From: Ensifer sp. IC3342
GTDB lineage: Bacteria > Pseudomonadota > Alphaproteobacteria > Rhizobiales > Rhizobiaceae
Direction: 5' to 3'
Assembly: GCF_020193655.1 (NCBI RefSeq)
Contig: NZ_JADYVE010000001.1
Location: 1,612,001-1,676,000 of the forward strand
Length of the DNA: 64,000 nt
Below the pieces are notes generated by a model. The model did no database searches. It was not told where the DNA came from and worked only from the letters and a program-made list of their open reading frames with translations. A program made the position numbers and the translations under genes. Positions 1 through 64,000 of the stretch are shown one piece after another; position 1 is the first letter of the stretch, and every line of letters begins with the position of its first letter.

Positions 1-2
1 AG

Positions 3-71
3 GGGGCGCTGCAATATCTACGGCACTACATTCGTCCGACGCCTTGGGTGGCCGAGCACTGGCGCGAATAA
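3..71 (+). CDS. C-terminal end of a gene cut by the window edge
   Basis: One frame stays open from base 3 to a TAA at 69-71 and gives 22 residues ending in WVAEHWRE. The Trp/His/Arg-rich composition looks like a true protein end rather than noise, but it is too short to name. It converges on the ELM1-family gene, so it would be the last gene of a plus-strand unit entering from the left. Confidence 0.35.
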   Translation, partial: GALQYLRHYIRPTPWVAEHWRE

Positions 72-86
72 GCATGCGGTGACGTC

Positions 87-1133
87 TTACGAGAAGTTGA
101 GCTGCGAACGGATTATCGAGGCGATGCGGCGCGTTTCATCGAGTGGCTCGTAGCTGTAGGGTTCGATCTTTCCTTCGAAGGGCCGGGTCAGTTGCAGAGT
201 TTCGTGCAGGTCCCGGTGATAGCGCTCGAACTTGTCCAGCCGCGGACCCACGACGGGGGACAAGTCAAGCGTAAAGACCGGTTTGCCCGTCGCCAGAGCC
301 TCGCAGGGCATAGTGATCGAGTCCTTTGCGATCACGAAGGCGTCGGCGGCGGCCATGTAGTCCAGATAGGGATTCTCGCTTCGTCTGTCCCACACGGTGA
401 TGCTTTCGCTGTCGAGTGCCGACAGAGCCTGCTGAGTGTGGTCTTCAGATCTGCGTGAGACCGAAACAACGATGCGCCAGTCCGCCTTCTCCAATTGCCC
501 GATAGCGCTCTTTATATTCTGGTGGGTTCTGTCGTCGTAAACATATGCGCCATTCGAGCCGCCGACGAAGACGGCGGCTATTGGGCGCCCGTCCGGTGAG
601 AACCGTCTGCGCGCGGCATCCCTAAGAGGCGCCAGCCGCGCCGAGGTAATCTGATGCGGTACTCCGACCATTGAATGATAGTTCGGCCGCTCGTTCAATT
701 CGTCGACCCAATCGTGACGAGAGACGAAAACGAGATCATATCCTTCGATGCGCGGCCGTTGGAGGTGCACGGCGAGGGGTTTGCCGCCATAGGCCGCCTT
801 TATGTCAAGGACGGCCGGTTCAGCCCGGAAACCGCAGGAGATTAGCAACTCGGGACGCTGCTCTTTTTTGCGAAAGAGTCTGGGTTCAAACAGTTTCCTC
901 AAGCCGCGGGCTCGACTGATCAACTTGACCACTGGTTCACGGTGAAACTCTTTTCCAACGCCAAGGCACTGCGTAAGCGTTCCCGCCTTGCTTTCTGCCA
1001 CCGCCCACACGCAGGTCGTGTTCGACGGGTTCATCGCTTTGTCGTCGTTGTTTGGCAAAACCCGAACTCCGATCTGACGCTTATTGCGCGTGCATTGCGT
1101 TGGCTTGGGATCACTGACCGAGATCGATCCCAT
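87..1133 (-). CDS. ELM1 (DUF1022) family protein
   Basis: This 348-residue product resembles the bacterial family annotated as mitochondrial fission ELM1, a GT-B-like fold group often found in rhizobial polysaccharide regions; its reaction is not established. Visible family marks are a VAESKAGTLTQ segment near the N-terminus (residue ~45), the FVGGSNGAY glycine loop in the middle, and a C-terminal KDSITMPCEALATGKPV segment that resembles a nucleotide-sugar-binding end. The long start overlaps the upstream GT92 gene by 23 bases. Met34 (base 1034) is an alternative start nearer the usual family start, but neither has a strong ribosome site. It lies directly downstream of the GT92 gene on the same strand, so the two are probably cotranscribed and act on the same glycan. 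The family call is fairly safe; the function is not. Confidence 0.75.
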   Translation of the reverse strand: MGSISVSDPKPTQCTRNKRQIGVRVLPNNDDKAMNPSNTTCVWAVAESKAGTLTQCLGVGKEFHREPVVKLISRARGLRKLFEPRLFRKKEQRPELLISCGFRAEPAVLDIKAAYGGKPLAVHLQRPRIEGYDLVFVSRHDWVDELNERPNYHSMVGVPHQITSARLAPLRDAARRRFSPDGRPIAAVFVGGSNGAYVYDDRTHQNIKSAIGQLEKADWRIVVSVSRRSEDHTQQALSALDSESITVWDRRSENPYLDYMAAADAFVIAKDSITMPCEALATGKPVFTLDLSPVVGPRLDKFERYHRDLHETLQLTRPFEGKIEPYSYEPLDETRRIASIIRSQLNFS

Positions 1134-2025
1134 TTTCGTCTATGAATTCGAGCATGCTGCGGTCCTCGACGACGTTGGTTTCGATATACTTGATAGTATT
1201 AGCGACCTTGTTTCGGTATTTCTCTGCAGATCCGTCGAAAGACCAGCCTCGGTCTGTCTTTTCCTTCAGCTCCTCGATCGACTTCGCATAATAGTGATTG
1301 AGCTGTATGAACTCCGCGGAGTAAAATTCGGCAGCCTTCCGCTTTTTCTTTGGTACCACTTTTCCCGCATCGTTTGCTGTTCTGTCGCCGTGGGAGCGTG
1401 TTTGGAAGTGATGGACGCCCACTTTCGTGATTTCGACCGGATCGACAATGCATTTGAAGTTACTTGCATCGAGGTTCTGCCGCATCGGATCGGAGACCCG
1501 CATTTTGTAATTGAGGCATACGGGCCCAGCTGGTCGCGAGACATGACCGCTGTGGCCGAACATGTGCCAGGGCAAGGAAATATTCGGAAACCCGCCTGCT
1601 CCTCGTAAGGCTTCCTTTAATGTTCTACCTTTTTTGGGAAGCAGAAATTCATCGACGTCGATAAACGCCATTCGATCGTACCTGCCGCCGAAGTTCAGGA
1701 TCGCATGGGCGAAGGCAATCGTCTGCCCGTTCAAAAACTCACCACTTTTTTCATCCCGCATGCGCATTTGCCAAGGCACGACAGTCAATTCCTGGGGCTT
1801 CAACGCCCGCTGAAGCACGTCGAGCGTGCCATCAGTCGAGCCGTCATCATAGACATGAAAATGTCGAACACCGACCGCTTGGTGAAAGCGCACCCACTCC
1901 TCGATGTAGCTAGCTTCGTTTTTCACGCAGGCGACAATCGCAATGCCGTGTCGGCTAAACTCTGCTGCCGGAGGCGTGATAGCAAGTTCTCTCGTAAGAT
2001 GCCGTTTAGCCTTCAATCCAAACAT
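1111..2025 (-). CDS. Glycosyltransferase family 92 protein
   Basis: The 304-residue product is a GT-A-type glycosyltransferase of the GT92 (DUF23) group, which moves a hexose onto a glycan acceptor, probably at the inner membrane. Motifs seen are CVKNEASYIEEWVRFH at the start of the domain (residues 33-48), YDDGSTDGT (residues 59-67) for nucleotide binding, and IDVDEFLLP (near residue 122) with the acidic metal-binding pair. The start at 2025 is preceded by a good AAGGGG ribosome site. It is the first gene of a two-gene minus-strand unit with the ELM1 family gene. The 230 bases upstream separate it from a divergent gene and must hold promoters for both sides. Acceptor and donor cannot be read from sequence. 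Confidence 0.85.
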   Translation of the reverse strand: MFGLKAKRHLTRELAITPPAAEFSRHGIAIVACVKNEASYIEEWVRFHQAVGVRHFHVYDDGSTDGTLDVLQRALKPQELTVVPWQMRMRDEKSGEFLNGQTIAFAHAILNFGGRYDRMAFIDVDEFLLPKKGRTLKEALRGAGGFPNISLPWHMFGHSGHVSRPAGPVCLNYKMRVSDPMRQNLDASNFKCIVDPVEITKVGVHHFQTRSHGDRTANDAGKVVPKKKRKAAEFYSAEFIQLNHYYAKSIEELKEKTDRGWSFDGSAEKYRNKVANTIKYIETNVVEDRSMLEFIDENGIDLGQ

Positions 2026-2263
2026 CTACGCCCCTTGGTTGCTAAACATGAAGTCGGCTCCTTATTCGTCGCGCGCTAAGTCGGCACGAAGCATACGGAC
2101 CTTCAGGGCTCATGAACATGCCTTTTGCCGACTTATCAAGCTTGCGTGCTTTGATTTGGAATACATCACCCTTTATAGAGGGAGCGAGGCAGCTTGGAAT
2201 CCAAGCCTCGGCAATCTGGAGAAGTCGCGCGCTGAAAGCACGCTAAGGTTGGGATGAGTGTGC

Positions 2264-3094
2264 ATGGACTTTCCCGCTTCCGTAACGACGGAGAATTTGA
2301 CGACAACGGAGCAATGGCGCGCTCTGTTTTCCGCTTTCTCACACATCGTCCTTGTCGCCAACAGCGACCAGGTTAACGTCAAGGAGCTTCAGGCCGAATA
2401 TCCGCGGACGGCTCTCTTTGTATTCTTCAACAAGGTCTACAAAATTCTCGATGAGCAATTTTCCGGTCGCTCTCTGCTGATATCACGCGCCCAGCCGAGA
2501 GGCGCCAATATTGTCTACCGGCAGGAGGTCGCTGACGTCGTCAAGCTGTTCTCGCCCCAGCAGTTCTTGGGTATCATGAACATCCGCTTGGCGGCGAGCG
2601 AGAGGTTGAATACAAGCTCGGATTATTTGGGGACGCCCACGGGACACTTGGATTTGACGGGCTTCTGCGCTGACTTCTACCCGCAGGCCAAAGTCCCCAC
2701 GAGCGGCTTCGCCATAGCCCTGTGGCTGGTGGACCAGGCACTTCCGGCCGAGATCGTTCTGGCGGGGTTCTCGGCAAAGCGCAGCGAAAAGTGGCGGGTG
2801 GTGGCTGTCCATGACTGGACCTTCGAGCAGGTCTTCTTGCGCCTCTTTGCAAGAGTGGGCAAGCTGACGATGCACGGTGGTATCGCGACAAACAGTTACA
2901 CATCGCTTGTTTCGCGTTTCCCGGAGTTGCCCGCCGCTGAAATCTCTTCGACGATTGCTGAAGTCTTGTCATCGCGACTGAGCCAGACCGATGCGCAAGT
3001 CGACAAGTTGATTTCTCTAACGAGCGTATTGCGGTCCATTGACGAATTATTACGCCGGCTGAAGCCGAAGTTTCTAAAGAAAACGAAGGCGTAG
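2264..3094 (+). CDS. GT42/DUF115-like protein A
   Basis: This 276-residue product is not confidently assignable. It has an N-terminal beta strand with VLVANSDQVN where the family has its glycine-rich nucleotide loop, and later PTSGFAIALWLV followed by EIVLAGFSA, then a HDW motif. The order (nucleotide loop, PTSG helix, hydrophobic strand ending in AGF) matches the three neighbours at 3135, 3895 and 7406 and, by memory, the CstI/CstII sialyltransferase (GT42) layout. It is the most divergent of the four because the loop lacks the usual G-S-x-P. GTG at 2258 is an alternative start; ATG 2264 sits better after GGGATGAG. It leads a plus-strand unit of three such genes. Possible role: transfer of a Kdo- or nonulosonate-like sugar. 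Confidence 0.5.
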   Translation: MDFPASVTTENLTTTEQWRALFSAFSHIVLVANSDQVNVKELQAEYPRTALFVFFNKVYKILDEQFSGRSLLISRAQPRGANIVYRQEVADVVKLFSPQQFLGIMNIRLAASERLNTSSDYLGTPTGHLDLTGFCADFYPQAKVPTSGFAIALWLVDQALPAEIVLAGFSAKRSEKWRVVAVHDWTFEQVFLRLFARVGKLTMHGGIATNSYTSLVSRFPELPAAEISSTIAEVLSSRLSQTDAQVDKLISLTSVLRSIDELLRRLKPKFLKKTKA

Positions 3095-3134
3095 TAGCGT
3101 CAAATAGCCGAGTATCGATTTCTGGTGAGGATAA

Positions 3135-3866
3135 ATGGGTTCATGGATCTCCGACGCGCGCAAGCGCATATACCGAAATCTGAAGTACCGTATAATTCGT
3201 CCGGATCCGCCGGCTGCCCCATTTCGATTCAATACCCCCGTTGTTGTCGTCGGGTCCGCTCCTATATCCCATAAGCCGGTCGGATTGGACGCGAGCTTCC
3301 GGATCATCACCGTGAACGGCTCGCAATCGGTCATCAGCAAGTGGGGCGTCGATGCGCCCGACATCACGATGATGATGTTCAACCAGGTGGAAGGATCCAC
3401 TGCGAACGCGCTTGAAGTCAGACGCGTGCTGAAGGGGCAGCGCACCGGGACGCTCTATGTCTTTCTCTGGCGAAAGGACGACCGCGCTCGGCTGGAGCAT
3501 GGTTTACGGGCGTTCGACTACAAATACGACCGGCTGGAAATCGTTGATCGATACGAGCGGATGGCGTTGCTGGACCGCGTCGCGAATTTGCGTTCCCTTG
3601 AGATGGACGCAGATTCCAAATGCTCGAATGGAATGAACGCCGTTCTGTTTGCGCTTTATAACGGAGCTCCCGCCGTCATCATTACTGGAATAAACCCGAA
3701 CTCAACCGGTCACGCTTACAACTCAAGGGGTTTGACACGTCTTCACGTTCACATGGACAAAGTCCTCGTTTCCAAGTTGATTAGTGAGGGTCGCCCGATC
3801 TTCACGGCGGATCCGCCGGTTTCGGAAGAGCTCGGCATTCCGTTGTGGACTGGCCCGAGCCGCTGA
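3135..3866 (+). CDS. GT42/DUF115-like protein B
   Basis: The 243-residue product shows VVVGSAPISHK near residue 36, an NGSQSV segment where family members read the acceptor, CSNGMNAVLFALYNG near residue 160, and VIITGINPNSTGHAY. This is the same motif order as the gene at 7406 (LGSAPSP, VTNGVAALCYG, VTLAGFSVTKMGHSY), so the two are clear paralogues. The layout resembles GT42 sialyltransferases and DUF115 proteins. No membrane segment or signal peptide is visible; a cytoplasmic or membrane-associated enzyme is likely. ATG 3135 follows GGTGAGGATAA. It is 40 bases behind gene A and 28 ahead of gene C, so the three probably form one transcript. The fold is a moderately strong inference, the donor sugar unknown. 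Confidence 0.55.
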   Translation: MGSWISDARKRIYRNLKYRIIRPDPPAAPFRFNTPVVVVGSAPISHKPVGLDASFRIITVNGSQSVISKWGVDAPDITMMMFNQVEGSTANALEVRRVLKGQRTGTLYVFLWRKDDRARLEHGLRAFDYKYDRLEIVDRYERMALLDRVANLRSLEMDADSKCSNGMNAVLFALYNGAPAVIITGINPNSTGHAYNSRGLTRLHVHMDKVLVSKLISEGRPIFTADPPVSEELGIPLWTGPSR

Positions 3867-3894
3867 AATTTCTTCGCCTGCGATAAGGAAATCA

Positions 3895-4800
3895 ATGCGT
3901 TCAAACCGTCCCTTTTCCCGTTCTTGCATCAAGATCGCCGTTCGCCTGCTACTAGGACGTTCTAGGGCACATGTGCAGGACTGGTTTCCTGGTCTCAAGC
4001 TCGAGCGTGCGACTGCAGATCGTGATGGCATGATCCAGTATCGGGGCGAGTTGGTGGGGCATCTCACGAGCCTCTCGCGCGCCTTGAAGGCAAGGCCATC
4101 GAGGGTGCTTATCGTCGGCTCCGGTCCTTCGATCGCGCAATGCGATCTCACCCGCGCAGATGAGTCTTCCTGCCTTCTCTTGAACGGCGCGTTGCATCTT
4201 TATCCCCGCGTAATAGCAAAGCCCTTGGCGGTAGCAATTGAAGACGAACGGTTCGTATGGAGACACTTCGATCTCATCAAGCGGATCCCGGCCGGATGCG
4301 TGTGTCTCCTGTCGGTGAGCGTCATAAGGGCGATCTGTGAGCTGGATAGCACATGGTTGCGAGACAAAACGATCGTGTTGATCGATAACTTACGAAAGCC
4401 ATATGGGCTGCCACGCCGAGACACCGTGGAACTGCGCAAGCTGTCCCATGTGAGGCTGAGCGAGGACGGCGACATCGGCTTTTCTGAAGACCCCTCTGCC
4501 GGCATCTTCCAAGCAGGCTCAGTGGCCGTTTCAGCCGCACAGTTTGCCGTTTCCTGGAGGCCTCGCTCGATCGGGTTCGTGGGGATCGACCTCAGCAATG
4601 CAGATGAGCCCAGGTATTACGAAACAACCGATAAAGCCTATTCGGGAATCGTCGCGGCCCAAAAGCGGATTGTCGACCATCTGGCAATGGCTCGGAGCAC
4701 AGCCGCTGAAAGCGGCATCGAGGTCGTAAATCACTCGCCTGTCTCGGCCCTCGTCGGGATGGGGTTTGGCTACGACGCCGCCTTTTCAAAAACTGAGTGA
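3895..4800 (+). CDS. GT42/DUF115-like protein C
   Basis: This 301-residue product carries the best nucleotide-loop motif of the group, VLIVGSGPSIAQCDLTR (residue ~69), followed by LLLNGALHLYP. Later come PSAGIFQAGSVAVSAAQFAV and SIGFVGIDLSN, matching the SGVYMC/IYLSGIDF layout of CstII as I remember it. The longer open frame from 3784 overlaps the previous gene; ATG 3895 follows AAGGAAATCA and clears it, so I chose that. It probably transfers a sugar during surface glycan assembly. It is last in the A-B-C run and is followed by a convergent GT8-like gene. Alternative reading: a DUF115 protein of unknown activity. Confidence 0.55.
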   Translation: MRSNRPFSRSCIKIAVRLLLGRSRAHVQDWFPGLKLERATADRDGMIQYRGELVGHLTSLSRALKARPSRVLIVGSGPSIAQCDLTRADESSCLLLNGALHLYPRVIAKPLAVAIEDERFVWRHFDLIKRIPAGCVCLLSVSVIRAICELDSTWLRDKTIVLIDNLRKPYGLPRRDTVELRKLSHVRLSEDGDIGFSEDPSAGIFQAGSVAVSAAQFAVSWRPRSIGFVGIDLSNADEPRYYETTDKAYSGIVAAQKRIVDHLAMARSTAAESGIEVVNHSPVSALVGMGFGYDAAFSKTE

Positions 4801-4913
4801 CGTTTTAGCTGGCATTGCGAGCTGAAGGCGCATCAGAGCACCGGCATCGGGGCGTTGGGCGGCCAGATTGTCTCCACCGCCCCGATGCAAATGGCTCAAT
4901 GGCTTTGCGCGGG

Positions 4914-5603
4914 TTAAGCCGAGCGCTGCGTCACATGAAGAACGCGATCACGTGCAGCGAACCATTCCTCGGCGTAGTCATCGTTCTTATACTCGTCGAA
5001 GTAAGGTCCGCCATCTGTGAAATGGACAAGCTTTGCATCCGGCGAATATTCGTACTCGTTGACGAGCCAGTTCCAGCTCGCTGGCAGCTCGCCGATGAGC
5101 TCGTCGGAATCCAGCCATTTGAACTGATGCAACTCCAGCCCAGTGGCAGTGTTGACGTAATCCAAGTCCAGCTTTCGGCACTTGGCGTTGTTGAACAGGA
5201 TCACGCTCGACCAGTTCTTCTTTTCGTACTTGGTTTGGACTTGCCCCAGGAACTTCGTTTCGACTTTCGGAACGTAGTTGTGTTTTACGCACATCGCCGC
5301 ATAGCGATCGTCTCTCAGCTCCCACAACTGAGCGATGTCCGTTCGCATCAGCATGTCGCAATCGACGAAAAGCGACCAACCCTCGTAGCCGCTCAGATAA
5401 GGCACGAGGAATCGCGAAAAGGAAAATTCGGTAGATTGGAGAGGATTCCGCTCGCGCGTAAAAATCCTCTCGACGTTATTCAAGGATATCGGCGTGAACG
5501 AGACCGGGATGGAGCTCTTTTCCAGAATACTTTGGCAAAGAACATGATAGGCAACGACTTCCTTGCTATCAAAGCCGATGTAAATATGAGCACTTTGCGT
5601 CAT
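4914..5603 (-). CDS. GT8-like glycosyltransferase
   Basis: The 229-residue product begins with IYIGFDSKEVVAYHVL (residues ~8-23), a start typical of GT-A enzymes related to GT8/LgtC-RfaJ. It has FVDCDMLMRTDI (residue ~80) with the DxD metal/nucleotide motif and a C-terminal HFTDGGPYF segment that is common in this group. It should move a hexose from a nucleotide sugar to a surface glycan. The start chosen is ATG 5603, four bases after a strong GGAGGTGTG; a GTG just before is possible. It stands alone on the minus strand between the GT42-like run and the ArnT-like gene. Confidence 0.75.
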   Translation of the reverse strand: MTQSAHIYIGFDSKEVVAYHVLCQSILEKSSIPVSFTPISLNNVERIFTRERNPLQSTEFSFSRFLVPYLSGYEGWSLFVDCDMLMRTDIAQLWELRDDRYAAMCVKHNYVPKVETKFLGQVQTKYEKKNWSSVILFNNAKCRKLDLDYVNTATGLELHQFKWLDSDELIGELPASWNWLVNEYEYSPDAKLVHFTDGGPYFDEYKNDDYAEEWFAARDRVLHVTQRSA

Positions 5604-5939
5604 CACACCTCCGATTATAGGTAGGCTTCAAAATGTCATGGGCGTGGCTTGTTCCTCTAAGCGGCGAAACGACTTGAACTGACTTTTGATTTGCGTCTCC
5701 ACCCGACACCCGGTTTAGCCAAAAAAGGCGGCGGCGTGAAGCCTGGGACAGTGGATAACGTTCATCTCGCCGACAACACCTCTTCCGTGTCTCATTGTCT
5801 CGTCCTGCCGATGAAGCAAAATTCTGTGCTTTGTAGTTCGTAGCCATAGGAGGGCGTCTGGCAAATTCCTTCAACTTCGCCTAGTAGCTTGTCGCTTGCC
5901 CGCGGTATTACCACCAGCATGGGACGATGGGGGAGAGGG
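5604..5939. other. Divergent intergenic region
   Basis: These 336 bases separate the GT8-like gene (minus) from the PMT/ArnT-like gene (plus). A GGAGGTGTG ribosome site for the minus gene is at its left edge. No convincing coding frame, RNA gene or repeat is visible; it presumably contains the two promoters. Confidence 0.5.
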
Positions 5940-7430
5940 ATGCGCAGTCTCTTGGCTCGAAGGCCGGATCTCTTATACGTTCTGATTGCCGGTTATTGCC
6001 TGCTGAGCATCGTCTTGAAGATTCTGCGGCCGGATTCGCTCGAGATCGACGAGTCCGAACAAGCTCTGCTCTCTCAATATCTGCTTCTCGGATACGGAGC
6101 CCAGCCACCCTTCTACAACTGGCTTCAATATGGAGTCGTGGCCCTATTTGGCGTCTCTGTCGCATCGCTGACTGTCGTAAAGACCGGACTTCTGTTCCTC
6201 TTCCTTCTATTCTACGGCTTTACCGCGCGTGTACTCGCGAGCAGCGAGTTCGCCCCGGCTGTGGCGGTGCTTGGCGTCCTGACGCTACCACCAGTCTTCC
6301 TTCTGTCGCAGCGCGACCTGTCCCACACCGTCGCAGCGCTATTTGCGGTCTCGCTCTTTCTTTATGCCTTTTTTCGAGCTCTAAAGAGACCGCCCCGGCT
6401 TGGCCGCTATTTGCTCGTCGGCGTTGCCGTAGGGCTCGGGGCGATTTCGAAATACAACTTCGTTATACTCCCCGTCGCGGCATTGCTTGCCATTTTGCCG
6501 GAAGCGATGCTGCGCAAACATTTGTTTGACTGGCGTGTACTCGCATCGGCTGCGGTTTGCGCGTTGATTGTGGCACCCCATGCCTTCTGGATCGTCAACA
6601 ATATTGGCCATGCCACTGGCGTCACTGTCGCTGAGATGAAGGAGGGAGCGGACAGTGCGCTGCTGCCGCACGCCATCCAGGGACTTGTTTCCCTGGCAGT
6701 TGCAACATTCAAGGGCGTCGCGCTGACTCTTGCCGTCTTCGGGTTGATCTTCTATGCGGACATCGGGAAGATCCTGCGCGCCGAAAGCCCATGGACGAGG
6801 GTCGTCGGCAGGATGCTTGTTGCCTGCTTCCTCATGGTAGCGGTTATCGTCGTCGCAATGGATGCGACCCACATTCGTCCGAAGTGGCTGGCGCTTTTTA
6901 CTGCGCTTCTCCCGCTTTATCTCACGCTAAAAATCGATGCCGCCGGTCTGGATCCTGCCCGGCGCCTTCCCGCGCTGCTTTCGACAGCGGGGGTCCTCTC
7001 TGTCGGCGTCATCCTGATGCTTTGGGCAAGGGTCTTCATCGGCCCAATGATCGGCGACTATTCCTTCGCGCACACGCCCTATAACGCTTTTGCCCGCGCT
7101 GTGAAGGCTGAGTCCGGCCCACCCCCCGTCGCCATTGTAGTCGATGACAGGATCGTAGCGGGTAACCTTAGGATACAGTTTCCAGACACCCCGATTATCC
7201 TGACTGGATTTTCTCAAGGGGCGGAAAAACGGCTTCCAGGACGAATTATGGCTGCTTGGTCGGCAGAGGGTGGTGGGCGAGAAGAGATTCCCCCTCGCAT
7301 TTCGGCCTTGCTGGAATCCATGTCGATCAGAATGGCCGATGCGAAAGCGACGATCGTGTCTGTTCCCTACAACGCAGGGCGCCCGGGCGACCTATACACA
7401 TTTGCCTATGTCTGGGCGGACTTCCGCTGA
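5940..7430 (+). CDS. ArnT/PMT-family (GT39/GT83-like) membrane glycosyltransferase
   Basis: This is a polytopic protein of about 496 residues with some ten hydrophobic segments. Near the N-terminus LEIDESEQALLSQY carries the acidic residues that these GT-C enzymes use in the first periplasmic loop, followed by PPFYNWLQYG, the usual PP-YxW element. Such enzymes take a sugar from a polyprenyl-phosphate donor and attach it to lipid A, core or another envelope acceptor on the periplasmic side. In-frame TTG 5889 and ATG 5919 are possible starts; ATG 5940 directly follows GGGGGAGAGGG and was chosen. The 3' end overlaps the convergent GT42-like gene by 25 bases. Confidence 0.8.
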   Translation: MRSLLARRPDLLYVLIAGYCLLSIVLKILRPDSLEIDESEQALLSQYLLLGYGAQPPFYNWLQYGVVALFGVSVASLTVVKTGLLFLFLLFYGFTARVLASSEFAPAVAVLGVLTLPPVFLLSQRDLSHTVAALFAVSLFLYAFFRALKRPPRLGRYLLVGVAVGLGAISKYNFVILPVAALLAILPEAMLRKHLFDWRVLASAAVCALIVAPHAFWIVNNIGHATGVTVAEMKEGADSALLPHAIQGLVSLAVATFKGVALTLAVFGLIFYADIGKILRAESPWTRVVGRMLVACFLMVAVIVVAMDATHIRPKWLALFTALLPLYLTLKIDAAGLDPARRLPALLSTAGVLSVGVILMLWARVFIGPMIGDYSFAHTPYNAFARAVKAESGPPPVAIVVDDRIVAGNLRIQFPDTPIILTGFSQGAEKRLPGRIMAAWSAEGGGREEIPPRISALLESMSIRMADAKATIVSVPYNAGRPGDLYTFAYVWADFR

Positions 7431-8143
7431 AGCTGGTCGAAGCCGATCAAGCCGTCCATGTTGGCGGCGATGTCGCTTCTATCGCGAACGAAAGGCAGGC
7501 CGATATGCTCAGAGAGCTCCAACTCGGTCGTAAAGACATCTCCTCGATCTCTCAAACGCGTCAGAACGAAGGTGTCTTCGGCGATCTGCCGCCGAATTTT
7601 CCCCTTGTCGTCGTAGGAATGGCCCATCTTGGTGACTGAGAACCCCGCGAGAGTCACAGACGGCACGCCCATAAAAAGTCCATAGCAGAGGGCGGCAACT
7701 CCGTTCGTCACCTTGCCCAACTCTCCAATGTTGGAGGGCAGTCCGCCGCTCACGACGTCGACAATTGCCTCGCGCTCATCTTTGGTGGCGCGCATCAAGC
7801 TCTTGTAACGCACGCGCGGCATTGAAAGAAGTTTCAGGTACATCACCCAAAGAGGCTTCGTATGGAGCCATAGAAGACCTCTCGTCCTTACATAGGGATG
7901 CTCTTCCCACGACTTCTTCCGCTTTCGGAACGTCAAATCGGCGGGCGGCAGACCAAGTGCATTGGCCGTCTTGCCCGAGTTATTAACGTCGACGCGTGCG
8001 CAATGTTCTATCAGGTCCGGTGGTATCGTGGGGGAGGGCGCGGAGCCGAGAATCAGCCATGGCTTATCGAGAATCCCGAGCCGTGAGAGCCAACGACGGT
8101 GTTTTTCCCGCAGAGTTTCAAGCGCGTCAGGTTCAATCGTCAT
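7406..8143 (-). CDS. GT42/DUF115-like protein D
   Basis: The 245-residue product is a clear paralogue of the protein at 3135: PWLILGSAPSPTIP near residue 30, VDVNNSGKTANALG, then VTNGVAALCYGLFMG and VTLAGFSVTKMGHSYDD. The order fits the GT42/DUF115 layout. The open frame extends upstream to 8272, but that leader is low quality; ATG 8143 lies after CGGAAC and gives the family-like start. It is transcribed alone, convergent with the ArnT-like gene and divergent from kpsF, with a mosaic repeat between. It may transfer an acidic sugar to the same glycan as proteins A to C. Confidence 0.55.
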   Translation of the reverse strand: MTIEPDALETLREKHRRWLSRLGILDKPWLILGSAPSPTIPPDLIEHCARVDVNNSGKTANALGLPPADLTFRKRKKSWEEHPYVRTRGLLWLHTKPLWVMYLKLLSMPRVRYKSLMRATKDEREAIVDVVSGGLPSNIGELGKVTNGVAALCYGLFMGVPSVTLAGFSVTKMGHSYDDKGKIRRQIAEDTFVLTRLRDRGDVFTTELELSEHIGLPFVRDRSDIAANMDGLIGFDQLQRKSAQT

Positions 8144-8281
8144 CGCGAGTTCCGTTGGCCAAGTATCGAGGCAAGATTGACTTAGGGGTACCATCTTATG
8201 TCTCGCACAAGCCTGGCCACGTGTCCATTCCGGCCGCCGGGTCTTTGTCCTCGGGCTGTGAGTAGTATTCAACTTCCCTAC

Positions 8282-8384
8282 TGCACGTTTCCTTAAATCG
8301 TACCCGATTTAGGGATAAAAACACCCAACAATTCAAAGTGTTACAGCGTCTTTTACGCGTCTGATAAGACACGCGGCGCTGTAG
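8282..8384 (+). repeat. Sinorhizobium-type palindromic mosaic element, copy 1
   Basis: The element starts with TGCACGTTTCCTTAAATCG, passes an imperfect hairpin and ends in the hairpin ACGCGTCTGATAAGACACGCG followed by GCGCTGTAG. The same arrangement recurs at 15951, 34406 and, inverted, at 32498. It fills most of the gap between the minus gene at 7406 and kpsF. Such elements (RIME-like) are known non-coding repeats of rhizobial chromosomes; they can form RNA hairpins. Confidence 0.8.
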
Positions 8385-8506
8385 TCTTTCTGTCGGTCAC
8401 GCGTCAGAAAGTGCTGGATATACTCGCAAGAACGCACAATTTAGCCATCTTGATTTGATTTCGAGGGCATCAACTCCAGCGTCCAATAGATTCGGGCAGT
8501 GTAGAA

Positions 8507-9496
8507 ATGGATATGTTTGTAGGCGACGCGATACTGGCGTCGATCAGTCGCACGATTGCCACTGCCGCTGACGGGATAGGAGCGCTGGCGGCCTGTTTTG
8601 AGGGTGATGCGTCCCTGCGCACCAGTTTCGTCGATGCCGTCGAACTGGTCGCCTCGAGGAGTGGCCGCGTCGTGGTCGCGGGCATAGGCAAGAGCGGGCA
8701 CATCGGTCGCAAGATCGCCGCAACGCTCGCTTCTACCGGCACGTCCGCCTATTTCGTGCATCCGACGGAAGCAAGTCACGGCGATCTCGGAATGATCACG
8801 GCGCAGGATTTGCTTATTCTGCTTTCATGGTCCGGTGAGACCGTCGAACTCGGGAACATGCTCACTTACGCCAAGCGCTTCAATGTTCCCGTGATTTCGG
8901 TCACCTCGAACGCCGACAGCATAATCGCGCGCAACTCCACGGTCGCGATTGTCCTGCCGAAAGTGGCGGAGGCATGCCCTCATGGGCTGGCCCCAACCAC
9001 GTCCGCGATGCTGCAGTTGGCGGTCGGGGACGCTCTCGCAATGGCCCTGCTTGAGCGGAGGGGTTTTTCGGCTCTGGACTTCAAGACGTTTCATCCGGGC
9101 GGCAAGCTCGGTTCGCAGTTGCTTCTTGCACACGAGCTGGCGCACTCGGGCGAGGCCGTACCACTGTTGCCCATTGGCAGTCCAATGAGCGAGGCGGTCA
9201 TCCAGATGTCTTCGAAGGGGTTTGGGGTCGTCGGCATCGTTGGTATCGACGGTGACCTTGTCGGGGTGATTACCGACGGAGATCTGCGGCGGCACATGTC
9301 GGAGAATCTTTTGCTCCTCACCGTTGAGACTGTGATGTCGCATGCCCCTCGGGTGATTACGGGTGGAATGCTGGCCAGTGCGGCAATGGAAATGATGCAA
9401 TCGCAAAAGATCACGGTGCTATTTCTGATCGATGATCTGCGTCGGCCATCGGGTATATTGCACGTGCACGATCTTCTGCGTGCCGGCGTTGCCTGA
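8507..9496 (+). CDS. kpsF: D-arabinose-5-phosphate isomerase (KpsF/GutQ family)
   Basis: The 329-residue enzyme interconverts ribulose-5-phosphate and arabinose-5-phosphate, the first step of CMP-Kdo synthesis. An SIS domain spans residues ~40-170, with VVAGIGKSGHIGRKIAATLASTG, the HPTEASHGDLGM active-site segment and SWSGET. Two CBS domains follow (residues ~210-325), and the length equals that of KdsD/KpsF. Rhizobia carry a housekeeping copy elsewhere, so a copy in a polysaccharide cluster suggests a capsule-specific Kdo or Kdo-like sugar, as in K-antigen loci. It is followed after 126 bases by the acyltransferase gene, probably in the same unit. Confidence 0.9.
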   Translation: MDMFVGDAILASISRTIATAADGIGALAACFEGDASLRTSFVDAVELVASRSGRVVVAGIGKSGHIGRKIAATLASTGTSAYFVHPTEASHGDLGMITAQDLLILLSWSGETVELGNMLTYAKRFNVPVISVTSNADSIIARNSTVAIVLPKVAEACPHGLAPTTSAMLQLAVGDALAMALLERRGFSALDFKTFHPGGKLGSQLLLAHELAHSGEAVPLLPIGSPMSEAVIQMSSKGFGVVGIVGIDGDLVGVITDGDLRRHMSENLLLLTVETVMSHAPRVITGGMLASAAMEMMQSQKITVLFLIDDLRRPSGILHVHDLLRAGVA

Positions 9497-9622
9497 GGAC
9501 AACTCAGCGCAGTCTCGAAGGTGCCCGGCCGATTGGATGGTCAACGAGCCGGTGTTCGAGAGAGGGCACTGTACTATTCTAAGGTGGAACGCAAATACCG
9601 CTCTGGCTTTCGGCGGTCGGTC

Positions 9623-11674
9623 ATGGAAATGGGGAGCAGCTTGGCAGTAGCCCACCACGACTTCGAATATCGACCGGACCTCGACGGTTTGCGAGCCGTG
9701 GCGATCTTGCCGGTGCTCCTCTTTCACGCAGGCTTCGGGTCGTTCTCGGGCGGATTCGTCGGTGTTGACGTCTTTTTTGTCCTGTCCGGATTTTTTATGG
9801 CGAGGATCATCCTCACCGACCTCGAGCGCGGCAGCTTCAGTTTTTTGGCATTCTACGTTCGGCGGATGAGACGCATCTTCCCGGCCCTGTTCGCGATGAT
9901 CGCTGTTTCGACGGTGGCGGCGTGGTTTTTGCTCATGCCGCAAGAGTTCCGTTACTTTGGCGATAGTGTCCAAGCCGCTGCCGTATTCACTTCGAACATT
10001 CTGTTCCGTAGCGAAAGCGGTTATTTTGATGTCGCCGCAGAGATGAAGCCATTGCTTCATACCTGGTCGCTGTCTGTCGAAGAGCAGTTCTACCTGATTT
10101 TCCCCGTCGCGGTTTTCCTTTGTTTCAAATTCGCACGCAGGCACATTTTTGCGATCGTGTTGGCAGCGGCGCTCCTGTCCTTCGTGGCAAGCACTTGGGG
10201 GGTCGCTCACGCTCCGGAAAAGACATTCTACTTGCTTCATTTTCGCATTTGGGAGTTGCTGGCCGGAGTCCTTGTTGCGATTGCTCCGCGCCCGGCTTAT
10301 ACCGACCGCGGGGCACAGGCACTGGCGGCCCTCGGACTGCTGGCAATATTCCTAGCGGTTTTTGCCTATACTCCCGACACGCCCTTTCCCGGTGCTTATG
10401 CCGCAGTGCCTTGCCTGGGTACGGCCCTTGTGATCCACGCGCATTGTCAAGGCGGGTTGATCGCGCGTTTTCTAAGTAGTCCCGTTTCTGTATTCATCGG
10501 ACGCATTTCATATTCCCTCTACCTCTGGCATTGGCCCATAATTGTGTTCTCTCGCCATGGCCTTGGCCATGAGCTGACAACCGGTTGGGCCCTGGCTGCC
10601 GTGGCGACATCTTTCGCGCTGGCCTACATTTCGTGGAGGTTCATCGAGCAGCCGGCGCGGTATGGCGGGCTGGTATCCTCGCGCGGCGCGATCGTTGGCC
10701 TGAGTGGCGCTGCGATTTCTTCCGCGGTCGTCTTCGGCGGAATCGTCAACGGTCTGCAAGGCATTCCCCAAAGGTTGCCCGAAGAGGCCCGCGCGCTTTA
10801 CGAAGCCACCTATGACGAAAGCCAATTCTCCTCAGAGAAGTGTTTCGCCGATTCAAATGGAGAAGGTCTGACACCGGCCCAGATAAGGAGAGGGAACCTT
10901 TGTAGGGTGGGCATCGAGACTGCAGGCGAGCCGCAGTTCCTTGTATGGGGAGATTCTCATGCCGCGGCCATCGCTCCTGCGATCGACGTTGCAGCGCGTC
11001 AAATGGGCATGTCGGGCATGTTCGTGGGGCGCGGATCGTGCCCGCCTTTGCCAAATACGGATTTCGCCCGTCCGGCAGCGGTCAAACGGTGTATCGACCA
11101 CAACGCCGCAGTGATGTCGCTGATCGAGCAGGAGAGGTTCGCCTTCGTTTTCATGGTTGGCTATTGGCCGAAGTACGTCCATCGGGCGGAACTTCCAGGT
11201 GAGGGCGTCTTTTTTGATCCTCGGGTCGAGCCAGCCCTGACAGATTGGTCAGCGCCGGTCAGGAAGGGTCTCAACACGACGCTGACTAAGCTCGCTCGGC
11301 AGGGAACAAAGGCGGTTCTGGTGATGGATGTGCCGGAGATGGGGCACGAGGTGCCTGAAGCCCTCGCACGAGCCGTTGTTTCGGGACGCTCGCTCGACAT
11401 AGCCCCTTCTCTTGAATACACGGAGGTGCGGCAAGCATTGGCTCGGCGGGTTTTGAAGGAAGCGGCAAAATCGAGCGGAGCTCTGGTTGTGGATCCGATG
11501 AGCGTGATCTGCGACGCCTCCAGGTGTCATGTCATGCGCGGGGGCACCGTTCTCTACAAGGATGGGGATCACCTGTCAGCGAAAGGTGCGGAAAGTCTCT
11601 CAGCACTGTTCCGTCCGGTGCTGAGCATAGTGCGAGAGGGCCCCCACTCTTTGATCTCTGAACCGAGATCTTGA
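9623..11674 (+). CDS. OafA/YrhL-type acyltransferase with SGNH domain
   Basis: The 683-residue product starts with the acyltransferase-3 signature YRPDLDGLRAVAILPVLLFHAG and FVGVDVFFVLSGF. It carries some ten membrane segments (to residue ~385) with SFLAFYVRRMRRIFPAL and WSLSVEEQFYL. The C-terminal half is a periplasmic SGNH esterase-like domain with VWGDSHAA (block I) and DGDHLSAKG (block V, Asp-His). This two-part layout is known from O-acetyltransferases that modify O-antigen, peptidoglycan or exopolysaccharide. ATG 9623 (or 9629) was chosen because the frame further upstream has no family match. It follows kpsF in the same direction, suggesting acetylation of the Kdo-linked glycan. Confidence 0.9.
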   Translation: MEMGSSLAVAHHDFEYRPDLDGLRAVAILPVLLFHAGFGSFSGGFVGVDVFFVLSGFFMARIILTDLERGSFSFLAFYVRRMRRIFPALFAMIAVSTVAAWFLLMPQEFRYFGDSVQAAAVFTSNILFRSESGYFDVAAEMKPLLHTWSLSVEEQFYLIFPVAVFLCFKFARRHIFAIVLAAALLSFVASTWGVAHAPEKTFYLLHFRIWELLAGVLVAIAPRPAYTDRGAQALAALGLLAIFLAVFAYTPDTPFPGAYAAVPCLGTALVIHAHCQGGLIARFLSSPVSVFIGRISYSLYLWHWPIIVFSRHGLGHELTTGWALAAVATSFALAYISWRFIEQPARYGGLVSSRGAIVGLSGAAISSAVVFGGIVNGLQGIPQRLPEEARALYEATYDESQFSSEKCFADSNGEGLTPAQIRRGNLCRVGIETAGEPQFLVWGDSHAAAIAPAIDVAARQMGMSGMFVGRGSCPPLPNTDFARPAAVKRCIDHNAAVMSLIEQERFAFVFMVGYWPKYVHRAELPGEGVFFDPRVEPALTDWSAPVRKGLNTTLTKLARQGTKAVLVMDVPEMGHEVPEALARAVVSGRSLDIAPSLEYTEVRQALARRVLKEAAKSSGALVVDPMSVICDASRCHVMRGGTVLYKDGDHLSAKGAESLSALFRPVLSIVREGPHSLISEPRS

Positions 11675-11855
11675 TCGTCCCTGCTTAAAGAAGAAACTGA
11701 AATGGTACTCGCGTGCAGGGTTGTCGTCTGATGGTCGACCGCGCGAGCCCTAAGAACTGATTGCACCGCCTCCATCAAGACTGCGAGTCTAAATTGCAAA
11801 CGATAAGCGCTGCTGTTAATCTGCCGGCAGAAGTGCAACCACCGGGGACGGAAGT

Positions 11856-12152
11856 TTGCATATCGACGATGATCGGCTGCGGGTCGCGACCCTCGAGTTT
11901 CTGGTAAGGATCCTTGTAGCCAGTAAGGTCAGGGACAACTCTTTTGCTGACCTGAAGCATGACGTTCTCAGTGCACTTGAACGTCTATCGCCGCAATGCT
12001 CCGCCAGCGACGTTGAGCTGGCCGAGATCAGAGCAAGGATGCATGCCGAGGCGGACGCAATTCTGAGATGGGCAGTAAGCGGGCAGACGAACTCGATTTC
12101 ACCGATTGAGGACAGGCCACTATCTGTTTCGCACTATCGCCAATGGCGCTAG
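11856..12152 (+). CDS. Small hypothetical protein
   Basis: The product has 98 residues from a TTG start preceded by GGAAG. It is hydrophilic and helical, with no signal peptide or membrane segment and no motif I recognise. The amino-acid mix (leucine/valine/acidic-rich helices, ALERLSPQ, ARMHAEADAILRWA) looks coding. It sits alone between the acyltransferase and pyruvyl transferase genes. Confidence 0.4.
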   Translation: MHIDDDRLRVATLEFLVRILVASKVRDNSFADLKHDVLSALERLSPQCSASDVELAEIRARMHAEADAILRWAVSGQTNSISPIEDRPLSVSHYRQWR

Positions 12153-12410
12153 GGTATTACTGCTTGAGCTCCCGCACATTTCGAACACTCTCAAAGGAAC
12201 TGCATACTGGCTCTGGAGAATGATCACTGCCGATCCCAGCTCACATGAACCTAATGGGACTCGAGTGCTGCGCTGCAATCTTGGAGCCACAGGCGGAGCT
12301 CGCGGAGCAGTGCTCGCCTATGAGCGGTAATTCATCAGCGGCTTTGCCGACTTTTCCCGCAGGCGCTCGTCATTTCAAAAAAAACCGACAGGTTGGCTTG
12401 ATTAGGAAAA

Positions 12411-13487
12411 ATGCACTTGAAGACTGCAGTTCTCATCAACGATACATCCACGAAAGCCCATCTAGGATGTCGAGTTGTTGTCAGTCAGATAGCCCGATTG
12501 GCGGCATCGGCAGGCATCCGGATCGCCGCCTCCGCCTCGGTTCATGCCGACTGGCGAGAGCATCAAGGCCTAATTGCCACTATGCGGGCTGCGGATATTG
12601 TGATCGTCAATGGGGAGGGAACTCTCCATGACGCCAGCAGGCAGGCCAAGGCTCTGGCTGAAGTCGGACCATTCTGCCGAGATATCGGTGTACCGAGCGT
12701 TCTTATAAACAGCGTCTTTGAACGAAACGACAGCGATATCGCAGCGGCCTGCCAGGCTTTCGATAGGATCTATGTCAGGGAGTCTAGTAGCGCGCAGGAA
12801 GCGCGAGAGGCCGGCCTGAGAGTTGAAGTCGTTCCAGACCTCACCTTGTCGAGTGAAGTCATGGGTGTTTTCCAATCGGCGCCGAGGGTATCCAAGATAG
12901 TCGTCACCGACAATGCGAACCGGATCGTCGGACAACGTGCGCTGGAAGAAGCCCTATTGAGGGAGAATGTCTCCTTTCTTCACCTCGACACATCGGAACC
13001 TAAGAACCCGTTTATGGGGAATGCGCTATCACCAGAATTCGTATTTATGAGCACGGGACGCGTAGTCGAGCCCCCTCCGCCTCTTCCAAGAAAGATCACA
13101 GCATTTCGAATATTTCGAAAATCATTGTTTAAACCGCAGATGCTCAGACGCATGAAGATGATTCATGAATTAAACGAGCCCCTCTCGTCCGCGCAGATAC
13201 TTTCGCGGATTGCCACTTCGCGAGGTGTCGTAGCTGGACGCTTCCACGCGGTGTGCATGTCGATGCTGTCAGATACGCCCTTTGCTGCGATGTCATCGAA
13301 TACGTCGAAAATGAAAGGGTTGTTGACCGACGCCGGAGTTGCACGGTTCCTGACCGACGATCCGAAAGCAGCCTTCCACGCGGTAGATGACTGGAAGGAA
13401 GCCGACAATTTTGCTGTTGCGGCTTACGTTCAAAAGGCACGGCGAGACGCGAAAGCGATGTTCGATGATATTGCAGGCCTGACGTAG
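12411..13487 (+). CDS. Polysaccharide pyruvyl transferase family protein
   Basis: The 358-residue product belongs to the PS_pyruv_trans family, which adds a pyruvate ketal from phosphoenolpyruvate to a sugar of a polysaccharide repeat (CsaB/ExoV-like). Visible features are NDTSTKAHLGCRVV near the start, VIVNGEGTLHD (residues ~62-72), the middle YVRESSSAQEA, and GVVAGRFHAVCMSML near residue 275 with the conserved GRFH motif. ATG 12411 is preceded by TTAGGAAAA. It lies between the acyltransferase and ABC exporter genes in the same direction. Confidence 0.85.
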   Translation: MHLKTAVLINDTSTKAHLGCRVVVSQIARLAASAGIRIAASASVHADWREHQGLIATMRAADIVIVNGEGTLHDASRQAKALAEVGPFCRDIGVPSVLINSVFERNDSDIAAACQAFDRIYVRESSSAQEAREAGLRVEVVPDLTLSSEVMGVFQSAPRVSKIVVTDNANRIVGQRALEEALLRENVSFLHLDTSEPKNPFMGNALSPEFVFMSTGRVVEPPPPLPRKITAFRIFRKSLFKPQMLRRMKMIHELNEPLSSAQILSRIATSRGVVAGRFHAVCMSMLSDTPFAAMSSNTSKMKGLLTDAGVARFLTDDPKAAFHAVDDWKEADNFAVAAYVQKARRDAKAMFDDIAGLT

Positions 13488-13500
13488 TCATCACACTCTA

Positions 13501-13603
13501 ATGCATGTCGCCCAAAAGTGTGCAGCGGTTTTGGGACAACGACATGCATAAAAATAAGGACCTAAAGCGCGTCGCATGAGTCCGATTGAACGCGACGCGC
13601 TTT
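13501..13603. repeat. Intergenic palindromic element (two hairpins)
   Basis: Right after the pyruvyl transferase stop codon there is an inverted repeat (ATGCATGTCG ... CGACATGCAT, 13501-13549). A second one follows at 13564-13603 (AAAGCGCGTCGC ... GCGACGCGCTTT). The pair resembles another arm combination of the rhizobial mosaic repeat family and may terminate transcription. Confidence 0.65.
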
Positions 13604-13949
13604 GGGTGGCAACAGCGCGATTACCCGCCACCAGATCCTCGACGCGGATGCTGGTCTGCCTCTTGGGATCCAGGATCCAATCATAGGGGACTGATCTGGG
13701 CCGCGCGCCTGTCGGATCAACGACTGTTGCGGCGGAGGTTCGCAGGACGGGAAAGATCAGGATCTGCATCGACGGTTTGTCTTCATCAAGAGCGAGCGCC
13801 CCTTTTTGCCCTTGCCTATGCCAAGCAACTTTGGTGTTGCAACTAAGGAACGCCGCTTGTGAAGCTGAGCGGTTGGGCTCTGCCAAGACTCGCCAAAAAG
13901 GTATCAAGGCACTATAGAGACCCAGGGCGGTGCCAGTGCACAGAACCCC
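13604..13949. other. Gap before the ABC exporter gene
   Basis: A minus-strand frame of 138 codons runs through here and through the hairpins (13491-13907). Part of it (around VDPTGARPRSVPYDW) looks protein-like, but it overlaps the palindromes and matches nothing I know. It may be a decayed gene. No RNA gene is seen. Confidence 0.3.
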
Positions 13950-15779
13950 ATGGATGGTGGCAGGGACGGCTTTTTGAACGTCAAGGATCGAAAACAGCGC
14001 GAGGTCGATTCCGAAACGACCACTAGGATCCTAAAGCGCGTCATTACCGAAAACGGCCGCGACCATATCCGCGGCTACGCTTTTGCCGTTGCCTGCCTGA
14101 TGGTGGTGGCTGCGACGACGGGCTTCATCGCCTGGATCAGTGAAACCGTGATCAACGAAGCTTTCGCTAACAGGCGCGGCGACACCGTTCTTCTTATCTG
14201 CTTTTCGATTTTTGCTGCCTTCGTGCTGAGAGGCTTGGCGACTTACGGGCAGGCCGTCACTTTATCAAAAATCGGCAACAGTATTGTCGCACGCTACAAA
14301 CGCCGGCTTTATGTGCACCTAATGGCGCTGAGCGTTGGCTATTTCCAGGAGAAGCGCTCGGCACAGCTCACCGCCAAGATCAACCAAAACGTTGCCGGCA
14401 TCCGCGACGTGCTCAACATGACAGTCACGTCGATTGCTCGCGATCTCCTGACTTTGATCGGTCTCGTCGGCGTCATGATCAGCAAGGACTGGCTGCTGTC
14501 GCTTATCATCTTTCTCGTGGCCCCGCCGCTGCTCCTCGGGCTTCGCTACATTTCCAAGCGGCTGCGTCTGGCGACGCGCGAAGCAGTCGAGGCCAACAGC
14601 AACGTGCTAGGCGCGGTGCAGGAAACCATTCAAGGCATTTCCATCGTCAAAGCCTTCACGATGGAGGATGAGTTGCGCCGCAAGGTCGAGGGGATCATCG
14701 GGCGCGCGGAAAGTCGCGCCAACCGCATCGCGCGTTTGAGCGAGCGGACGGCGCCATTAACGGAAACCTTCGCAGGGCTGGCAATCTCGAGCGTGCTTGC
14801 CTATGCCGCTCTCCGCACGATCTACAGCAACGTGGCCCCGGGTGTCTTGTTTGCCTTTGTCACCGCACTTCTCATGGCCTACGATCCTGCCCGGCGCCTG
14901 GCTCGCCTGCAGCTGTCGCTGGAGCGTGCCGCCGTCAACGCCCGCATGCTTTATGAAATTCTGGACACGGTTCCGCATCAGCGAGACCTACCCGGCGCCA
15001 AGGCACTGACCTTCAGCAATGCGACCGTCGAGTTTCGTGACGTGCGGTTTTCCTATGGCAATGGCGAGGAGATCCTGAAGGGGGTCAGCTTCCAGGCGGA
15101 AGGTGGCAAGACGACCGCGCTCGTCGGCCCGTCTGGCGCCGGCAAGTCGACGATCATCAGCCTCATTCCCCGCTTCTACGATCCGCTGTCGGGGGCGATC
15201 CTGATCGACGGGCAAGACATAGCAACCGTTACCAAGCAGTCTCTGCGCAGCGGACTCGCCTATGTCTCGCAACAGGCTTACCTCTTCGAAGGTTCAATCC
15301 GCGACAACATCCGCTACGGCCGACCGGAAGCGACAGACGCGGAAGTCGAAGAAGCGGCGCGACTTGCCTATGCGCATGATTTCATCCTCGCGCAGCCACA
15401 GGGCTACGATACGCCCGTCGGCGAACAAGGCATGACTCTTTCCGGCGGCCAGCGCCAGCGCCTGTCGATCGCCCGTGCGCTCCTCCGCAACGCGCCCATT
15501 CTGCTTTTGGACGAAGCTACCTCGGCACTTGATACCGAGTCGGAAGCGGCCGTCCAGAAGGCACTCGACCAAGCGATGAGCGGCCGCACCGTCATCGTCA
15601 TCGCCCACCGGCTTTCCACCGTTGTCAACGCTGACAAGATCGTCGTGATGAAGGAGGGCATGGTCGTAGAGGAGGGGACGCACGAGGAACTCGCTTACCG
15701 TCCGGGCGGTCTTTACGCTCGCCTCCACAATTTACAAGGTAGTGCTTTGGAATTGACCGTGAGCGCCGATGTCACTTAG
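13950..15779 (+). CDS. ABC exporter, fused membrane and ATPase domains (MsbA-like)
   Basis: The 609-residue half-transporter works as a homodimer in the inner membrane. Six membrane segments lie in residues ~45-320. The nucleotide-binding domain has Walker A GPSGAGKST (residue ~393), Q-loop VSQQAYLF, signature LSGGQRQR (~497), Walker B ILLLDEATSALD (~517) and the AHRLST switch. This is the MsbA/LipidA-exporter type. Position inside a polysaccharide region suggests it flips a lipid-linked glycan or lipid A-like molecule, but MsbA-type proteins also export drugs and peptides. The next gene is a sulfotransferase after a mosaic repeat. Confidence 0.9.
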   Translation: MDGGRDGFLNVKDRKQREVDSETTTRILKRVITENGRDHIRGYAFAVACLMVVAATTGFIAWISETVINEAFANRRGDTVLLICFSIFAAFVLRGLATYGQAVTLSKIGNSIVARYKRRLYVHLMALSVGYFQEKRSAQLTAKINQNVAGIRDVLNMTVTSIARDLLTLIGLVGVMISKDWLLSLIIFLVAPPLLLGLRYISKRLRLATREAVEANSNVLGAVQETIQGISIVKAFTMEDELRRKVEGIIGRAESRANRIARLSERTAPLTETFAGLAISSVLAYAALRTIYSNVAPGVLFAFVTALLMAYDPARRLARLQLSLERAAVNARMLYEILDTVPHQRDLPGAKALTFSNATVEFRDVRFSYGNGEEILKGVSFQAEGGKTTALVGPSGAGKSTIISLIPRFYDPLSGAILIDGQDIATVTKQSLRSGLAYVSQQAYLFEGSIRDNIRYGRPEATDAEVEEAARLAYAHDFILAQPQGYDTPVGEQGMTLSGGQRQRLSIARALLRNAPILLLDEATSALDTESEAAVQKALDQAMSGRTVIVIAHRLSTVVNADKIVVMKEGMVVEEGTHEELAYRPGGLYARLHNLQGSALELTVSADVT

Positions 15780-15950
15780 CTCGTGCTCGACATTTCGCTG
15801 GCGGGCAACGATCTGGAGCGGATCGGGGATCCTGGCTTGGTGCGGTCGCCCCGCTTCCGGAATGACACAATGCACAGATATGGGCCTTGGCCTCAGCTTG
15901 CTGCCGACGTTTTCATGACCACCAGCGGGTTCAACGTTCGCGGCGACCGG

Positions 15951-16050
15951 GTGATCCCTTAAATCGGAATCGATCTGAGGGCAAAATCATGCAGGAACTC
16001 AAAGTTCTATAGCGACCTTTGCGCGTCTTGTCAGGCGCGCGGCGCTGTAA
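15951..16050 (+). repeat. Palindromic mosaic element, copy 2
   Basis: Copy of the element at 8282, with CCCTTAAATCGG ... TGAGGGCAAAATCATGCAG, a CTATAGCGACC stretch and the closing hairpin ending GGCGCTGTAA. It ends 15 bases before the sulfotransferase start codon, and the ribosome site AAGGAG begins in its last bases, so the element forms the leader of that gene. Confidence 0.8.
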
Positions 16051-16065
16051 GGAGTTGGCCAGGCA

Positions 16066-16806
16066 ATGATCATATCCCATCGGCACAAATTCATTTTCAT
16101 CCACGTACCGAAGACCGCCGGCAGCACAATTTCCGCTTATCTTGCTCGCGAATTTGGGCCCAGGGACCTGCAACTCGGGTCCTGGAGAGATGCACTCGGT
16201 AATGGAGCGAATGCCAATCGGCTAGCCCTGATCGCCATCTTCTGCCATCTCTCTCCGCTCAAGATCGCGAAAACGCTCGTCCGCAATGGCAAAGTCGATT
16301 CATTGGCCGGTGCTGCTCTCAGCCGGCGCTTTGCAGGCAAGCTCGCGGATCATTCAGGCGCAAGCGAAATCGAGGCCTTCGATCCTTCTGCCTGGAAACA
16401 ATATTTTAAATTCTGCTTCGTGCGGAATCCGTTCGAGCGCGCCGTTTCTCTTTACAACTGGCACTACAGGAAATCGGAAGCGCGACCGAGTTTCTCCCAA
16501 ATGCTTCGCTTGATCGAAGAGGGCGCCGCCGAGAGGGAGCATATCGACTGGAAATCCTGGCAGCTTTACACGAAGAACGACGAGATCGTTGTGGATTTCG
16601 TGGGCCGGCAGGAGCGCCTCTCGGATGATCTATGCATCATATGCGACAGACTCGGTTTGCCCTTTGACGATCGCTTTCTGGTCAGAGCGAAGGCGAGCCC
16701 AACGAGACCCGATATTCGCAGCTACTATAAGCCGGGCGATCGTGAATGCATTGAACGGCTTTTCGGCCCGGAGATCGAGCATTTTAAATACCGTTTTCCC
16801 GATTAG
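16066..16806 (+). CDS. Carbohydrate sulfotransferase family 2 protein
   Basis: The 246-residue cytoplasmic enzyme probably moves sulfate from PAPS to a sugar. HVPKTAGST (residues ~11-19) is the 5'-phosphosulfate loop and FCFVRNPFERAVSLYNW (residue ~123) the 3'-phosphate-binding segment, both as in the Sulfotransfer_2 family. The His and Lys of the first motif include the usual catalytic residues. Start codon 16066 follows AAGGAG. In Sinorhizobium, sulfation of LPS and K-antigen is established and uses other sulfotransferases; this gene would be an added one at the end of the polysaccharide cluster. Confidence 0.85.
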   Translation: MIISHRHKFIFIHVPKTAGSTISAYLAREFGPRDLQLGSWRDALGNGANANRLALIAIFCHLSPLKIAKTLVRNGKVDSLAGAALSRRFAGKLADHSGASEIEAFDPSAWKQYFKFCFVRNPFERAVSLYNWHYRKSEARPSFSQMLRLIEEGAAEREHIDWKSWQLYTKNDEIVVDFVGRQERLSDDLCIICDRLGLPFDDRFLVRAKASPTRPDIRSYYKPGDRECIERLFGPEIEHFKYRFPD

Positions 16807-16933
16807 CGCGTCCGTGTCCCGGAGAGGCTGCGTCCGCTGCTGCGATGGGCGCGCAAAAGTACGCCCAAGCTCACGTCGTGAGATGACGGCAATATCGCGG
16901 ACAAAAAACTAAGCTTTTGATAAATAAGGGAAG

Positions 16934-17009
16934 TGGCACGCCCAACGGGACTCGAACCCGTGTTTCCGCCGTGAAAGGGCGGCGTCCTAGACCGCTAGAC
17001 GATGGGCGC
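16934..17009 (-). tRNA. tRNA-Glu (UUC), copy 1
   Basis: On the minus strand a 76-nt cloverleaf includes an encoded CCA end. The acceptor stem GCGCCCA pairs with TGGGCGT, the anticodon arm is CCGCCCTTTCACGGCGG with anticodon TTC, and the T arm is CGGGTTCGAGTCCCG. A near-identical copy lies 250 bases to the right. Confidence 0.97.
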
Positions 17010-17183
17010 CCAAGACGAGGTGGCTTATAGAGAAGCCTTTTCATTCCCGCAAGTGATCAGCTGTCGCCAAATCGATTTTTCTTGCGGAAAAGTTCTTGAA
17101 AGTTTCCCTTCTTCTTTGGGCAAGCATAAACGCAGTGCGATGTCGCAACGCGGAAGTATCCAGAAACTATATCGAAGAAGGAA

Positions 17184-17259
17184 TGGCACGCCCAACGGGA
17201 CTCGAACCCGTGTTTCCGCCGTGAAAGGGCGGCGTCCTAGACCGCTAGACGATGGGCGC
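17184..17259 (-). tRNA. tRNA-Glu (UUC), copy 2
   Basis: Same 76-nt sequence as the copy at 16934, on the same strand, with encoded CCA. Its upstream flank (GACGAGGTGGCTTATAGAGA) is also shared, so the promoter region was duplicated with the gene. Confidence 0.97.
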
Positions 17260-17385
17260 CCAAGACGAGGTGGCTTATAGAGAGGCCTTTGGATTCCCGC
17301 AAGCGGCTAAATTCATTTTTCTCAAAAAAATGACAGTGCGATCGAACGGGCTTTCTTCACGCTCCATCTTACGGTCGGGGAGCCG

Positions 17386-18729
17386 TCAGCCCTTGCGCCG
17401 GCGGCAGCGCCAGTTCCAGTCCCGCTGGGGACCGATATCGATGTGAACCGATTCCGTATGGCAATAGGTGCCGACGCCGCCGCGACCCGGAATGCTGCGC
17501 AGGAAATTCGCGAGTTCCCATTTGTTGACGCCCTTGACCTGGATGTCGGCGGCTTCGCATCGCGTGTGGCGAGACTGGCGTTTCCGGTTAACCTTGATCG
17601 CCCTCAGTCCGGAGGTCACCATGACCTTCTGTCCGTAGTGCCGCTCGACGGTCTTCAACATATCGAGAAGTTCCGGCTTGAAGCAGCCGGTTTCCACCCG
17701 CTCCGTCTGCAGGACGAGACCGTTCGGTGCCAGACGGGCGAGACCGGATAGCGCTGCCGTTTCGACCGGTGCGTCCTCCTCGTCGGCGACGTGATCTTCA
17801 TGCTCCATGCTGAAAAGCGGATTCATGTTGACGCCGGGCAACGCGGTGTAGGCGAGCGAAGCGACTTGCGGCTGGCTCGCATTGCTGGCCGTGATGGTCT
17901 TCTTCTCTGTCTGCCGAGCGGTGCGTTCGCCGTCGGCGCGCGGCTTCTCCTTTCGCTTCGGCGCAAAGAGGCTCGCGAACGTCCAGGTCTTGGTCGTCTG
18001 CTGTGTCCCGCTCTCTCTTTTCGCCGGATCAACGGGTTGACCGGAATTCGCCTGCTGAAGCGTCGCTGGATCCACTGAGGCAACTTCTACGGGCTGCAAC
18101 TCGACCGGCATCTTGCCGGACAGTGCCGCCTGCGCGCTGAGAGGCAGCGGAACGACGAGCGGAAGGTCGTTTCCGGCCGCGGCCGCCGGTCCGCTCGCGG
18201 TGTCTGCGACGGTCTGCGCTGCCGCTGGCGTCTCGTTGCTTGCGCCCTCTTGCGACGAAGCGGCGGGCTCGACCATGGTTTGCCCGTTGCTGAAGAGGCT
18301 GTTGTTTGTCGCGTTGACCGCTGTCGGTTGCGGCAGGATGGCATTGCCGGGCGCTGCACCCGCCGCCTGATTGGCATCCGTTTGGCCACCAGCCGCGGTC
18401 GTAGATGTTTGTCCGTAAATGGTGGATGAGGTGGCGCGCAGGCTCGTGCTCTGCATCGTCAGCGATTGCTGCGTCGCCGTCGGATCTGCCTGGGCATTAG
18501 CGCCCGCTGCTTGCGGTGCGGCAGGTCCGGAGTTGGCTGCGACTTGCTCCTCGCCGGCATTGCCTTCGGTTTCTGCCGTCTCAGATGGTGTCGCCGATTG
18601 CTGCGGCTTCAGGGAAGCGGCCTCGTCGCCGGTCGACGACATGCAGCCTCCCAATGCAAACAATGATACGGATAGTGCGGCCGCGCGTCCGAAGGTCAGG
18701 AGCGCGCATTTCCCCTCCAGATGTTGCAA
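17386..18729 (-). CDS. Lipoprotein with C-terminal M15/DUF882 peptidase-like domain
   Basis: The 447-residue product has a lipoprotein signal (hydrophobic LSVSLFALGGC with lipobox cysteine near residue 29) and a very long Ala/Gln/Ser/Thr-rich linker (residues ~30-310). The C-terminal domain resembles YcbK/DUF882 and D-Ala-D-Ala carboxypeptidases of family M15. It shows GLRAIKVN, SRHTRCEAADIQ (zinc-ligand H-x6-D motif) and CHTESVHIDIG (third ligand and base). It likely trims or binds peptidoglycan from the inner side of the outer membrane, the linker letting it reach the wall. The domain is at the extreme C-terminus. Upstream is a 410-base gap to the gloA gene. Confidence 0.8.
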   Translation of the reverse strand: MQHLEGKCALLTFGRAAALSVSLFALGGCMSSTGDEAASLKPQQSATPSETAETEGNAGEEQVAANSGPAAPQAAGANAQADPTATQQSLTMQSTSLRATSSTIYGQTSTTAAGGQTDANQAAGAAPGNAILPQPTAVNATNNSLFSNGQTMVEPAASSQEGASNETPAAAQTVADTASGPAAAAGNDLPLVVPLPLSAQAALSGKMPVELQPVEVASVDPATLQQANSGQPVDPAKRESGTQQTTKTWTFASLFAPKRKEKPRADGERTARQTEKKTITASNASQPQVASLAYTALPGVNMNPLFSMEHEDHVADEEDAPVETAALSGLARLAPNGLVLQTERVETGCFKPELLDMLKTVERHYGQKVMVTSGLRAIKVNRKRQSRHTRCEAADIQVKGVNKWELANFLRSIPGRGGVGTYCHTESVHIDIGPQRDWNWRCRRRKG

Positions 18730-19140
18730 CGTCTTATCCCCGCTCTCCGTGCACGTCGGAGGCTTTCGCCATCACGCATGCATTAAGTCTCAGTTCCGAA
18801 ACATCGCCCCAGAACAAACAACTCATTTTCCTCGCGGTGAGCAAAAGCCATGCCACGGGAAAGGTCAGGCCAAGTAAAGGGCTTTGACGCCGCAAATGGA
18901 TTGCGAAGCAGAACCCCGTTTCAACGTCTGGTGCGCAAAGTTAATGAACATCGCGCAATTTGTAAACCTGCACTAACCTTTTTGTGCCTTCACAATAGAT
19001 GGGTTAAGGCCCGGCATCCTGGCCGGGCCTAAGATCATTCGTCGATGTTTCCGATCTTTGCGGCTTTGCCTTGGCTGCCGTGCCAGACGGACAGAGCCGA
19101 CGGCACGGTTGAACGCTAGTCAGCCGAAATTGTGCGGAGC
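18730..19140. other. Intergenic gap with hairpins
   Basis: This 411-base gap lies between the lipoprotein gene start and the end of gloA. It contains two inverted repeats (19007-19030 and 19077-19108) near the gloA end. No coding frame with clear support was seen in the rest. Confidence 0.5.
19007..19030 (-). terminator. Candidate terminator hairpin after gloA
   Basis: AGGCCCGGC, six loop bases and GCCGGGCCT form a perfect 9-bp GC-rich stem about 110 bases past the gloA stop. On the minus strand it is followed by TTAACC rather than a long T run, so termination would be weak. Confidence 0.4.
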
Positions 19141-19581
19141 TTACCAGCTGCCCGTATTGGCCATCGAGGCCCAGGGCTCCTGTGTGGGCAGATGCTCGCC
19201 CGTCTGCAGGATCTCGATCGAAATTCCGTCCGGCGAGCGCACAAAAGCCATATGCCCGTCGCGCGGAGGACGGTTGATGGTCACACCATTGTCCATCAGA
19301 TGTTTGCAAAAGCCGTAGATGTCGTCCACTTCGTAGGCGAGATGACCGAAGTTGCGGCCGCCGGTGTAGTCTTCCGTGTCCCAGTTATAGGTGAGTTCTA
19401 GGCACGGGGAGCTTTTGTCACTGGCCTGGTCGAGGTCGCCAGGCGCGGCAAGAAAGACCAGCGTGAATCGGCCTTTTTCGTTTTCGTACCGGCGGATTTC
19501 CTTGAGGCCGAACAGCGTGCAGTAGAAGTGAAGAGCCTTGTCCAGGTCCTTTACACGAACCATCGTGTGCAGATAGCGCAT
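19141..19581 (-). CDS. gloA: Glyoxalase I (lactoylglutathione lyase)
   Basis: The 146-residue VOC-fold metalloenzyme converts the methylglyoxal-glutathione hemithioacetal to S-lactoylglutathione. The sequence shows [16 protein letters not shown] (metal His 5), LELTYNW (metal Glu near 57), [12 protein letters not shown] (metal His near 74) and [11 protein letters not shown] (Glu near 122), all in the usual order and at the usual length. The open frame extends upstream, but Met at 19581 after AGGGACAACCC matches the family start. It is a single-gene unit, divergent from the cold shock gene. Confidence 0.93.
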
Positions 19582-19775
19582 TGGGTTGTCCCTGTTTCTG
19601 AGAATATGGCGTATACTTAGCCTGCAGCAAGCCAGAGGCAAGGCTGCGTCCCCATAAATGACCCCGGCCAAAATATGTCGAGGGACTTGCGCATGCGCGG
19701 CGGGACGATGTTATTCTGGTCAATAAGAATCAGTTAACCGTATCAAGAGTTGCGCGTAAACGAGGGGCTGGGAGA

Positions 19776-20354
19776 ATGGCGGATAGAACATCTTCGAAAG
19801 ACGTCATCCACAATGACGACTTTGGCAATGACGCCCTTGACCTCATCGAAATTACAGGCGTTATCAAGTGGTTCGACGTTGCCAAGGGCTTCGGCTTCAT
19901 TGTGCCCGACAACGGCATGCAGGATGTCTTGCTGCACGTTACCTGCCTGCGACGCGACGGCTACCAGACGGTTCTCGAGGGCGCGCGCGTCGTTGCGCTT
20001 GTCCAGAAACGGGACCGCGGGTACCAGGCTTTCCGCATTCTTTCGATGGATCAGTCGACCGCCGTCCATCCTTCGCAACTCCCCCCGGTCAGAACACATG
20101 TTCAGGTCACGCCGACCAGTGGCTTGGAGCGTGTGCTCGTCAAGTGGTTCAACCGCACCAAAGGTTTCGGTTTCCTGACACGGGGCGAGGGCACCGAAGA
20201 CATCTTCGTGCATATGGAGACGCTGCGCCGTTTCGGGCTCACGGAACTGCGCCCCGGGCAGGTGGTGCTGGTGCGCTTCGGCGACGGCGAAAAGGGTCTC
20301 ATGGCTGCGGAGATCCATCCCGACGGCCCGACGCCAACCAACCGGTCACACTAA
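19776..20354 (+). CDS. Double cold-shock-domain protein
   Basis: The 192-residue product carries two cold shock domains (residues ~28-90 and ~115-185), each with the RNA-binding motifs: VIKWFDVAKGFGFI with VLLHV, and LVKWFNRTKGFGFL with IFVHM. It binds single-stranded RNA or DNA. The two-domain form is typical of Rhizobiales and Rhodobacterales. Stop and the next start overlap as TAATG, so the DUF192 gene is translationally coupled. The start at 19776 is preceded by GGGAGA. Confidence 0.9.
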   Translation: MADRTSSKDVIHNDDFGNDALDLIEITGVIKWFDVAKGFGFIVPDNGMQDVLLHVTCLRRDGYQTVLEGARVVALVQKRDRGYQAFRILSMDQSTAVHPSQLPPVRTHVQVTPTSGLERVLVKWFNRTKGFGFLTRGEGTEDIFVHMETLRRFGLTELRPGQVVLVRFGDGEKGLMAAEIHPDGPTPTNRSH

Positions 20355-20833
20355 TGGCTTCGTCTCCCCGTATATTTGCAAGAAGCGCCGTCGCGGCGCT
20401 TTTTTTGTTGTTGCTGTTCGTTTCCGCGGTCTTCGCCGACGTATCCTTTGGTCGTGACAAGCTCCGTCTTTTGACAGGGGTGGGCGCCCGCGACCTCACG
20501 GTCGAACTCGCGGTCGATCCGGGCCAGCGCGAGCAGGGGCTCATGTACCGCCGCGAGATGGCGCCTGACCACGGCATGCTGTTCGATTTTGGCGAAACGC
20601 GCCGGGTGATGATGTGGATGAAAAACACCTATCTGCCGCTGGATATGCTCTTCGTCGCGCGCGATGGAACGGTTCGCACGATTCATGAAAATGCGGTGCC
20701 GTTGTCCGAAACGATCATCGATTCCGGTGAGCCGGTGGCATTTGTCCTCGAGCTCAACGCCGGGACGGTGAAACGACTCGGCATAAAGCCGGGCGACCGC
20801 CTCGAGGGTTCCCGCATCCCGGCCGCAAACTGA
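20354..20833 (+). CDS. DUF192 family secreted protein
   Basis: The 159-residue product has a signal peptide (hydrophobic AVAALFLLLLFVSAVFA) and the DUF192 core: ELAVDPGQREQGLMYR, HGMLFDFGE, VMMWMKNTYLPLDMLFV and VAFVLELNAGTV. The function of the family is unknown; it is widely found next to csp genes in alphaproteobacteria. The start overlaps the csp stop codon (TAATG). Confidence 0.9.
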   Translation: MASSPRIFARSAVAALFLLLLFVSAVFADVSFGRDKLRLLTGVGARDLTVELAVDPGQREQGLMYRREMAPDHGMLFDFGETRRVMMWMKNTYLPLDMLFVARDGTVRTIHENAVPLSETIIDSGEPVAFVLELNAGTVKRLGIKPGDRLEGSRIPAAN

Positions 20834-20853
20834 GCGCGGCGGGTCTGCCGCGC
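20834..20853 (+). terminator. Hairpin after the DUF192 gene
   Basis: GCGCGGC and GCCGCGC form a 7-bp stem directly after the DUF192 stop codon. There is no T run, so it may slow or protect rather than end transcripts. Confidence 0.4.
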
Positions 20854-20922
20854 CATTCCGCTGGGCACAAAATTCATGTTGCAGGCACGAGGCGAAGCGT
20901 GTATCTCCGGGCCTCGTTGGTA

Positions 20923-20999
<77 letters not shown>

Positions 21000-21201
21000 T
21001 CGACAACCTACTGAAAAGGTTGTCGAAGCTGGCATCAGCTAATATTACCTCGGCCGTTTACAGCTACCATTACCGCGATATCCCTTTTGCGGTGAATGTT
21101 GCCTTTAAGATGCAGATGCTCTTGCGAGTCGGGATGTGATGGGGCGCGCTGACGATGCCCTGCGCGCTGGCCATCGCCCTGTATGCCGGATGTGAGTTCC
21201 C

Positions 21202-22245
21202 TCAGGACAGAAAAGTGAGCTGCACCTTGCAGGCAACCGAACGGTCGCCGGCCTGTTCGAAGGCTGCGACCGCCTGGTCGACCGGAAAGCTGTGTGAAAT
21301 GATCGGCCGGACATCGATCCGGCGATCGGCGATGAGCTCGACGGCGAGCGCGAACTCGCTATCGAACCGCTGCGATCCAATGAGCCGCAATTCCTTGCCC
21401 ACGAGCGCGTTGAGCGGCAGGGTGATGTCGCCGGTCACTCCGACCTGCACGATCAAGCCGCGCGGTCTGACCGCCGCGATCGCGCCGCGCAACGCCGATT
21501 CGGCCGCGGAGCACTCGAAGACGACGTCGAACTGGCCCTTGTCTACCTCGTACTCGCCAAGGCCCGCCGGATCGCGGCGGAGGTTGACGACTCGCGTCGC
21601 ACCCATTGCCATCGCCCGGTCGAGCGCCGCATCGGCAAGGTCCGTCACCACGATCGCGCCGGCTCCCGCGTGGCGGGCGGCCGCAACCACCAGCGCACCG
21701 ATCGGCCCGGCTCCGGTCACAAGCACATGCTTGTCCTTGATATCCCCGGCCCGCGCGACCGCGTGAAGGCAGACGGCCAGCGGTTCGGCGCAGGCTGCCT
21801 CACCGGCACCGATGAGAGTGCCCGCCGGAAAACATTGTCTCACTGGCACGACGAGCCAATCCCGGAACATGCCCTGGGTATGGGGGAAACGCATGGCGCT
21901 GCCCATGAACCGCATGTTCAGGCAATGAATGGCGAGACCCTCTCGGCAAAAGCGGCAGGAGCCACAGGGTTGGCTCGGATTGACGGCCACCAGCTCGCCG
22001 ATCGCAAGCCCGGCGGCACTGGCGCCCAGCGCCGCGACATGCCCGGAAGCCTCGTGGCCCGGGACGATCGGCTCGCGCACCCGGATGGGACCGAAGCCGC
22101 CGTCCTGGTAATAGTGAAGATCGGAGCCGCAGATGCCGCCGGCCGCCATCTTCAGGAGTACCTCGCCTTCGCCAGGCTCTGCGATGTTCTGGACCTCCAG
22201 CCTGAGATCGCGTTGGCCGTAGAGTCGGGCGAGACGCGTGCGCAT
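21202..22245 (-). CDS. Zinc polyol dehydrogenase, L-idonate 5-dehydrogenase-like
   Basis: The 347-residue NAD(P)-dependent medium-chain dehydrogenase has catalytic zinc CGSDLHYY (Cys near 40) and GHEASGHV, and a structural zinc loop CGSCRFCREGLAIHC. The Rossmann fingerprint is VTGAGPIGALVVAAARHAGA. It resembles L-idonate/sorbitol dehydrogenases, oxidising a sugar acid or polyol. It sits 14 bases behind the TRAP large permease gene, after the strong site GGAGGGG, as the last gene of the GntR-TRAP operon. It probably performs the first step on the imported substrate. The exact substrate is not decidable. Confidence 0.85.
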   Translation of the reverse strand: MRTRLARLYGQRDLRLEVQNIAEPGEGEVLLKMAAGGICGSDLHYYQDGGFGPIRVREPIVPGHEASGHVAALGASAAGLAIGELVAVNPSQPCGSCRFCREGLAIHCLNMRFMGSAMRFPHTQGMFRDWLVVPVRQCFPAGTLIGAGEAACAEPLAVCLHAVARAGDIKDKHVLVTGAGPIGALVVAAARHAGAGAIVVTDLADAALDRAMAMGATRVVNLRRDPAGLGEYEVDKGQFDVVFECSAAESALRGAIAAVRPRGLIVQVGVTGDITLPLNALVGKELRLIGSQRFDSEFALAVELIADRRIDVRPIISHSFPVDQAVAAFEQAGDRSVACKVQLTFLS

Positions 22246-22259
22246 GAATGCCCCTCCTG

Positions 22260-23666
22260 TCAGCGGATCAACCCGACCACTCCCGGCAGCCACAGCGTGA
22301 TCGCCGGAACGAAGGTGATCAGGATCAGCGCTATGAAGAGCGGCAGGAGCCAGGGCAGGATCGCCATGGTCGTCTTCTCGACCGAGAGCTTGGCCACGCG
22401 CGAGAGCACGAAGAGCACCATGCCGAGCGGCGGATGCAGGAGGCCGATCATCAGGTTGAGGGTCATGATCAGGCCGAAGTGCACCGGGTCGATGCCGAAC
22501 TGGGCCGACAGCGGCAGGAGAATCGGAACCAGGATGGTGATCGCGGCGATCGTATCCAGGAAGCAGCCAACGAACAGCATCAGGAGGTTCACCAGGATCA
22601 GGAAGACCCATTTGTTTTCGGTGATCGTCAAGATCGCGCCGGAGAGCATCTGGGCGGCCTGGCTGACCGTAAGGAGCCAGGCGAAGATCGAGGCGGCCGT
22701 GACGATAAAGAGCACCGACGCGGTGGTCTCGATCGTGTCGAAGGTCGCCCGGGTGAGCGTCGACACGGTCATCGTCCGGTAGCGCACCAGGCCCAGGAAC
22801 AGCGACCAGAGAACGGCGGCGACGGCGGCTTCTGTTGGCGTGAACCAGCCCATCGTCATGCCGCCGATCAGGATGATCGGCGTCATCAGCGCCATGACGG
22901 CGGAGAAGTCGAAATACCAGTCAAGCGCGAGGAGCACGACAAGCACGATGCCGACGGCGACGTTCATCGACAGGCCTGCCGATATCAGGAGATGGACGGC
23001 GACGGGCACGGAGAGCACGACGACGACCTCGAGCGAAGCCGACAAGAGCCGCTTCATCTCGAAGGGCGTGTCTGAACCCCAGCCGCGCTTGTAGGCGAAG
23101 ACGGCAACCGTCAGCATCATCAACACCGTCATCACCACGCCCGGCACAATGCCGGCCATGAACAGGGCGCCGATCGAAACGTTCGCCATCATGCCGTAGA
23201 TGACGAAGGGCAGTGACGGCGGAAAGATGGGCCCAAGCGTCGCCGAGGCGGCGGTCACGCCGACGGCGGCCTCGACCGGATAGCCGTGATCCTTCATCGC
23301 CTTGATCTCGATCGTACCGATGCCGGCGGCATCCGCAAGCGCCGTGCCCGACATGCCGGAGAAGATCACCGAACCGATGATGTTGACCTGCGCGAGGCCG
23401 CCTTTCATCCAGCCGACGAGGGCGACGGCGAAGGAATAGATGCGGCCGGTGACGCCGGCGGAGTTCATCAGGTTGCCGGCGAGAATGAAGAACGGCACCG
23501 CCAGTAGCGGGAAGCTTTCCACGCCGGCGATCATCCGCTGCGCCGCGATGATATCGGGTGCGACATTGTAAAAGACTAGATAGAGGACCGACGCCACGGC
23601 CATGGAGATGGCAACGGGCACGCCGACCACCATCAGCACGAGAAACGAACCGACGAGCAGGAGCAT
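22260..23666 (-). CDS. dctM: TRAP transporter large permease DctM
   Basis: The 468-residue protein has 12 or more hydrophobic segments, with the family patterns GVPVAISM near the N-terminus, LLAVPFFILAGNLMNSAGVTGRI and GLLHPPLGMVLF. It forms the transport channel of a TRAP symporter for a small carboxylate or sugar acid, driven by sodium. It lies between dctQ and the dehydrogenase gene in one operon. Confidence 0.93.
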   Translation of the reverse strand: MLLLVGSFLVLMVVGVPVAISMAVASVLYLVFYNVAPDIIAAQRMIAGVESFPLLAVPFFILAGNLMNSAGVTGRIYSFAVALVGWMKGGLAQVNIIGSVIFSGMSGTALADAAGIGTIEIKAMKDHGYPVEAAVGVTAASATLGPIFPPSLPFVIYGMMANVSIGALFMAGIVPGVVMTVLMMLTVAVFAYKRGWGSDTPFEMKRLLSASLEVVVVLSVPVAVHLLISAGLSMNVAVGIVLVVLLALDWYFDFSAVMALMTPIILIGGMTMGWFTPTEAAVAAVLWSLFLGLVRYRTMTVSTLTRATFDTIETTASVLFIVTAASIFAWLLTVSQAAQMLSGAILTITENKWVFLILVNLLMLFVGCFLDTIAAITILVPILLPLSAQFGIDPVHFGLIMTLNLMIGLLHPPLGMVLFVLSRVAKLSVEKTTMAILPWLLPLFIALILITFVPAITLWLPGVVGLIR

Positions 23667-23669
23667 GTA

Positions 23670-24254
23670 TCAGTCCTCAATCCTATGGAATTCTTCCGGT
23701 CTTTCGAGAACCGAATAGCCGCGGCGCTGATTGGCGATGAAGACCTGGATCGAGCGGATGAGCATCAGTACGAAGCCGGCCATCACGCTGTAGAAGACGA
23801 TGTTGCGCGGCAGGTTGACGGTCACCATGCGCTCGTTGGCGACGATCGCCACATAGCGCCACATCAGCCAGCAGGCATAGGCGAAGAAGCCGATCCGGAC
23901 GACATCGACGAAGATCGCCATGCCGCGGGCCACGGACTGGGGGAAATAGTGGTAAAGCACGTCGACTTGGATGTGCCGCGAGAGGCGCACGCACATGACG
24001 GAGCCCAGGAACACGACTCCGATCAGGCAATTGGTGGCGATCTCCTCCGTCCAGGCGTAGGAGTTGTTGAGCACATAGCGTGTGAAGAACTGCAGGAACA
24101 CGCATCCGGTCATCAGCCAGAAGAAGCCGAGCGTGACCCAATCCTCGACGGCATAGTTGGAAACATCCGTGGCCGGTGCTGCGGCATCCTCGAAGGAATG
24201 GGCAAGCTCCTCCGGCGTCGACTGCAAATGGACTTCTTGGGACATGGTGGTCAT
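23670..24254 (-). CDS. dctQ: TRAP transporter small permease DctQ
   Basis: The product has about 194 residues and four membrane segments, with FFWLMTGCVFLQFFTRYVLNNSYAWTEEIA, the usual RY-x-W-TEE signature split around the second helix. It bridges the binding protein and the large permease. ATG 24254 or ATG 24245 are both possible; neither has a strong ribosome site. The stop lies 3 bases before dctM, indicating coupling. Confidence 0.9.
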   Translation of the reverse strand: MTTMSQEVHLQSTPEELAHSFEDAAAPATDVSNYAVEDWVTLGFFWLMTGCVFLQFFTRYVLNNSYAWTEEIATNCLIGVVFLGSVMCVRLSRHIQVDVLYHYFPQSVARGMAIFVDVVRIGFFAYACWLMWRYVAIVANERMVTVNLPRNIVFYSVMAGFVLMLIRSIQVFIANQRRGYSVLERPEEFHRIED

Positions 24255-24308
24255 CCGGCGTTCGGGGGAACGGATGCCGGCGGCCCTGGCGGCCGCCGGC
24301 AAAGACAC

Positions 24309-25283
24309 TCACTTGACGGCGCGGACCGCCTCCCAGTCTTCCTTCTTGTAGCCGAAGTCCTCGAGCGCGACCTTGTCCATCACGGTCGACTCGAAATCGG
24401 CCTTGTCGACTTCGGTCACCACGATGCCGCGTTCCTTGAAGGTCTCGACGAGTTTCTGCTCACGCTCTTCGATGATCTTGGTGGCGCGCTCGGCAGCCTC
24501 CTGCATCACCTCGCTGAATATCTGCTTGTCGGCATCGGAGAGCTGCGACCAGAGGTTCTTCGAAACGACCGTGTTCAGGTGATCGACGATGTGGCCGGTC
24601 AGCACGATGTGCTTCTGCACCTCGTAGAACTTCTTCGCCTCGATCGTCGTCAGCGGGTTTTCCTGCGCTTCGACCGTGCCGTTCTGGAGCGCGAGATAGA
24701 CCTCGGCAAAGGCGATCGGCGTCGTATTGGCGCCGCAGGCGCGCGGCATAGCGAGATAGGCCGGAACGTCCGGTACGCGCATCTTCAGCCCCTGCATATC
24801 GGCGCATTTGGCAATCGGCCGGTTCGACGTGGTCTGGCGCGTGCCGTAATAGGTTACGGCGGTAATGTGATTGCCAGACGCCTCCTCGTAGCCGGCGGCG
24901 AGCCGCTTGAAGACATCGCTCTTGGTGTAGGCGATCAGATGGGCGGGGTCGCGGAAGATATAGGGGAAATAGGTGACACCAATCGGCGCATATTCGCGCG
25001 CGGCAAAGCTCGAGCCGGAAATGATGATATCGACCGTGCCGAGCTTCAGGCCCTGGTTGATATCGGCCTCCTTGCCGAGCTGCGAGGCCGGGAAGACGTC
25101 GATCTTGTAACGCCCATCGGTACGCTTGCCGATCTCTTCGGCAGCCCAGACGGATTCCGTGTGGAACGGCTCCGAGGTCTCGTAGACATGTGCCCATTTG
25201 AGCGCGGTCTGGGCCTCGGCGGTCAGCGTAGAAGCCAGAATGGCCGCGGTCGCACCTAGCAGCGTCAACAGTCTGATTTTCAT
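24309..25283 (-). CDS. dctP: TRAP transporter substrate-binding protein DctP
   Basis: The 324-residue periplasmic protein has a signal peptide (LLTLLGATAAILASTLTAEA, cleavage after AEA). Characteristic DctP features are LKWAHVYETSEPFH, IDVFPASQLGKEADINQGL, the carboxylate-binding Arg within LKMRVPDVPAY, and ENPLTTIEAKKFYEVQKHI. Start 25283 follows GGAGGAAGAGG. It is the first transporter gene after the regulator gene. The substrate is probably a uronate or similar sugar acid, given the neighbouring dehydrogenase. Confidence 0.93.
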   Translation of the reverse strand: MKIRLLTLLGATAAILASTLTAEAQTALKWAHVYETSEPFHTESVWAAEEIGKRTDGRYKIDVFPASQLGKEADINQGLKLGTVDIIISGSSFAAREYAPIGVTYFPYIFRDPAHLIAYTKSDVFKRLAAGYEEASGNHITAVTYYGTRQTTSNRPIAKCADMQGLKMRVPDVPAYLAMPRACGANTTPIAFAEVYLALQNGTVEAQENPLTTIEAKKFYEVQKHIVLTGHIVDHLNTVVSKNLWSQLSDADKQIFSEVMQEAAERATKIIEEREQKLVETFKERGIVVTEVDKADFESTVMDKVALEDFGYKKEDWEAVRAVK

Positions 25284-25323
25284 CCTCTTCCTCCTCCCAA
25301 GGTGAAGTGATTGAACAAAAGCG

Positions 25324-26070
25324 CTAATTGCCTCCGGCACGCCTCCATGCGGCCGGTATCGTGCTGTCGGACTGCTCCTCCCCGAAGCTCGCCGACAGGC
25401 GAATCTGTGACTGGTCGAGATGCGCGCGCATCGCGGCGCGTGCGGCGGCTGGATCGCCGGCGGCGATCGCGTCGCGGATCACGCGATGCTCCTCCATCGC
25501 GGCCCGCCATGTGTCGGTGTTTTCGAAATAGCTGGCGAGCTTCTCGAAATAAGGCGTCATGCGCATGTCGTGGATGCTGCCGACGAAGCGGTTCAGCGTC
25601 TGATTGGCGATAATGCCCGATACGAGTACGTGGAACTCGCGGTCGAGCGCGAGCGCCTGACGGCGATCCTCGAGTGCCGTAGCCATGCGCGCAAGGTTGT
25701 CGTCGAGAACGGCGATATGCTCGGGACGCGCCAGCCGGGCAGCCTCTTCGGCGATGGCGCATTCGACCACCGCCCGCGCCCGCAGCAATTCGAACGGACC
25801 TTCGAAATCCTCCGGCGGTGCATCCAGCGCCGGCACCGTACGCGCCGTCACATAGATACCCGAACCCATACGGATGTCGATAAAGCCTTCGACCTCCAGA
25901 ACGATCAATGCTTCCCGGATGGTCGGGCGGGAGACGCCCAGTTTCTGCGCTAGCTCACGCTCTGCCGGAAGCCGCGAACCGGGCGCGAGTTCACCCCGCT
26001 CGATCAGGCTTCGCATCTGATCCGCCACCTGCCGATACAGGCGGCGCGATTCCACGGCAGAGAACATCAT
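25324..26070 (-). CDS. GntR-family regulator, FadR/FCD subfamily
   Basis: The 248-residue product has an N-terminal winged helix (residues ~10-75) with GSRLPAERELAQKLGVSRPTIREALIVLEVEGF, and an FCD ligand domain (residues ~90-235) with RAVVECAIAEEAAR, DREFHVLVSGI and EEHRVIRDAIAAGDPAAARAAMRAHL. It probably represses its own operon until the TRAP substrate or a metabolite binds. It is the first gene of the operon, with a matching operator 44 bases upstream of its start. ATG 26070 or 26067 after GAGGAT are equivalent starts. Confidence 0.9.
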   Translation of the reverse strand: MMFSAVESRRLYRQVADQMRSLIERGELAPGSRLPAERELAQKLGVSRPTIREALIVLEVEGFIDIRMGSGIYVTARTVPALDAPPEDFEGPFELLRARAVVECAIAEEAARLARPEHIAVLDDNLARMATALEDRRQALALDREFHVLVSGIIANQTLNRFVGSIHDMRMTPYFEKLASYFENTDTWRAAMEEHRVIRDAIAAGDPAAARAAMRAHLDQSQIRLSASFGEEQSDSTIPAAWRRAGGN

Positions 26071-26113
26071 ATCCTCGCTGCAGCTCCAGGCTCTTATCGG
26101 CCTAGTGGCCAAG

Positions 26114-26124
26114 TGGTCATACCA
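26114..26124 (-). promoter_or_regulatory. FadR-type GntR operator
   Basis: TGGTCATACCA is a perfect 4-3-4 palindrome fitting the TGGT-N3-ACCA operator of FadR-subfamily regulators. It is 44 bases upstream of the regulator start, so it likely gives autoregulation and control of the whole TRAP operon. Confidence 0.65.
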
Positions 26125-26822
26125 ATTTGAGTACAATACTTGTCGTTTGAACGATGTCAATCAATGATCTGCTCAAAACAACGAGGCTTGGCATTGTCCG
26201 GCAAATCGTGAGGCATGTACTTCATCATGTGCTTCTGCAGGCCTTCTCGTAGCGCCCAGCAGTAGGTTAGACGGCTAAGTCGACAGTTGCAGTCCGGGCA
26301 TCCAACTAGGCGCTTTCGCTGACATTGTCCGTCGCGTACGTCCTGGGGCAGGGTGAGCCTCGCGACAGCTGCCTCGCCATTGCGACCGATATACATCAAC
26401 CGGAGGTAAAGAGCCGGGTATGTTCGGTATTCGCTGCTGGCAACTTGATCGACAAGGTAAGGGGGCTTTCGCACGCCCGTGTGTGCGCACCGGGGGCGCT
26501 TCGCCACAGCAGAAGGGCTCTCCTCTGGTCCGCTTTCGCTGGCATGCAAACACCCGATTCGCCGCGCAGGCGACGCATTTTCCACGCGGCACGGCACGCT
26601 ATCGGAAAAGCGTCATTTTCCCATCATCGGTCATTCCGTTTTAGATCAATCTGCGCTAAGGGAAGACGCATGGCGGGGCCAAAGCAGGCCCGCGCTGCTG
26701 CACAATTCCTTAATCGGAGTCGGTCTAAACTCAGGAATCATGCAGCAAATAAACGTGTTTCAGCGATCGTTGGCATGTGAAAGCCGCGGCGCTGCGATGG
26801 ATAACGGGAGCCGTTCGAAACA
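26125..26822. other. Long gap upstream of the NDUFS4 gene
   Basis: No gene with convincing support. A 146-codon minus frame (26157-26597) and overlapping shorter frames exist but show no motif and are Cys/Arg/Pro-rich like antisense noise. There is no tRNA, mosaic repeat or hairpin of note. It should hold the promoter of the NDUFS4 gene and the GntR operon. Confidence 0.45.
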
Positions 26823-27128
26823 ATGTCCGCGAAGATCTATCGTCCCGCAAAGACGGCCATGCAATCCGGCAAGGCCAAGACGCATCTGTGGGTGCTGGAG
26901 TTCGATCAGGAAAAGCCGCGTACCATTGATCCCGTCATGGGATATACAAGCTCCGGCGATATGCGCCAGCAACTGCGGCTCACCTTCGAAAGCGCGGAAC
27001 AGGCAATCGCCTATGCCGAACGCAATGGCATCGACTACCGCGTGATCGCGCCGAAGGATTCGACGCGCAAGAATGTGTCCTATTCGGACAATTTCCGTTT
27101 CAACCGGATGCAGCCCTGGACCCATTGA
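26823..27128 (+). CDS. NDUFS4-like complex I accessory subunit
   Basis: The 101-residue protein is the alphaproteobacterial homologue of mitochondrial NDUFS4 (ETC complex I subunit conserved region), an accessory subunit near the NADH-oxidising arm. It shows ARIYRP-like AKIYRPAKTAMQSGK at the start, WVLEFD, MGYTSSGD, FESAEQAIAYAERNGI and the C-terminal YSDNFRFNRMQPWTH. Length is as in other rhizobia. It is unlinked to the nuo operon, as usual, and is followed by tRNA-Arg. Confidence 0.93.
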   Translation: MSAKIYRPAKTAMQSGKAKTHLWVLEFDQEKPRTIDPVMGYTSSGDMRQQLRLTFESAEQAIAYAERNGIDYRVIAPKDSTRKNVSYSDNFRFNRMQPWTH

Positions 27129-27165
27129 GGCTCCTGGCAAGTCCGCAAGAGTGCAACGCCTCAAC

Positions 27166-27242
<77 letters not shown>

Positions 27243-27326
27243 TCTATCCTACTGATTTGACAGGGAAATCGCTGACAAATGCGGGATACGGCGCAATTCG
27301 CGCTGGACAACCGTGGGCGCGCTAGA

Positions 27327-27863
27327 CTACTCCAACGCCAATGATGCGGCCTCTTTCTGGATGCGTCGCCACCGCTCCAGTTCGAGCGTTGCGTCTGGTA
27401 GGGCGCGGTGGGAGGCGACCGCGGGCTGCATGATCTTGACGACCATTGATACGAGCTCAGCAACCACCACGTCGGCTATGTCTTGGCCAAGGATCGCTCG
27501 AGCAGCCTCGGCGAAGGCAGCATGGGAATGGTTGAGCCTCAGAGCATGGCGCGGAAAGCCCGCAGTTCGCAGAAGCACGCTGAGCCACTTTCCATCCCAA
27601 GACGGCGCGCTCGCATATAGTTGGTGGCCGGACAGGCTCTCGACCATTTCGGTCGCGATGACTTCAACAGGTACGCCTTTTGCCTCGAGCAGGCTTTTCG
27701 ATATGCCATGTATTGATTCAGCGTCGGTGGACCAGTCGTCCCAGCCGGAAGCCGGGCGGATGAGGCTGGTGCGGGCCGCGCCATTCTCGAACACCCACGC
27801 GACTTCAACTGGAAAGCTTGCCTTGGCAAGAGACGATGCTTCAAAATCCAGGAATACGATCAT
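27327..27863 (-). CDS. DEDDh 3'-5' exonuclease-like protein
   Basis: The 178-residue product begins IVFLDFEASSL, the Exo I motif with the Asp-x-Glu pair. It continues with ESIHGIS, a mid-domain SWDGKWL segment (Exo II Asp) and near the end SHRALPDATLEL, the Exo III His-x4-Asp pattern of DEDDh nucleases. It is shorter than epsilon-type exonucleases but complete for the core, so it should trim DNA or RNA 3' ends. ATG 27863 was chosen because the motif starts right after it; the ribosome site is weak. It stands alone on the minus strand. Confidence 0.7.
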   Translation of the reverse strand: MIVFLDFEASSLAKASFPVEVAWVFENGAARTSLIRPASGWDDWSTDAESIHGISKSLLEAKGVPVEVIATEMVESLSGHQLYASAPSWDGKWLSVLLRTAGFPRHALRLNHSHAAFAEAARAILGQDIADVVVAELVSMVVKIMQPAVASHRALPDATLELERWRRIQKEAASLALE

Positions 27864-28065
27864 GCATACGACGTAGAGCGGTTCTCGCGCGCAGCCACTG
27901 CTGCAGCGACTTTTGGGCATCTCAAAAGACACGCGGCCCTATAGGGCCACCGGGACGGCCGGCTTTCGCGGGCTCCGCTCTCAATCAGAGGCGAGCTGGA
28001 AACGTCCAGCGGACGATTTGGTGTTATGGTTCCACGAGACAGCCGACAGAGCGGCCACATGTCCG

Positions 28066-29050
28066 AGGTAGGAACACCCCATTGAATTAGGCATCTTTTC
28101 CCTAGCCCGCGCGTTCGGAATCGGACAACCGAACAATTGAAGGCATCTGGCGCATGGAGCAGGAAGCGGACACCCATCAAAAGGACGAAAAGGACGGCGA
28201 CGGCGAGGTTGGTGAGACTGTCAGCTTTCCATTTGATCGGATGACCGTCCAACGCTTTCGCGAGACGTTTCCGCGGGCTCGATGGAGCGAGGAGCGCAAG
28301 GCCTGGTTTGTTCCAGGATCCACCGCAGGGCGAAGGATCGATCGCTGGCTCGCCAGAGAAGCGTCGAGGAGAGATCCCTACGCAGACCAGAAGGGCCGTG
28401 ATGCCTACGCGTTCGAACCCATTCTCAGCCCTTACCTGAAGGTCGACAACAACGGCTTCCGGGTTCGCACGCCGTACTCACGGAAGATCGTCGATGAGCT
28501 CCGTCAGGTGCCGTTTGCCCAATGGCAGCCGGAGCTCAAAGCATGGCGAGTGCCGTTCGCCTCTTACGATGACCTTCGGCGGCATTGGCAGGTGATCGAG
28601 GAAGAGGCAAAGCGCAACGAACCTGAAGAACGGCGCAAGCGCGCTGAGGCGCGCAAGGGAACAGGGGAGGAGAGGGCGGCACGACGCCGATCTGCGGAGA
28701 GACGGCGTCGCCGCGTCCCGCTGTGGGCCGACGATTTGCCACCGATCGGCAGGCCGGTCTCAACCACCAGCTATGGGATCATTGTCGTCACCGAGGTCAC
28801 CGGGGAAGTCGTCGATCAAGATCTCGTCGCCGATCTCTATCACGAAGCCACTAATGAACACATTTGGGGAAGATGGCGTGCGCCCAGCCTGGACGAGCTT
28901 GTCCGAACTTGGCCTTCGAAAACCGGGCCGGGAACCTATGAGGCTGAACGCGGTTGGTGGCAACCCACGATCGAGGAACTCCGCGAGGCAAGGAGGAAGG
29001 CGAGGGCGAAGGAACGAAGGGCGCGAGCTACGCAGCGACCGGTGGGATAG
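28066..29050 (+). repeat. Duplicated segment, copy 1
   Basis: About 985 bases (88 of non-coding leader, then the HARP-like gene) are repeated at 39676-40506. The copies share long exact stretches, including the leader GCGCGTTCGGAATCGGACA, but copy 2 lacks about 130 bases inside the gene. Confidence 0.8.
28154..29050 (+). CDS. HARP-like domain protein (intact copy)
   Basis: The 298-residue product has two related segments, RFRETFPRARWSEERKAWFVP (residues ~35-55) and VPFAQWQPELKAWRVP (residues ~120-136). The pattern of an arginine/glutamine, an aromatic W/F, then ERKAW or ELKAW and VP resembles the HARP motif (SMARCAL1/HepA-related). An Arg/Glu-rich coiled-coil stretch (~150-190) and a C-terminal domain with PVSTTSYGIIVVTEVTGEVV follow. 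No helicase domain is present, so it would be a stand-alone HARP-like protein that might bind branched or single-stranded DNA. This is inference from pattern only. A broken copy lies at 39761. Confidence 0.6.
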   Translation: MEQEADTHQKDEKDGDGEVGETVSFPFDRMTVQRFRETFPRARWSEERKAWFVPGSTAGRRIDRWLAREASRRDPYADQKGRDAYAFEPILSPYLKVDNNGFRVRTPYSRKIVDELRQVPFAQWQPELKAWRVPFASYDDLRRHWQVIEEEAKRNEPEERRKRAEARKGTGEERAARRRSAERRRRRVPLWADDLPPIGRPVSTTSYGIIVVTEVTGEVVDQDLVADLYHEATNEHIWGRWRAPSLDELVRTWPSKTGPGTYEAERGWWQPTIEELREARRKARAKERRARATQRPVG

Positions 29051-29124
29051 GGTATTCCGGAGGCGTGGTCGAAATGCGCCCCATTCGCTGTCACTCGACG
29101 TCGAGCAGCAGCGCTACCCACGGA

Positions 29125-29376
29125 TTATAAACCCCTTCGAGCCGGCAGATTTGCGCTTTCCACCTCCGGCAGTTCTCGGATCGCTGACAGGCAGCTCGTC
29201 ACCTCGGAGTGCTCTCTTAGTCGAACGAAGTGAATCCGTTGCAGGGCCTCGCTGCTGCTATCGCGCTTGATCGGGCCTGCCAGCTCGACGTCCGGCATAG
29301 CTTGAATCTTGCTGAGCACGCGAGCTCGCTGTTCGACGCTCACTCCCGCCCGAATGGTGAACACGATGTCCGTCAT
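29125..29376 (-). CDS. Small propeptide/inhibitor-I9-like protein
   Basis: The 83-residue product has no signal peptide. Its layout, a VFTIRAG strand, a VEQRARVLSKIQAM helix, a HFVRL strand, a second helix ending IRELPEVE and a final strand, resembles the inhibitor-I9 propeptide of subtilases. Its start codon overlaps the protease stop (ATGA), so both are translated from one message with the small protein second. It may act in trans as chaperone or inhibitor of the protease. Confidence 0.55.
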   Translation of the reverse strand: MTDIVFTIRAGVSVEQRARVLSKIQAMPDVELAGPIKRDSSSEALQRIHFVRLREHSEVTSCLSAIRELPEVESANLPARRGL

Positions 29377-30917
29377 TGGCTTATGCCGGCGATGAGCTGC
29401 TCCAAGTTCAGACGACCATACCCGAAATCGGGCGTGAAGTCTTGGTTACCCATCGCGGGCACTTTGTCGGCGCTTGAAGCCAATGCCCTTCGAATCACAG
29501 CAGGGTTTCGTTCGCCACCATTCGCGACGTAGAGCGCTGCAGCCGCTGCCACGTGCGGCGTTGCCATCGAGGTGCCCGGCCATGCGTCATAGTCCGTTTC
29601 GCGAATATCGGGCTTCCCCTGTCTCCAACGCCCGTCCGGTCCTCTTTCTGCCTTCCATCCCATCTGCCCCGGATAAGTCGGCAGCGTCGACCAGATTGCC
29701 TCACCTGGAGCTGAGATCGTTATGTGATTGCCACGGTTGGAAAAGTTGGTGATGCGATCCTGCAAGTTTGTTGCACCGACGGCGATTACGCCCGGGATGG
29801 CTGCGGGATATGAGATCGGACTACCTTCTCGTCTGTCGTTTCCCATGGCCGCAACGACGGTTGTTCCATTCGCCAGCAGTTCCTCGAAGGCCGCGCTCTC
29901 CGTCGGGTCGGGCGATCCGGCACCACCGATCGAGAGATTGATGACGTCGACGCCCGCATCCGCGCAGTCGAGAAGCGCGCGCAGATACATGACCGGATCC
30001 ACGAAGTAAGCATACTCCGCCCTTCCATCCGGATACGTCAGCAGGTCGGGGCGGTCATCGAAGATCTTCCAGGCGTGGATTCTCGCCCGCGATATTCCAT
30101 TGATGCCGAGGTCGTTGTTGATGGTTGCCGCAATGGTGCCCGCTACATGCGTGCCATGTCCGATGAGATCCTGAGAGGAGCTCGCGCCGGGAAGATCCGG
30201 ATGCTCATAGGTGTACTGTGCCACCTGCTCACTCAGGTCGGGATGGGCGGTATCTATGCCGGTGTCGAGGACCGCTACCTTAATCCTGCCGGCATCGTCG
30301 TATCCGTTCAGGTTTCTTGCTTCGTCCCACCTGATCTTGCGCAGATTCCACATCATGTGGGCTGGGGGAGGTGCTGCGGCAATCCGGCCGCGAGGCGCTG
30401 CCGCCGATTTTTTCTTGGCCGAACCAGCCGATCTGCGCGGCGACCTCGCAGCAAGATAACGAAAGGGGACCCTGGAAACAGATGCGACGCTCGGATCGCC
30501 AGCGAGGGCAAGCTGAAGCTGCCTGACGTCCGCATCGCTTGCGAGCTCAATGAGACTGGTCGCTCCGCCTGGAGTCCGTCCATCCAGGGCAGCGTTCAGA
30601 CTCAACGCCGACGCAGACGCTCCTTCTTCCTCGCTGACCGGAATTGTCTGCGGCCCCAGTTTGGAGTCCGGTTCCCTTGGCGGTCGCACCAGCATGCGGC
30701 TGAAGTAGTGAGGGGACGAACGAGAGATGGGTGTCACACGCTGTACCAATCCGGCCCGCTCACAGAAGGCCAAGGCCTCTAGACCTGCGGTAAGTGGAGG
30801 GCGGGAAGCAGCAACGGCGGCTTCCAAGCTTCTGTGATGCGGCTGAGGCTTCATTTGCACGAACAGCATCGCCTCGTGATAAACTGGCAGGCCGGCATTT
30901 GCGAACAAGGGTCCCAT
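29373..30917 (-). CDS. Subtilisin-like serine protease (S8 family)
   Basis: The 514-residue protease has the triad motifs VAVLDTGIDTAHPD (Asp near residue 217), GHGTHVAGT (His near 250) and GTSMATPHVAAAAALY (Ser near 465), plus the oxyanion Asn region near VVAAMGNDRR. About 200 residues precede the catalytic domain, including a basic Pro/Ala linker. No clear signal peptide, so it may act inside the cell or use another route. The open frame extends to 31145, but ATG 30917 follows GTAGGAGG and is a far better start. It overlaps the 83-codon gene by four bases. Confidence 0.9.
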   Translation of the reverse strand: MGPLFANAGLPVYHEAMLFVQMKPQPHHRSLEAAVAASRPPLTAGLEALAFCERAGLVQRVTPISRSSPHYFSRMLVRPPREPDSKLGPQTIPVSEEEGASASALSLNAALDGRTPGGATSLIELASDADVRQLQLALAGDPSVASVSRVPFRYLAARSPRRSAGSAKKKSAAAPRGRIAAAPPPAHMMWNLRKIRWDEARNLNGYDDAGRIKVAVLDTGIDTAHPDLSEQVAQYTYEHPDLPGASSSQDLIGHGTHVAGTIAATINNDLGINGISRARIHAWKIFDDRPDLLTYPDGRAEYAYFVDPVMYLRALLDCADAGVDVINLSIGGAGSPDPTESAAFEELLANGTTVVAAMGNDRREGSPISYPAAIPGVIAVGATNLQDRITNFSNRGNHITISAPGEAIWSTLPTYPGQMGWKAERGPDGRWRQGKPDIRETDYDAWPGTSMATPHVAAAAALYVANGGERNPAVIRRALASSADKVPAMGNQDFTPDFGYGRLNLEQLIAGISQ

Positions 30918-31180
30918 ACTTAAGATCCTCCTACAGGGCCATCCTCCCCAGTCGGTTGTAACATGTATAGCAGGTTGCCGAACGGTGGTTAATCCACCGG
31001 AGCGGCCCGGCAGGGTTGCAGGTGCGGCTAAGTCTTTTGGCCAGTCGTTCCGGGCGACCTTCGCGAGACGCGTCCTTGTCGGCTCGGTGTGCTGAGCCTC
31101 AACCACTAAAATCTCAGAGTTGAGCCCAGGCGTTTGAAATGCCAATATTACCTTCCGCCTAAATTCTCGGGGAGGTGACC

Positions 31181-31315
31181 ATGGACGCCGATCTGACCGA
31201 GTTGTTTATGGGAATAGGTGCGGCAGTGCTTGTGCTTGTGACATTGGTCGCAATCGCACCCGAGATTCGAGCGCCGACAGACACCATTGCGGTCTCTACG
31301 GCATCAGCATCGTAG
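31181..31315 (+). CDS. Small membrane protein, 44 residues
   Basis: A short open frame starts at ATG 31181 right after GGAGGTGACC, the best ribosome site in the region. The product MDADLTELFMGIGAAVLV... has one hydrophobic segment (residues ~9-25) followed by an acidic/polar tail. It is divergent from the protease gene. It is too short for homology claims but the start signal is strong. Confidence 0.55.
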   Translation: MDADLTELFMGIGAAVLVLVTLVAIAPEIRAPTDTIAVSTASAS

Positions 31316-31656
31316 AAAGTCTTTCCCGCTGGCATTTCGACCTGTCGGTCGGCGTGATACCGGCCTTCCTCTAGCGTCAATCACCTCCCGAGTTCCGTCT
31401 TTTCTGATGCAATCGGTCCGGACCATGAACTTTAGGGCGCGAAGAGGAGATCAAGGTCCCGGAGTGGGGCAGAAGGGACGTTGGGGCGTTCTGGGATATG
31501 CGCTCACGCCGGCGTCGGGGACCCGCCGCTGGCGCTCAACTGCTTCAACATGTGTCAGCAGGGACATTCCGCAAACGGCTTTAGGACCTATGGCTCTTCC
31601 AGGTCGGACTAAGGTCCGACACATGCCCATTTGGGGCTGCCTTTGGCGGGATCGCT
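31316..31656. other. Gap without visible gene
   Basis: A plus-strand frame (31287-31907) covers it but has no clear motif and shadows the next gene. No RNA gene or repeat is recognised. The right edge meets the promoter at 31657. Confidence 0.4.
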
Positions 31657-31681
31657 GGAACACTCTCGAACCTAGCTGGTT
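31657..31681 (+). promoter_or_regulatory. GGAAC-N17-GTT (EcfG/RpoE2-type) promoter
   Basis: GGAAC at 31657-31661 and GTT at 31679-31681, spaced 17, lie 35 bases upstream of the DUF1236 gene start. This fits the known general-stress sigma consensus GGAAC-N18-TT. Confidence 0.7.
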
Positions 31682-31716
31682 CGGCTTCGGAAGGGACTTT
31701 ACTTGGAGAACTTCCG

Positions 31717-32481
31717 ATGAAAGGTATCCTCATAAAGAGTGCAATTGCTTTGAGCCTGGGCGTCACCTACGTGCCGGCTTTCGCGCAGACCGAGCAGCCG
31801 GCACAAGGGCAATCGACCGACTGCCCGGCAGGCGCCGAATGTCCGCAAGGCGGTACACAGGGCCAGCAACCCGACGCGCAGGGCGGCGCGGTGCAACCGG
31901 ACGGTGAAGGTACCGGACAGGGCCAGCAAGGTCAGCCCACGGACGAACAGCAGCCTGAAACTGACCAGGGTGAAACAGGACAGCAGCCGCAGCAGGATCA
32001 GCAGCAACCCGATAGCGGCACGCCGGAGCAACAACAGCAGCAAGATCAAGGCGCTCCCGAGTCAGAGCAGCCGAGCCAACCCGACTCCGAACAGCAGCCT
32101 CAGGAAGGACAAACGGATCAACAGCAACCCGACCAGGGGCAGACTGAGGGGCAGCAGGGCGGAACCGATCAGCCAGCTGAGGGTGAATCGCAGCAGACCC
32201 AGCAAGGCCAGACCTCCGGTGGCGGCGATGTCGACGTGACCGTGGAGCAGAAGACGGAAATCACGCAAATCGTCAAGGAAGAGAACGTCGAGCCCGTCGA
32301 TGTTGATTTCAACGTGACGGTCGGCGCAGCCGTCCCCGAGACCGTCGAACTGAGGCCTCTCCCGCAGCGTATCGTGAAAATCGTGCCAAAATACAAGGGC
32401 TACCGCTTCTTCGTCCTGGCCGATGGCCGCATCGTAATCGTCGAACCCTCGTCGCTTAAGGTCGTCGTGGTTCTGGTATAG
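31717..32481 (+). CDS. DUF1236 domain secreted protein with Gln-rich region
   Basis: The 254-residue product has a signal peptide (IAIALSLGVTYVPAFA, cleavage before QTEQ). The middle (residues ~27-165) is a low-complexity stretch of Gln/Pro/Gly/Asp, and the C-terminal DUF1236 domain (residues ~170-254) has VDVDFNVTVGAAVPETVELRPLP and KYKGYRFFVLADGRIVIVEP. It is an envelope protein of unknown function; DUF1236 proteins are common in rhizobia. An EcfG-type promoter sits just upstream, so stress induction is likely. Confidence 0.85.
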   Translation: MKGILIKSAIALSLGVTYVPAFAQTEQPAQGQSTDCPAGAECPQGGTQGQQPDAQGGAVQPDGEGTGQGQQGQPTDEQQPETDQGETGQQPQQDQQQPDSGTPEQQQQQDQGAPESEQPSQPDSEQQPQEGQTDQQQPDQGQTEGQQGGTDQPAEGESQQTQQGQTSGGGDVDVTVEQKTEITQIVKEENVEPVDVDFNVTVGAAVPETVELRPLPQRIVKIVPKYKGYRFFVLADGRIVIVEPSSLKVVVVLV

Positions 32482-32497
32482 CGCTTCCGAGCCACCA

Positions 32498-32594
32498 CAG
32501 CGCCGCGCCTTTCAGACGCGCGAATGACGCTGTAGCGCTTTGAATTGCTGCATGTTTGTCCTTTAATCGGCTACGATCTGAGGAAACATGCAGC
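32498..32594 (-). repeat. Palindromic mosaic element, inverted copy
   Basis: The element at 8282/34406 occurs here in reverse orientation: CAGCGCCGCGCCTTTCAGACGCGC hairpin first, then TGCATGTTTGTCCTTTAATCGG and AAACATGCAGCAG. It begins 16 bases after the DUF1236 stop and may end that transcript. Confidence 0.75.
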
Positions 32595-32685
32595 AGGTCC
32601 GTCACGGTTTGCAGCGAGCCTCGACTTCGCGCCCGCCCATGCGATCTTTCTGCACGCGGCCGCGAAGATGACGAAGCAAGCCGGC

Positions 32686-32710
32686 GGAACTTCGGCGCTG
32701 CAGTCTTGTT
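32686..32710 (+). promoter_or_regulatory. GGAAC-N17-GTT (EcfG/RpoE2-type) promoter
   Basis: GGAAC 32686-32690 and GTT 32708-32710, 20 bases before the start codon at 32731. Confidence 0.7.
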
Positions 32711-32730
32711 AGTCTTGTGAGGAGGAGCGC

Positions 32731-32964
32731 GTGCCACCGCCAAAAGAGATGGATTTCGTATTGGCCAGTCTTCCCTTGAGGATAGGGACCTATGTCCCTG
32801 ATGATCTCATTGAAGACTGGTTCGGTCCAGGGACGGGAATGAATCCGCCGGCTCCGGCAGCACTGGCGGAAGCGGCGTCCTACGGCCGGCGATTCGAGTG
32901 TGAATTCAAGCATTATCCCGAGCGCAAGGAGGGCGTTTTCTGGAAATGGGTACCAGCGATTTAA
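32731..32964 (+). CDS. Small hypothetical protein, stress-promoter controlled
   Basis: The 77-residue soluble product has VPDDLIEDWFGPGTGMNPPAPAALAEA and a basic/aromatic C-terminus ending WKWVPAI. No known domain. Start follows GGAGGAGCG. Its 3' end overlaps the next gene by 19 bases, and an EcfG-type promoter precedes it. Confidence 0.65.
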   Translation: MPPPKEMDFVLASLPLRIGTYVPDDLIEDWFGPGTGMNPPAPAALAEAASYGRRFECEFKHYPERKEGVFWKWVPAI

Positions 32965-33146
32965 ATCAGGGCACACTGGAGGCAAAAGCGATTGCTGCAG
33001 TCGCCGAAGAGCTTGAACGGCAGGCAGCCGAAAATCCCTCGAAACTCAGTGTCCGCCGAACCAACGGCAAACTCACCGTCAATGGTGAAATCGATGTCGA
33101 CGCGGTGGTGATGGTGGTCCTCGGATCAATGGCAGGTGGCCCGTGA
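32946..33146 (+). CDS. Small hypothetical protein
   Basis: The 66-residue product is helical: EAKAIAAVAEELERQAAENP then a VNGEIDVDAVVMVVLGSMAG end. No signal peptide or motif recognised. It overlaps the previous gene by 19 bases in another frame, suggesting coupled translation within the same stress-promoter transcript. Confidence 0.6.
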   Translation: MGTSDLNQGTLEAKAIAAVAEELERQAAENPSKLSVRRTNGKLTVNGEIDVDAVVMVVLGSMAGGP

Positions 33147-33272
33147 GACACGGGCCCCGTGAGCCACAGGCCTGTGAGCCACAGGATTGACAGGCAGCAC
33201 GAGGGCTGACGCGACGTAACGATCTTTGCGCAGCAGTGCGCGATGAGAGGGTCGTACTAACTTGGGGCAGTC

Positions 33273-33298
33273 GGAACTTTATCCGTGCCCATGCCGTT
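33273..33298 (+). promoter_or_regulatory. GGAAC-N18-GTT (EcfG/RpoE2-type) promoter
   Basis: GGAAC 33273-33277 and CGTT 33295-33298 lie 42 bases before the start at 33341. The spacer is one base longer than in the other sites, but the TT placement is within the usual variation. Confidence 0.6.
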
Positions 33299-33340
33299 CA
33301 GCTTTAGCAACGACTTAAATGAGGACATGGAGGAGAAGCC

Positions 33341-33676
33341 ATGAACATCGGCAAGGTTCTCGCGACCGGATTAACAATGGCCGGTGCCCTTATGGCCCTG
33401 CCATCTGCTTCGCCGGCCCAGTCAATAGACTTGTATCTTGGCCCGGGCGGGCCCGATGTGCAAATGCGCGATCGAGATTATGACCGCGACGACTATCGAT
33501 CGTATCGCGGTTGCAGCGAACGCCAGGCCATTCGCCGCGCCTACGCCCTGGGGCTAGATGATCCTGAGATCGAATCCGTTACCCGCAGGCAGGTTGTCGT
33601 CGACGGCGTCGGTCGCCGCGGCCGATACACGACGGTATATTTCGCAAATCGACCGGGGTGCCCTCGTATAGGTTAA
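33341..33676 (+). CDS. Secreted basic protein, RDYDRD-type
   Basis: The 111-residue product has a signal peptide (residues 1-~27, cleavage after SPAQS/PAQ). It continues with an Arg/Asp/Tyr-rich segment (RDYDRDDYRSYRG) and a C-terminal part with two cysteines (C-SERQAIRRAYALG and RPGC). It resembles small periplasmic proteins of Rhizobiales annotated as hypothetical. GGAGGAGAAGCC precedes the ATG. Likely induced by stress because of the promoter at 33273. Confidence 0.8.
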   Translation: MNIGKVLATGLTMAGALMALPSASPAQSIDLYLGPGGPDVQMRDRDYDRDDYRSYRGCSERQAIRRAYALGLDDPEIESVTRRQVVVDGVGRRGRYTTVYFANRPGCPRIG

Positions 33677-33708
33677 GGTTTGTTGGTCAGGCGGAAAGGT
33701 CGATTACC

Positions 33709-33731
33709 GACCTCCTCCGCGGAGGGTCGGG
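33709..33731 (+). terminator. Imperfect GC hairpin
   Basis: CCGACCTCC and GGAGGGTCGG can pair with a bulge about 35 bases after the stop at 33676. No clear T run follows; a weak terminator for the previous gene. Confidence 0.3.
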
Positions 33732-33932
33732 GGAGGGGGTGTGTTTATCGACAAGCCGCCAGCAGGCACCTCCCCTCTCGGCACCTCCCCGCCTTGATCA
33801 CCGAGACGCGACCGGCGCCATAGGCCGCCAATTTCCTGCGATGTGCGTTTTCATCGACTTCGTGGACGTTCATGCCCGGTTCAGTCGCGGCAGGGAAAGA
33901 TCACCGGATCGGAAACAGATTCGGTGATATGA

Positions 33933-34388
33933 ATGAAGAAGATCGGTGTATTCATCCTTTCGGCGGTTACGGCATTTACAAGCTATGCACCGGCGCAGGC
34001 GATGCCCCTTGCGCCAGTGTCGCAGTCGAACCCGAGCGGGATAACATTGGTCCACCACAAGCCCTGGCACCATGGCGGACCGCGTCATGGTTGGCGCGAC
34101 GACGGACCTCGTTACGGTCATTACAACGGTTATCGCGGTTATCGCTACCGTCGGGACGGGTATCGCCGGCACAGCGACGGGTGGTGGTATCCGTTGGCGG
34201 CGTTCGGAGCGGGCATGATAATCGGGGGTGCGATTGCAGCGCCACCGCCGCCGCGACGCGTCTATACGAATGCCAGCCGGGCGCATGTCGATTGGTGCTA
34301 TGCGCAGTACCGCTCCTACCGAGCGTACGACAACAGCTTCCAGCCTTACTACGGCCCTCGCCAGCAGTGTGTCTCGCCCTACTACTGA
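33933..34388 (+). CDS. BA14K family protein
   Basis: The 151-residue secreted protein has a signal peptide ([17 protein letters not shown]), then a His/Gly/Tyr/Arg-rich stretch, a hydrophobic [13 protein letters not shown] segment, and the C-terminal BA14K signature [22 protein letters not shown]14K proteins (named from Brucella) are alphaproteobacterial envelope proteins, some lectin-like. A near upstream ATG at 33929 is out of frame. No EcfG site found. Confidence 0.85.
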
Positions 34389-34405
34389 GCGTGCCTGAAG
34401 CTACC

Positions 34406-34507
34406 GCATGTTTCCTTAAATCGCACCCGATATAAGGCTAAAAACATGCAGCGATTCAATGTGCTACAGCGCCCTTTGCGCGTCTGATGAGACGCGCGGC
34501 GCTGTAA
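34406..34507 (+). repeat. Palindromic mosaic element, copy 3
   Basis: GCATGTTTCCTTAAATCGCACCC, then TAAAAACATGCAGCG, a CTACAGCGCCC link and the CGCGTCTGATGAGACGCG hairpin ending GGCGCTGTAA. It is the closest match to the copy at 8282 and follows the BA14K gene. Confidence 0.8.
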
Positions 34508-34551
34508 GCATCGCGTGATTTTCCTGAATCGGATCGCCAGTTCAAAGTGGT

Positions 34552-34587
34552 ACCGCACCGCACGTCTTAAAAGACGTGCGGTGCGGT
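34552..34587. terminator. Perfect 36-base palindrome (bidirectional terminator candidate)
   Basis: ACCGCACCGCACGTCTT (34552-34568) is followed by AA and its exact inverse, giving a 17-bp stem with a two-base loop. It lies between the convergent BA14K gene and the proline-rich gene at 34624, and could terminate transcripts from both sides. Confidence 0.6.
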
Positions 34588-34623
34588 TTCATGTTGCCAA
34601 GCGAACGCACCGAGCTAGAAAGC

Positions 34624-34839
34624 CTACTGTGCCGGAGCAGCGGGCTGCTGTGGCGTCGCGGGTTGCTGCGGCGTTGCGGGCTGCTCTGGTGCCGCGGGTT
34701 GCTGTGGCGTTGCTGGTTCCGTCGTCGTCGGAGCGGGAGTCGTTTCGGTTGTCTGTGGGCCAGATCCTGGCATTAGATACACTACGGCAAGGATAATGAG
34801 TGCGACAACGATAATGCCGATGACCACATTTCTGTTCAT
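34624..34839 (-). CDS. Small membrane-anchored Pro/Gln-repeat protein
   Basis: The 71-residue product starts MNRNVVIGIIVVALIILAVVY, a signal anchor, followed by a Thr/Pro stretch and an imperfect PQQPA-TPEQPA repeat to the end. ATG 34839 follows GAGGAGAGTC, so the longer open frame was rejected. It is probably a periplasm-facing anchored stalk. No enzyme motif. Confidence 0.65.
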   Translation of the reverse strand: MNRNVVIGIIVVALIILAVVYLMPGSGPQTTETTPAPTTTEPATPQQPAAPEQPATPQQPATPQQPAAPAQ

Positions 34840-35032
34840 GGCGACTCTCCTCGGGTTGGTCGTCTCAATGTGAATATTGGCCCAGCATTCAGATTTTTCA
34901 ACCAATAGAATTGAAGGCGTCTCCAATCTACCGAAGACTGCAGCCGCGTTTTCAGGCCATGCAGGTGGTAGAGGGGGCTGCGATTGACTCGCGCGAAAAC
35001 ATGTATCGCGGGAAGTCGCCGCATGCAGGATC

Positions 35033-35296
35033 TCATTCGGTCTTTGGCGGGGCTCTTCGATCCAAGAGTTTCTGGAAGATCTCCGCCTGTTGTTCAGCAG
35101 CTGAACGAATTGCGGCGAGATGGTCGAGCATCGAGCCGAAAGCCACCAGGATGAGTCCGCCGGCTATAGCAGGGAACGCCCAAGGGAGCACGGCCAAGAG
35201 GGTTCTGATATCGAGAGAGGGTATCAGCGTCATTGCAAGCAGTGCGAGCGTGCCGATTGCGATGACACCGCCCAGAAATTCGAGAAACTTTCCCAT
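35033..35296 (-). CDS. Small two-segment membrane protein
   Basis: The 87-residue product has two hydrophobic helices (residues ~8-28 and ~32-58) and a helical amphipathic C-terminus (RSAAEQQAEIFQKLLD). ATG 35296 follows GGGAGGAAC. No family recognised. It lies downstream of the terminator of the outer membrane protein gene, so it probably has its own promoter. Confidence 0.65.
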   Translation of the reverse strand: MGKFLEFLGGVIAIGTLALLAMTLIPSLDIRTLLAVLPWAFPAIAGGLILVAFGSMLDHLAAIRSAAEQQAEIFQKLLDRRAPPKTE

Positions 35297-35365
35297 TGTT
35301 CCTCCCGTTTTTCGATTGCCTTCGTGCGTTTCTCCCCGGTCCAAATTGCCTGGCCCCGTCCTCAG

Positions 35366-35394
35366 AAAAAACCCCCGGTAATTGGGGCCGGGGG
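35366..35394 (-). terminator. Rho-independent terminator of the outer membrane protein gene
   Basis: On the minus strand CCCCCGG, a short loop and CCGGGGG are followed by six T, 26 bases after the stop at 35420. A textbook intrinsic terminator. Confidence 0.85.
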
Positions 35395-35419
35395 CATTGA
35401 ACCGAAACCATCTCAGGCG

Positions 35420-36067
35420 TCAGAATTTCACCCCGACGCCGACTGTGAATTGATGTTGGTCGAGATCGACATCGACGCCACCGACATTCTTGTCGCCGAA
35501 ATCATTGTAGCGATACTCGGCACGACCGAAGACGCTGTTGGTGAAGCCATAATCGACGCCGGCTCCGATGGTCCAGCCGTTGAAGGTCTCCTTCTCCTTT
35601 GGCGCACCGGCAACATCGACGAAGCCGCGAGTTACCGCCCAGCCGCCGGTCGCGTACAGTAAGGCTTTTTCGTTCAGGGTGTAGCCAACGCGCCCGCGCA
35701 CCGATCCGGAGACGTCGGTTCCGACCTCGGTGTCCGCGCCGAAGACGTTGAAGGTCTTGTCGTTCCAGTTGTAGGTGACGTCTCCTTCGACACCGAGAAC
35801 CCAGTCACCCTGCTGGTAGTTGTAACCGGCAAATGCTCCGAACAGGCCGCCATTAAAGTCCTTCGAGGCACTTGCGCCGGGAATGCTTAAATCGCTGTTG
35901 AGCCATCCGCCGCCGCCCTGGAGGCCGACATAGCCGCCGGTCCATACGAATGTGGGAGTTGCATCGACAACCGGCGCCGGCGCTGGAGTCTCCGTCAGGT
36001 CTGCTGCGTTAGACGTTCCCGCCAGCAGTGACGCGCCGAAGATCGCAACAAGCACGGTTCTGCTCAT
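35420..36067 (-). CDS. Outer membrane beta-barrel protein (Omp25/RopB-like)
   Basis: The 215-residue porin-like protein has a signal peptide (VLVAIFGASLLAGTSNAAD) and alternating beta strands with the small OmpA-like barrel pattern of Rhizobiales: FVWTGGYVGLQGGGGW, GNGLFGAFAGYNYQQGDWVLGVEGD, VRGRVGYTLNEKALLYATGGWA and the C-terminal Phe (GVGVKF). ATG 36067 follows AGGAGGCATCGG. It likely contributes to envelope stability. A terminator lies right after it. Confidence 0.88.
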   Translation of the reverse strand: MSRTVLVAIFGASLLAGTSNAADLTETPAPAPVVDATPTFVWTGGYVGLQGGGGWLNSDLSIPGASASKDFNGGLFGAFAGYNYQQGDWVLGVEGDVTYNWNDKTFNVFGADTEVGTDVSGSVRGRVGYTLNEKALLYATGGWAVTRGFVDVAGAPKEKETFNGWTIGAGVDYGFTNSVFGRAEYRYNDFGDKNVGGVDVDLDQHQFTVGVGVKF

Positions 36068-36142
36068 TCCCGATGCCTCCTGTTGTCTAATTCCGGAGAG
36101 TATCAACTAATGGGAAACGAGTCTGCCAAAAATCAGTTCTGT

Positions 36143-36320
36143 GGAATCGCACACATCGCGAAAAAAAACGGGCCGGCGGGTTTGGATTCCGACCGGCCCG
36201 TCCCGGAAATATCGCGGAAAGGGGGAACGTCTCTGCGCGGGGCTGCAAAATGCCGCGCGAAGGGAGATCGATTGCCTGTCGATAATGCCTCAACGGCGTT
36301 TTTGGAATTGACACATCGCG
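36143..36320. promoter_or_regulatory. Two near-identical 17-18 base direct repeats
   Basis: GGAATCGCACACATCGCG (36143-36160) and GGAATTGACACATCGCG (36304-36320) differ by one base change and one deletion. The second lies 23 bases before the GlxA-type regulator gene, the first between it and the porin gene. They may be operator sites. Confidence 0.45.
36160..36201 (-). terminator. Strong minus-strand terminator without an upstream gene (possible sRNA end)
   Basis: ACGGGCCGG and CCGGCCCGT form a 9-bp stem, followed on the minus strand by eight T. The only sequence upstream on that strand is 140 bases of non-coding DNA before the GlxA-type gene, so the signal may end a small RNA of roughly 100-150 nt. 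No RNA family recognised. Confidence 0.5.
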
Positions 36321-36342
36321 CATAAAATTTGACGTTATCCGC

Positions 36343-37383
36343 ATGTCACAACGCGTCGAAGAACAATCTCCGATTGAGGTCGTGGTTGTCGTCCTGCCCG
36401 AGTCATCGATCATGTCGCTGGCTTCGGTACTGGATCCAATGCGCGCTGCAAATCGCGTGGCCGGCAGACAGGTCTTTCGCTGGCGGCTCCTGTCCGGCGA
36501 TGGCGAGGTGACGATGCTGACCTGCGGCGTGCCGATCAATGTCGAAGGTCGATTTGCGCCCCCGCTCGGCGGTGATCTTCTCCTGGTGATCGGAGGCTTC
36601 AATCTCCACAAGCATGCCGGCAAGCGGTTTCTCGCGACGCTGCAGGAGTGTGCTCGTCATTTCGATATCGTGGCGGGGATCGAATCCGGCTGCTGGCTGC
36701 TCGGGCGGTCGGGGCTCCTCAATGGCCGCAAGGCAACAGCGCATTGGGAGGAACTCGAGGATTTCAGCCAGACTTTTCCGTCGCTTACCGTCATCGGCGA
36801 CCGCTTCGTAACCGATGGCAAATATTGGACCTCCGGCGGCGCTTCACCGACGTTCGACATGATGCTGCATCTGATTACCGAGAGGTTGGGGCCGGCCCTG
36901 GCGCTCGATGTGGCGAGTATCTTCGTTTACGATCAGATGCACAGCGCCACCGACGTGCAGCCTTTTGTGTCGCTTGGCCGCATCGAGGCGCGCGATCCGG
37001 AGCTCGCCGGCGCGATAAGGCTGATGGAACGCACGCTGGAGCGACCGTTGACCGTCGCGGCGTTGGCGCGGCGGTTATCGATCTCGCGCCGCAAGCTCGA
37101 ACTCCTCTTCGCAAGGGGACTCTCGATCAGCCCCGCTGCCTATTATCTCCGCCTTCGGCTTCAGGTCGCGCACCGGCTTGTTCGCGATTCGGCGATTCCG
37201 ATACGGGACATCGCGTTGCGTTGCGGCTTCGACAGCCTCTCGGCCTTCTCACGCGCTTACAGCCGCGAATATCAATCGAGCCCGTTGAAGATGAGAAGTG
37301 TCACCCGCGGAGAAACTTCTCTGCGCGCCGAAGTGGCACATGGTCGCAAGGGTAATTCGCTCCCGGGGTCAGACGCGGGATGA
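36343..37383 (+). CDS. GlxA-type AraC-family transcriptional regulator
   Basis: The 346-residue regulator has an N-terminal DJ-1/PfpI-like domain (residues ~10-185, VVVVLPESSIMSLASVLDPMRAANR and GIESGCWLLGRSGLLNGRKATAHW) and a C-terminal AraC helix-turn-helix pair (residues ~228-330, LTVAALARRLSISRRKLELLF and IRDIALRCGFDSLSAFSRAYSREYQSSP). This is the GlxA/GbdR/CdhR group, many of which sense amine catabolites such as glycine betaine or carnitine. The cysteine at the nucleophile elbow (GIESGCW) may be ligand-related. It is separated from the outer membrane gene by possible operator repeats. Confidence 0.88.
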   Translation: MSQRVEEQSPIEVVVVVLPESSIMSLASVLDPMRAANRVAGRQVFRWRLLSGDGEVTMLTCGVPINVEGRFAPPLGGDLLLVIGGFNLHKHAGKRFLATLQECARHFDIVAGIESGCWLLGRSGLLNGRKATAHWEELEDFSQTFPSLTVIGDRFVTDGKYWTSGGASPTFDMMLHLITERLGPALALDVASIFVYDQMHSATDVQPFVSLGRIEARDPELAGAIRLMERTLERPLTVAALARRLSISRRKLELLFARGLSISPAAYYLRLRLQVAHRLVRDSAIPIRDIALRCGFDSLSAFSRAYSREYQSSPLKMRSVTRGETSLRAEVAHGRKGNSLPGSDAG

Positions 37384-37387
37384 GGCG

Positions 37388-37687
37388 TCAGCGGGACGAT
37401 CGGGCCGACGCGCTCGCGGCGCAGGCTCTTTCGAACTCCTTGACCGTTTCCGGCGTGTTGTCTTCTGGCAAGACAGCGTCGGCGGCATCTGTCTGGGCAG
37501 TGGCATCACCTTCATACACATAGGACTGAATGTAGTACGCGATTTCCCCCTTCCAGACCTTGCGGCCATCTATCTGCTCGCAGGCGACGGCGTGTTCGAA
37601 ATCCGCCTGCAAGTCTTCCACCGTGGCGCCATTGGAAAGCGCGTTCGTGGGGGCCAGGAGCGAAGCGAGGAACAGGGCGATATACAT
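37388..37687 (-). CDS. Small secreted protein, stress-promoter controlled
   Basis: The 99-residue product has a signal peptide (IALFLASLLAPTNALS) and a soluble part with two cysteines (HAVACEQIDGRKVWKG and FERACA). It carries no recognised domain. It ends four bases after the GlxA stop on the opposite strand, and an EcfG-type promoter lies 33 bases upstream of the start. Confidence 0.7.
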   Translation of the reverse strand: MYIALFLASLLAPTNALSNGATVEDLQADFEHAVACEQIDGRKVWKGEIAYYIQSYVYEGDATAQTDAADAVLPEDNTPETVKEFERACAASASARSSR

Positions 37688-37719
37688 GATGGCTGTCCTT
37701 TTGACGCAGGCTGCAGGGA

Positions 37720-37744
37720 AACAGTTGGAGGGCTCGTTGGTTCC
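37720..37744 (-). promoter_or_regulatory. GGAAC-N17-GTT (EcfG/RpoE2-type) promoter
   Basis: On the minus strand GGAAC (37740-37744) and GTT (37720-37722) lie 33 bases before the start of the secreted protein gene at 37687. Confidence 0.7.
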
Positions 37745-37892
37745 ACTCGATAGAGAACGGATTGCGCACTTACGGAAGAGCGAATTTCGCGAGCCTGAGC
37801 TTTATTCGCCGCGCGATGTGTATGAGCCACAGTTCGAGATTCGTCGAATTTTGGGCGCCGCGCGTCTACCGGACGTCGCGGCACTTGGACAA

Positions 37893-37935
37893 CTGCATGT
37901 TCATTAAATCGGCGGCGATTCGGGAAAACATGCAG
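37893..37935. repeat. Half mosaic element (CTGCATG ... CATGCAG arm)
   Basis: CTGCATGTTCATTAAATCGG and GGGAAAACATGCAG are the first arm of the mosaic repeat seen at 34406; the second hairpin is missing. Confidence 0.65.
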
Positions 37936-37968
37936 TAGGTGTCGCCAAGTGCGAGGTGTGCCGAGGGA

Positions 37969-38103
37969 ATGCCAAAAGATCTCCCGCTTATCACAATTGC
38001 CGTCGGTGGCGAGCGGAGGCATGCGGTAGTTGTGAAGCTCGTGGTCACCCAAATGTCACCTGATGCGAAAACAGATGACGCTTACATGAACTATATTCGG
38101 TAA
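37969..38103 (+). CDS. Small hypothetical protein, 44 residues
   Basis: An open frame of 45 codons yields MPKDLPLITIAVGGERRHAV... with a soluble beta/alpha-like mix and no motif. The start has GAGGGA directly before it, very close. It lies right after the half mosaic element. Coding potential looks better than chance, but nothing supports a function. Confidence 0.35.
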   Translation: MPKDLPLITIAVGGERRHAVVVKLVVTQMSPDAKTDDAYMNYIR

Positions 38104-38186
38104 AGTTTTGATTGCCCGACCTGAGAGATAGGTGACGTTTCGTACCGAAGACATGGGTAACACTTTCCCTTTTGGCGGAGGTGTTG

Positions 38187-38276
38187 ATGCCGTGGAAAGA
38201 GACTTCGGTGAAGGCAACAAGAGGCAAGGATTTCGAAGCTGCGATAGCTGAGCAGGCGAAGCGGCATAGGGAATGA
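38187..38276 (+). CDS. Very short hypothetical protein, 29 residues
   Basis: The frame ATG 38187 to TGA 38276 follows GGCGGAGGTGTTG, a good ribosome site, and encodes a basic helical peptide (MPWKETSVKATRGKDF...). It may be a true small protein. Confidence 0.35.
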   Translation: MPWKETSVKATRGKDFEAAIAEQAKRHRE

Positions 38277-38370
38277 CGCGAGACGCCTCTTTGGCAGGCA
38301 GCGACTGCCATGCCAGAGATTTGCATGAGAGGCCCCGCCGAAACGGATTTCTCATGCGGGCGAACTCCGT

Positions 38371-38560
38371 TTACCAGGACTGACGGTTGCACCAATCATT
38401 GAGGTCCCGACGCATCCGGTCACGTTCGATGCCGTAACGGATCTTGCCTTCGAGCTGGTCGCGCTTGCCAGCGATTTGATCCAGATCGTCGTCAGTGAGC
38501 GTGCTCCTTGAGCTTGCCTTTGGCCTGCTTCCAGTTGCCCTCTGAGCGGTTCCAATCCAT
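38371..38560 (-). pseudogene. CsbD-family gene with a frameshift
   Basis: The minus strand starts at ATG 38560 with MDWNRSEGNWKQAKGKLKEH, the conserved CsbD N-terminus, but hits a stop after 22 codons. In another frame the rest follows: LTDDDLDQIAGKRDQLEGKI and a C-terminal DWCNRQSW. A single shift near 38496 joins the halves into a normal ~62-residue CsbD protein. CsbD proteins are general-stress proteins of unknown action. Either a pseudogene or a sequencing error. Confidence 0.85.
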
Positions 38561-38906
38561 TGCGGATCCACCTGAATTCACGAAACTGAAGAGTCCAGCC
38601 CGCGACAGGCGATGTTATTCTCCATGAGCCACCGGCCTTGAAAGCATCACCGAGTATACGATCGGGGACTTGGGCTACATCATCGAGATCGAGCGGTTCC
38701 GATCCAAGGTCGGTGGCGTGGTCGAGCTGGTGCCGCTTGCGCTTCGGGTCACACGATATTTCAGCGGGAGGAAGGTGCGTGGTCGTCCTTCGGCATGTCG
38801 ACCCGGTCACCTCAGCGCATCGCCGGAGTGGAGTGAGATCCACCTGACCGAGAATCGGAGTGGTAGGATCGCGCGCCGAATTTAGAAAAAAGTCAGCGAT
38901 CTAACG
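38561..38906. other. Gap with a possible gene remnant
   Basis: A plus-strand frame (about 38625-38885) without a start codon reads like protein (EYTIGDLGYIIEIERFRSK and VELVPLALRVTRYF), but no family comes to mind. It may be part of a decayed gene. No other feature seen up to the promoter at 38907. Confidence 0.3.
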
Positions 38907-38931
38907 GGAACTCTTCACGTAGAGCTTTGTT
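38907..38931 (+). promoter_or_regulatory. GGAAC-N17-GTT (EcfG/RpoE2-type) promoter
   Basis: GGAAC 38907-38911 and GTT 38929-38931 precede the secreted protein gene start at 38979 by 47 bases. Confidence 0.7.
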
Positions 38932-38978
38932 TGGCTCAGCAACGGACGCATTGCGTCAAACAGCGAGTGAGGAGCACA

Positions 38979-39380
38979 ATGTTGAGACGTCTTATGGCAG
39001 CCACCGCCCTTCCCATTCTACTGGCTGTGCCGGCATTCGCGGACTGCCGTCAAGAACTCGAGAAACTCGGGCCAGCTATCGTTTCCGCAGAAACGGGCGC
39101 GGCCGGCAGCGGGTCAGGCGCGCCCGTTACGGAGCACCAGGAAGAAGTCATGCCCGGCAAACAGAAGAAGGCCGTTGGAACGGAAATAACAGGATCAACC
39201 GGTGCCCAGACGAAAGCGACTTCGCCTCATCAGGAGCAGGTAACCGGCAGACGGACCGGTGAAAGTGCCGACAAGCCAAGCCAGCTCGCGGCAGAAGCCA
39301 AGAAAATGGCCGAGGCTGGCGATGAGCAGGGCTGCATGAAGAAGCTGGGGGACATCAAGGGCCTGATTGGAGAAAAGTGA
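38979..39380 (+). CDS. Secreted hypothetical protein, stress-promoter controlled
   Basis: The 133-residue product has a signal peptide (RLMAATALPILLAVPAFA, mature from DCRQ) and two cysteines (D-C-R-Q and QGCMKKLGDIKGL) framing a Gly/Thr/Gln-rich low-complexity middle. ATG 38979 follows GAGGAGCACA. No known domain. The promoter at 38907 suggests general-stress induction. Confidence 0.75.
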   Translation: MLRRLMAATALPILLAVPAFADCRQELEKLGPAIVSAETGAAGSGSGAPVTEHQEEVMPGKQKKAVGTEITGSTGAQTKATSPHQEQVTGRRTGESADKPSQLAAEAKKMAEAGDEQGCMKKLGDIKGLIGEK

Positions 39381-39675
39381 GAGCGTCCTCGCGGAAAACC
39401 GCCTAGGATGAACGCAGGTGGAAATCGCCAACTGGTTGCAGAGCGTGTAATATTCGTCGTTTTGATGTGGTGGCGTTGCCCGGGGCAGAACTGCATCACC
39501 TCGACAGATCGGGCTACGAGGAGGCGACAAATAGGGAACACGCCGGACCAGGACTTTCGAGGAACGCTCCCCTTGCCATAGGCCAGCCGGCGAAGCGTCG
39601 AGACATGCGACAGAGATCCTGACGCCTAAATTCTTCACTCGCGGTTGACTTCATCGATCCGCCTTATCCCCCTGC
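39381..39675. other. Gap without visible gene
   Basis: No convincing frame, RNA gene or repeat is seen. A minus-strand frame passes through it but overlaps the secreted protein gene and matches nothing. The right edge meets the duplicated segment. Confidence 0.4.
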
Positions 39676-40506
39676 CAGGAACCTCCCGTTGAATTGAGCA
39701 TCTTTTTGTTAGCCCGCGCGTTCGGAATCGGACAACCGAACAATTGAAGGCGTCTGGCGCATGGAGGACGAAGCGGACACCCATCAAAAGGACGAAAAGG
39801 ACGGCGACGGCGAGGTTGGTGAGACTGTCAGCTTTCCATTTGATCGGATGACCGTCCAACGCTTTCGCGAGACGTTTCCGCGGGCTCGATGGAGCGAGGA
39901 GCGCAAGGCCCGGTTTGTTCCGGGATCCACCGCAGGGCGAAGGATCGATCGCTGGCTCGCCAGAGAAGCGTCGAGGAGAGATCCCTACGCAGATCAGAAG
40001 GGCCGTGATGCTTACGCGTTCGAACCCATTCTTATCCCTTACCTGAAGATCGACAACAACGGCTTCCGGGTTCGCACGTCGTACTCACGGAAGATAGTCG
40101 ATGAGCTACATCAGGTGCCGTTTGCCCAATGGCAGCCGGAACTCGAAACGTGGCGAGTGCCGTTCGCCTCGTCCCGCTGCCGGTCGACGATTTGCCACCG
40201 ATCGGCAGGCCGGTCTCAACCACCAGCTATGGGATCATTGTCGTCACCGAGGTCACCGGGGAAGTCGTCGATCGAGAGCTCGTCCTCGATCTCTACCACG
40301 ACGTCTCCGATGAACATATTTGGGGAAGATGGCGTACGCCCAGCCTGGACGAGCTTGTCCGAACGTGGCCTTCGAAAACTGGGCCCGGAACCTATGAGGT
40401 TGAACGCGGTTGGTGGCAACCCACGATCGAGGAACTACGTGAGGGCCGGAAGAAGGCGAGAACCAAGGAACGAAGAACCAGAGCCACGTAGCAACCAGTG
40501 GGATAA
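39676..40506 (+). repeat. Duplicated segment, copy 2
   Basis: Second copy of the segment at 28066. It includes the leader, the start of the HARP-like gene and its end, with about 130 bases missing inside. Confidence 0.8.
39761..40491 (+). pseudogene. HARP-like gene, broken copy
   Basis: The first ~137 residues match the intact gene at 28154 closely (RFRETFPRARW-SEERKA and ELETWRVP), but near 40170 about 130 bases are missing and the frame changes. The rest (PVSTTSYGIIVVTEVTGEVV to RTRAT) continues in another frame and ends at 40491. The deletion removes the Arg/Glu-rich middle. Two shorter proteins could still be made, but a pseudogene is the simpler reading. Confidence 0.8.
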
Positions 40507-40589
40507 GTATCGCTCTTTCCAAACGGCAACCGTCTTGTCCGCCAACAAATGCGCCCGGCCCCTACGCCGCCACCGGCGCGGCAGTCGAG

Positions 40590-40850
40590 CTACGGACGCG
40601 GCGGCTTCACATTGCCAAAGCGGACCTCTTCGCGCGACGGATTGTCGGCGATAGACTGCTCTTCCTCGTCGTCCGGAAGAACATCGTCAGGATCGACATT
40701 CGCTTCATCGCTGCTGCGGACCGGTTGTACCCGGCCTTGGTCCACCGGTTTCGCATCCTCTGGGCGCGCTAAATCCGGGCCGATCTCAGCGCTCTCTTCG
40801 TCGGGTGTTCCGGCCGTGCGGCGGGCAGGTCTTTTCGGGCGTGCAATCAT
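40590..40850 (-). CDS. Acidic hypothetical protein
   Basis: The 86-residue product has a basic start (MIARPKRPARRTAG) and a very acidic middle (DPDDVLPDDEEEQSIADNP), with no membrane segment or motif. ATG 40850 is supported by AGGGAAAGCC. A possible GGAAC-N17-TTT promoter lies upstream at 40874. It is divergent from the SDR gene. Confidence 0.6.
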   Translation of the reverse strand: MIARPKRPARRTAGTPDEESAEIGPDLARPEDAKPVDQGRVQPVRSSDEANVDPDDVLPDDEEEQSIADNPSREEVRFGNVKPPRP

Positions 40851-40873
40851 GGCTTTCCCTTTCGTCTCGGGAA

Positions 40874-40898
40874 AAAGCGAGTAGCGGCGTTTTGTTCC
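40874..40898 (-). promoter_or_regulatory. Weak EcfG-type promoter (GGAAC-N17-TTT)
   Basis: On the minus strand GGAAC (40894-40898) and TTT (40874-40876) lie 24 bases before the start of the acidic protein gene at 40850. Confidence 0.4.
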
Positions 40899-41014
40899 GC
40901 GATGTGTTCCCAAGTCTCGCGCCATAATTCGCAGGAGGGTGAATGCTCGGGAGGACATAGGTACTCCGACGGGATACCGTGAAGTTGTTGAGCCGACGGT
41001 TATCTCCCGATTGA

Positions 41015-41039
41015 GGAACAATTGTCATCCACGAGGATT
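41015..41039 (+). promoter_or_regulatory. Weak EcfG-type promoter (GGAAC-N18-TT)
   Basis: GGAAC 41015-41019 and TT 41038-41039 upstream of the SDR/dehydrogenase unit. It fits GGAAC-N18-TT but lacks the G before TT. Confidence 0.4.
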
Positions 41040-41400
41040 GGGATGCCTTTCGAAGGAGCAGCAGAACCTAGACCTTGTCCCGTCGTTCTCCTGCTCCAGC
41101 CCCGGAAGCGGGGTGATCGTCGGAGGTATGATGTCCAAAGCGGTCACAGCGGCGGTAATACTCGTCCTGGTCGTGATCGCCATGATCTGGATGGTTTTTC
41201 CCTTTGATGGGACGCCGGAAAGCGGTCAGCCTCCAGCGCATGCGATCGATCAATCCAACAAGCTTTTCCCTGTGACAGTTCGCAATTTAGATGGCGGCCG
41301 ACAGCCTGCAACGCCTGTGCCGGCGCGTCGCGCGCTGAAGCCGGAACATCTTCAGCCTCTGCCGGTTCCTTCGGGACCTCGTGAGAGACGGAGATGCAAT

Positions 41401-42390
41401 ATGAAAAAAGCTTTGAGAGATGCGGTGGTGGTCATCACCGGCGCCTCGTCCGGAGTGGGGCAGGCCGCGGCCGAGGCGTTCGCGCAACGTGGTTCGAAAC
41501 TCGTCCTCGCCGCGCGCGATGCTGCTGCGCTTCAGCGTGTCGCGAAGACGTGTCGCGAGTTGGGGACCGAGGTTTTGGTCGTACCGACAGACGTGACGGA
41601 TGCGGACGCCGTCAAGGAGTTGGCAGAGAAGGCGACGAGTTTCGGCAAGATCGACGTCTGGTTCAGCAATGTCGGCGTGGGCGCGGTTGGTCGCTTCGTT
41701 GACACACCGATCGCCGCCCATGAGCAAGTCATCCGCACCAACCTGATCGGCCATATTAATGATGCACATGCGGCCATACCAGTCTTTCTCAAGCAGCGCC
41801 ACGGCATCTTCATCAATATGATTTCTCTTGGCGGTTTTGCTTCCACCCCCTTCGCGACGGCTTATAGCGCCAGCAAGTTCGGCCTTCGGGGCTTCTCCGA
41901 AGCGCTCCGAGCCGAACTCGCCGACGAACCTGATATCCATATTTGCGATGTCTATCCGACATTCATGGATACCCCTGGCGTGGGCCATGGCGCAAATTAT
42001 ACCGGCCGGAAACTCAGCGTTCCTCCGCCTGTCTACAACGCGCGTCGTGCCGCTCGCGCCATCGTCCGTCTCGCGGAGCGTCCACGCGCTTCGATCACCG
42101 TGGGCCTAGTCGCGGACCTCGCCCGGTTCGTCCATTTTCTCGCACCAAATACGACGACGAGGCTGCTGGCGCAGCTTACGTCACGTTACCTGAAGCAAGC
42201 GCCCCGGGCGGAGAACAGCAACGGCAACCTGTTCAGGGCGCCTGCCGTGGCCGGTGGCATCGACGGAGGCCTTCGCTCGTCCCGCAGGATTCCCGTCGCA
42301 ACTGTGGCGGCCGCGGTAGTCGTCGGCTTCGCCGTCGCCGCCCTGATCGCGGGGAAATCCCGTGTTTCATACCGAGGAGTCCTGAGATGA
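41401..42390 (+). CDS. Short-chain dehydrogenase/reductase (SDR) with C-terminal anchor
   Basis: The 329-residue enzyme shows the SDR cofactor motif TGASSGVGQ (residues ~12-20), [16 protein letters not shown] and catalytic YSASK (Tyr near 154). After the core (to ~250) follow ~75 residues with a hydrophobic helix near the C-terminus ([20 protein letters not shown]), so it may be membrane-anchored. ATG 41401 gives the family-like start. The frame is open upstream to an ATG at 41128 with GGAGGT and a hydrophobic segment, so an anchored N-terminal form is possible. Its stop overlaps the next start (ATGA). Confidence 0.85.
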
Positions 42391-43556
42391 AGGCTTTGAC
42401 TTGGCACGGCAAGGGTGACATCCAATGCGAGAGCGTGCCTGATCCGAAAATCGAGGACGATCGCGACGCCATCATCAAGGTGACGGCCTGCGCGATCTGC
42501 GGCTCCGACGTTCATATTTTTAACGGCCTCATCCCCTCAATGGAGCACGGCGACGTCCTCGGCCATGAAACGATGGGCGAGGTCGTCGAGGTGGGTAGGA
42601 GGGCGACCAGATTGAGCGTCGGCGACCGTGTCGTCGTCCCTTTCACCATCGCCTGCGGTGAGTGTTTTTTCTGTCAGCGCGGCTTCTATTCGGGCTGCGA
42701 ACGCACCAATCCCGATCGGGAAAAGGCGACGAAGTTGTGGGGCAATTCGCCTGCCGGCCTGTTCGGCTATTCGCACCTTCTCGGCGGATACAGTGGTGGA
42801 CAGGCTGAATATCTTCGCGTGCCCTATGCGGATGTGGGGCCGATCAAGATCCCGGATGAGCTCACGGACGAACAGGTGCTGTTTCTTTCCGATATCTTTC
42901 CAACCGGCTACATGGCCGCCGAGTTCTGCGACATCAATCCGGCCGACACGATCGCAATCTGGGGATGTGGTCCTGTCGGCCAGATGGCGATCCGCTCGGC
43001 GTTCCTGCTCGGTGCCGAAAGAGTCATTGCCGTGGATACCGTTCCGGAGCGGCTAAGGCTCGCCGAAACGGCCGGCGCGATGACCCTCGATTTCATGCAG
43101 GAGGATGTCTATGACCGGATCATGGAGATAACCCATGGTCGGGGAGCCGACGCCTGCATCGACGCGGTCGGCACCGAGGCCGATAGCTGGGCAAGCTTCG
43201 ATTCCTTTGTCGATCGCGTGAAAGTGGCCACATTCATGGGTACTGATCGCCCGCATGTGTTGCGGCAAGCGATCCATTGCTGCCGAAACTTCGGAACGGT
43301 TTCCATTGTGGGTGTCTATGGCGGATATCTCGACAAAATACCGATGGGATCGGCAATCAACCGCGGACTGACCTTCCGTATGGGCCAGACGCCGGTTCAA
43401 CGGTATCTTCCGTCGCTTCTCGATCGGATCCGAAAAGGGGAGATCGACCCGTCGTTCGTCATCACCCATAGGGGCAGCCTCGACGAGGGGCCGGCGCTCT
43501 ACAGTACCTTCGGGGAGAGGAAGGATGATTGCGTAAAGGTGGTTTTGAGGCCGTGA
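42387..43556 (+). CDS. Zinc-dependent alcohol dehydrogenase, formaldehyde-dehydrogenase-like
   Basis: The 389-residue medium-chain dehydrogenase has catalytic zinc [13 protein letters not shown] (Cys near 35) and [12 protein letters not shown], structural zinc [15 protein letters not shown] (residues ~88-102), and Rossmann loop [10 protein letters not shown]. It resembles the glutathione-independent group that includes FDH-like and threonine-type dehydrogenases. The start overlaps the SDR stop (ATGA), so the two are coupled. A stress-type promoter (weak) lies ahead of the SDR gene. Substrate undecided. Confidence 0.88.
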
Positions 43557-43595
43557 TAGGATTTTGCTACGTCAGGCCGAAACGCTGTCGCACGG

Positions 43596-43932
43596 TCAAA
43601 GCTCGAGAATGGCGTAGGGTTTGCCCGTCGGCTTTTCGATATGCGCCGCGACATTAAGCACCGGAGCGCCCCCGGGCGACCGCGCTCACTTGGAAGCGGT
43701 CGATGGTTTCGGCCAAATGGGATGAACCGAGAAACGGATATATTTCCTTGAGCATCCCATTCCACGGCCGACGAAAGGCAGGGGGACAGGGCCGCTCCTG
43801 GTGGAGCGCGGCCACAGGCAAGGGGGAAACGAGCGCGCTTGCGCGGTCTTTGCCCTTGCGGGTTGCTTTCCAGAACGTCGGACTGCGTCCAGCGCTTCCC
43901 GGCTCTCCCAAACACCCGACGTTTACGGCCAT
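43596..43932 (-). pseudogene. Possible remnant of a coding region
   Basis: Reading the minus strand, one frame ends VLNVAAHIEKPTGKPYAILEL and stops at 43596, which is protein-like. The better upstream frame (FLGSSHLAETIDRF) is in a different register. A frame shift near 43665 could join them. No family recognised; likely a decayed gene. Confidence 0.3.
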
Positions 43933-43965
43933 CGTCGCGGTGGTCGCGGAGACCTGCCGCGGCGG

Positions 43966-44373
43966 CTACCAGGGCCGCCACCTACTCGACCAGTATTGGT
44001 CCCTGAGATCACTCAGCCGATCTTCGAGGTCGGCGAACATGTCTTCCATGCGCGACGATCGCCGCGTGTACCGATACGGACCGGCCGTACCTGCAACGAT
44101 CAGACCAATGAGACCGAGCAGAACTAGGGTCGTCCACGCGGGATGTTCCCTTGCCATGTCACCAGCTCTGCGGCCGGTGTCCCGGGCCGTGCTTGCGATG
44201 GCCCTCCCCGAGGAAATACCCAGTTCAGAAATCGCTGCGCTGAGAGCATTGACCTGCTCACGTAGCGATCTGACCTGCTCTTCGACCGACTGATCTGCAA
44301 CACCGACTGTACCTTTATTCGTATCGACGACCCCGCGCGGTACGGCGGAACCGAGCGGCCTTTCCCGTGCCAT
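43966..44373 (-). CDS. DUF883-like (ElaB/YqjD-type) membrane-anchored protein
   Basis: The 135-residue product has a soluble helical part (SVEEQVRSLREQVNALSAAI), a Gly/Arg RDTGRRAGDMAREHP segment, one membrane helix (TLVLLGLIGLIVAGTAG) and a charged tail (MEDMFADLEDRLSDLRDQYW). This layout resembles ElaB/YqjD/DUF883 proteins. ATG 44373 has GAGGATC upstream. An EcfG-type promoter lies 42 bases upstream, fitting a stress role. Confidence 0.7.
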   Translation of the reverse strand: MARERPLGSAVPRGVVDTNKGTVGVADQSVEEQVRSLREQVNALSAAISELGISSGRAIASTARDTGRRAGDMAREHPAWTTLVLLGLIGLIVAGTAGPYRYTRRSSRMEDMFADLEDRLSDLRDQYWSSRWRPW

Positions 44374-44414
44374 GACCTGATCCTCTTTGTAGTTTCCAAT
44401 TCTCATACCATGGA

Positions 44415-44439
44415 AACGGCGGTCGGGAGCCCAAGTTCC
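44415..44439 (-). promoter_or_regulatory. GGAAC-N17-GTT (EcfG/RpoE2-type) promoter
   Basis: On the minus strand GGAAC (44435-44439) and GTT (44415-44417) lie 42 bases upstream of the DUF883-like gene. Confidence 0.7.
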
Positions 44440-44854
44440 TTGTGCGTGGAAATAGGAGTGGCGCGACGGGCAGGCGCAAGACGGTGGCATGTGGCAAGCG
44501 CCCGCCGCTCAACCGTTTGCGCTTGCCCGCTCACCTTGTGCGCCGCGATGAGTTGATCGGCATCTTTCGACTCGAGGACGCCGTCGCCGCGTTTGAGGCG
44601 GCTCGCGACCGCAGCCAGTGGTCGAAAGTATTCGACTCGCACGCCGGAGCGGCTCGGCTATCGCTCCGGCCATTACGAACAAGAAGCTCGTTCTCCGCAA
44701 CGCCGCATGACCAGCGCCATGGCCGCTCCAATTTGCTGAACTTGACGCACAGACTGCCGGTTATCGGCCGGTCTACCGATCGTCTAGTACGGGGTGGAAT
44801 TTACCCGTTGCCTGAAGGGCTGGCTTTCAACCAAGAATCGGGCCGTAAGCTACA
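44440..44854. other. Gap without supported gene
   Basis: Several short frames on both strands overlap one another; none shows a motif or a good start signal. No RNA gene or mosaic repeat recognised. Confidence 0.45.
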
Positions 44855-45418
44855 TTAGTCTTGACGCTCGCCCTCGCGTTTAGCTTGGGCAAGATCTTCG
44901 TCCGTCAGGACACGGACGTCTGGATCGGCCGCGCCGCGTTGCTGTTGGTTGAAGTGTAATTTTTCCATGTACGGCGTCGGCTTCCTACGGCGATAGTCGC
45001 CAAACTCCTTGGCGTAGTAGGCACGCGCCTCCTCCACGCTCTTGGCGCCGGTCACGATGTCGTGCATCAGATTGAGTGCCAGAAAGTTCGCCTGTTCGTC
45101 GTGGCACCGCGCCGAGACTTCGCCCGCCGTGCGTTCGACGATCACACTGCCGTCGAACGCGGCCAACTCGGAAAATTTCTCCGGCGGAACGCGGTAGTCG
45201 ATGACCGATTCCACGGAGTCGTTGTGGGGAGCAGGAAAGTTGTGCTCGTAGCATATCTTCGACGCGACGATCCGCTTCCAAGGCCCAGGCCGATGCCACA
45301 CCAACTGGCTGCCCGTAGCTTCGTTTGGTTCACCGTACTGATCGATGACAAGCTGCGCCGCCTCGCGGGATTCCTCGGGCCAGTCCTCGATGTATTTGGA
45401 GAATTTCCGTCCAGTCAT
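44855..45418 (-). CDS. Conserved hypothetical protein, stress-promoter controlled
   Basis: The 187-residue soluble product begins with a helix-rich WPEESREAAQLVIDQYGEP segment and continues with LVWHRPGPWKRIVASKICYEHNFPAPHNDSVES, then ARCHDEQANFLALNLMHDIVTG. It looks complete, and I recall similar rhizobial proteins without known function. The start at 45418 follows GGAGGTAGACC. An EcfG-type promoter is 23 bases before the start. No cofactor motif. Confidence 0.75.
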   Translation of the reverse strand: MTGRKFSKYIEDWPEESREAAQLVIDQYGEPNEATGSQLVWHRPGPWKRIVASKICYEHNFPAPHNDSVESVIDYRVPPEKFSELAAFDGSVIVERTAGEVSARCHDEQANFLALNLMHDIVTGAKSVEEARAYYAKEFGDYRRRKPTPYMEKLHFNQQQRGAADPDVRVLTDEDLAQAKREGERQD

Positions 45419-45440
45419 GGTCTACCTCCGTGAAGGTACC

Positions 45441-45465
45441 AACCGGCGCAATGCCGGAAGGTTCC
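45441..45465 (-). promoter_or_regulatory. GGAAC-N17-GTT (EcfG/RpoE2-type) promoter
   Basis: On the minus strand GGAAC (45461-45465) and GTT (45441-45443), just upstream of the start at 45418. Confidence 0.7.
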
Positions 45466-45477
45466 GGGCCGCGGAGA

Positions 45478-45765
45478 TCATGACCGCTGCTCGCTCAGGC
45501 GTGCCGTTCGCAACGCTGCAAAGGCTTCTTCCGCGGAACGGCACAGAAGGTTGAGTTCGGCCGGCCGGCGCAGCGCTATCTGGATGTGATGAGGTCCGAA
45601 CGCCCGGATTAGGCCATATCCGGGAAAACGGCCGTTGCCGGCCGCACGATTGTTCCAGCGCGTGATCCTGCCGTACGGCCAAGGTTTGTATGAATGTTCC
45701 GCACCAAGGATGCGGGCGCATTCTTCGTAGAATGTTTTCTTGCTGAATTCCGTGCCGGCGTCCAT
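45478..45765 (-). CDS. Small hypothetical protein
   Basis: The 95-residue product has a helical FSKKTFYEECARILG start, then PWPYGRITRWNNRAAGNGRFPGYG and HHIQIALRRPAELNLLCRS. It is soluble, with no known domain. ATG 45765 follows GAGGAAGCTG. It shares a palindromic stress-type promoter with the divergent DUF2267 gene. Confidence 0.65.
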   Translation of the reverse strand: MDAGTEFSKKTFYEECARILGAEHSYKPWPYGRITRWNNRAAGNGRFPGYGLIRAFGPHHIQIALRRPAELNLLCRSAEEAFAALRTARLSEQRS

Positions 45766-45799
45766 TTGACAGCTTCCTCGCTTAGTAAGCCGGAGTCTC

Positions 45800-45826
45800 G
45801 GAACCGTTCCCGTCCAACAATGTTCC
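45800..45826. promoter_or_regulatory. Palindromic bidirectional GGAAC-N17-GTTCC promoter
   Basis: GGAAC 45800-45804, 17 bases, GTTCC 45822-45826. Read to the right it is an EcfG-type promoter for the DUF2267 gene (start 45904); read to the left it is one for the gene at 45765. Confidence 0.7.
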
Positions 45827-45903
45827 CAATCCGTCGCGGTTGGCTGCGGAACAATCAAAAGCCACGGCGGTTCGACCCTCGTGAAGACATAGGAGGAAAA
45901 ATC

Positions 45904-46344
45904 ATGAGCGCTTCCGGTGTCGCTGCCTTCGACAAGACACTCCAGGTTACCAACACGTGGTTGGACGACATCATGAAACAGCAAGGGCCGGATCGCCAGG
46001 TTGCGTGGCATATACTCGGTGCGGTCTTGCATACGGTTCGGGACCGTCTGCCTGCAGACCTGTCCGCCCATCTTGCCGCCCAATTGCCGCTGCTGGTGCG
46101 TGGCGCCTATTATGAGCAGTACCAGCCGTCGAAGCAGCCGACGCGGCTGCATTCGCTGGACGAGTTCCTCGATCAGGTGAAGCAAGAACTCGCCTTCACT
46201 CGACCGGTGGACGCGAAGGATGCGGTACAGACGGTCTTCGCCGTCCTCTCGCATTATCTCGACCCCGGGCAGGTCGCAAAGGTGCGGGAAGGCTTGCCTG
46301 AAGACATACGTGCTTTGTGGCCGGATCCCCATTCCAGACACTAA
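45904..46344 (+). CDS. DUF2267 domain protein
   Basis: The 146-residue protein fits DUF2267: AFDKTLQVTNTWLDDIMKQ at the start, AWHILGAVLHTVRDRLPADLSAHLAAQLPLLVRGAYY in the middle, and VFAVLSHYLDPGQVAKVREGLPEDIRALWP at the end. The function is unknown; such proteins are often stress-induced. ATG 45904 follows AGGAGGAAAAATC. A bidirectional EcfG-type promoter lies 78 bases upstream. Confidence 0.88.
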   Translation: MSASGVAAFDKTLQVTNTWLDDIMKQQGPDRQVAWHILGAVLHTVRDRLPADLSAHLAAQLPLLVRGAYYEQYQPSKQPTRLHSLDEFLDQVKQELAFTRPVDAKDAVQTVFAVLSHYLDPGQVAKVREGLPEDIRALWPDPHSRH

Positions 46345-46433
46345 ATAAGTGATCTGAGCCATAGTGACGGGTGAAAGCGGAATACCCGCAAAATTGCAAG
46401 CCGACGACCAGCTTCTGCGTAGCCGCACATACT

Positions 46434-47564
46434 TCAACGATCGCTAGGGCCGCGTGGGTGATAAATCTCATCATCTCTCGCGGATTCGATGGAACGCGCC
46501 TGCGGCAACTCGGCAGTCGCGAAATATGCGGCAAGCGTGGCGATGTCGTTGTCGGAAAGCGGTCTCGCGACCTCCCGCATCAGGCGGCCATATCCGGTGT
46601 CCCCGCGCAGACCATCGCGGAAAAGACGGAGTTGTTGCTCGACGTAGGGAGCCGGCTGGCCGGCGAGGGATGGAAATGCCGGATTGCGATCTTGGCTGCC
46701 GTGGCAGACCAGGCAAGCAGGAATGTGACGTAACGGATCTCCCTCTGCTGCAAGTTTCTCGCCTGCTTCGACAAGCGCTGCCTCCGCGTCTTCTCTTCCT
46801 TGCGGACGGGGCAATGCCGCGAAGTGCGCCGCGAGGTCTTGCCAGTGGCGACGATCGACGGCTCTAGCCACAACTCCCATGACGCCGCTCGGTCTGCGGT
46901 CCTCGGCGTAGGCTTCGAGACTCCGCAGAAGGTAGGACTCCTTTTGACTTGCGATGACCGGCGTCGCCGTACTGCGACCCCTGCCGTCAACGCCGTGGCA
47001 TCGCGTGCATTCCGCGAGTGCCTGTTGAAATGTCAAAGGCCGATCAACGAGCGACCCCGCTTGACCGTAGGCCAGGTCGCGATAGGCCTCGGCGCTGAGC
47101 GCCGGCAGCCGGCGAAGGAATGAAACCATCGCCCACACTTCGTCGTCACGTCTTTCGCTGGGCCAGGCCGGCATCCCCGTAAACCGCACGCCATGCTTGA
47201 CGATGCGAAAAAGTTCGGCATCGCTCCAACTGTCGACGCGCTCCGCCAGATCCGGCGGTAACGGCAGCATGCGCAAGACGGCTGGCGAGCGGGGCTCTCC
47301 CGGTGCGCCGTGGCAAATGGCACAACCGCGCGCGTAATGGCCCGCGGCTGTCTGGACGGCATGCGACGGGAGCTCCGGCGGGGTGTCGACTGCAAGAGCA
47401 TAGGTTCTGACCGCCGACCGCATTGCGAAATGCAAGAACCAGTCGGTGATCTTCCAATGCCCGCTGGACGCGCCGACGTTGAAGAAGCCAATCCAGGCGG
47501 CGAATACCACCGCGAACGGAAGGATCGCGAGAGCTACGGCCACATGTTTCCAGTCGACGTGCAT
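46434..47564 (-). CDS. Triheme cytochrome c with N-terminal membrane anchor
   Basis: The 376-residue product has an N-terminal membrane helix (residues ~8-30) and three c-type heme sites: CAICH 81-85, CTRCH 186-190 and CLVCH 284-288. Likely axial Met residues are in TGMPAWP (near 131) and later segments. It is periplasmic and anchored. Being last in an oxidase operon, it probably delivers electrons to the CoxB-cytochrome c subunit. Its start overlaps the ctaG stop by one base (TGATG). Confidence 0.9.
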   Translation of the reverse strand: MHVDWKHVAVALAILPFAVVFAAWIGFFNVGASSGHWKITDWFLHFAMRSAVRTYALAVDTPPELPSHAVQTAAGHYARGCAICHGAPGEPRSPAVLRMLPLPPDLAERVDSWSDAELFRIVKHGVRFTGMPAWPSERRDDEVWAMVSFLRRLPALSAEAYRDLAYGQAGSLVDRPLTFQQALAECTRCHGVDGRGRSTATPVIASQKESYLLRSLEAYAEDRRPSGVMGVVARAVDRRHWQDLAAHFAALPRPQGREDAEAALVEAGEKLAAEGDPLRHIPACLVCHGSQDRNPAFPSLAGQPAPYVEQQLRLFRDGLRGDTGYGRLMREVARPLSDNDIATLAAYFATAELPQARSIESARDDEIYHPRGPSDR

Positions 47565-48202
47565 CAGCCCTCTGCCTCCCTCCGATCGCCCGCCAGAAGG
47601 CGAGCGAGAAGCGCCAAGCTCCCGGCGAGATAGACCACAGCGCCGATGGCGAGCATGATGATGCCACCCAGCACCTGGTCCTGCTGGGCGCTGACGGGAT
47701 TACCGAAACAGACCACGGGGTCTGTGCCATAGAGCGGCCTTGGGCTTAGCGCGAGCAGGACGCCCATCAAGGTCATGTGCACGGATGTAAGAAGAAGCGC
47801 GAAGGCTCCGGAGGGGGCTGCTCGCGGCTTTCCGTCGGACTGGCCTAGCGAGGTGAGCCACAGGAAAAGGCCCGCAGCAAAAAAGGTTGCTTGTTCGAGC
47901 AAGAGGGCCGCCAAGCTGGTGCGGGCGAGTGCTCGCAACATCGGCGCATGCCATGTCCAGACGACAACGAACTCCACGAATGAGGCGATCAAAGGCGTTG
48001 CCGGCGCAAACAGGAGGGCCGCAGCGGATCGGGGAATCCTAGGCTCGCCCAATCCCACGGCCACCAGTGGCGCCGCTATCGCGACGATGCCCATATGCGC
48101 CAGCATGTGGGCGGCAAACGAACCTTGTGAACCGGGAAGCAGGGAGCCGCCCGAGATCAGTGCCAAAATCGTCACGCCTGACAGGAGTGCAATTCGCCTC
48201 AT
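47564..48202 (-). CDS. CtaG-like (caa3-type) cytochrome oxidase assembly protein
   Basis: The 212-residue polytopic protein matches the caa3_CtaG family: HMLAHMGIVAIAAPLVAVGL, FVVVWTWHAPML, LEQATFFAAGLFLWLTSL and the HMTLMGVLLAL helix. It is unrelated to Cox11-type CtaG and is tied to caa3-like oxidases. It probably helps copper or heme insertion. ATG 48202 overlaps the upstream stop (ATGA). Confidence 0.88.
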   Translation of the reverse strand: MRRIALLSGVTILALISGGSLLPGSQGSFAAHMLAHMGIVAIAAPLVAVGLGEPRIPRSAAALLFAPATPLIASFVEFVVVWTWHAPMLRALARTSLAALLLEQATFFAAGLFLWLTSLGQSDGKPRAAPSGAFALLLTSVHMTLMGVLLALSPRPLYGTDPVVCFGNPVSAQQDQVLGGIIMLAIGAVVYLAGSLALLARLLAGDRREAEG

Positions 48203-48594
48203 CGCAAACACTCCGTCATGAAGAGGACCGGCAGTGCGACGAAGACCACCGCAATAAAACTCAGGCCCGAGAGCAACAGCGTGGCAAAACCTTGGAAAAG
48301 GGTACGGTCATGCTGCGTCGGCTCATCATGCGGGGGATCATGGGCGCCGAAACCCCATTGCCGCCAGGCAAGCCAGGCGGACACAAGGATGGCGACAAGC
48401 GCGAATGCCGTCGCAATGCCTACGGCGACGCGAAGGACGTCGAAGCCGATTGAGAACCGCTCCTGCTTAGCGCAATAGACCGCCACGCTCAGATAGCAGA
48501 TCAGGAAGTGGGCCGCCCAGACGATCGGAGCCGTGAAGAGCGTCCAGAGGGATTCTGGGCCACTCGGGCGTGGGCGTGGGAGCAACGTGCGCAT
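48199..48594 (-). CDS. Hypothetical membrane protein of the oxidase operon
   Basis: The 131-residue product has three hydrophobic helices (LFTAPIVWAAHFLICYLSVAVYCA, VAVGIATAFALVAILVSAWLA, LLSGLSFIAVVFVALPVLF). Its position matches the small subunit IV-like or accessory gene seen in rhizobial cox clusters, but no family is certain. ATG 48594 after GGAGATAGCC clears the previous stop by two bases; the longer start overlaps it. Confidence 0.75.
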   Translation of the reverse strand: MRTLLPRPRPSGPESLWTLFTAPIVWAAHFLICYLSVAVYCAKQERFSIGFDVLRVAVGIATAFALVAILVSAWLAWRQWGFGAHDPPHDEPTQHDRTLFQGFATLLLSGLSFIAVVFVALPVLFMTECLR

Positions 48595-48596
48595 GG

Positions 48597-51119
48597 CTAT
48601 CTCCACCCCGCTTGCGGAAAGAGCCCGATCACGGGAAAGGTGACGGCGGCTGTGATCACGAGGAAATGCCAGAAGAGCACCACGTTGCTGAGATCAGCGT
48701 CGTATTGGGGTGTCAGCCGGCCTGCGAAACTGCGCGCCAGGCAATAGACTTGCATGACGGCCCCGACGGCAGCATGAGCGAGCACCCATATGACCAGGAT
48801 CCAGACAATGGCAGGATAGACATGCGTTGTTGGCTGCATCGCGTGCGCCCGGGGCCCCTCGAGGGCGGCGACGCTTGCAGCGCAGGTCAGAGTGAACGAG
48901 CCCGTGAGACAAAGCCGCATAAAGAGCACATCGCCTTTGGCGTTATACCATCGAGCCAGAACAACCAGGCCCCATGCCATCGCGAAGAGCGCCAGCGCCA
49001 GCAGTGGCCAGACTGCGCCCGGGCCAGCTATGCCGCCGGTGAAATCCGGGTGGATCGTCCAGTAGAAAAAATATCCGAAGACGAGGCTCGCGAATGCTGT
49101 GCTGTCGCCGACCATGGTGATGAACATTGCCCACCAACCGACGGAAGTCGGGCCCGAGGCGTAAATGGGCAAGGTGAGACCCAGGCCGACGTCTTTCGCC
49201 GGTTTTTCCGGTATCTCGGCCGTTCCGGTCCAAAGCCACCAGATGATGGCTGTGAAGGCGGCCATCGCAGCCACAAATGAAGCGATCCACCAATGAAAGG
49301 TGAGGGCGACAAAGGCTGCACCGAGCGACGCAGCCGAGATGATCGCGAGGTAGGATGTTCCGCCGACGCGCAGGACTTGCAGGGGCCTGGCATCGAGGAC
49401 GGAGGTGACTAGTCCCTCTCGCCGGCCCTCCTCTGCGTCAGGGAGGTAGCCGCGGCCTTCGCTGATGTCGCGCATCAAAGTTTTCTGGTCCCACAGCGGA
49501 TATCGGCTCGTGATCGCGGGAATGGAACGTACGCCCCAGTTCTCCTCAGGTTCCGAAATCCATTCGAGCGTGCCGGCCTTCCAGGGGTTCAACTCGCCCC
49601 GGCGGTAACGATGCTTGGGACGGAGCACATCGAAGACGACGAGCAGCACGCCGGAGGCGAAGACGAAGGCGCCCGTAGTGGAGATCAGGTTGAGCCAATC
49701 CCAGCGTAGTTCCGCTTGATAGGTGTACACCCTGCGCGGCATGCCGCGCAGGCCCATCAGGTGCATTGGAAAGAATGCGACGTTGAAGCCGGAAAACATC
49801 AGCCAGAAGGCTACGCGTCCGAGTACATCGGAGAGGTGTTTCGCGTCGATGAGTGGATAGTAATAGTAGATCCCGGCTGTGACCGGAAACAGCATGCCGC
49901 CGATCAGCACGTAATGGAGATGCGCGACGACAAAATATGTGTCGTGCGCCTGCCAGTCGAAGGGTGCGAGCGCCACCATCACGCCTGTAAAGCCGCCGAT
50001 GACGAAGATGGCAATTCCACCGGTGCCGAATAGCATCGGGACCGAGAAGATGACCCGGCCGGCAAGCATGGTCGCAATGAAGACGAAAATCTGCACACCC
50101 GTCGGAATGGCCACGGATTCCGATGCCGCCGAGAAAAAAGCCAACGAGATCTGCGGCATCCCCGTTGTAAACATGTGGTGGACCCACAAGCCGAAGGACA
50201 GAAAGCCCGTGCCGACTGCGGCGAGAACGATCCAGGAGTATCCGACGATCGGCCGTTGCGAAAACGTCGGCACGATCATGGCCATTAATGCAATCGCCGG
50301 CAGGAAAATGATGTAGACCTCCGGATGACCGAATATCCAGAACAAGTGTTGCCATAAAAGCGGATCGCCTCCACGTTCAGCGTCGAAGAACGGCCAATCG
50401 AACATTCGCTGCATCTCGAACAGGATGTCTCCGGCAATCAGCGGCGGAAAGGCAAACAGGATCATTCCCGCGACGATCAGCAGGTACCAGGCAAACAGGG
50501 GCATCAAGTTGATGCGCATGCCGGGCGCGCGGCATTTCATGATGCCGACGATCAACTCGACCGCCGCCGCTATCGAGGCGATCTCGATGAATGACAGGCC
50601 GAGCAGCCAGATGTCAGCGCCCACGCCGGACAATTCGGGGTCGGTTGCGAGCGGCGGATACATGAACCACCCGGACGAGGGGGCCGCGTCAAAAAAAATG
50701 GAGCCGCACACGAAGACGCCGCCGATCAAGAAACTCCAGAAGCCGAAAGCACCGAGCCGCGGAAATGGCAGTTCTCTCGCGCCCAGCATCGGCGGCAAGA
50801 GGAAGATCGCCGCAGCCTCGAAGATCGGCACGGCGAAGAGGAACATCATCACCGTTCCGTGGAGTGTGAAGGCCTGATTGTAGAAATTCGCGGAAAGCAG
50901 GTCGCTTTCGGGGGTCGCCAGTTGCAAACGCACCAACAACGCCAGAACGCCGCCGAACAGCATGAACGCGAATGCCGCCGCCGAATACCATAGCCCGACT
51001 TGAAAGTTGTTGACCGAAGTCCAGTAACGCCAGCCGCTCGGGTTTGCCCAAACTGCACGCAATCGCTCTTCCTGCGCTTGGCGGATCTCGCGCGTTTGCG
51101 TGTCGGGCCGAATACTCAT
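48597..51119 (-). CDS. Cytochrome c oxidase subunit I-III fusion
   Basis: The 840-residue protein joins CoxI (residues ~1-560) to a CoxIII domain (residues ~640-840). Subunit I shows TLHGTVMMFLF (heme a ligand His), WQHLFWIFGHPEVY (CuB His with Tyr), WVHHMFTTG (CuB His pair) and VVAHLHYVLIGG (heme ligands). The C-terminal part has SVGWWAMFITMVGDSTAFASLVFGYFFYW typical of subunit III. Its start overlaps the coxB stop by four bases (ATGA). It reduces oxygen in the inner membrane and pumps protons. I-III fusions are known but uncommon in rhizobia. Confidence 0.93.
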   Translation of the reverse strand: MSIRPDTQTREIRQAQEERLRAVWANPSGWRYWTSVNNFQVGLWYSAAAFAFMLFGGVLALLVRLQLATPESDLLSANFYNQAFTLHGTVMMFLFAVPIFEAAAIFLLPPMLGARELPFPRLGAFGFWSFLIGGVFVCGSIFFDAAPSSGWFMYPPLATDPELSGVGADIWLLGLSFIEIASIAAAVELIVGIMKCRAPGMRINLMPLFAWYLLIVAGMILFAFPPLIAGDILFEMQRMFDWPFFDAERGGDPLLWQHLFWIFGHPEVYIIFLPAIALMAMIVPTFSQRPIVGYSWIVLAAVGTGFLSFGLWVHHMFTTGMPQISLAFFSAASESVAIPTGVQIFVFIATMLAGRVIFSVPMLFGTGGIAIFVIGGFTGVMVALAPFDWQAHDTYFVVAHLHYVLIGGMLFPVTAGIYYYYPLIDAKHLSDVLGRVAFWLMFSGFNVAFFPMHLMGLRGMPRRVYTYQAELRWDWLNLISTTGAFVFASGVLLVVFDVLRPKHRYRRGELNPWKAGTLEWISEPEENWGVRSIPAITSRYPLWDQKTLMRDISEGRGYLPDAEEGRREGLVTSVLDARPLQVLRVGGTSYLAIISAASLGAAFVALTFHWWIASFVAAMAAFTAIIWWLWTGTAEIPEKPAKDVGLGLTLPIYASGPTSVGWWAMFITMVGDSTAFASLVFGYFFYWTIHPDFTGGIAGPGAVWPLLALALFAMAWGLVVLARWYNAKGDVLFMRLCLTGSFTLTCAASVAALEGPRAHAMQPTTHVYPAIVWILVIWVLAHAAVGAVMQVYCLARSFAGRLTPQYDADLSNVVLFWHFLVITAAVTFPVIGLFPQAGWR

Positions 51120-52114
51120 TTGAGTCCCTTCAGATAGTTGGCGATGGCACTGATCTCTTCCGGTGGCAGCATCCGAAAGGACGGCATTCGGGTTCCCGGC
51201 TTCAGGACGTCCGGTTCCGAAATAAAACGAGCAATCGCCTCCTCGGTGTTGGGGAGGATGCCTGCGCCAACCGTCTCTCTTGCGCCAAGATGAGACAGAT
51301 CCGGACCGACCGATCCATGCGCTTCCGTGCCGTCAATGCGATGGCAGCTTCCGCAACCGTGTCTCAGGAAGAGATCCTGACCGGGGGCTGCCGCACTCGC
51401 CGGTCGGCGCGACTGGGTAGCCAGCCAACGATCGAAGTCCTCCGGCATCATCGCCACGGCGGAAAAGGCCATCAGTGCATGCGACGTGCCGCAAAACTCC
51501 GCGCATGCGCCCCTATAGGTACCCGCCCTGTTTGCCAGAACGGAGAGCGTATTCGTACGCCCCGGTATCATGTCCATCTTGCCGCCGAGCGATGGTATCC
51601 AGAACGAGTGGACGACATCGTCGCTGCGCAGCACGAATTCGACAGGCTCACCCACGGGTAGCCTGACCTCGTTGGCTGAGATAGCCGGCGGCTTCGCCGA
51701 CCTGTGATAGACGACGCGCCACCAAAACTGGGAACCGGTTATTTCGATGCGCAAGGCGCCGTCAGTCGCAGGGCGCAAACCAGGCATCAACCAAAGCGCG
51801 TATGTCAGCAGCCCGAAGAGTACCGTCGAGGAAAAAACCGGTCCTGCCCACAGGATGAGCTTGCCAGCCGCATCTTCGCTCCACGTCGGACGGCGATCCC
51901 GTATGGCGTAAACAAGCAGGCCGACTACTGCGACCCATATGAGCGCACCGGTGCCCACAAGAACCCAGAATAGTAACGAAGTGGCGTCGGCTTCCGATCC
52001 GGCGGTGTCGAGCGCAGATTGACGTCCGGCGCATCCGCAGCCAAAAAGCGGCGAGACCGCCGCAATGCGCGCAACCGCCGAGCGGCGCTGCTGAGGATGG
52101 CAACCAAAAACCAC
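51116..52114 (-). CDS. Cytochrome c oxidase subunit II with fused cytochrome c
   Basis: The 332-residue product has a short hydrophobic start (SPLFGCGCAG, perhaps a lipoprotein-like signal), two membrane helices (~45-75 and ~85-110) and a CuA domain with H169 (DDVVHSFWIP), C204/E206/C208/H212/M215 in GACAEFCGTSHALM. The C-terminal cytochrome c domain has CGSCH (254-258) and axial-Met candidates near 310. This caa3-type fusion accepts electrons directly. It is first of the operon coxB - coxI/III - membrane gene - ctaG - triheme cytochrome. Confidence 0.93.
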   Translation of the reverse strand: MVFGCHPQQRRSAVARIAAVSPLFGCGCAGRQSALDTAGSEADATSLLFWVLVGTGALIWVAVVGLLVYAIRDRRPTWSEDAAGKLILWAGPVFSSTVLFGLLTYALWLMPGLRPATDGALRIEITGSQFWWRVVYHRSAKPPAISANEVRLPVGEPVEFVLRSDDVVHSFWIPSLGGKMDMIPGRTNTLSVLANRAGTYRGACAEFCGTSHALMAFSAVAMMPEDFDRWLATQSRRPASAAAPGQDLFLRHGCGSCHRIDGTEAHGSVGPDLSHLGARETVGAGILPNTEEAIARFISEPDVLKPGTRMPSFRMLPPEEISAIANYLKGLK

Positions 52115-52153
52115 GGCAATGTCCGTTTTTCAGCGCATAAACCAGTCTGCGAA

Positions 52154-52180
52154 GGAACCGCTGATTGCGTTCAAAGTTCC
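52154..52180. promoter_or_regulatory. Palindromic GGAAC-N17-GTTCC promoter of the oxidase operon
   Basis: GGAAC 52154-52158, 17 bases, GTTCC 52176-52180. Read on the minus strand it is an EcfG-type promoter 42 bases upstream of coxB. Read to the right, no supported plus-strand gene follows. Confidence 0.65.
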
Positions 52181-52190
52181 GCTGCTCGCC

Positions 52191-52904
52191 TCAGAGTCCG
52201 AAGGGGAATGTCTCCGGCACGCCCGGGCTAATATGCTCAGGCATCAGAGGGGTAACCGGTGTCGTCAGGTCGAACCAGGCGTACGCATCGAACTGATGCG
52301 GCAACGATGCATGGGCATAGTGGCTCATGCGTTCGGTCTCTGGCCTGTAGATGACGCCGATGAATCGTTCGAGTTTCGGCTCATCGAGGCGCCGGCGCAG
52401 AGCATCGTCGCGCGAGAAATCGAGCAGAAAGCGATCAACATGCGAGTCATGAAAGACGCGTTCGTAGCTGCCGGGTAGGGAAGGCTGGATTTCCTTCATC
52501 TCGATTTCGCCGTCCCAGGCGCTTGCGGCCGCCACCTTGCCGCCGTGGGTTCCGAAACCGATCAATGCTGCCTCATCCCCGAAACGTTCGCGGCAAAGCT
52601 GACCGATGTTCAACTCGTCACGCGCTGCTCCCATCTCCGTGTGGCGCGCATCGCCGATATGGGAATTGTGCGCCCACACGACGGCCTTCGAGCCGGGGCC
52701 GCGCGACTCCAGGAGGCGTTCGAGCGTTTCGAACATGTGTCCGTCGCGCAAGTTCCAGGAATCGGCACCGGCGTAATACATGGTTCGGTAGTATCGTTCG
52801 GCCGAGGCAACCAGCCGGGCATTCTGTGTCGCGTCGAAAAGCTGGTCCCTGTCACTGTCTGTCGCTTCCAGGCGTCGCTCAAGAAGCTCGCGGCATTGAC
52901 TCAC
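52191..52904 (-). pseudogene. Truncated erythromycin-esterase-like gene
   Basis: The 237-codon frame matches the C-terminal half of the erythromycin esterase family: NARLVASAERYYRTMYYAG, SWNLRDGHMFETL, VVWAHNSHIGDA and GVIYRPETERMSHY. The usual protein is about 420-450 residues, so the N-terminal half with the other catalytic residues is missing. No ATG is present near the break; only GTG at 52904. The break lies against the truncated catalase gene. It is probably non-functional. Confidence 0.85.
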
Positions 52905-53338
52905 ACCGACGGCGCCGATGCGTCGATTTTGAACGCCGTGACGACGGCGGTCACGACAGAAGGGCCGTGTTCGAACTCGTCGCCCCGAAGGTCGGCGGCA
53001 TTACGGCCTCGGACGGGGAGTGGATACAGGCGCACCAAATGATCGAAGGAGGCCCGTCGGTACTCTACGATGCGGTAGTCCTCCTGCCTTCGGCTGAAGC
53101 GGTTTCGGAACTGGTGGAGGTCGCAGCGGCGCGGGATTTCGTTGCCGACGCCTTCGCCCATTGCAAGTACATCGGCTACGTCGAGGCAGCCGTGCCCCTG
53201 CTGGCAAGAACCGGCATCACCGACTCTCTCGACGAGGGGACAATCAGTCTCGGAGATGCCAAGAGTGTAGGGGCCTTTGTCAAAAGTCTCGGCAGCTTGC
53301 GTGTTTGGGCGAGGAAGCCTTCGGTCAAGCTGAAGTAG
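52893..53338 (+). pseudogene. Truncated catalase (KatE-type) C-terminal fragment
   Basis: The plus strand encodes the C-terminal flavodoxin-like domain of large-subunit catalases: DGADASILNAVTTAV, then in another frame FELVAPKVGGITASDG, HQMIEGGPSVLYDAVVLLPS and AHCKYIGYVEAAVPLLARTG, ending at 53338. The frame changes near 52961. The heme-binding catalytic part (over 500 residues) is absent. It is a remnant that begins where the esterase fragment begins. Confidence 0.85.
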
Positions 53339-53419
53339 TGGCGCCTGCCGGAAGCGGAAGGAAAGGTGACGGTTTCCGCCCGTGACTGCTCTCGAATACC
53401 AACAGCAATGGAGAGAGTA

Positions 53420-53695
53420 ATGGAGGACTCACAAGCGATTTCCCGGCCTCAGCAAACCTCCGACTATCCGGGACGCCAGACAGACTGCGTTGCAGCGCTC
53501 AGGCCGGCCGTATCCGACCTGGCCGCAACCTCCCATGAAAGCGTTGTTGCAGCAATCGGTGGAGAGATGACGGACGAATTGCTCGCGCTCGCCCATAGAG
53601 CAGAAGCGGCAGGCTGGACTTTCGAAGAGGCATCGGCGGCGATTGAAACGCTTGCACGGGAATATGAGGGCGCCAAGGGCACGATTTTCGATTGA
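53420..53695 (+). CDS. Small hypothetical protein
   Basis: The product has 91 residues from ATG 53420, preceded by GGAGAGAGTA. It is helical and soluble: VAALRPAVSDLAATSHESV, MTDELLALAHRAEAAGWTFEEASAAIETLAREYEGAKG. No known domain. It stands alone between the catalase remnant and the pyruvyl transferase operon. Confidence 0.6.
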   Translation: MEDSQAISRPQQTSDYPGRQTDCVAALRPAVSDLAATSHESVVAAIGGEMTDELLALAHRAEAAGWTFEEASAAIETLAREYEGAKGTIFD

Positions 53696-53761
53696 GCAAA
53701 GACCAAGGCCGATCGTTTTCACCGAGTTGCGCCCTGAGGTCAACGCACCGGCGATTGCGGT

Positions 53762-53786
53762 GGAACCTCCCTCGACGGGGCTAGTT
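53762..53786 (+). promoter_or_regulatory. GGAAC-N17-GTT (EcfG/RpoE2-type) promoter
   Basis: GGAAC 53762-53766 and GTT 53784-53786, 24 bases before the TTG start of the pyruvyl transferase gene. Confidence 0.7.
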
Positions 53787-53810
53787 AGATGAACCGAGAG
53801 GTAGAGGCCA

Positions 53811-54875
53811 TTGGCAAAGCTTGGTGTCCTGACATTTCACAGCTGCATCAACTACGGATCGTTCTGGCAGGCACGCTGTCTCGTGCAAGGTCTTCGCTCT
53901 CTGGGCGCCAAACCTGTCGTCCTCGACCATCGTTCCGACCGGGTCAGCCGTGCCGAGTGGCGGTGCGCACTGCAGCCGCTGCGGCCTGCGAGGACTGCTC
54001 GGCCGGACATCTCGCTTTACGCCTCGAAGATCAGGAAGTTCCTGAGCGCGTTCGCATCATTTCCGCTCAGCGCAGCGTTTGCGCTTGACGAGCCGTTCAC
54101 CCCCGAAGATTGCGATCTAGTCATCGTCGGCAGCGACGAAGTCTGGAACTTACGCCATCCCTGGTACGGCGGGGTTCCGCTCTTCTATGGGGAAGGGCTA
54201 TCTGCAAAGAGGCTTGTTTCCTACGCGGCGACGTTCGGAAGTCATCCCGCTGCGAACGGGCTTGAGAGCTACTGGGCGGATAAGCTGCAGCGATTTCATG
54301 CCATTTCCGTGCGCGACGATAACTCGAGGACAATCATCGAAAGGGCGCTTGGACGTGAGGCTGCACTCGTTCTCGATCCATGTCTGCAATTTCCTGAGAC
54401 CATCACGACTGGTCGAAACGTTTTCGATCCCGGCACCTACATTGCCATCTACGGGCACTCTTTTCCGTCCTGGTTTCAACAGGAGGCTCGCCGTTGGGCA
54501 GCATCGCGCTCGCTCCGTCTCGTCAGCATAGGCTATCGCAACGAGTGGGCGGACGAGCAGTGGCTCGATGGCGGTCCCTATGAGTTCGCCGGCTTCATCG
54601 CCGAAGCCGAGGCTGTCGTCACGAACTTCTTCCATGGCTGCGTATTCGCGCTTGTTAACGCCAAACCGTTTGCCTGCGCCCTGTCTGACTACCGTTCCAA
54701 CAAGATTCGCGACCTCGCTCACTTGGTTGGTGCGCAACGACACGTGGTGTCGCAGAGGACGCCTCAAGCGGGTTACGAGGCCATTCTCGGCGACGTGCCG
54801 GAGCCAGCCATCGCCCATCGACTTGCCGAACTGCGCCGCCAATCGCGGAACTATCTGACCGATGTCCTCGAATGA
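53811..54875 (+). CDS. Polysaccharide pyruvyl transferase family protein
   Basis: The 354-residue product starts LGVLTFHSCINYGSFWQA, the NYG element of the family, then LVIVGSDEVWN (near 106), LFYGEGLSAKRLVSYAATFG, and VVTNFFHGCVFALVNAKP near 270. It should add pyruvate to a sugar of a glycan. The TTG start follows AGAGGTAGAGGCC. It overlaps the FrhB-like gene by 14 bases. This pairing of a pyruvyl transferase with an FrhB-like protein is common in polysaccharide gene sets. Confidence 0.88.
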   Translation: MAKLGVLTFHSCINYGSFWQARCLVQGLRSLGAKPVVLDHRSDRVSRAEWRCALQPLRPARTARPDISLYASKIRKFLSAFASFPLSAAFALDEPFTPEDCDLVIVGSDEVWNLRHPWYGGVPLFYGEGLSAKRLVSYAATFGSHPAANGLESYWADKLQRFHAISVRDDNSRTIIERALGREAALVLDPCLQFPETITTGRNVFDPGTYIAIYGHSFPSWFQQEARRWAASRSLRLVSIGYRNEWADEQWLDGGPYEFAGFIAEAEAVVTNFFHGCVFALVNAKPFACALSDYRSNKIRDLAHLVGAQRHVVSQRTPQAGYEAILGDVPEPAIAHRLAELRRQSRNYLTDVLE

Positions 54876-56292
54876 ACGCCTGACGCCACGTGATGGCACC
54901 TCACTCGCACCGGGGCAGATGGATGCATCGGGGCTGTGCATCGGCTGCGGCGCCTGCATGGCGCAATCTGGCGCCGCCGCCGCGATGCGGCTGGATCATT
55001 TTGGGCAGTTCAAACCGACGGCATCCCGCCACCCGCGCGGCTTCGACGAGCTGTGTCCGTTTTCGCCCGATGCCTGGAACGAAGACGATATCGCTCGTGA
55101 GCGGTTTGCATCGGCAAGATACAGCGACCCGCACATCGGGCGCTTCGAGGCCGCCTATGTAGGGTATGTCCGCGAACGCACCTTTCGGACCGACGGCAGT
55201 TCCGGCGGTATGGCAAGCTGGATGGCGACCTCGCTTCTGGAAGAAGACCTCGTCGACGGTGTCGCTCACGTGGTTCCGCGATGCGAGGACTCCAAGCCCC
55301 TGTTTCACTACCGCATATCGCGGACCGCGGAGGACATACGCGCGGGCGCGAAGTCGCGCTACTACCCAGTGGAACTGTCCGCAGTAATCAATGAAATGAG
55401 ACGTTGCCCCGGTCGCTACGCAGTCGTCGGAATCCCATGTTTCATCAAGGCCCTGCATCTTTTGTGCCGGCAGGATCCGCTGCTACGCGAGCGTCTTGCC
55501 TTCACGCTCGGACTCTTCTGCGGACACATGAAGAGCACTCGTTTCGTCGAGAGCATCGCATGGCAGCTGGGGGAAAGAATCGACGCTGTCGCGGATGTCG
55601 ATTTCAGGCTCAAGGACACTGGGAGGCCAGCGAACTGGTACACGGCGCACCTCGTCATGAAGGACGGGAGCACCCGGAGCAAGGACTGGTGGCATCTGGC
55701 CGACGGAGACTGGGGGGCGGGCTTCTTCCAGAACGCCGCATGCAATTTCTGCGACGACGTCGTTGCCGAAACTGCCGACATCTCCTTTGGCGATGCCTGG
55801 GTAGAACCCTACGCGTCCGACGGTCGTGGTACCAATGTCGTCGTCGTTCGCTCTCCTCTGCTCCGATCTCTCGTCGACCGCGCGCGTAATGAAGGGCGGC
55901 TCGAATTGCAGGAGGTCGACAGCGCATTCGTGGTCAGAACACAGGCTGCCGGCTTCAGGCAGAGACGGGAAGGTCTCGCCTTTCGCCTGAGCCGGCCGCG
56001 CCGGGGCGTCACGCCGAGGAAGCGCGTCGCCCCGCAAAAGGCCGGGCTTGGTGCCCGACGGATGGCGATCTACTGGTTGCGCACCTTGGTCAGTGCGCAA
56101 AGCCACCGCGTGTTTCGACTTGCCAGGATATTGCATTGGCCCCAGATTTATATTCGCTGGGCCTCGACGATGCTCGCCCTTTACCAGGGAGTGACCTATT
56201 CGCGCGGCTGGATCGGAAGGCTTGCCTCCCGCATCTGCCCGGAAACGACCGGCTCGGGCAGGACATCGAGCGATGACGGACCGGGCGCATAG
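54862..56292 (+). CDS. Coenzyme F420 hydrogenase/dehydrogenase beta-subunit-like protein
   Basis: The 476-residue protein has an N-terminal iron-sulfur motif (CIGCGAC, Cys26/29/32), RTDGSSGGMASWMATSLL, GIPCFIKALHLLC and a second Cys cluster (CNFCDDVVAETADISFGDAW). The family transfers electrons and is named after archaeal F420 enzymes; in bacterial polysaccharide clusters it probably uses a flavin and reduces a sugar or lipid-linked intermediate. No F420 biosynthesis gene is in view. The C-terminal 100 residues are basic. The last 97 bases overlap the convergent glycoside hydrolase gene. Confidence 0.85.
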   Translation: MSSNERLTPRDGTSLAPGQMDASGLCIGCGACMAQSGAAAAMRLDHFGQFKPTASRHPRGFDELCPFSPDAWNEDDIARERFASARYSDPHIGRFEAAYVGYVRERTFRTDGSSGGMASWMATSLLEEDLVDGVAHVVPRCEDSKPLFHYRISRTAEDIRAGAKSRYYPVELSAVINEMRRCPGRYAVVGIPCFIKALHLLCRQDPLLRERLAFTLGLFCGHMKSTRFVESIAWQLGERIDAVADVDFRLKDTGRPANWYTAHLVMKDGSTRSKDWWHLADGDWGAGFFQNAACNFCDDVVAETADISFGDAWVEPYASDGRGTNVVVVRSPLLRSLVDRARNEGRLELQEVDSAFVVRTQAAGFRQRREGLAFRLSRPRRGVTPRKRVAPQKAGLGARRMAIYWLRTLVSAQSHRVFRLARILHWPQIYIRWASTMLALYQGVTYSRGWIGRLASRICPETTGSGRTSSDDGPGA

Positions 56293-57167
56293 CGCGCCGT
56301 CATCTCCGCGCAGAAATCGGCAAACTCCTCCGGCACGACAGGCGCGCTCGTATGGTGTGGCGCCATGCCCCGGTGCTCGGGGGTGAAGCAGAACGTGATT
56401 GTGACGTCGAATTCTTCAAGGGCCGCCATTTGGCGATCAAACCAGGCCAGCGCGTTAGGCTGGAAGCGGTCAGCCCAGGATAAGCCGGTGCGCAGGTGCG
56501 TGACGCCAAGGCGCCTCATCCATGAAACGGCGTCGTCAAGCCGCGGATCCTCGAAATGGAACCATTGCACGAGCCCGATCTCAGGCGTATGCCGGGCAAA
56601 CTCTTCAAGTGCCAATTTGGGCGTGCCGTCCTCGCGCAAGAGACCCATGTAGAAATGCCGGTAGTAGGACGAGCCCTCGGCCTCCTTGTGACGCGTGGTC
56701 GCGCCCCAAGCGCGCGGCAGGTCGTAGAGGCTGTACCACTGGATCCGCTCGACCTTGCCTTTGAGCAACTCAGCTGTCTTCCGCAGTCCCCAAAGCTGCA
56801 CTTCCTCGGCGCCGAAGGTCGAAACACCAACCTCACTGATCCATATCGGCAAATCGGTCACGGCACGCAGTTCCTCGACCTTCCGTGGCCATTCCTCGAT
56901 TTGCCAGAGGTTCCAGTCGAGCGGAAAGCCATGCGCCGCCACGGCATCAACGTGGTCGAGGACGCCATAGGATTTCATCAGGGCCATGAAATCTGGATCG
57001 ATCGGCGAAATTCCGCCAAGCACCCGCCTGAGGCCGGGATTGATGTGTCGAATGGCATCGGCGGCCAGCTTGGCCATATTTGCAAAACGACTCCAGTCCG
57101 GATCAATCTCCGGATCCCAGTGCGACTTGTTGTTCGGCTCGTTCCAGATCATGGCCGCTTCGATCAT
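56196..57167 (-). CDS. Glycoside hydrolase, beta-xylosidase-like (clan A type)
   Basis: The 323-residue product shows MIWNEPNNKSHW (general acid/base Glu10) near the start and LPIWISEVGVSTFGAEE (nucleophile Glu112), the pattern of GH39/GH5-like barrels. WYSLYD and WFHFEDPRLDDAV follow. No signal peptide, so it acts in the cytoplasm or needs another start. Third gene of the inositol-phosphate synthase operon, 28 bases behind the phosphatase gene. Its end overlaps the FrhB-like gene by 97 bases on the other strand. Confidence 0.75.
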   Translation of the reverse strand: MIEAAMIWNEPNNKSHWDPEIDPDWSRFANMAKLAADAIRHINPGLRRVLGGISPIDPDFMALMKSYGVLDHVDAVAAHGFPLDWNLWQIEEWPRKVEELRAVTDLPIWISEVGVSTFGAEEVQLWGLRKTAELLKGKVERIQWYSLYDLPRAWGATTRHKEAEGSSYYRHFYMGLLREDGTPKLALEEFARHTPEIGLVQWFHFEDPRLDDAVSWMRRLGVTHLRTGLSWADRFQPNALAWFDRQMAALEEFDVTITFCFTPEHRGMAPHHTSAPVVPEEFADFCAEMTARYAPGPSSLDVLPEPVVSGQMREASLPIQPRE

Positions 57168-57195
57168 CAGTGCCCTCCGTGCTTCTTCCGTTGCA

Positions 57196-57807
57196 TCATC
57201 GTGCCGCGTCCTGGGTTTCGTTCAATTGCAGGACCTTCGCTCCCCAAACACCTGCCGACACGGCGGAGATGGAGGCGGGTGCGATATCGAAGCGCGCCCA
57301 TGCGTCAGTCGATAGGCCGAGCACTTGGCAGATCAGGGCCTTGATGACGTCGGCGTGGCTCACGAATACGATCTTTCCGCCGCCGCTGCTCTGCGGGCAC
57401 AGCGTTTCGACAAGCGCCATGATCCGTTGCTGGACGTCCAGCATGGTCTCGCCGCTAGGCGCGCGCACCAGGCTCCGTGTGCAATTCCATTGGCGCCAGA
57501 GCGGGTCCGAGTTGAGGACTTCGAAAGTCTTGCCTGACCAACTGCCGAAGTCGACCTCGTCCAGCGCATCGACCGTCTTAACCTCGCTGAGCCCCGAGAT
57601 GGCAGCGATGGCGGCGGCCGTCTCCTGCGTGCGTTTGCGGGGGCTGGCATAGATCGCGGCGATGTCCTCGCGCGCGAGACGCGCTGCCAGGCGCGTCGCC
57701 TGTTCGCGGCCGGCGCTGCCGAGCGGAACGTCGGCCGATCGTCCCGCGAGAAAGCTGCCAACGCTGTCGTGCGCGGCGTGCCGCACCAGCAGAAACGTGG
57801 TGGTCAC
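57196..57807 (-). CDS. Histidine phosphatase family protein
   Basis: The 203-residue enzyme has the RHG-type motif [12 protein letters not shown] (residues ~6-17), [15 protein letters not shown] (Arg near 60), FGSWSGKT and the second His in [13 protein letters not shown] (near 155). It removes phosphate from a small molecule, perhaps a sugar or inositol phosphate. GTG 57807 overlaps the stop of the inositol-phosphate synthase gene (GTGA), so the genes are coupled. Confidence 0.9.
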
Positions 57808-58907
57808 TCTGCCGCCCCCAGCAGTGCGTCGGTATCGCCGTCGATGAACTCCTCCAGCCGCTTGCGCGCCTCGGCATCGGTGAATTGCTGTGGCGGAGAC
57901 TTCATGAAGTAGCTCGACGGCGCAATCAACGGACCTCTGATGTCGCGGTCGATGGCCAGTTTCGCGCACCGGATCGCATCGATGACTACACCAGCCGAAT
58001 TGGGTGAATCCCACACCTCGAGCTTCAGTTCGACGTTGAGGGGGACGTTGCCGAATGTCGTACCTTCGACGCGGATGTAGGCGAACTTGCGGTCGGCAAG
58101 CCAAGGCACGTGGTCGCTGGGCCCTATATGAATGTCGTTTGCGGCCAATGGAATGTCCATCTGGCTGACGACCGATTGCGTCTTGGAAATCTTCTTCGAT
58201 TCCAACCGTTCGCGCTCCAGCATGTTGAGAAAGTCGGTATTGCCGCCAAAATTCAGCTGATAGGTTCGGTCGATGCGCACCCCCCGGTCGCGAAAGAGAT
58301 TAGCGAGCAGCCGGTGCACGATGGTTGCGCCGACCTGGCTCTTTATGTCGTCGCCAATGAGCGGCAGACCGCGCTCGGCGAATCTGCGCTGCCACGACCG
58401 GTCGGAGGCGATGAATACGGGAATGCAGTTGACAAAACCGCAGCCAGCGGCGAGCGCCTGTTCCGCATACCAGCGCGTCGCAACCTCGGAGCCAACTGGG
58501 AGGTAGGAGACCAGGACGTCCGTTTCAGTCTGCCGCAAAACCTCCGCGACGTCAGCCTCCGGCGCGTCGGATTCCTCGATTTCTTCACGCAGATACCTCC
58601 CGATGCCGTCGAGTGTTCTGCCGCGTTGGACAACGATGCCGCTGGCAGCGACATCGGCGAAGCGGAAGGTGTTGTTTGGAGGAGCGTAGATGGCATCTGC
58701 CACGTCACGTCCGACCTTTGCGGCGGCAACATCAAAAGCAGCGGAAACTTCGATGTCATGGACGTGGTACCCGCCAAGGCTGACATGCATCAGTCCCGGA
58801 ACGGGTTCATCTTCCTTCGCCCCGCGATAAAACGTCAGCCCCTGAATGAGGGAGGACGCGCAGTTCCCGATTCCCACCAGCCCAACCCGAATTGATTTCG
58901 ATCGCAT
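57804..58907 (-). CDS. ino1: Myo-inositol-1-phosphate synthase
   Basis: The 367-residue NAD-dependent enzyme converts glucose-6-phosphate to inositol-1-phosphate. [17 protein letters not shown] (residues ~9-25) is the NAD loop, and the family motifs [29 protein letters not shown] and [12 protein letters not shown] are all present. Length fits the actinobacterial/archaeal type. It is first of a three-gene operon with the histidine phosphatase and the glycoside hydrolase. An EcfG-type promoter lies 40 bases upstream, so inositol synthesis is likely stress-induced. Confidence 0.9.
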
Positions 58908-58946
58908 CTGTCCACTACTCCTGGGCAGTATCTACAATGCTGGCCA

Positions 58947-58971
58947 AACCAGCGCGCGACGGAATGGTTCC
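58947..58971 (-). promoter_or_regulatory. GGAAC-N17-GTT (EcfG/RpoE2-type) promoter
   Basis: On the minus strand GGAAC (58967-58971) and GTT (58947-58949), 40 bases upstream of the inositol-phosphate synthase gene. Confidence 0.75.
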
Positions 58972-59036
58972 TTCTCCGTTTCTTGTGTGCTGCGGATCGA
59001 ATCCAGTCGCAGCGCGTTGAAGACGAATGTGAAGCA

Positions 59037-60800
59037 ATGGACGGAGCGATGCTGGTATTCGGTACCGTCACGCGTTTGGAACGCGCCGACGCTTTGTGCG
59101 CGGCTATCGCCGCACAGTTGCACGCACTCGAACATCAGCCGCCGGGGATCGAGCGCCATGCCGCGCTCGTCCGGATCCTGCTCAAGGCCGGCGAACTCGT
59201 GCAGGGATTGTCGGACGCCGAGTTCGAAAAAATGACGGCCGATGACATCTCCGCGCGGCGCGACATCGGCAGCCTCCTTCTCATCGACCTGGCACGGCTC
59301 GTCCTCCGGTCCTGGCGTCAGGGACTGGGGGGTCCCCTGGCGGTACCGGCGCGTGTCACGGCACTGCTAGTTCACCTGCGGGTACCGTGTTCACTTTGCG
59401 TCAGCGAGGCGGAAGGCTACAGCTTTTACGGTCTCTATCCGGAAAGTTACGCCGAAGCTGCGATGCGCTCCGGGCTTGCGGCAAACACGACCGTGATCGG
59501 CATACGAAGCATCGGAACGAGCCTCTCCGCAATGGTCGCCGCCGCCATCGGTGCCGCCGGGCCGGTCACACTTCGGCCGACGGGCTCACCTTTCCGGAAG
59601 CGCATTGCTGTCGCGCCACGGCTTTCGCACCGGCTGCTACGCGATCCGACGGTGCGTTTTGCGATTGTCGACGAGGGGCCAGGTCTTTCCGGCAGTTCGT
59701 TTGGAAGCGTCGCGGACTGGCTTGAGGGCCATGGCGTGGGGGACAGACGCATTCACTTCTTCCCCGGACACAAGGGAGGCCTTGGGACGGAATCCAGCAG
59801 CTGCCACCGGAAGCGCTGGGCCGCAAGTCCTCGTCATGTGCTCGACGTGGATGATCTCCTCTTCGACGGCCACCAAAGTCTCGCCTCATGGGTCAGTGAG
59901 CTTATCGGTCCGCTCGAGAGGCCGCTCGAAGACATTTCCGCGGGCGCATGGCGGAAGGCGCTTCGTGACGATCACCATGCCTGGCCTCCGGTCGACCGCA
60001 GATTCGAACGCAGAAAATTCCTTGCCCACACAGCCGATGACACATGGCTCGTGAAATTTGCCGGGCTTGGCGACGTGGGCCAGCGCAAGCTGCTCAAGGC
60101 ACGTCTCCTGGCGGAGGCGGGCTTCACGCCTCCGGTCGCAGGATTGTGTCACGGCTTCCTCGTCGAGAAGTGGATAGCGGGGCGACCCCTCGCGCCAAGC
60201 GAGTTGCGTCAGACGACATTCCTCGAGCACCTCGGGCGGTATCTCGTCTTTCGGGTACGCCGCCTGCCGCCGCTGCCTACATCTGGAGCGTTGCTTTCGA
60301 ACCTGTACGAGATGGCGACGGTGAATACCGCTGAGGCTCTGGGCATGGCGGCGGCATTGCGGCTGAAGGTCCTGCTCGGCAACGCTGAGCGCTATCAGCG
60401 CTTCCTGCAGCCAGTCGACACCGACAATCGCTTGCATCGCTGGGAATGGCTTGCGGGAGGCGAACGGGGCTTTCTCAAGACCGACGCGCTCGATCATAGC
60501 GCCGCCCACGACCTGATCGGCCGTCAGGACATCGCCTGGGACCTTGCAGGGGCGGGCGTCGAGTTCGGGCTATCGACGCAGCAATCGGCCTATTTGCGCG
60601 CTGTCGTGTCCGAAGGATGTCCGCGCGCCTTGAACCCGGACCTCCAGGCTGTCCTCGAGCTCTGCTATCTGGCGTTTCAGCTTGGCCTGTGGGTTTCGGC
60701 GAAGGCGGCAGCGTCTGCAGAGGAAGTTCCTCGGCTGGAGGCGACCGCCTCACGCTACCAGAAACTTCTGCTGCGCCGCATAGAAGGCGACGGCTCGTGA
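59037..60800 (+). CDS. Phosphoribosyltransferase-like/kinase-like fusion protein of unknown function
   Basis: The product has about 587 residues. The middle (residues ~130-240) shows VIGIRSIGTSLSAMVAAAIG and FAIVDEGPGLSGSSFGSVADWL, which fit the two core segments of phosphoribosyltransferase folds, the second being the PRPP-loop-like motif. The C-terminal half (from ~300) has WLVKFAGLGDVGQRKLLKARLLAEAGF, GFLVEKWIAGRPL and HDLIGRQDIAWDLAGAG, resembling an aminoglycoside-phosphotransferase-type kinase. I do not recognise the whole. It lies divergently from the inositol-phosphate synthase operon. ATG 59037 was chosen over TTG 58983. Function unknown. Confidence 0.6.
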   Translation: MDGAMLVFGTVTRLERADALCAAIAAQLHALEHQPPGIERHAALVRILLKAGELVQGLSDAEFEKMTADDISARRDIGSLLLIDLARLVLRSWRQGLGGPLAVPARVTALLVHLRVPCSLCVSEAEGYSFYGLYPESYAEAAMRSGLAANTTVIGIRSIGTSLSAMVAAAIGAAGPVTLRPTGSPFRKRIAVAPRLSHRLLRDPTVRFAIVDEGPGLSGSSFGSVADWLEGHGVGDRRIHFFPGHKGGLGTESSSCHRKRWAASPRHVLDVDDLLFDGHQSLASWVSELIGPLERPLEDISAGAWRKALRDDHHAWPPVDRRFERRKFLAHTADDTWLVKFAGLGDVGQRKLLKARLLAEAGFTPPVAGLCHGFLVEKWIAGRPLAPSELRQTTFLEHLGRYLVFRVRRLPPLPTSGALLSNLYEMATVNTAEALGMAAALRLKVLLGNAERYQRFLQPVDTDNRLHRWEWLAGGERGFLKTDALDHSAAHDLIGRQDIAWDLAGAGVEFGLSTQQSAYLRAVVSEGCPRALNPDLQAVLELCYLAFQLGLWVSAKAAASAEEVPRLEATASRYQKLLLRRIEGDGS

Positions 60801-60826
60801 TCAGGCCGTCCGAGGACGCGTGCCGT

Positions 60827-61852
60827 CTATCGCCCATAAATTCTGTCGAGGACATCCGCCACCGCCACCAGGCGATCGTTTTCGGGATCGAAACGCTCCC
60901 CTGCGGCCAGGCGCTTCGCCCAGGACGCTGCGGCGCGTCCGCCCCAGGCGTCGGGAGGAAGCGCCAGCACCTGCCGTTGTGTCCCGCAGTACCGTTCGGC
61001 CTCAAAATCGAGATAGGATCCGTTTACGTTCCTAAAGCTGGCGCCACCTCCGGTGCCGTGAAAGTCAGCGGCAATCACCGCATCGCATCCAGCCTGCAAA
61101 TGCCACGAGCATGCGATACGGGCGACAACGCCATTCGTCAATTCGAGGGTCGCGACGGCATAGTCCTCGACCTCGTCGCTGTCGCGGCGGACTGGAGCGC
61201 CTTTGCACATCAACCGACTTTCGATCGAAACGACGGCCGGGAACCCTAAAACCCAAAGGAGGAGATCGACGAGGTGCACGCCGAGGTCGATGACGCAGCC
61301 GCCACCTGAAAGCGCCTTGTCGTAGAACCACGGTTTGCTTGGCCCATAGGCGTTATGAAAGGTGAGATCCACCGCGAACACGGTGCCGAGTTCGCCTGCG
61401 GCGATCAAGTTGCGGATCTGTTGCATCCCATCGGTGTGACGGTAAGAGAGGTCCACATCCAATAGCTGGTCGACGCGCCGAGCCGCGTCGACGACCGCCG
61501 CGGCCTCATCGCGCGTGCGGCCGAGCGGCTTTTGGCAAAAAACCGCCACGCCTTGCTCGAGAGCTACGATCGACTGGGCAGCGTGGAGCGCGCTTGGCGA
61601 CGCGATGACGATGCCGTCCAGCTGCTGGTCGAGTAAGGTCTCGAACGAACTCACGACTGCGGCGTCGGGCGTTAACTCGCGTGCCGCCGCGGCCATTTCC
61701 GGTGAGGGGTCGAAAATCGCGGCGGTTTTGACCGTTCCAGAGTCGACGATGGCCCTCATGCGATGGAGACCGATTCGTCCGACTCCGAGGAAGCCGACGC
61801 GAGGCCGCCTGGCGACATTTCGAGGCATTGCAAGCGGCGTCGCGTCATTCAT
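60827..61852 (-). CDS. Gfo/Idh/MocA-family NAD(P)-dependent oxidoreductase
   Basis: The 341-residue enzyme has an N-terminal Rossmann domain (VGFLGVGRIGLHRMRAIVDS) with FCQKPLGRTRDEAAAVVDAAR, the EKP/QKP catalytic Lys element, and GGCVIDLGVHLVDLLLW, the conserved His-containing segment. Such enzymes oxidise a sugar or inositol at a carbon hydroxyl; myo-inositol 2-dehydrogenase is a fitting possibility. It is the second gene of a two-gene unit with the zinc dehydrogenase, overlapping by eight bases. Confidence 0.88.
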   Translation of the reverse strand: MNDATPLAMPRNVARRPRVGFLGVGRIGLHRMRAIVDSGTVKTAAIFDPSPEMAAAARELTPDAAVVSSFETLLDQQLDGIVIASPSALHAAQSIVALEQGVAVFCQKPLGRTRDEAAAVVDAARRVDQLLDVDLSYRHTDGMQQIRNLIAAGELGTVFAVDLTFHNAYGPSKPWFYDKALSGGGCVIDLGVHLVDLLLWVLGFPAVVSIESRLMCKGAPVRRDSDEVEDYAVATLELTNGVVARIACSWHLQAGCDAVIAADFHGTGGGASFRNVNGSYLDFEAERYCGTQRQVLALPPDAWGGRAAASWAKRLAAGERFDPENDRLVAVADVLDRIYGR

Positions 61853-62837
61853 CGTAAATCACCAGCGACTTGATGAAACCTTCTGGCCGGTCGCGTGTCA
61901 TGTCCAGCGCCGCGCCGAGCTGTTCGAGCGGAAATCTGTGCGTATAGAGCCATGAGGGCGACATTCGCCCCGCGGCCGTGGCCGCGATCGCCTCGTGGAT
62001 GCCGCGTATGTATACGGCGGGATCACGCTCGTGGGCATTGATCACATCGAGGCCGCGCCAGTTCCAAAGCTGCATGTTGACCTGCCGCGGGCCGTCCTGG
62101 TGATAGCCTGCAATGATAAGCCGCCCCCGCTCCTTTGTCAGTTCTCCTGCAAGATCGAGCGGCCATTGTTTGCCGACGGCTTCGATAACGCAGTCGCAGA
62201 AGCTACCAGAGGTCAGTTCCTTCACCTCTTCGATAATCCGCCAATGATGGTCCATGGCAACTATATGGCCTGCGCCGGCGCGTTCGGCCGAAGCAAGCGA
62301 TGAAGGTCTGCGCGAGATGGCAATGACTTGCGCGCCTGCAGCGCTTGCGAGTTCGGTCAGAAGAATTCCGAGAAAGCCGATACCCACGATCGCCACGGTC
62401 TCCCCCGGCTTGATCGCGCTGCGCCGGAAGATGTTGAAGGCACATCCGAGCGGTTCGCCAGGAAAGGGCTGGTTCGCAAGCGCTGCGGGCAACGCGGCGA
62501 CGGCTGTCTGGTCCGCAATGTCGTGCGTTGCATAGGCATGATAAGAGAGTGCCGCGACGCGATCACCTGTTGCAAAGCCATGCACATCCTCGCCGACGGC
62601 GTCGATTATTCCCCAGCCTTCATGGCCGAGTGCCCCTGGTTCCGTCGGGAACTCCATCCAATCCGGGCCTGCCCAGGGGACGAGGTTGGAGGCGCAGACG
62701 CCGCAGCCTTCAAGTCTGATGCGAACTTGGCCGCGCCCCGGATGGGGCAGTGGCAGGGTTTCGATATGCAGTTCACCTGGCCCGGTGAGGACTGCGGCGG
62801 ACATCGTATCCGCCCGCTGGGGTGCTGTTATGTTCAT
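61845..62837 (-). CDS. Zinc-binding alcohol dehydrogenase family protein
   Basis: The 330-residue medium-chain dehydrogenase has EGCGVCASNLVPW (the CGVC element where others have the catalytic zinc Cys), GALGHEGWGII, and Rossmann loop VGIGFLGILLTELASAAGA. Structural zinc cysteines typical of the larger subtype are not visible. ATG 62837 follows GGGAGGCAACGGC. An EcfG-type promoter at 62957 lies upstream. Probably an oxidoreductase for a polyol or cyclitol. Confidence 0.85.
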   Translation of the reverse strand: MNITAPQRADTMSAAVLTGPGELHIETLPLPHPGRGQVRIRLEGCGVCASNLVPWAGPDWMEFPTEPGALGHEGWGIIDAVGEDVHGFATGDRVAALSYHAYATHDIADQTAVAALPAALANQPFPGEPLGCAFNIFRRSAIKPGETVAIVGIGFLGILLTELASAAGAQVIAISRRPSSLASAERAGAGHIVAMDHHWRIIEEVKELTSGSFCDCVIEAVGKQWPLDLAGELTKERGRLIIAGYHQDGPRQVNMQLWNWRGLDVINAHERDPAVYIRGIHEAIAATAAGRMSPSWLYTHRFPLEQLGAALDMTRDRPEGFIKSLVIYDE

Positions 62838-62956
62838 GCCGTTGCCTCCCGCCGTCGAGACCAATCCGCAGCTCGGGCGCGACGTAGAAGCCGCAAGAGC
62901 CGATCGCGTACTCGTCGAGGCAAACTGCAAACGACGCCCGCTGCCTTCGCGCACTT

Positions 62957-62981
62957 AACTTGATGTTGCGGCTTTTGTTCC
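62957..62981 (-). promoter_or_regulatory. GGAAC-N17-GTT (EcfG/RpoE2-type) promoter
   Basis: On the minus strand GGAAC (62977-62981) and GTT (62957-62959), about 120 bases upstream of the zinc dehydrogenase start. Confidence 0.7.
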
Positions 62982-62999
62982 GATGCCCTCATTTCGCGC

Positions 63000-63024
63000 G
63001 GAACTCTCGCGCGAAAGTGAGGTT
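63000..63024 (+). promoter_or_regulatory. GGAAC-N17-GTT (EcfG/RpoE2-type) promoter
   Basis: GGAAC 63000-63004 and GTT 63022-63024 face the epimerase gene, back to back with the minus-strand promoter at 62957. Confidence 0.7.
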
Positions 63025-63078
63025 TGTACCTTCAGCGGGCGATGCCGCACGGCAGGGATCAAAGAAGAAGAAGAAGTC

Positions 63079-63159
63079 ATGGATGAAGGAACATTTGCTA
63101 CCGAGGCTTGTTGGAGCTTTGTCACTATTCCCCAAGGAACGTCGTCAGGTACGTCATGA
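63079..63159 (+). CDS. 26-codon leader peptide upstream of the epimerase gene
   Basis: ATG 63079 follows a purine-rich AAGAAGAAGAAG site and reads 26 codons to a TGA overlapping the epimerase start as ATGA. It lies inside the leader downstream of the promoter at 63000. It may act as a translational-coupling leader. Confidence 0.4.
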   Translation: MDEGTFATEACWSFVTIPQGTSSGTS

Positions 63160-64000
63160 CAAAGATTCTTGTTACCGGCGGATGCGGCTTCATAGGCCGG
63201 CATGTGGTCGAGGAACTCCTCTCAAGGAACTACAGCGTGCGCGTGTTAGACGTGCTCAATGAGCAGGTTCACGCGGATGCACAGGTCACGTTGCCACCGG
63301 ACGTGGACTTACGACGGGCGGACGTTCGCGATGCAGACGCGGTAAGAAACGCGCTCATGGACGTCGACTGCGTTGTCCATCTTGCAGCTGAGGTCGGGGT
63401 CGGTCAGTCGATGTATGAGATCGCCCGCTACGTGGGCGTCAACGACTTCGGAACGGCCGTCCTGCTGGAGGCGATCATCGGCATGCCGATCCGACGTATC
63501 GTCGTCGCTTCGTCGATGAGCGTCTATGGCGAAGGACTCTACGAGACGATGACAGGTGACCGCTGTGCTCGAGCCAGACGGTTTCCTGCCGCTATCAGGA
63601 CAGGTTCATGGGATCCGACCGGACCCGACGGGGAGCGTCTCAAGCCGGTTCCGACGGATGAGCAGAAGCCGGTCGATCTCGCGTCCATCTACGCGCTCAC
63701 GAAGTATGCGCAGGAACGCCAGGTGCTGATTTTCGGAGAGGCTTATGGCGTGGAGGCAGTGGCGCTTCGCCTGTTCAACGTCTACGGCGCCGGTCAGGCG
63801 CTTTCCAACCCTTATACCGGCGTGCTTGCCAACTTCGCCTCGCGGCTTGCCAACGGACAATCGCCAATGGTGTTCGAAGATGGCAGACAAAGGCGGGATT
63901 TCGTTCACGTCCGCGATGTAGCGAGAGCCTTTCGGTTAGCGCTCGAGCAGCCGCCGGCCGCCGGCCACGTCATCAATGTCGGCAGCGGTCAGGCCTATGC
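63156..64000 (+). CDS. NAD-dependent sugar epimerase/dehydratase, cut by the window edge
   Basis: The first 281 residues of an extended-SDR nucleotide-sugar epimerase: ILVTGGCGFIGRHVV (residues 4-18), VVHLAAEVGVGQSM, VASSMSVYGEG, SIYALTKYAQERQ (Tyr near 178, Lys four later) and RRDFVHVRDVARAF. It probably makes an epimerised or dehydrated sugar for the glycan pathway. The start at 63156 is coupled to the leader peptide. The C-terminus is missing. Confidence 0.9.
   Translation, partial: MTKILVTGGCGFIGRHVVEELLSRNYSVRVLDVLNEQVHADAQVTLPPDVDLRRADVRDADAVRNALMDVDCVVHLAAEVGVGQSMYEIARYVGVNDFGTAVLLEAIIGMPIRRIVVASSMSVYGEGLYETMTGDRCARARRFPAAIRTGSWDPTGPDGERLKPVPTDEQKPVDLASIYALTKYAQERQVLIFGEAYGVEAVALRLFNVYGAGQALSNPYTGVLANFASRLANGQSPMVFEDGRQRRDFVHVRDVARAFRLALEQPPAAGHVINVGSGQAY

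Follow-up and report, generated by a model that had tools for sequence, protein, structure and literature searches.

Candidate Kdo transferases related to sialyltransferases in a surface-glycan gene cluster of Ensifer sp. IC3342

On what fold are four divergent proteins of a rhizobial glycan cluster built, which sugar do they transfer and to which surface glycan? The proteins, here called A to D, are encoded in the window, a stretch of 64,000 nucleotides from Ensifer sp. IC3342 (contig NZ_JADYVE010000001.1), where a sequence-only reading had proposed sialyltransferase-like enzymes of the GT42/DUF115 type that might add Kdo or another nonulosonate to a capsule. The open frames that it placed at 2264, 3135, 3895 and 7406 were recovered at those coordinates (Table 1). 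With moderate confidence, we propose that all four are cytoplasmic CMP-β-Kdo transferases of the GT42/GT29/MptE (DUF115) superfamily that help to build a surface glycan.

Table 1 Features of the cluster, in window coordinates
Feature	Position	Strand	Basis
Putative glycosyltransferase, ELM1/GtrOC1-type	87..1133	-	profile and orthologue annotation
GT92 glycosyltransferase	1111..2025	-	profile and orthologue annotation
Protein A: sialyltransferase/MptE-superfamily fold (predicted), probably kdsB2 of S. meliloti 1021	2264..3094	+	
Protein B: GT42-like, His clade, probable SMb20804	3135..3866	+	
Protein C: WaaZ-like putative Kdo transferase, probable SMb20805	3895..4800	+	sequence profiles
GT8-like glycosyltransferase, score under Pfam cut-off	4914..5606	-	
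PMT_2 (GT39-type) membrane glycosyltransferase	5889..7430	+	profile match
Protein D: GT42-like paralogue of B, Gln clade	7406..8143	-	
kpsF, KpsF/GutQ sugar-phosphate isomerase family	8507..9496	+	orthologue annotation
Membrane acyltransferase, possible decoration	9521..11674	+	
Polysaccharide pyruvyl transferase, possible decoration	12411..13487	+	
ABC transporter; MsbA homologue if it equals SMb20813, as seems probable	13950..15779	+	
Sulfotransferase, possible decoration	16066..16806	+	profile and orthologue annotation

The cluster, also carried by pSymB of Sinorhizobium meliloti, is predicted to encode glycan assembly by GT8-like, GT92, ELM1-type and GT39-type transferases and an ABC exporter, and its enzymes may decorate the glycan with acyl, pyruvyl and sulfate groups. 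The kpsF product is presumably an arabinose 5-phosphate isomerase supplying a Kdo precursor. The polysaccharide pyruvyl transferase gene was without a match in the stretch around the S. meliloti 1021 locus, and a phage collection gave no match to D at E ≤ 0.01. Translation of A could also begin at a GTG at 2258; alignment with its homologues starts at the ATG at 2264, with M3 invariant.

The fold is clearest for D. Its predicted structure (pLDDT 92.9) had CstII as its top Foldseek match (E 4.1e-5, probability 1.00, TM-score only 0.44) and aligned with Cst-I and CstII, the GT42 enzymes of Campylobacter jejuni, over 185–190 residues (Z 12.6, 3.9–4.1 Å), with the GT29 enzyme ST6GALNAC2 close behind (Z 12.3) and MptE and Maf chains also matched. 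B and D, read earlier as paralogues, proved to be so by profile–profile comparison (E 8.7e-29 over 222 columns), and a joint B+D profile searched against the PDB found CstII (E 8.8e-4). Because CstII comes first in Foldseek and is also found by the B+D profile, the GT42 resemblance of D goes beyond chance; the model predicts a GT42 fold for D, and homology extends that prediction to B. The structural alignments nevertheless run at 11–14% identity, and D has no PF06002 match. Against one PF06002-passing protein, the B+D profile aligned over a short stretch (E 7e-4, probability 26%), and B alone gave nothing significant.

Protein A is tied to the same fold by its model (pLDDT 83.8), since its sequence gave just chance matches in the PDB and, across 32 aligned A-type proteins, no meaningful Pfam match. 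The best 18 rows of the structural search were sialyltransferase (GT29, GT42), Maf, MptE and SteA chains (Z 10.2–8.6), among them ST6GALNAC2 (Z 10.1) and Cst-I (Z 9.8); a top Z of about 10 is little above the 7–8 that models lacking a clear match usually reach, and in Foldseek the best E was 4e-3 (TM 0.32), with no match reaching 0.001. Profile comparison of A with B+D reached 74% probability, with B it was insignificant, and with the PF06002-passing protein it yielded nothing significant. We consider A a moderately supported member of the sialyltransferase/MptE superfamily, at superfamily level only. By their Z-scores with ST6GALNAC2, the models of A and D are also predicted to share the fold of GT29, the family that includes plant RCKT1/MGP2; the proteins here differ in being bacterial and in matching no GT29 profile, none appearing among the Pfam matches at E ≤ 0.1 of A-, B/D- or C-type members.

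For C the evidence comes from sequence profiles, which support kinship with WaaZ, the enterobacterial LPS-core KdoIII transferase, and with the MptE-like/Maf family PF01973 (formerly DUF115). The WaaZ profile TIGR04437 matched all ten C-type members, C and nine aligned homologues, at E ≤ 0.1 (best 3e-12), and PF01973 matched nine of the ten (best 4.5e-6). C itself scored 36.3 bits against a WaaZ equivalog cut-off of 200, and 19.9 bits (E 7e-4) against a curated PF01973 cut-off of 34.6, and it differs from WaaZ in lineage and gene setting. WaaZ belongs to CAZy family GT73. For that family, named ‘bacterial KDO transferases’, a variant fold has been predicted. C aligned with the PF06002-passing protein over a short stretch (E 7e-5, probability 63%), was weakly similar to D and to B+D, and compared insignificantly with A and B; its profile gave chance matches only in the PDB and weak matches only in PHROGs, one of them a sialyltransferase family (E 0.1).

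The proposed GT42/DUF115 layout therefore holds as the fold of D, less strongly as that of A and as the profiles of C, the structure prediction and fold search suggested earlier having matched A and D to the GT42/GT29/MptE superfamily; strict membership of PF06002 or PF01973 does not hold. No curated cut-off, those of PF06002 (GT42) and PF01973 included, is reached by any of the four. PF06002 was absent at E ≤ 0.1 among 68 B/D-type, 32 A-type and 10 C-type members and had no match at E ≤ 1e-5 in the genome itself; PF01973 matched none of A, B and D, and nothing in the genome scored above its cut-off.

Residue patterns were read from alignments of differing composition. Alignments A1, A2 and A3 kept every extracted row; A4 was the first set minus three D-type rows (in two the hit continued beyond a stop, and one was truncated where the locus ended); A5 held 35 of the 38 extracted A rows and A6 held 55 of 69 D-type and 11 of 17 B-type rows, each with the window's own. 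The nucleotide loop, expected to read GSAP or GSGPS throughout, does so in B and D (GSAP) and in C (GSGPS); in A it is VANS, of which N35 and S36 are invariant (32/32 and 36/36 aligned rows). Helix and strand come next and fit the earlier description in B (SNG...ITGIN) and D (TNG...LAGFS), with TSG...LAGFS in A and GS...FVGID in C. In CstII, the loop Asn, N31, Y156/Y162 and H188 are nucleotide-site and catalytic residues. In the joint profile, B/D align with the CstII T-S-G helix, with its G-I strand and with the position of Tyr162, where 67 of 68 rows have Tyr; the Tyr156 position differs, being mostly Ser, Thr or Asn by residue counts. Possible counterparts of N31 are N58 of A, N61 of B and N97 of C, each invariant, and N54 of D (Asn in 54 and Lys in 14 of 68 B/D rows). 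Two conserved His residues, His185 of A and His204 of B, are candidates for the place of H188.

What such enzymes would make is suggested by mechanism and by a model symbiont. Sialyltransferases usually work by inversion, and inverting transfer from CMP-β-Kdo, the presumed donor in place of a CMP-nonulosonate, would give an α-linked Kdo or similar octulosonate; cytoplasmic location, acceptor and the catalytic activity of each of A–D are likewise predictions. From gene order, A, B and C would be kdsB2, SMb20804 and SMb20805 of S. meliloti 1021, to whose locus they are 92%, 91% and 87% identical; a linear SMb numbering along pSymB was dropped on the evidence of a region's annotation. In the passages of PMC5539429 considered here, rkpA, kdsB2, smb20804 and smb20805 affect the capsular polysaccharide (KPS) of S. 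meliloti 1021, and their mutation changed competitiveness in a Tn-seq screen with the nodule peptide NCR247; those passages name kdsB2, SMb20804 and SMb20805 for their effect on the capsule and give neither a fold nor a mechanism. On the gene-order mapping, they would tie A–C to the capsule.

The same passages describe that KPS as a β-(2-7)-linked Kdo homopolymer, and since an inverting enzyme using CMP-β-Kdo would yield an α linkage, A–D may not be the 1021 capsule polymerases. Separate PF05159 genes (capsule synthesis, KpsC/KpsS-type) lie elsewhere in the genome. Both points favour a different acceptor, as do the resemblance of C to WaaZ, the ELM1/GtrOC1 annotation and the ABC transporter, which would be homologous to MsbA if identical with SMb20813. 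A–D might thus modify the outer core of LPS, or some other glycolipid, with α-Kdo branches of the kind that WaaZ adds; the exporter and the ELM1/GtrOC1-type transferase would then belong to core assembly, and the capsule effects would be indirect. Against this stands the wording in those passages of PMC5539429, which links kdsB2, smb20804 and smb20805 to KPS, and we regard an LPS-core role as somewhat unlikely, while giving it real weight.

Far less probable is transfer of a nonulosonate (sialic, pseudaminic or legionaminic acid) as in classical GT42, GT29 and Maf enzymes, even though the nearest solved folds are largely sialyltransferases and NeuB, the nonulosonate synthase, occurs in 13 of the 51 genomes sampled as carriers of A- or B/D-type genes (10 of 31 B/D carriers, 8 of 40 A carriers), in which a nonulosonate donor is conceivable. 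Neither carrier group is significantly enriched in NeuB (A, p 1.0; B/D, p 0.09). No NeuB was found at E ≤ 1e-5 in the IC3342 genome (115 contigs, rated 100% complete), a further difference from the CstII/Cst-I setting, and none in the other 38 of the 51; the genome searches scored a few candidates per genome, up to six in one of them, and absence there is not proof. These absences make CMP-Kdo the likelier donor; with kpsF in the cluster, they favour the Kdo half of the earlier suggestion and make its nonulosonate half unlikely. Two reports offer precedents for the use of Kdo by this fold: RCKT1 is suggested to be an inverting CMP-β-Kdo transferase (PMC11288761), and a Clostridium Maf is able to put Kdo on flagellin (PMC11339370).

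Hardly credible is that A is a CMP-Kdo synthetase, as its gene name in the cited part of PMC5539429 and the orthologue product name ‘3-deoxy-manno-octulosonate cytidylyltransferase’ (CP140937 and other S. meliloti records) would have it, because PF02348 matches neither A nor any of 32 aligned A-type proteins, the genome holds a clear member (153 bits) at another site, with A not among the five places listed, and the model of A matches the sialyltransferase/MptE superfamily; the public name looks wrong. Nor is A a degenerate copy, the ‘most worn-down member’ of the sequence-only reading: its dN/dS against S. meliloti 1021 is 0.075, third lowest among 12 matched genes (13 tested against the 1021 locus).

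If A–D are indeed Kdo transferases, genes that affect the capsule of a model symbiont, with orthologues now called, for example, ‘membrane-anchored protein’ or, probably wrongly, ‘cytidylyltransferase’, would gain a mechanism. Bacteria lacking a sialic-acid pathway would then be shown to use the sialyltransferase fold for Kdo, as has been proposed for plants, and two unclassified families would be opened to simple assays. A broader and distinctly more speculative idea, which we rate as unlikely, is that rhizobia and relatives hold a Kdo transferase set on this fold, with at least two unclassified families (A-type and B/D-type), a His/Gln-clade pair and ‘KdsB2’ as a transferase. B/D-type proteins split at one position into a His clade, with B, and a Gln clade, with D, which is without the His of the B clade; a His-clade B, or a second-copy counterpart in Aurantimonadaceae and Mesorhizobium, might pair with a Gln-clade D that would have lost the presumed catalytic base. 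The B/D tree joins two long branches, with bootstrap support unsettled. Both clades are present in 34 of 53 D-anchored loci when all extracted rows are used, 30 of them on clean frames and 4 dependent on a row running past a stop. Across the 53 loci, A was extracted in 38, kpsF lies near D in just 6 and the GT8-like gene often adjoins A and D (42 loci).

A to D, the four putative glycosyltransferases of the glycan cluster, are best regarded as a set of unclassified families that belong to the GT42/GT29/MptE fold superfamily. On this point the first reading, which had called them divergent GT42/DUF115-like proteins, holds good: D and A through predicted models, B as a paralogue of D and C through profiles. 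The model of D (pLDDT 92.9, pTM 0.90) retrieved CstII first in Foldseek (E 4.1e-5, TM 0.44) and Cst-I/CstII at Z 12.6 in a second structural comparison. CstII was also the best PDB match of a joint B+D profile (E 8.8e-4), the alignment placing a conserved tyrosine (D Tyr177, a Tyr in all but one of the 68 rows of the B/D-type alignment) at CstII Tyr162, and profile comparison (E 8.7e-29) indicates that B and D are paralogues. For A (pLDDT 83.8, pTM 0.78), Foldseek listed human ST6GALNAC2 first (E 4e-3, TM 0.32) and nothing below E 0.001, while the top 18 rows of the second comparison were sialyltransferases (GT29, GT42), Maf, MptE or SteA (Z 10.2 to 8.6), with thiamin pyrophosphokinases ranking after them. 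Model support for the predicted folds of A and D is accompanied by a profile match between A and B+D (probability 74%) spanning the T-S-G helix and next strand.

Features of the glycosyltransferase group in the window
Protein	Positions	Strand	State
A	2264-3094		intact open frame
B	3135-3866		intact open frame
C	3895-4800		intact open frame
D	7406-8143	minus	intact open frame

The place of C in the superfamily is supported at the level of profiles: sub-threshold matches to Pfam MptE-like (E 7e-4, 19.9 bits, cut-off 34.6) and NCBIfam WaaZ (E 3.7e-9, 36.3 bits, cut-off 200) recur at E≤0.1 in 9/10 and 10/10 C members, respectively, and its GSGPS loop can be aligned to the one in a protein that scores above the GT42 cut-off (probability 63%, E 7e-5). 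A Pfam scan matched no family in A or D, and SufE in B at E 0.22, probably by chance.

The suggestion from the sequence-only reading that A is the most worn-down member is refuted by its dN/dS of 0.075 against S. meliloti 1021 (B 0.074, C 0.133, D 0.157; of 13 genes tested, 12 had a match, and these span 0.060-0.157) and by eight residues, N35, S36, N58, G150, G170, H185, W187 and E190, invariant in 32- and 36-row alignments. The name '3-deoxy-manno-octulosonate cytidylyltransferase', given to the orthologue of A in CP140937, looks wrong: the nucleotidyltransferase profile PF02348 has no match in A or among the 32 A-type proteins of the alignment, while the IC3342 genome holds a separate, clear member (153 bits). 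A 29% identical paralogue of A lies elsewhere on contig C27 (L172:8294-9106, near 393-394 kb), about 5.5 kb from two genes that by eye look GT2-like and homologous to the GT39-type gene of the cluster, respectively.

Kdo is produced by nearly all Gram-negative bacteria, and A to D are probably Kdo transferases, an activity that is predicted. The nonulosonate synthase NeuB had no match in the IC3342 genome at E≤1e-5. It is present in 41/199 family genomes and in 13/51 carriers of A- or B/D-type proteins (absent from 38/51), with no enrichment (Fisher p 0.32, relatedness not controlled); by type, NeuB accompanies A in 8/40, B/D in 10/31 and C in 0/10 carriers. kpsF lies inside the cluster, as annotated for the CP140937 orthologue, and near D in just 6 of 53 D-anchored loci. 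Excerpts of two papers suggest CMP-beta-Kdo as the substrate of a plant GT29 protein (PMC11288761) and describe a Clostridium Maf able to place Kdo on flagellin (PMC11339370).

The portion of PMC5539429 consulted names rkpA, kdsB2, smb20804 and smb20805, after Muller 2009, as genes affecting the Kdo capsule (KPS) of S. meliloti 1021, a beta-(2-7)-linked Kdo homopolymer, and reports a higher competitive index with peptide NCR247 when they are mutated. We took the cluster's ABC transporter as SMb20813, the msbA homologue according to an excerpt of PMC10945364, and counted genes back; this would make A 20803, B SMb20804 and C SMb20805, so that A is perhaps kdsB2. The CP140937 locus tags, among which one gene (GT39-type) is missing, agree with the ten-step count, and the record's annotations of B ('membrane-anchored protein') and A ('cytidylyltransferase') fit the mapping. 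A full-text search of open-licence papers for kdsB2, smb20804 and smb20805 returned PMC5539429 only, the portion consulted giving no fold or mechanism.

An inverting enzyme acting on CMP-beta-Kdo would form alpha linkages; the beta polymer may therefore owe its linkage to KpsC/KpsS-type enzymes, and PF05159 genes of this type occur elsewhere in the IC3342 genome. The same mismatch, an expected alpha product against beta-(2-7) KPS, is the main argument for the alternative that the cluster serves the LPS core or a branch instead of the KPS polymer to which the mapped genes have been tied. A second gene that by eye is kpsF-like (L173:9711-10721, C27 near 935 kb) adjoins a PF05159 gene and rkp-1-like genes.

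Contig C27, which carries the window, accounts for 1.72 Mb of the 7.4-Mb genome. At least 80% of positions 1-16900 can be found at a single place in each of 39 plasmid records; the 30 that were listed are all S. meliloti or S. kummerowiae, and in S. meliloti 1021 the cluster sits at ~586-603 kb of pSymB. This makes Sinorhizobium the probable host. Among 199 family genomes, B- and D-type queries each matched 31 and C 10 (E≤0.001), and A 40 (E≤0.01); in 385 class-wide genomes, A and C matched at E≤0.001 in none except IC3342 itself. Two or three plasmids from Paracoccus likewise carry A-, B- or D-like sequences. In the family sample, 20 genomes have both A and B/D, an association with an odds ratio of 13 (p 2e-9, without correction for relatedness).

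The 53 loci were collected with the D profile, so sampling is anchored on D, and some end at contig ends; 38 of them yielded an A sequence, 17 a B and 11 a C, and a GT8-like gene was seen in 42 and an ELM1-type gene in 33. Of the 68 rows in the B/D tree, 42 fall in a D clade, 14 in a second-copy clade from Aurantimonadaceae and Mesorhizobium and 12 in a B clade, and the column of D Gln186 holds Gln in 42/42 D-clade rows and His in the other 26/26. Both kinds occur in 34/53 loci, four of which depend on a row whose match overruns a stop; in the two His-only loci a D match is present, its frame not extracted. CstII His188, which we take to be the GT42 base, is a possible counterpart of this histidine, and if the two do correspond, B would have D as an altered partner, a lead for further work.

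Of the cluster genes tested, the GT8-like one (4914-5606, minus strand) shows the highest conservation, at 95.6% identity to 1021; in A-holding loci of Aurantimonas, Jiella and relatives it is 75-80% identical, with A at 41-47% and D at 44-54%. The pyruvyl transferase gene (12411-13487, plus strand) is unmatched in the 1021 stretch around the cluster, and CP140937 carries a pyruvyl transferase gene at that position on the opposite strand, which suggests that this decoration gene is exchanged. By eye, two open frames 11 kb apart (28154-29050 and 39761-40654) are near-identical over their first ~137 residues, beyond which the second diverges as if frameshifted, and 53811-56292 holds a probable second pyruvyl-transferase-like gene followed by one for an FrhB-like iron-sulfur protein.
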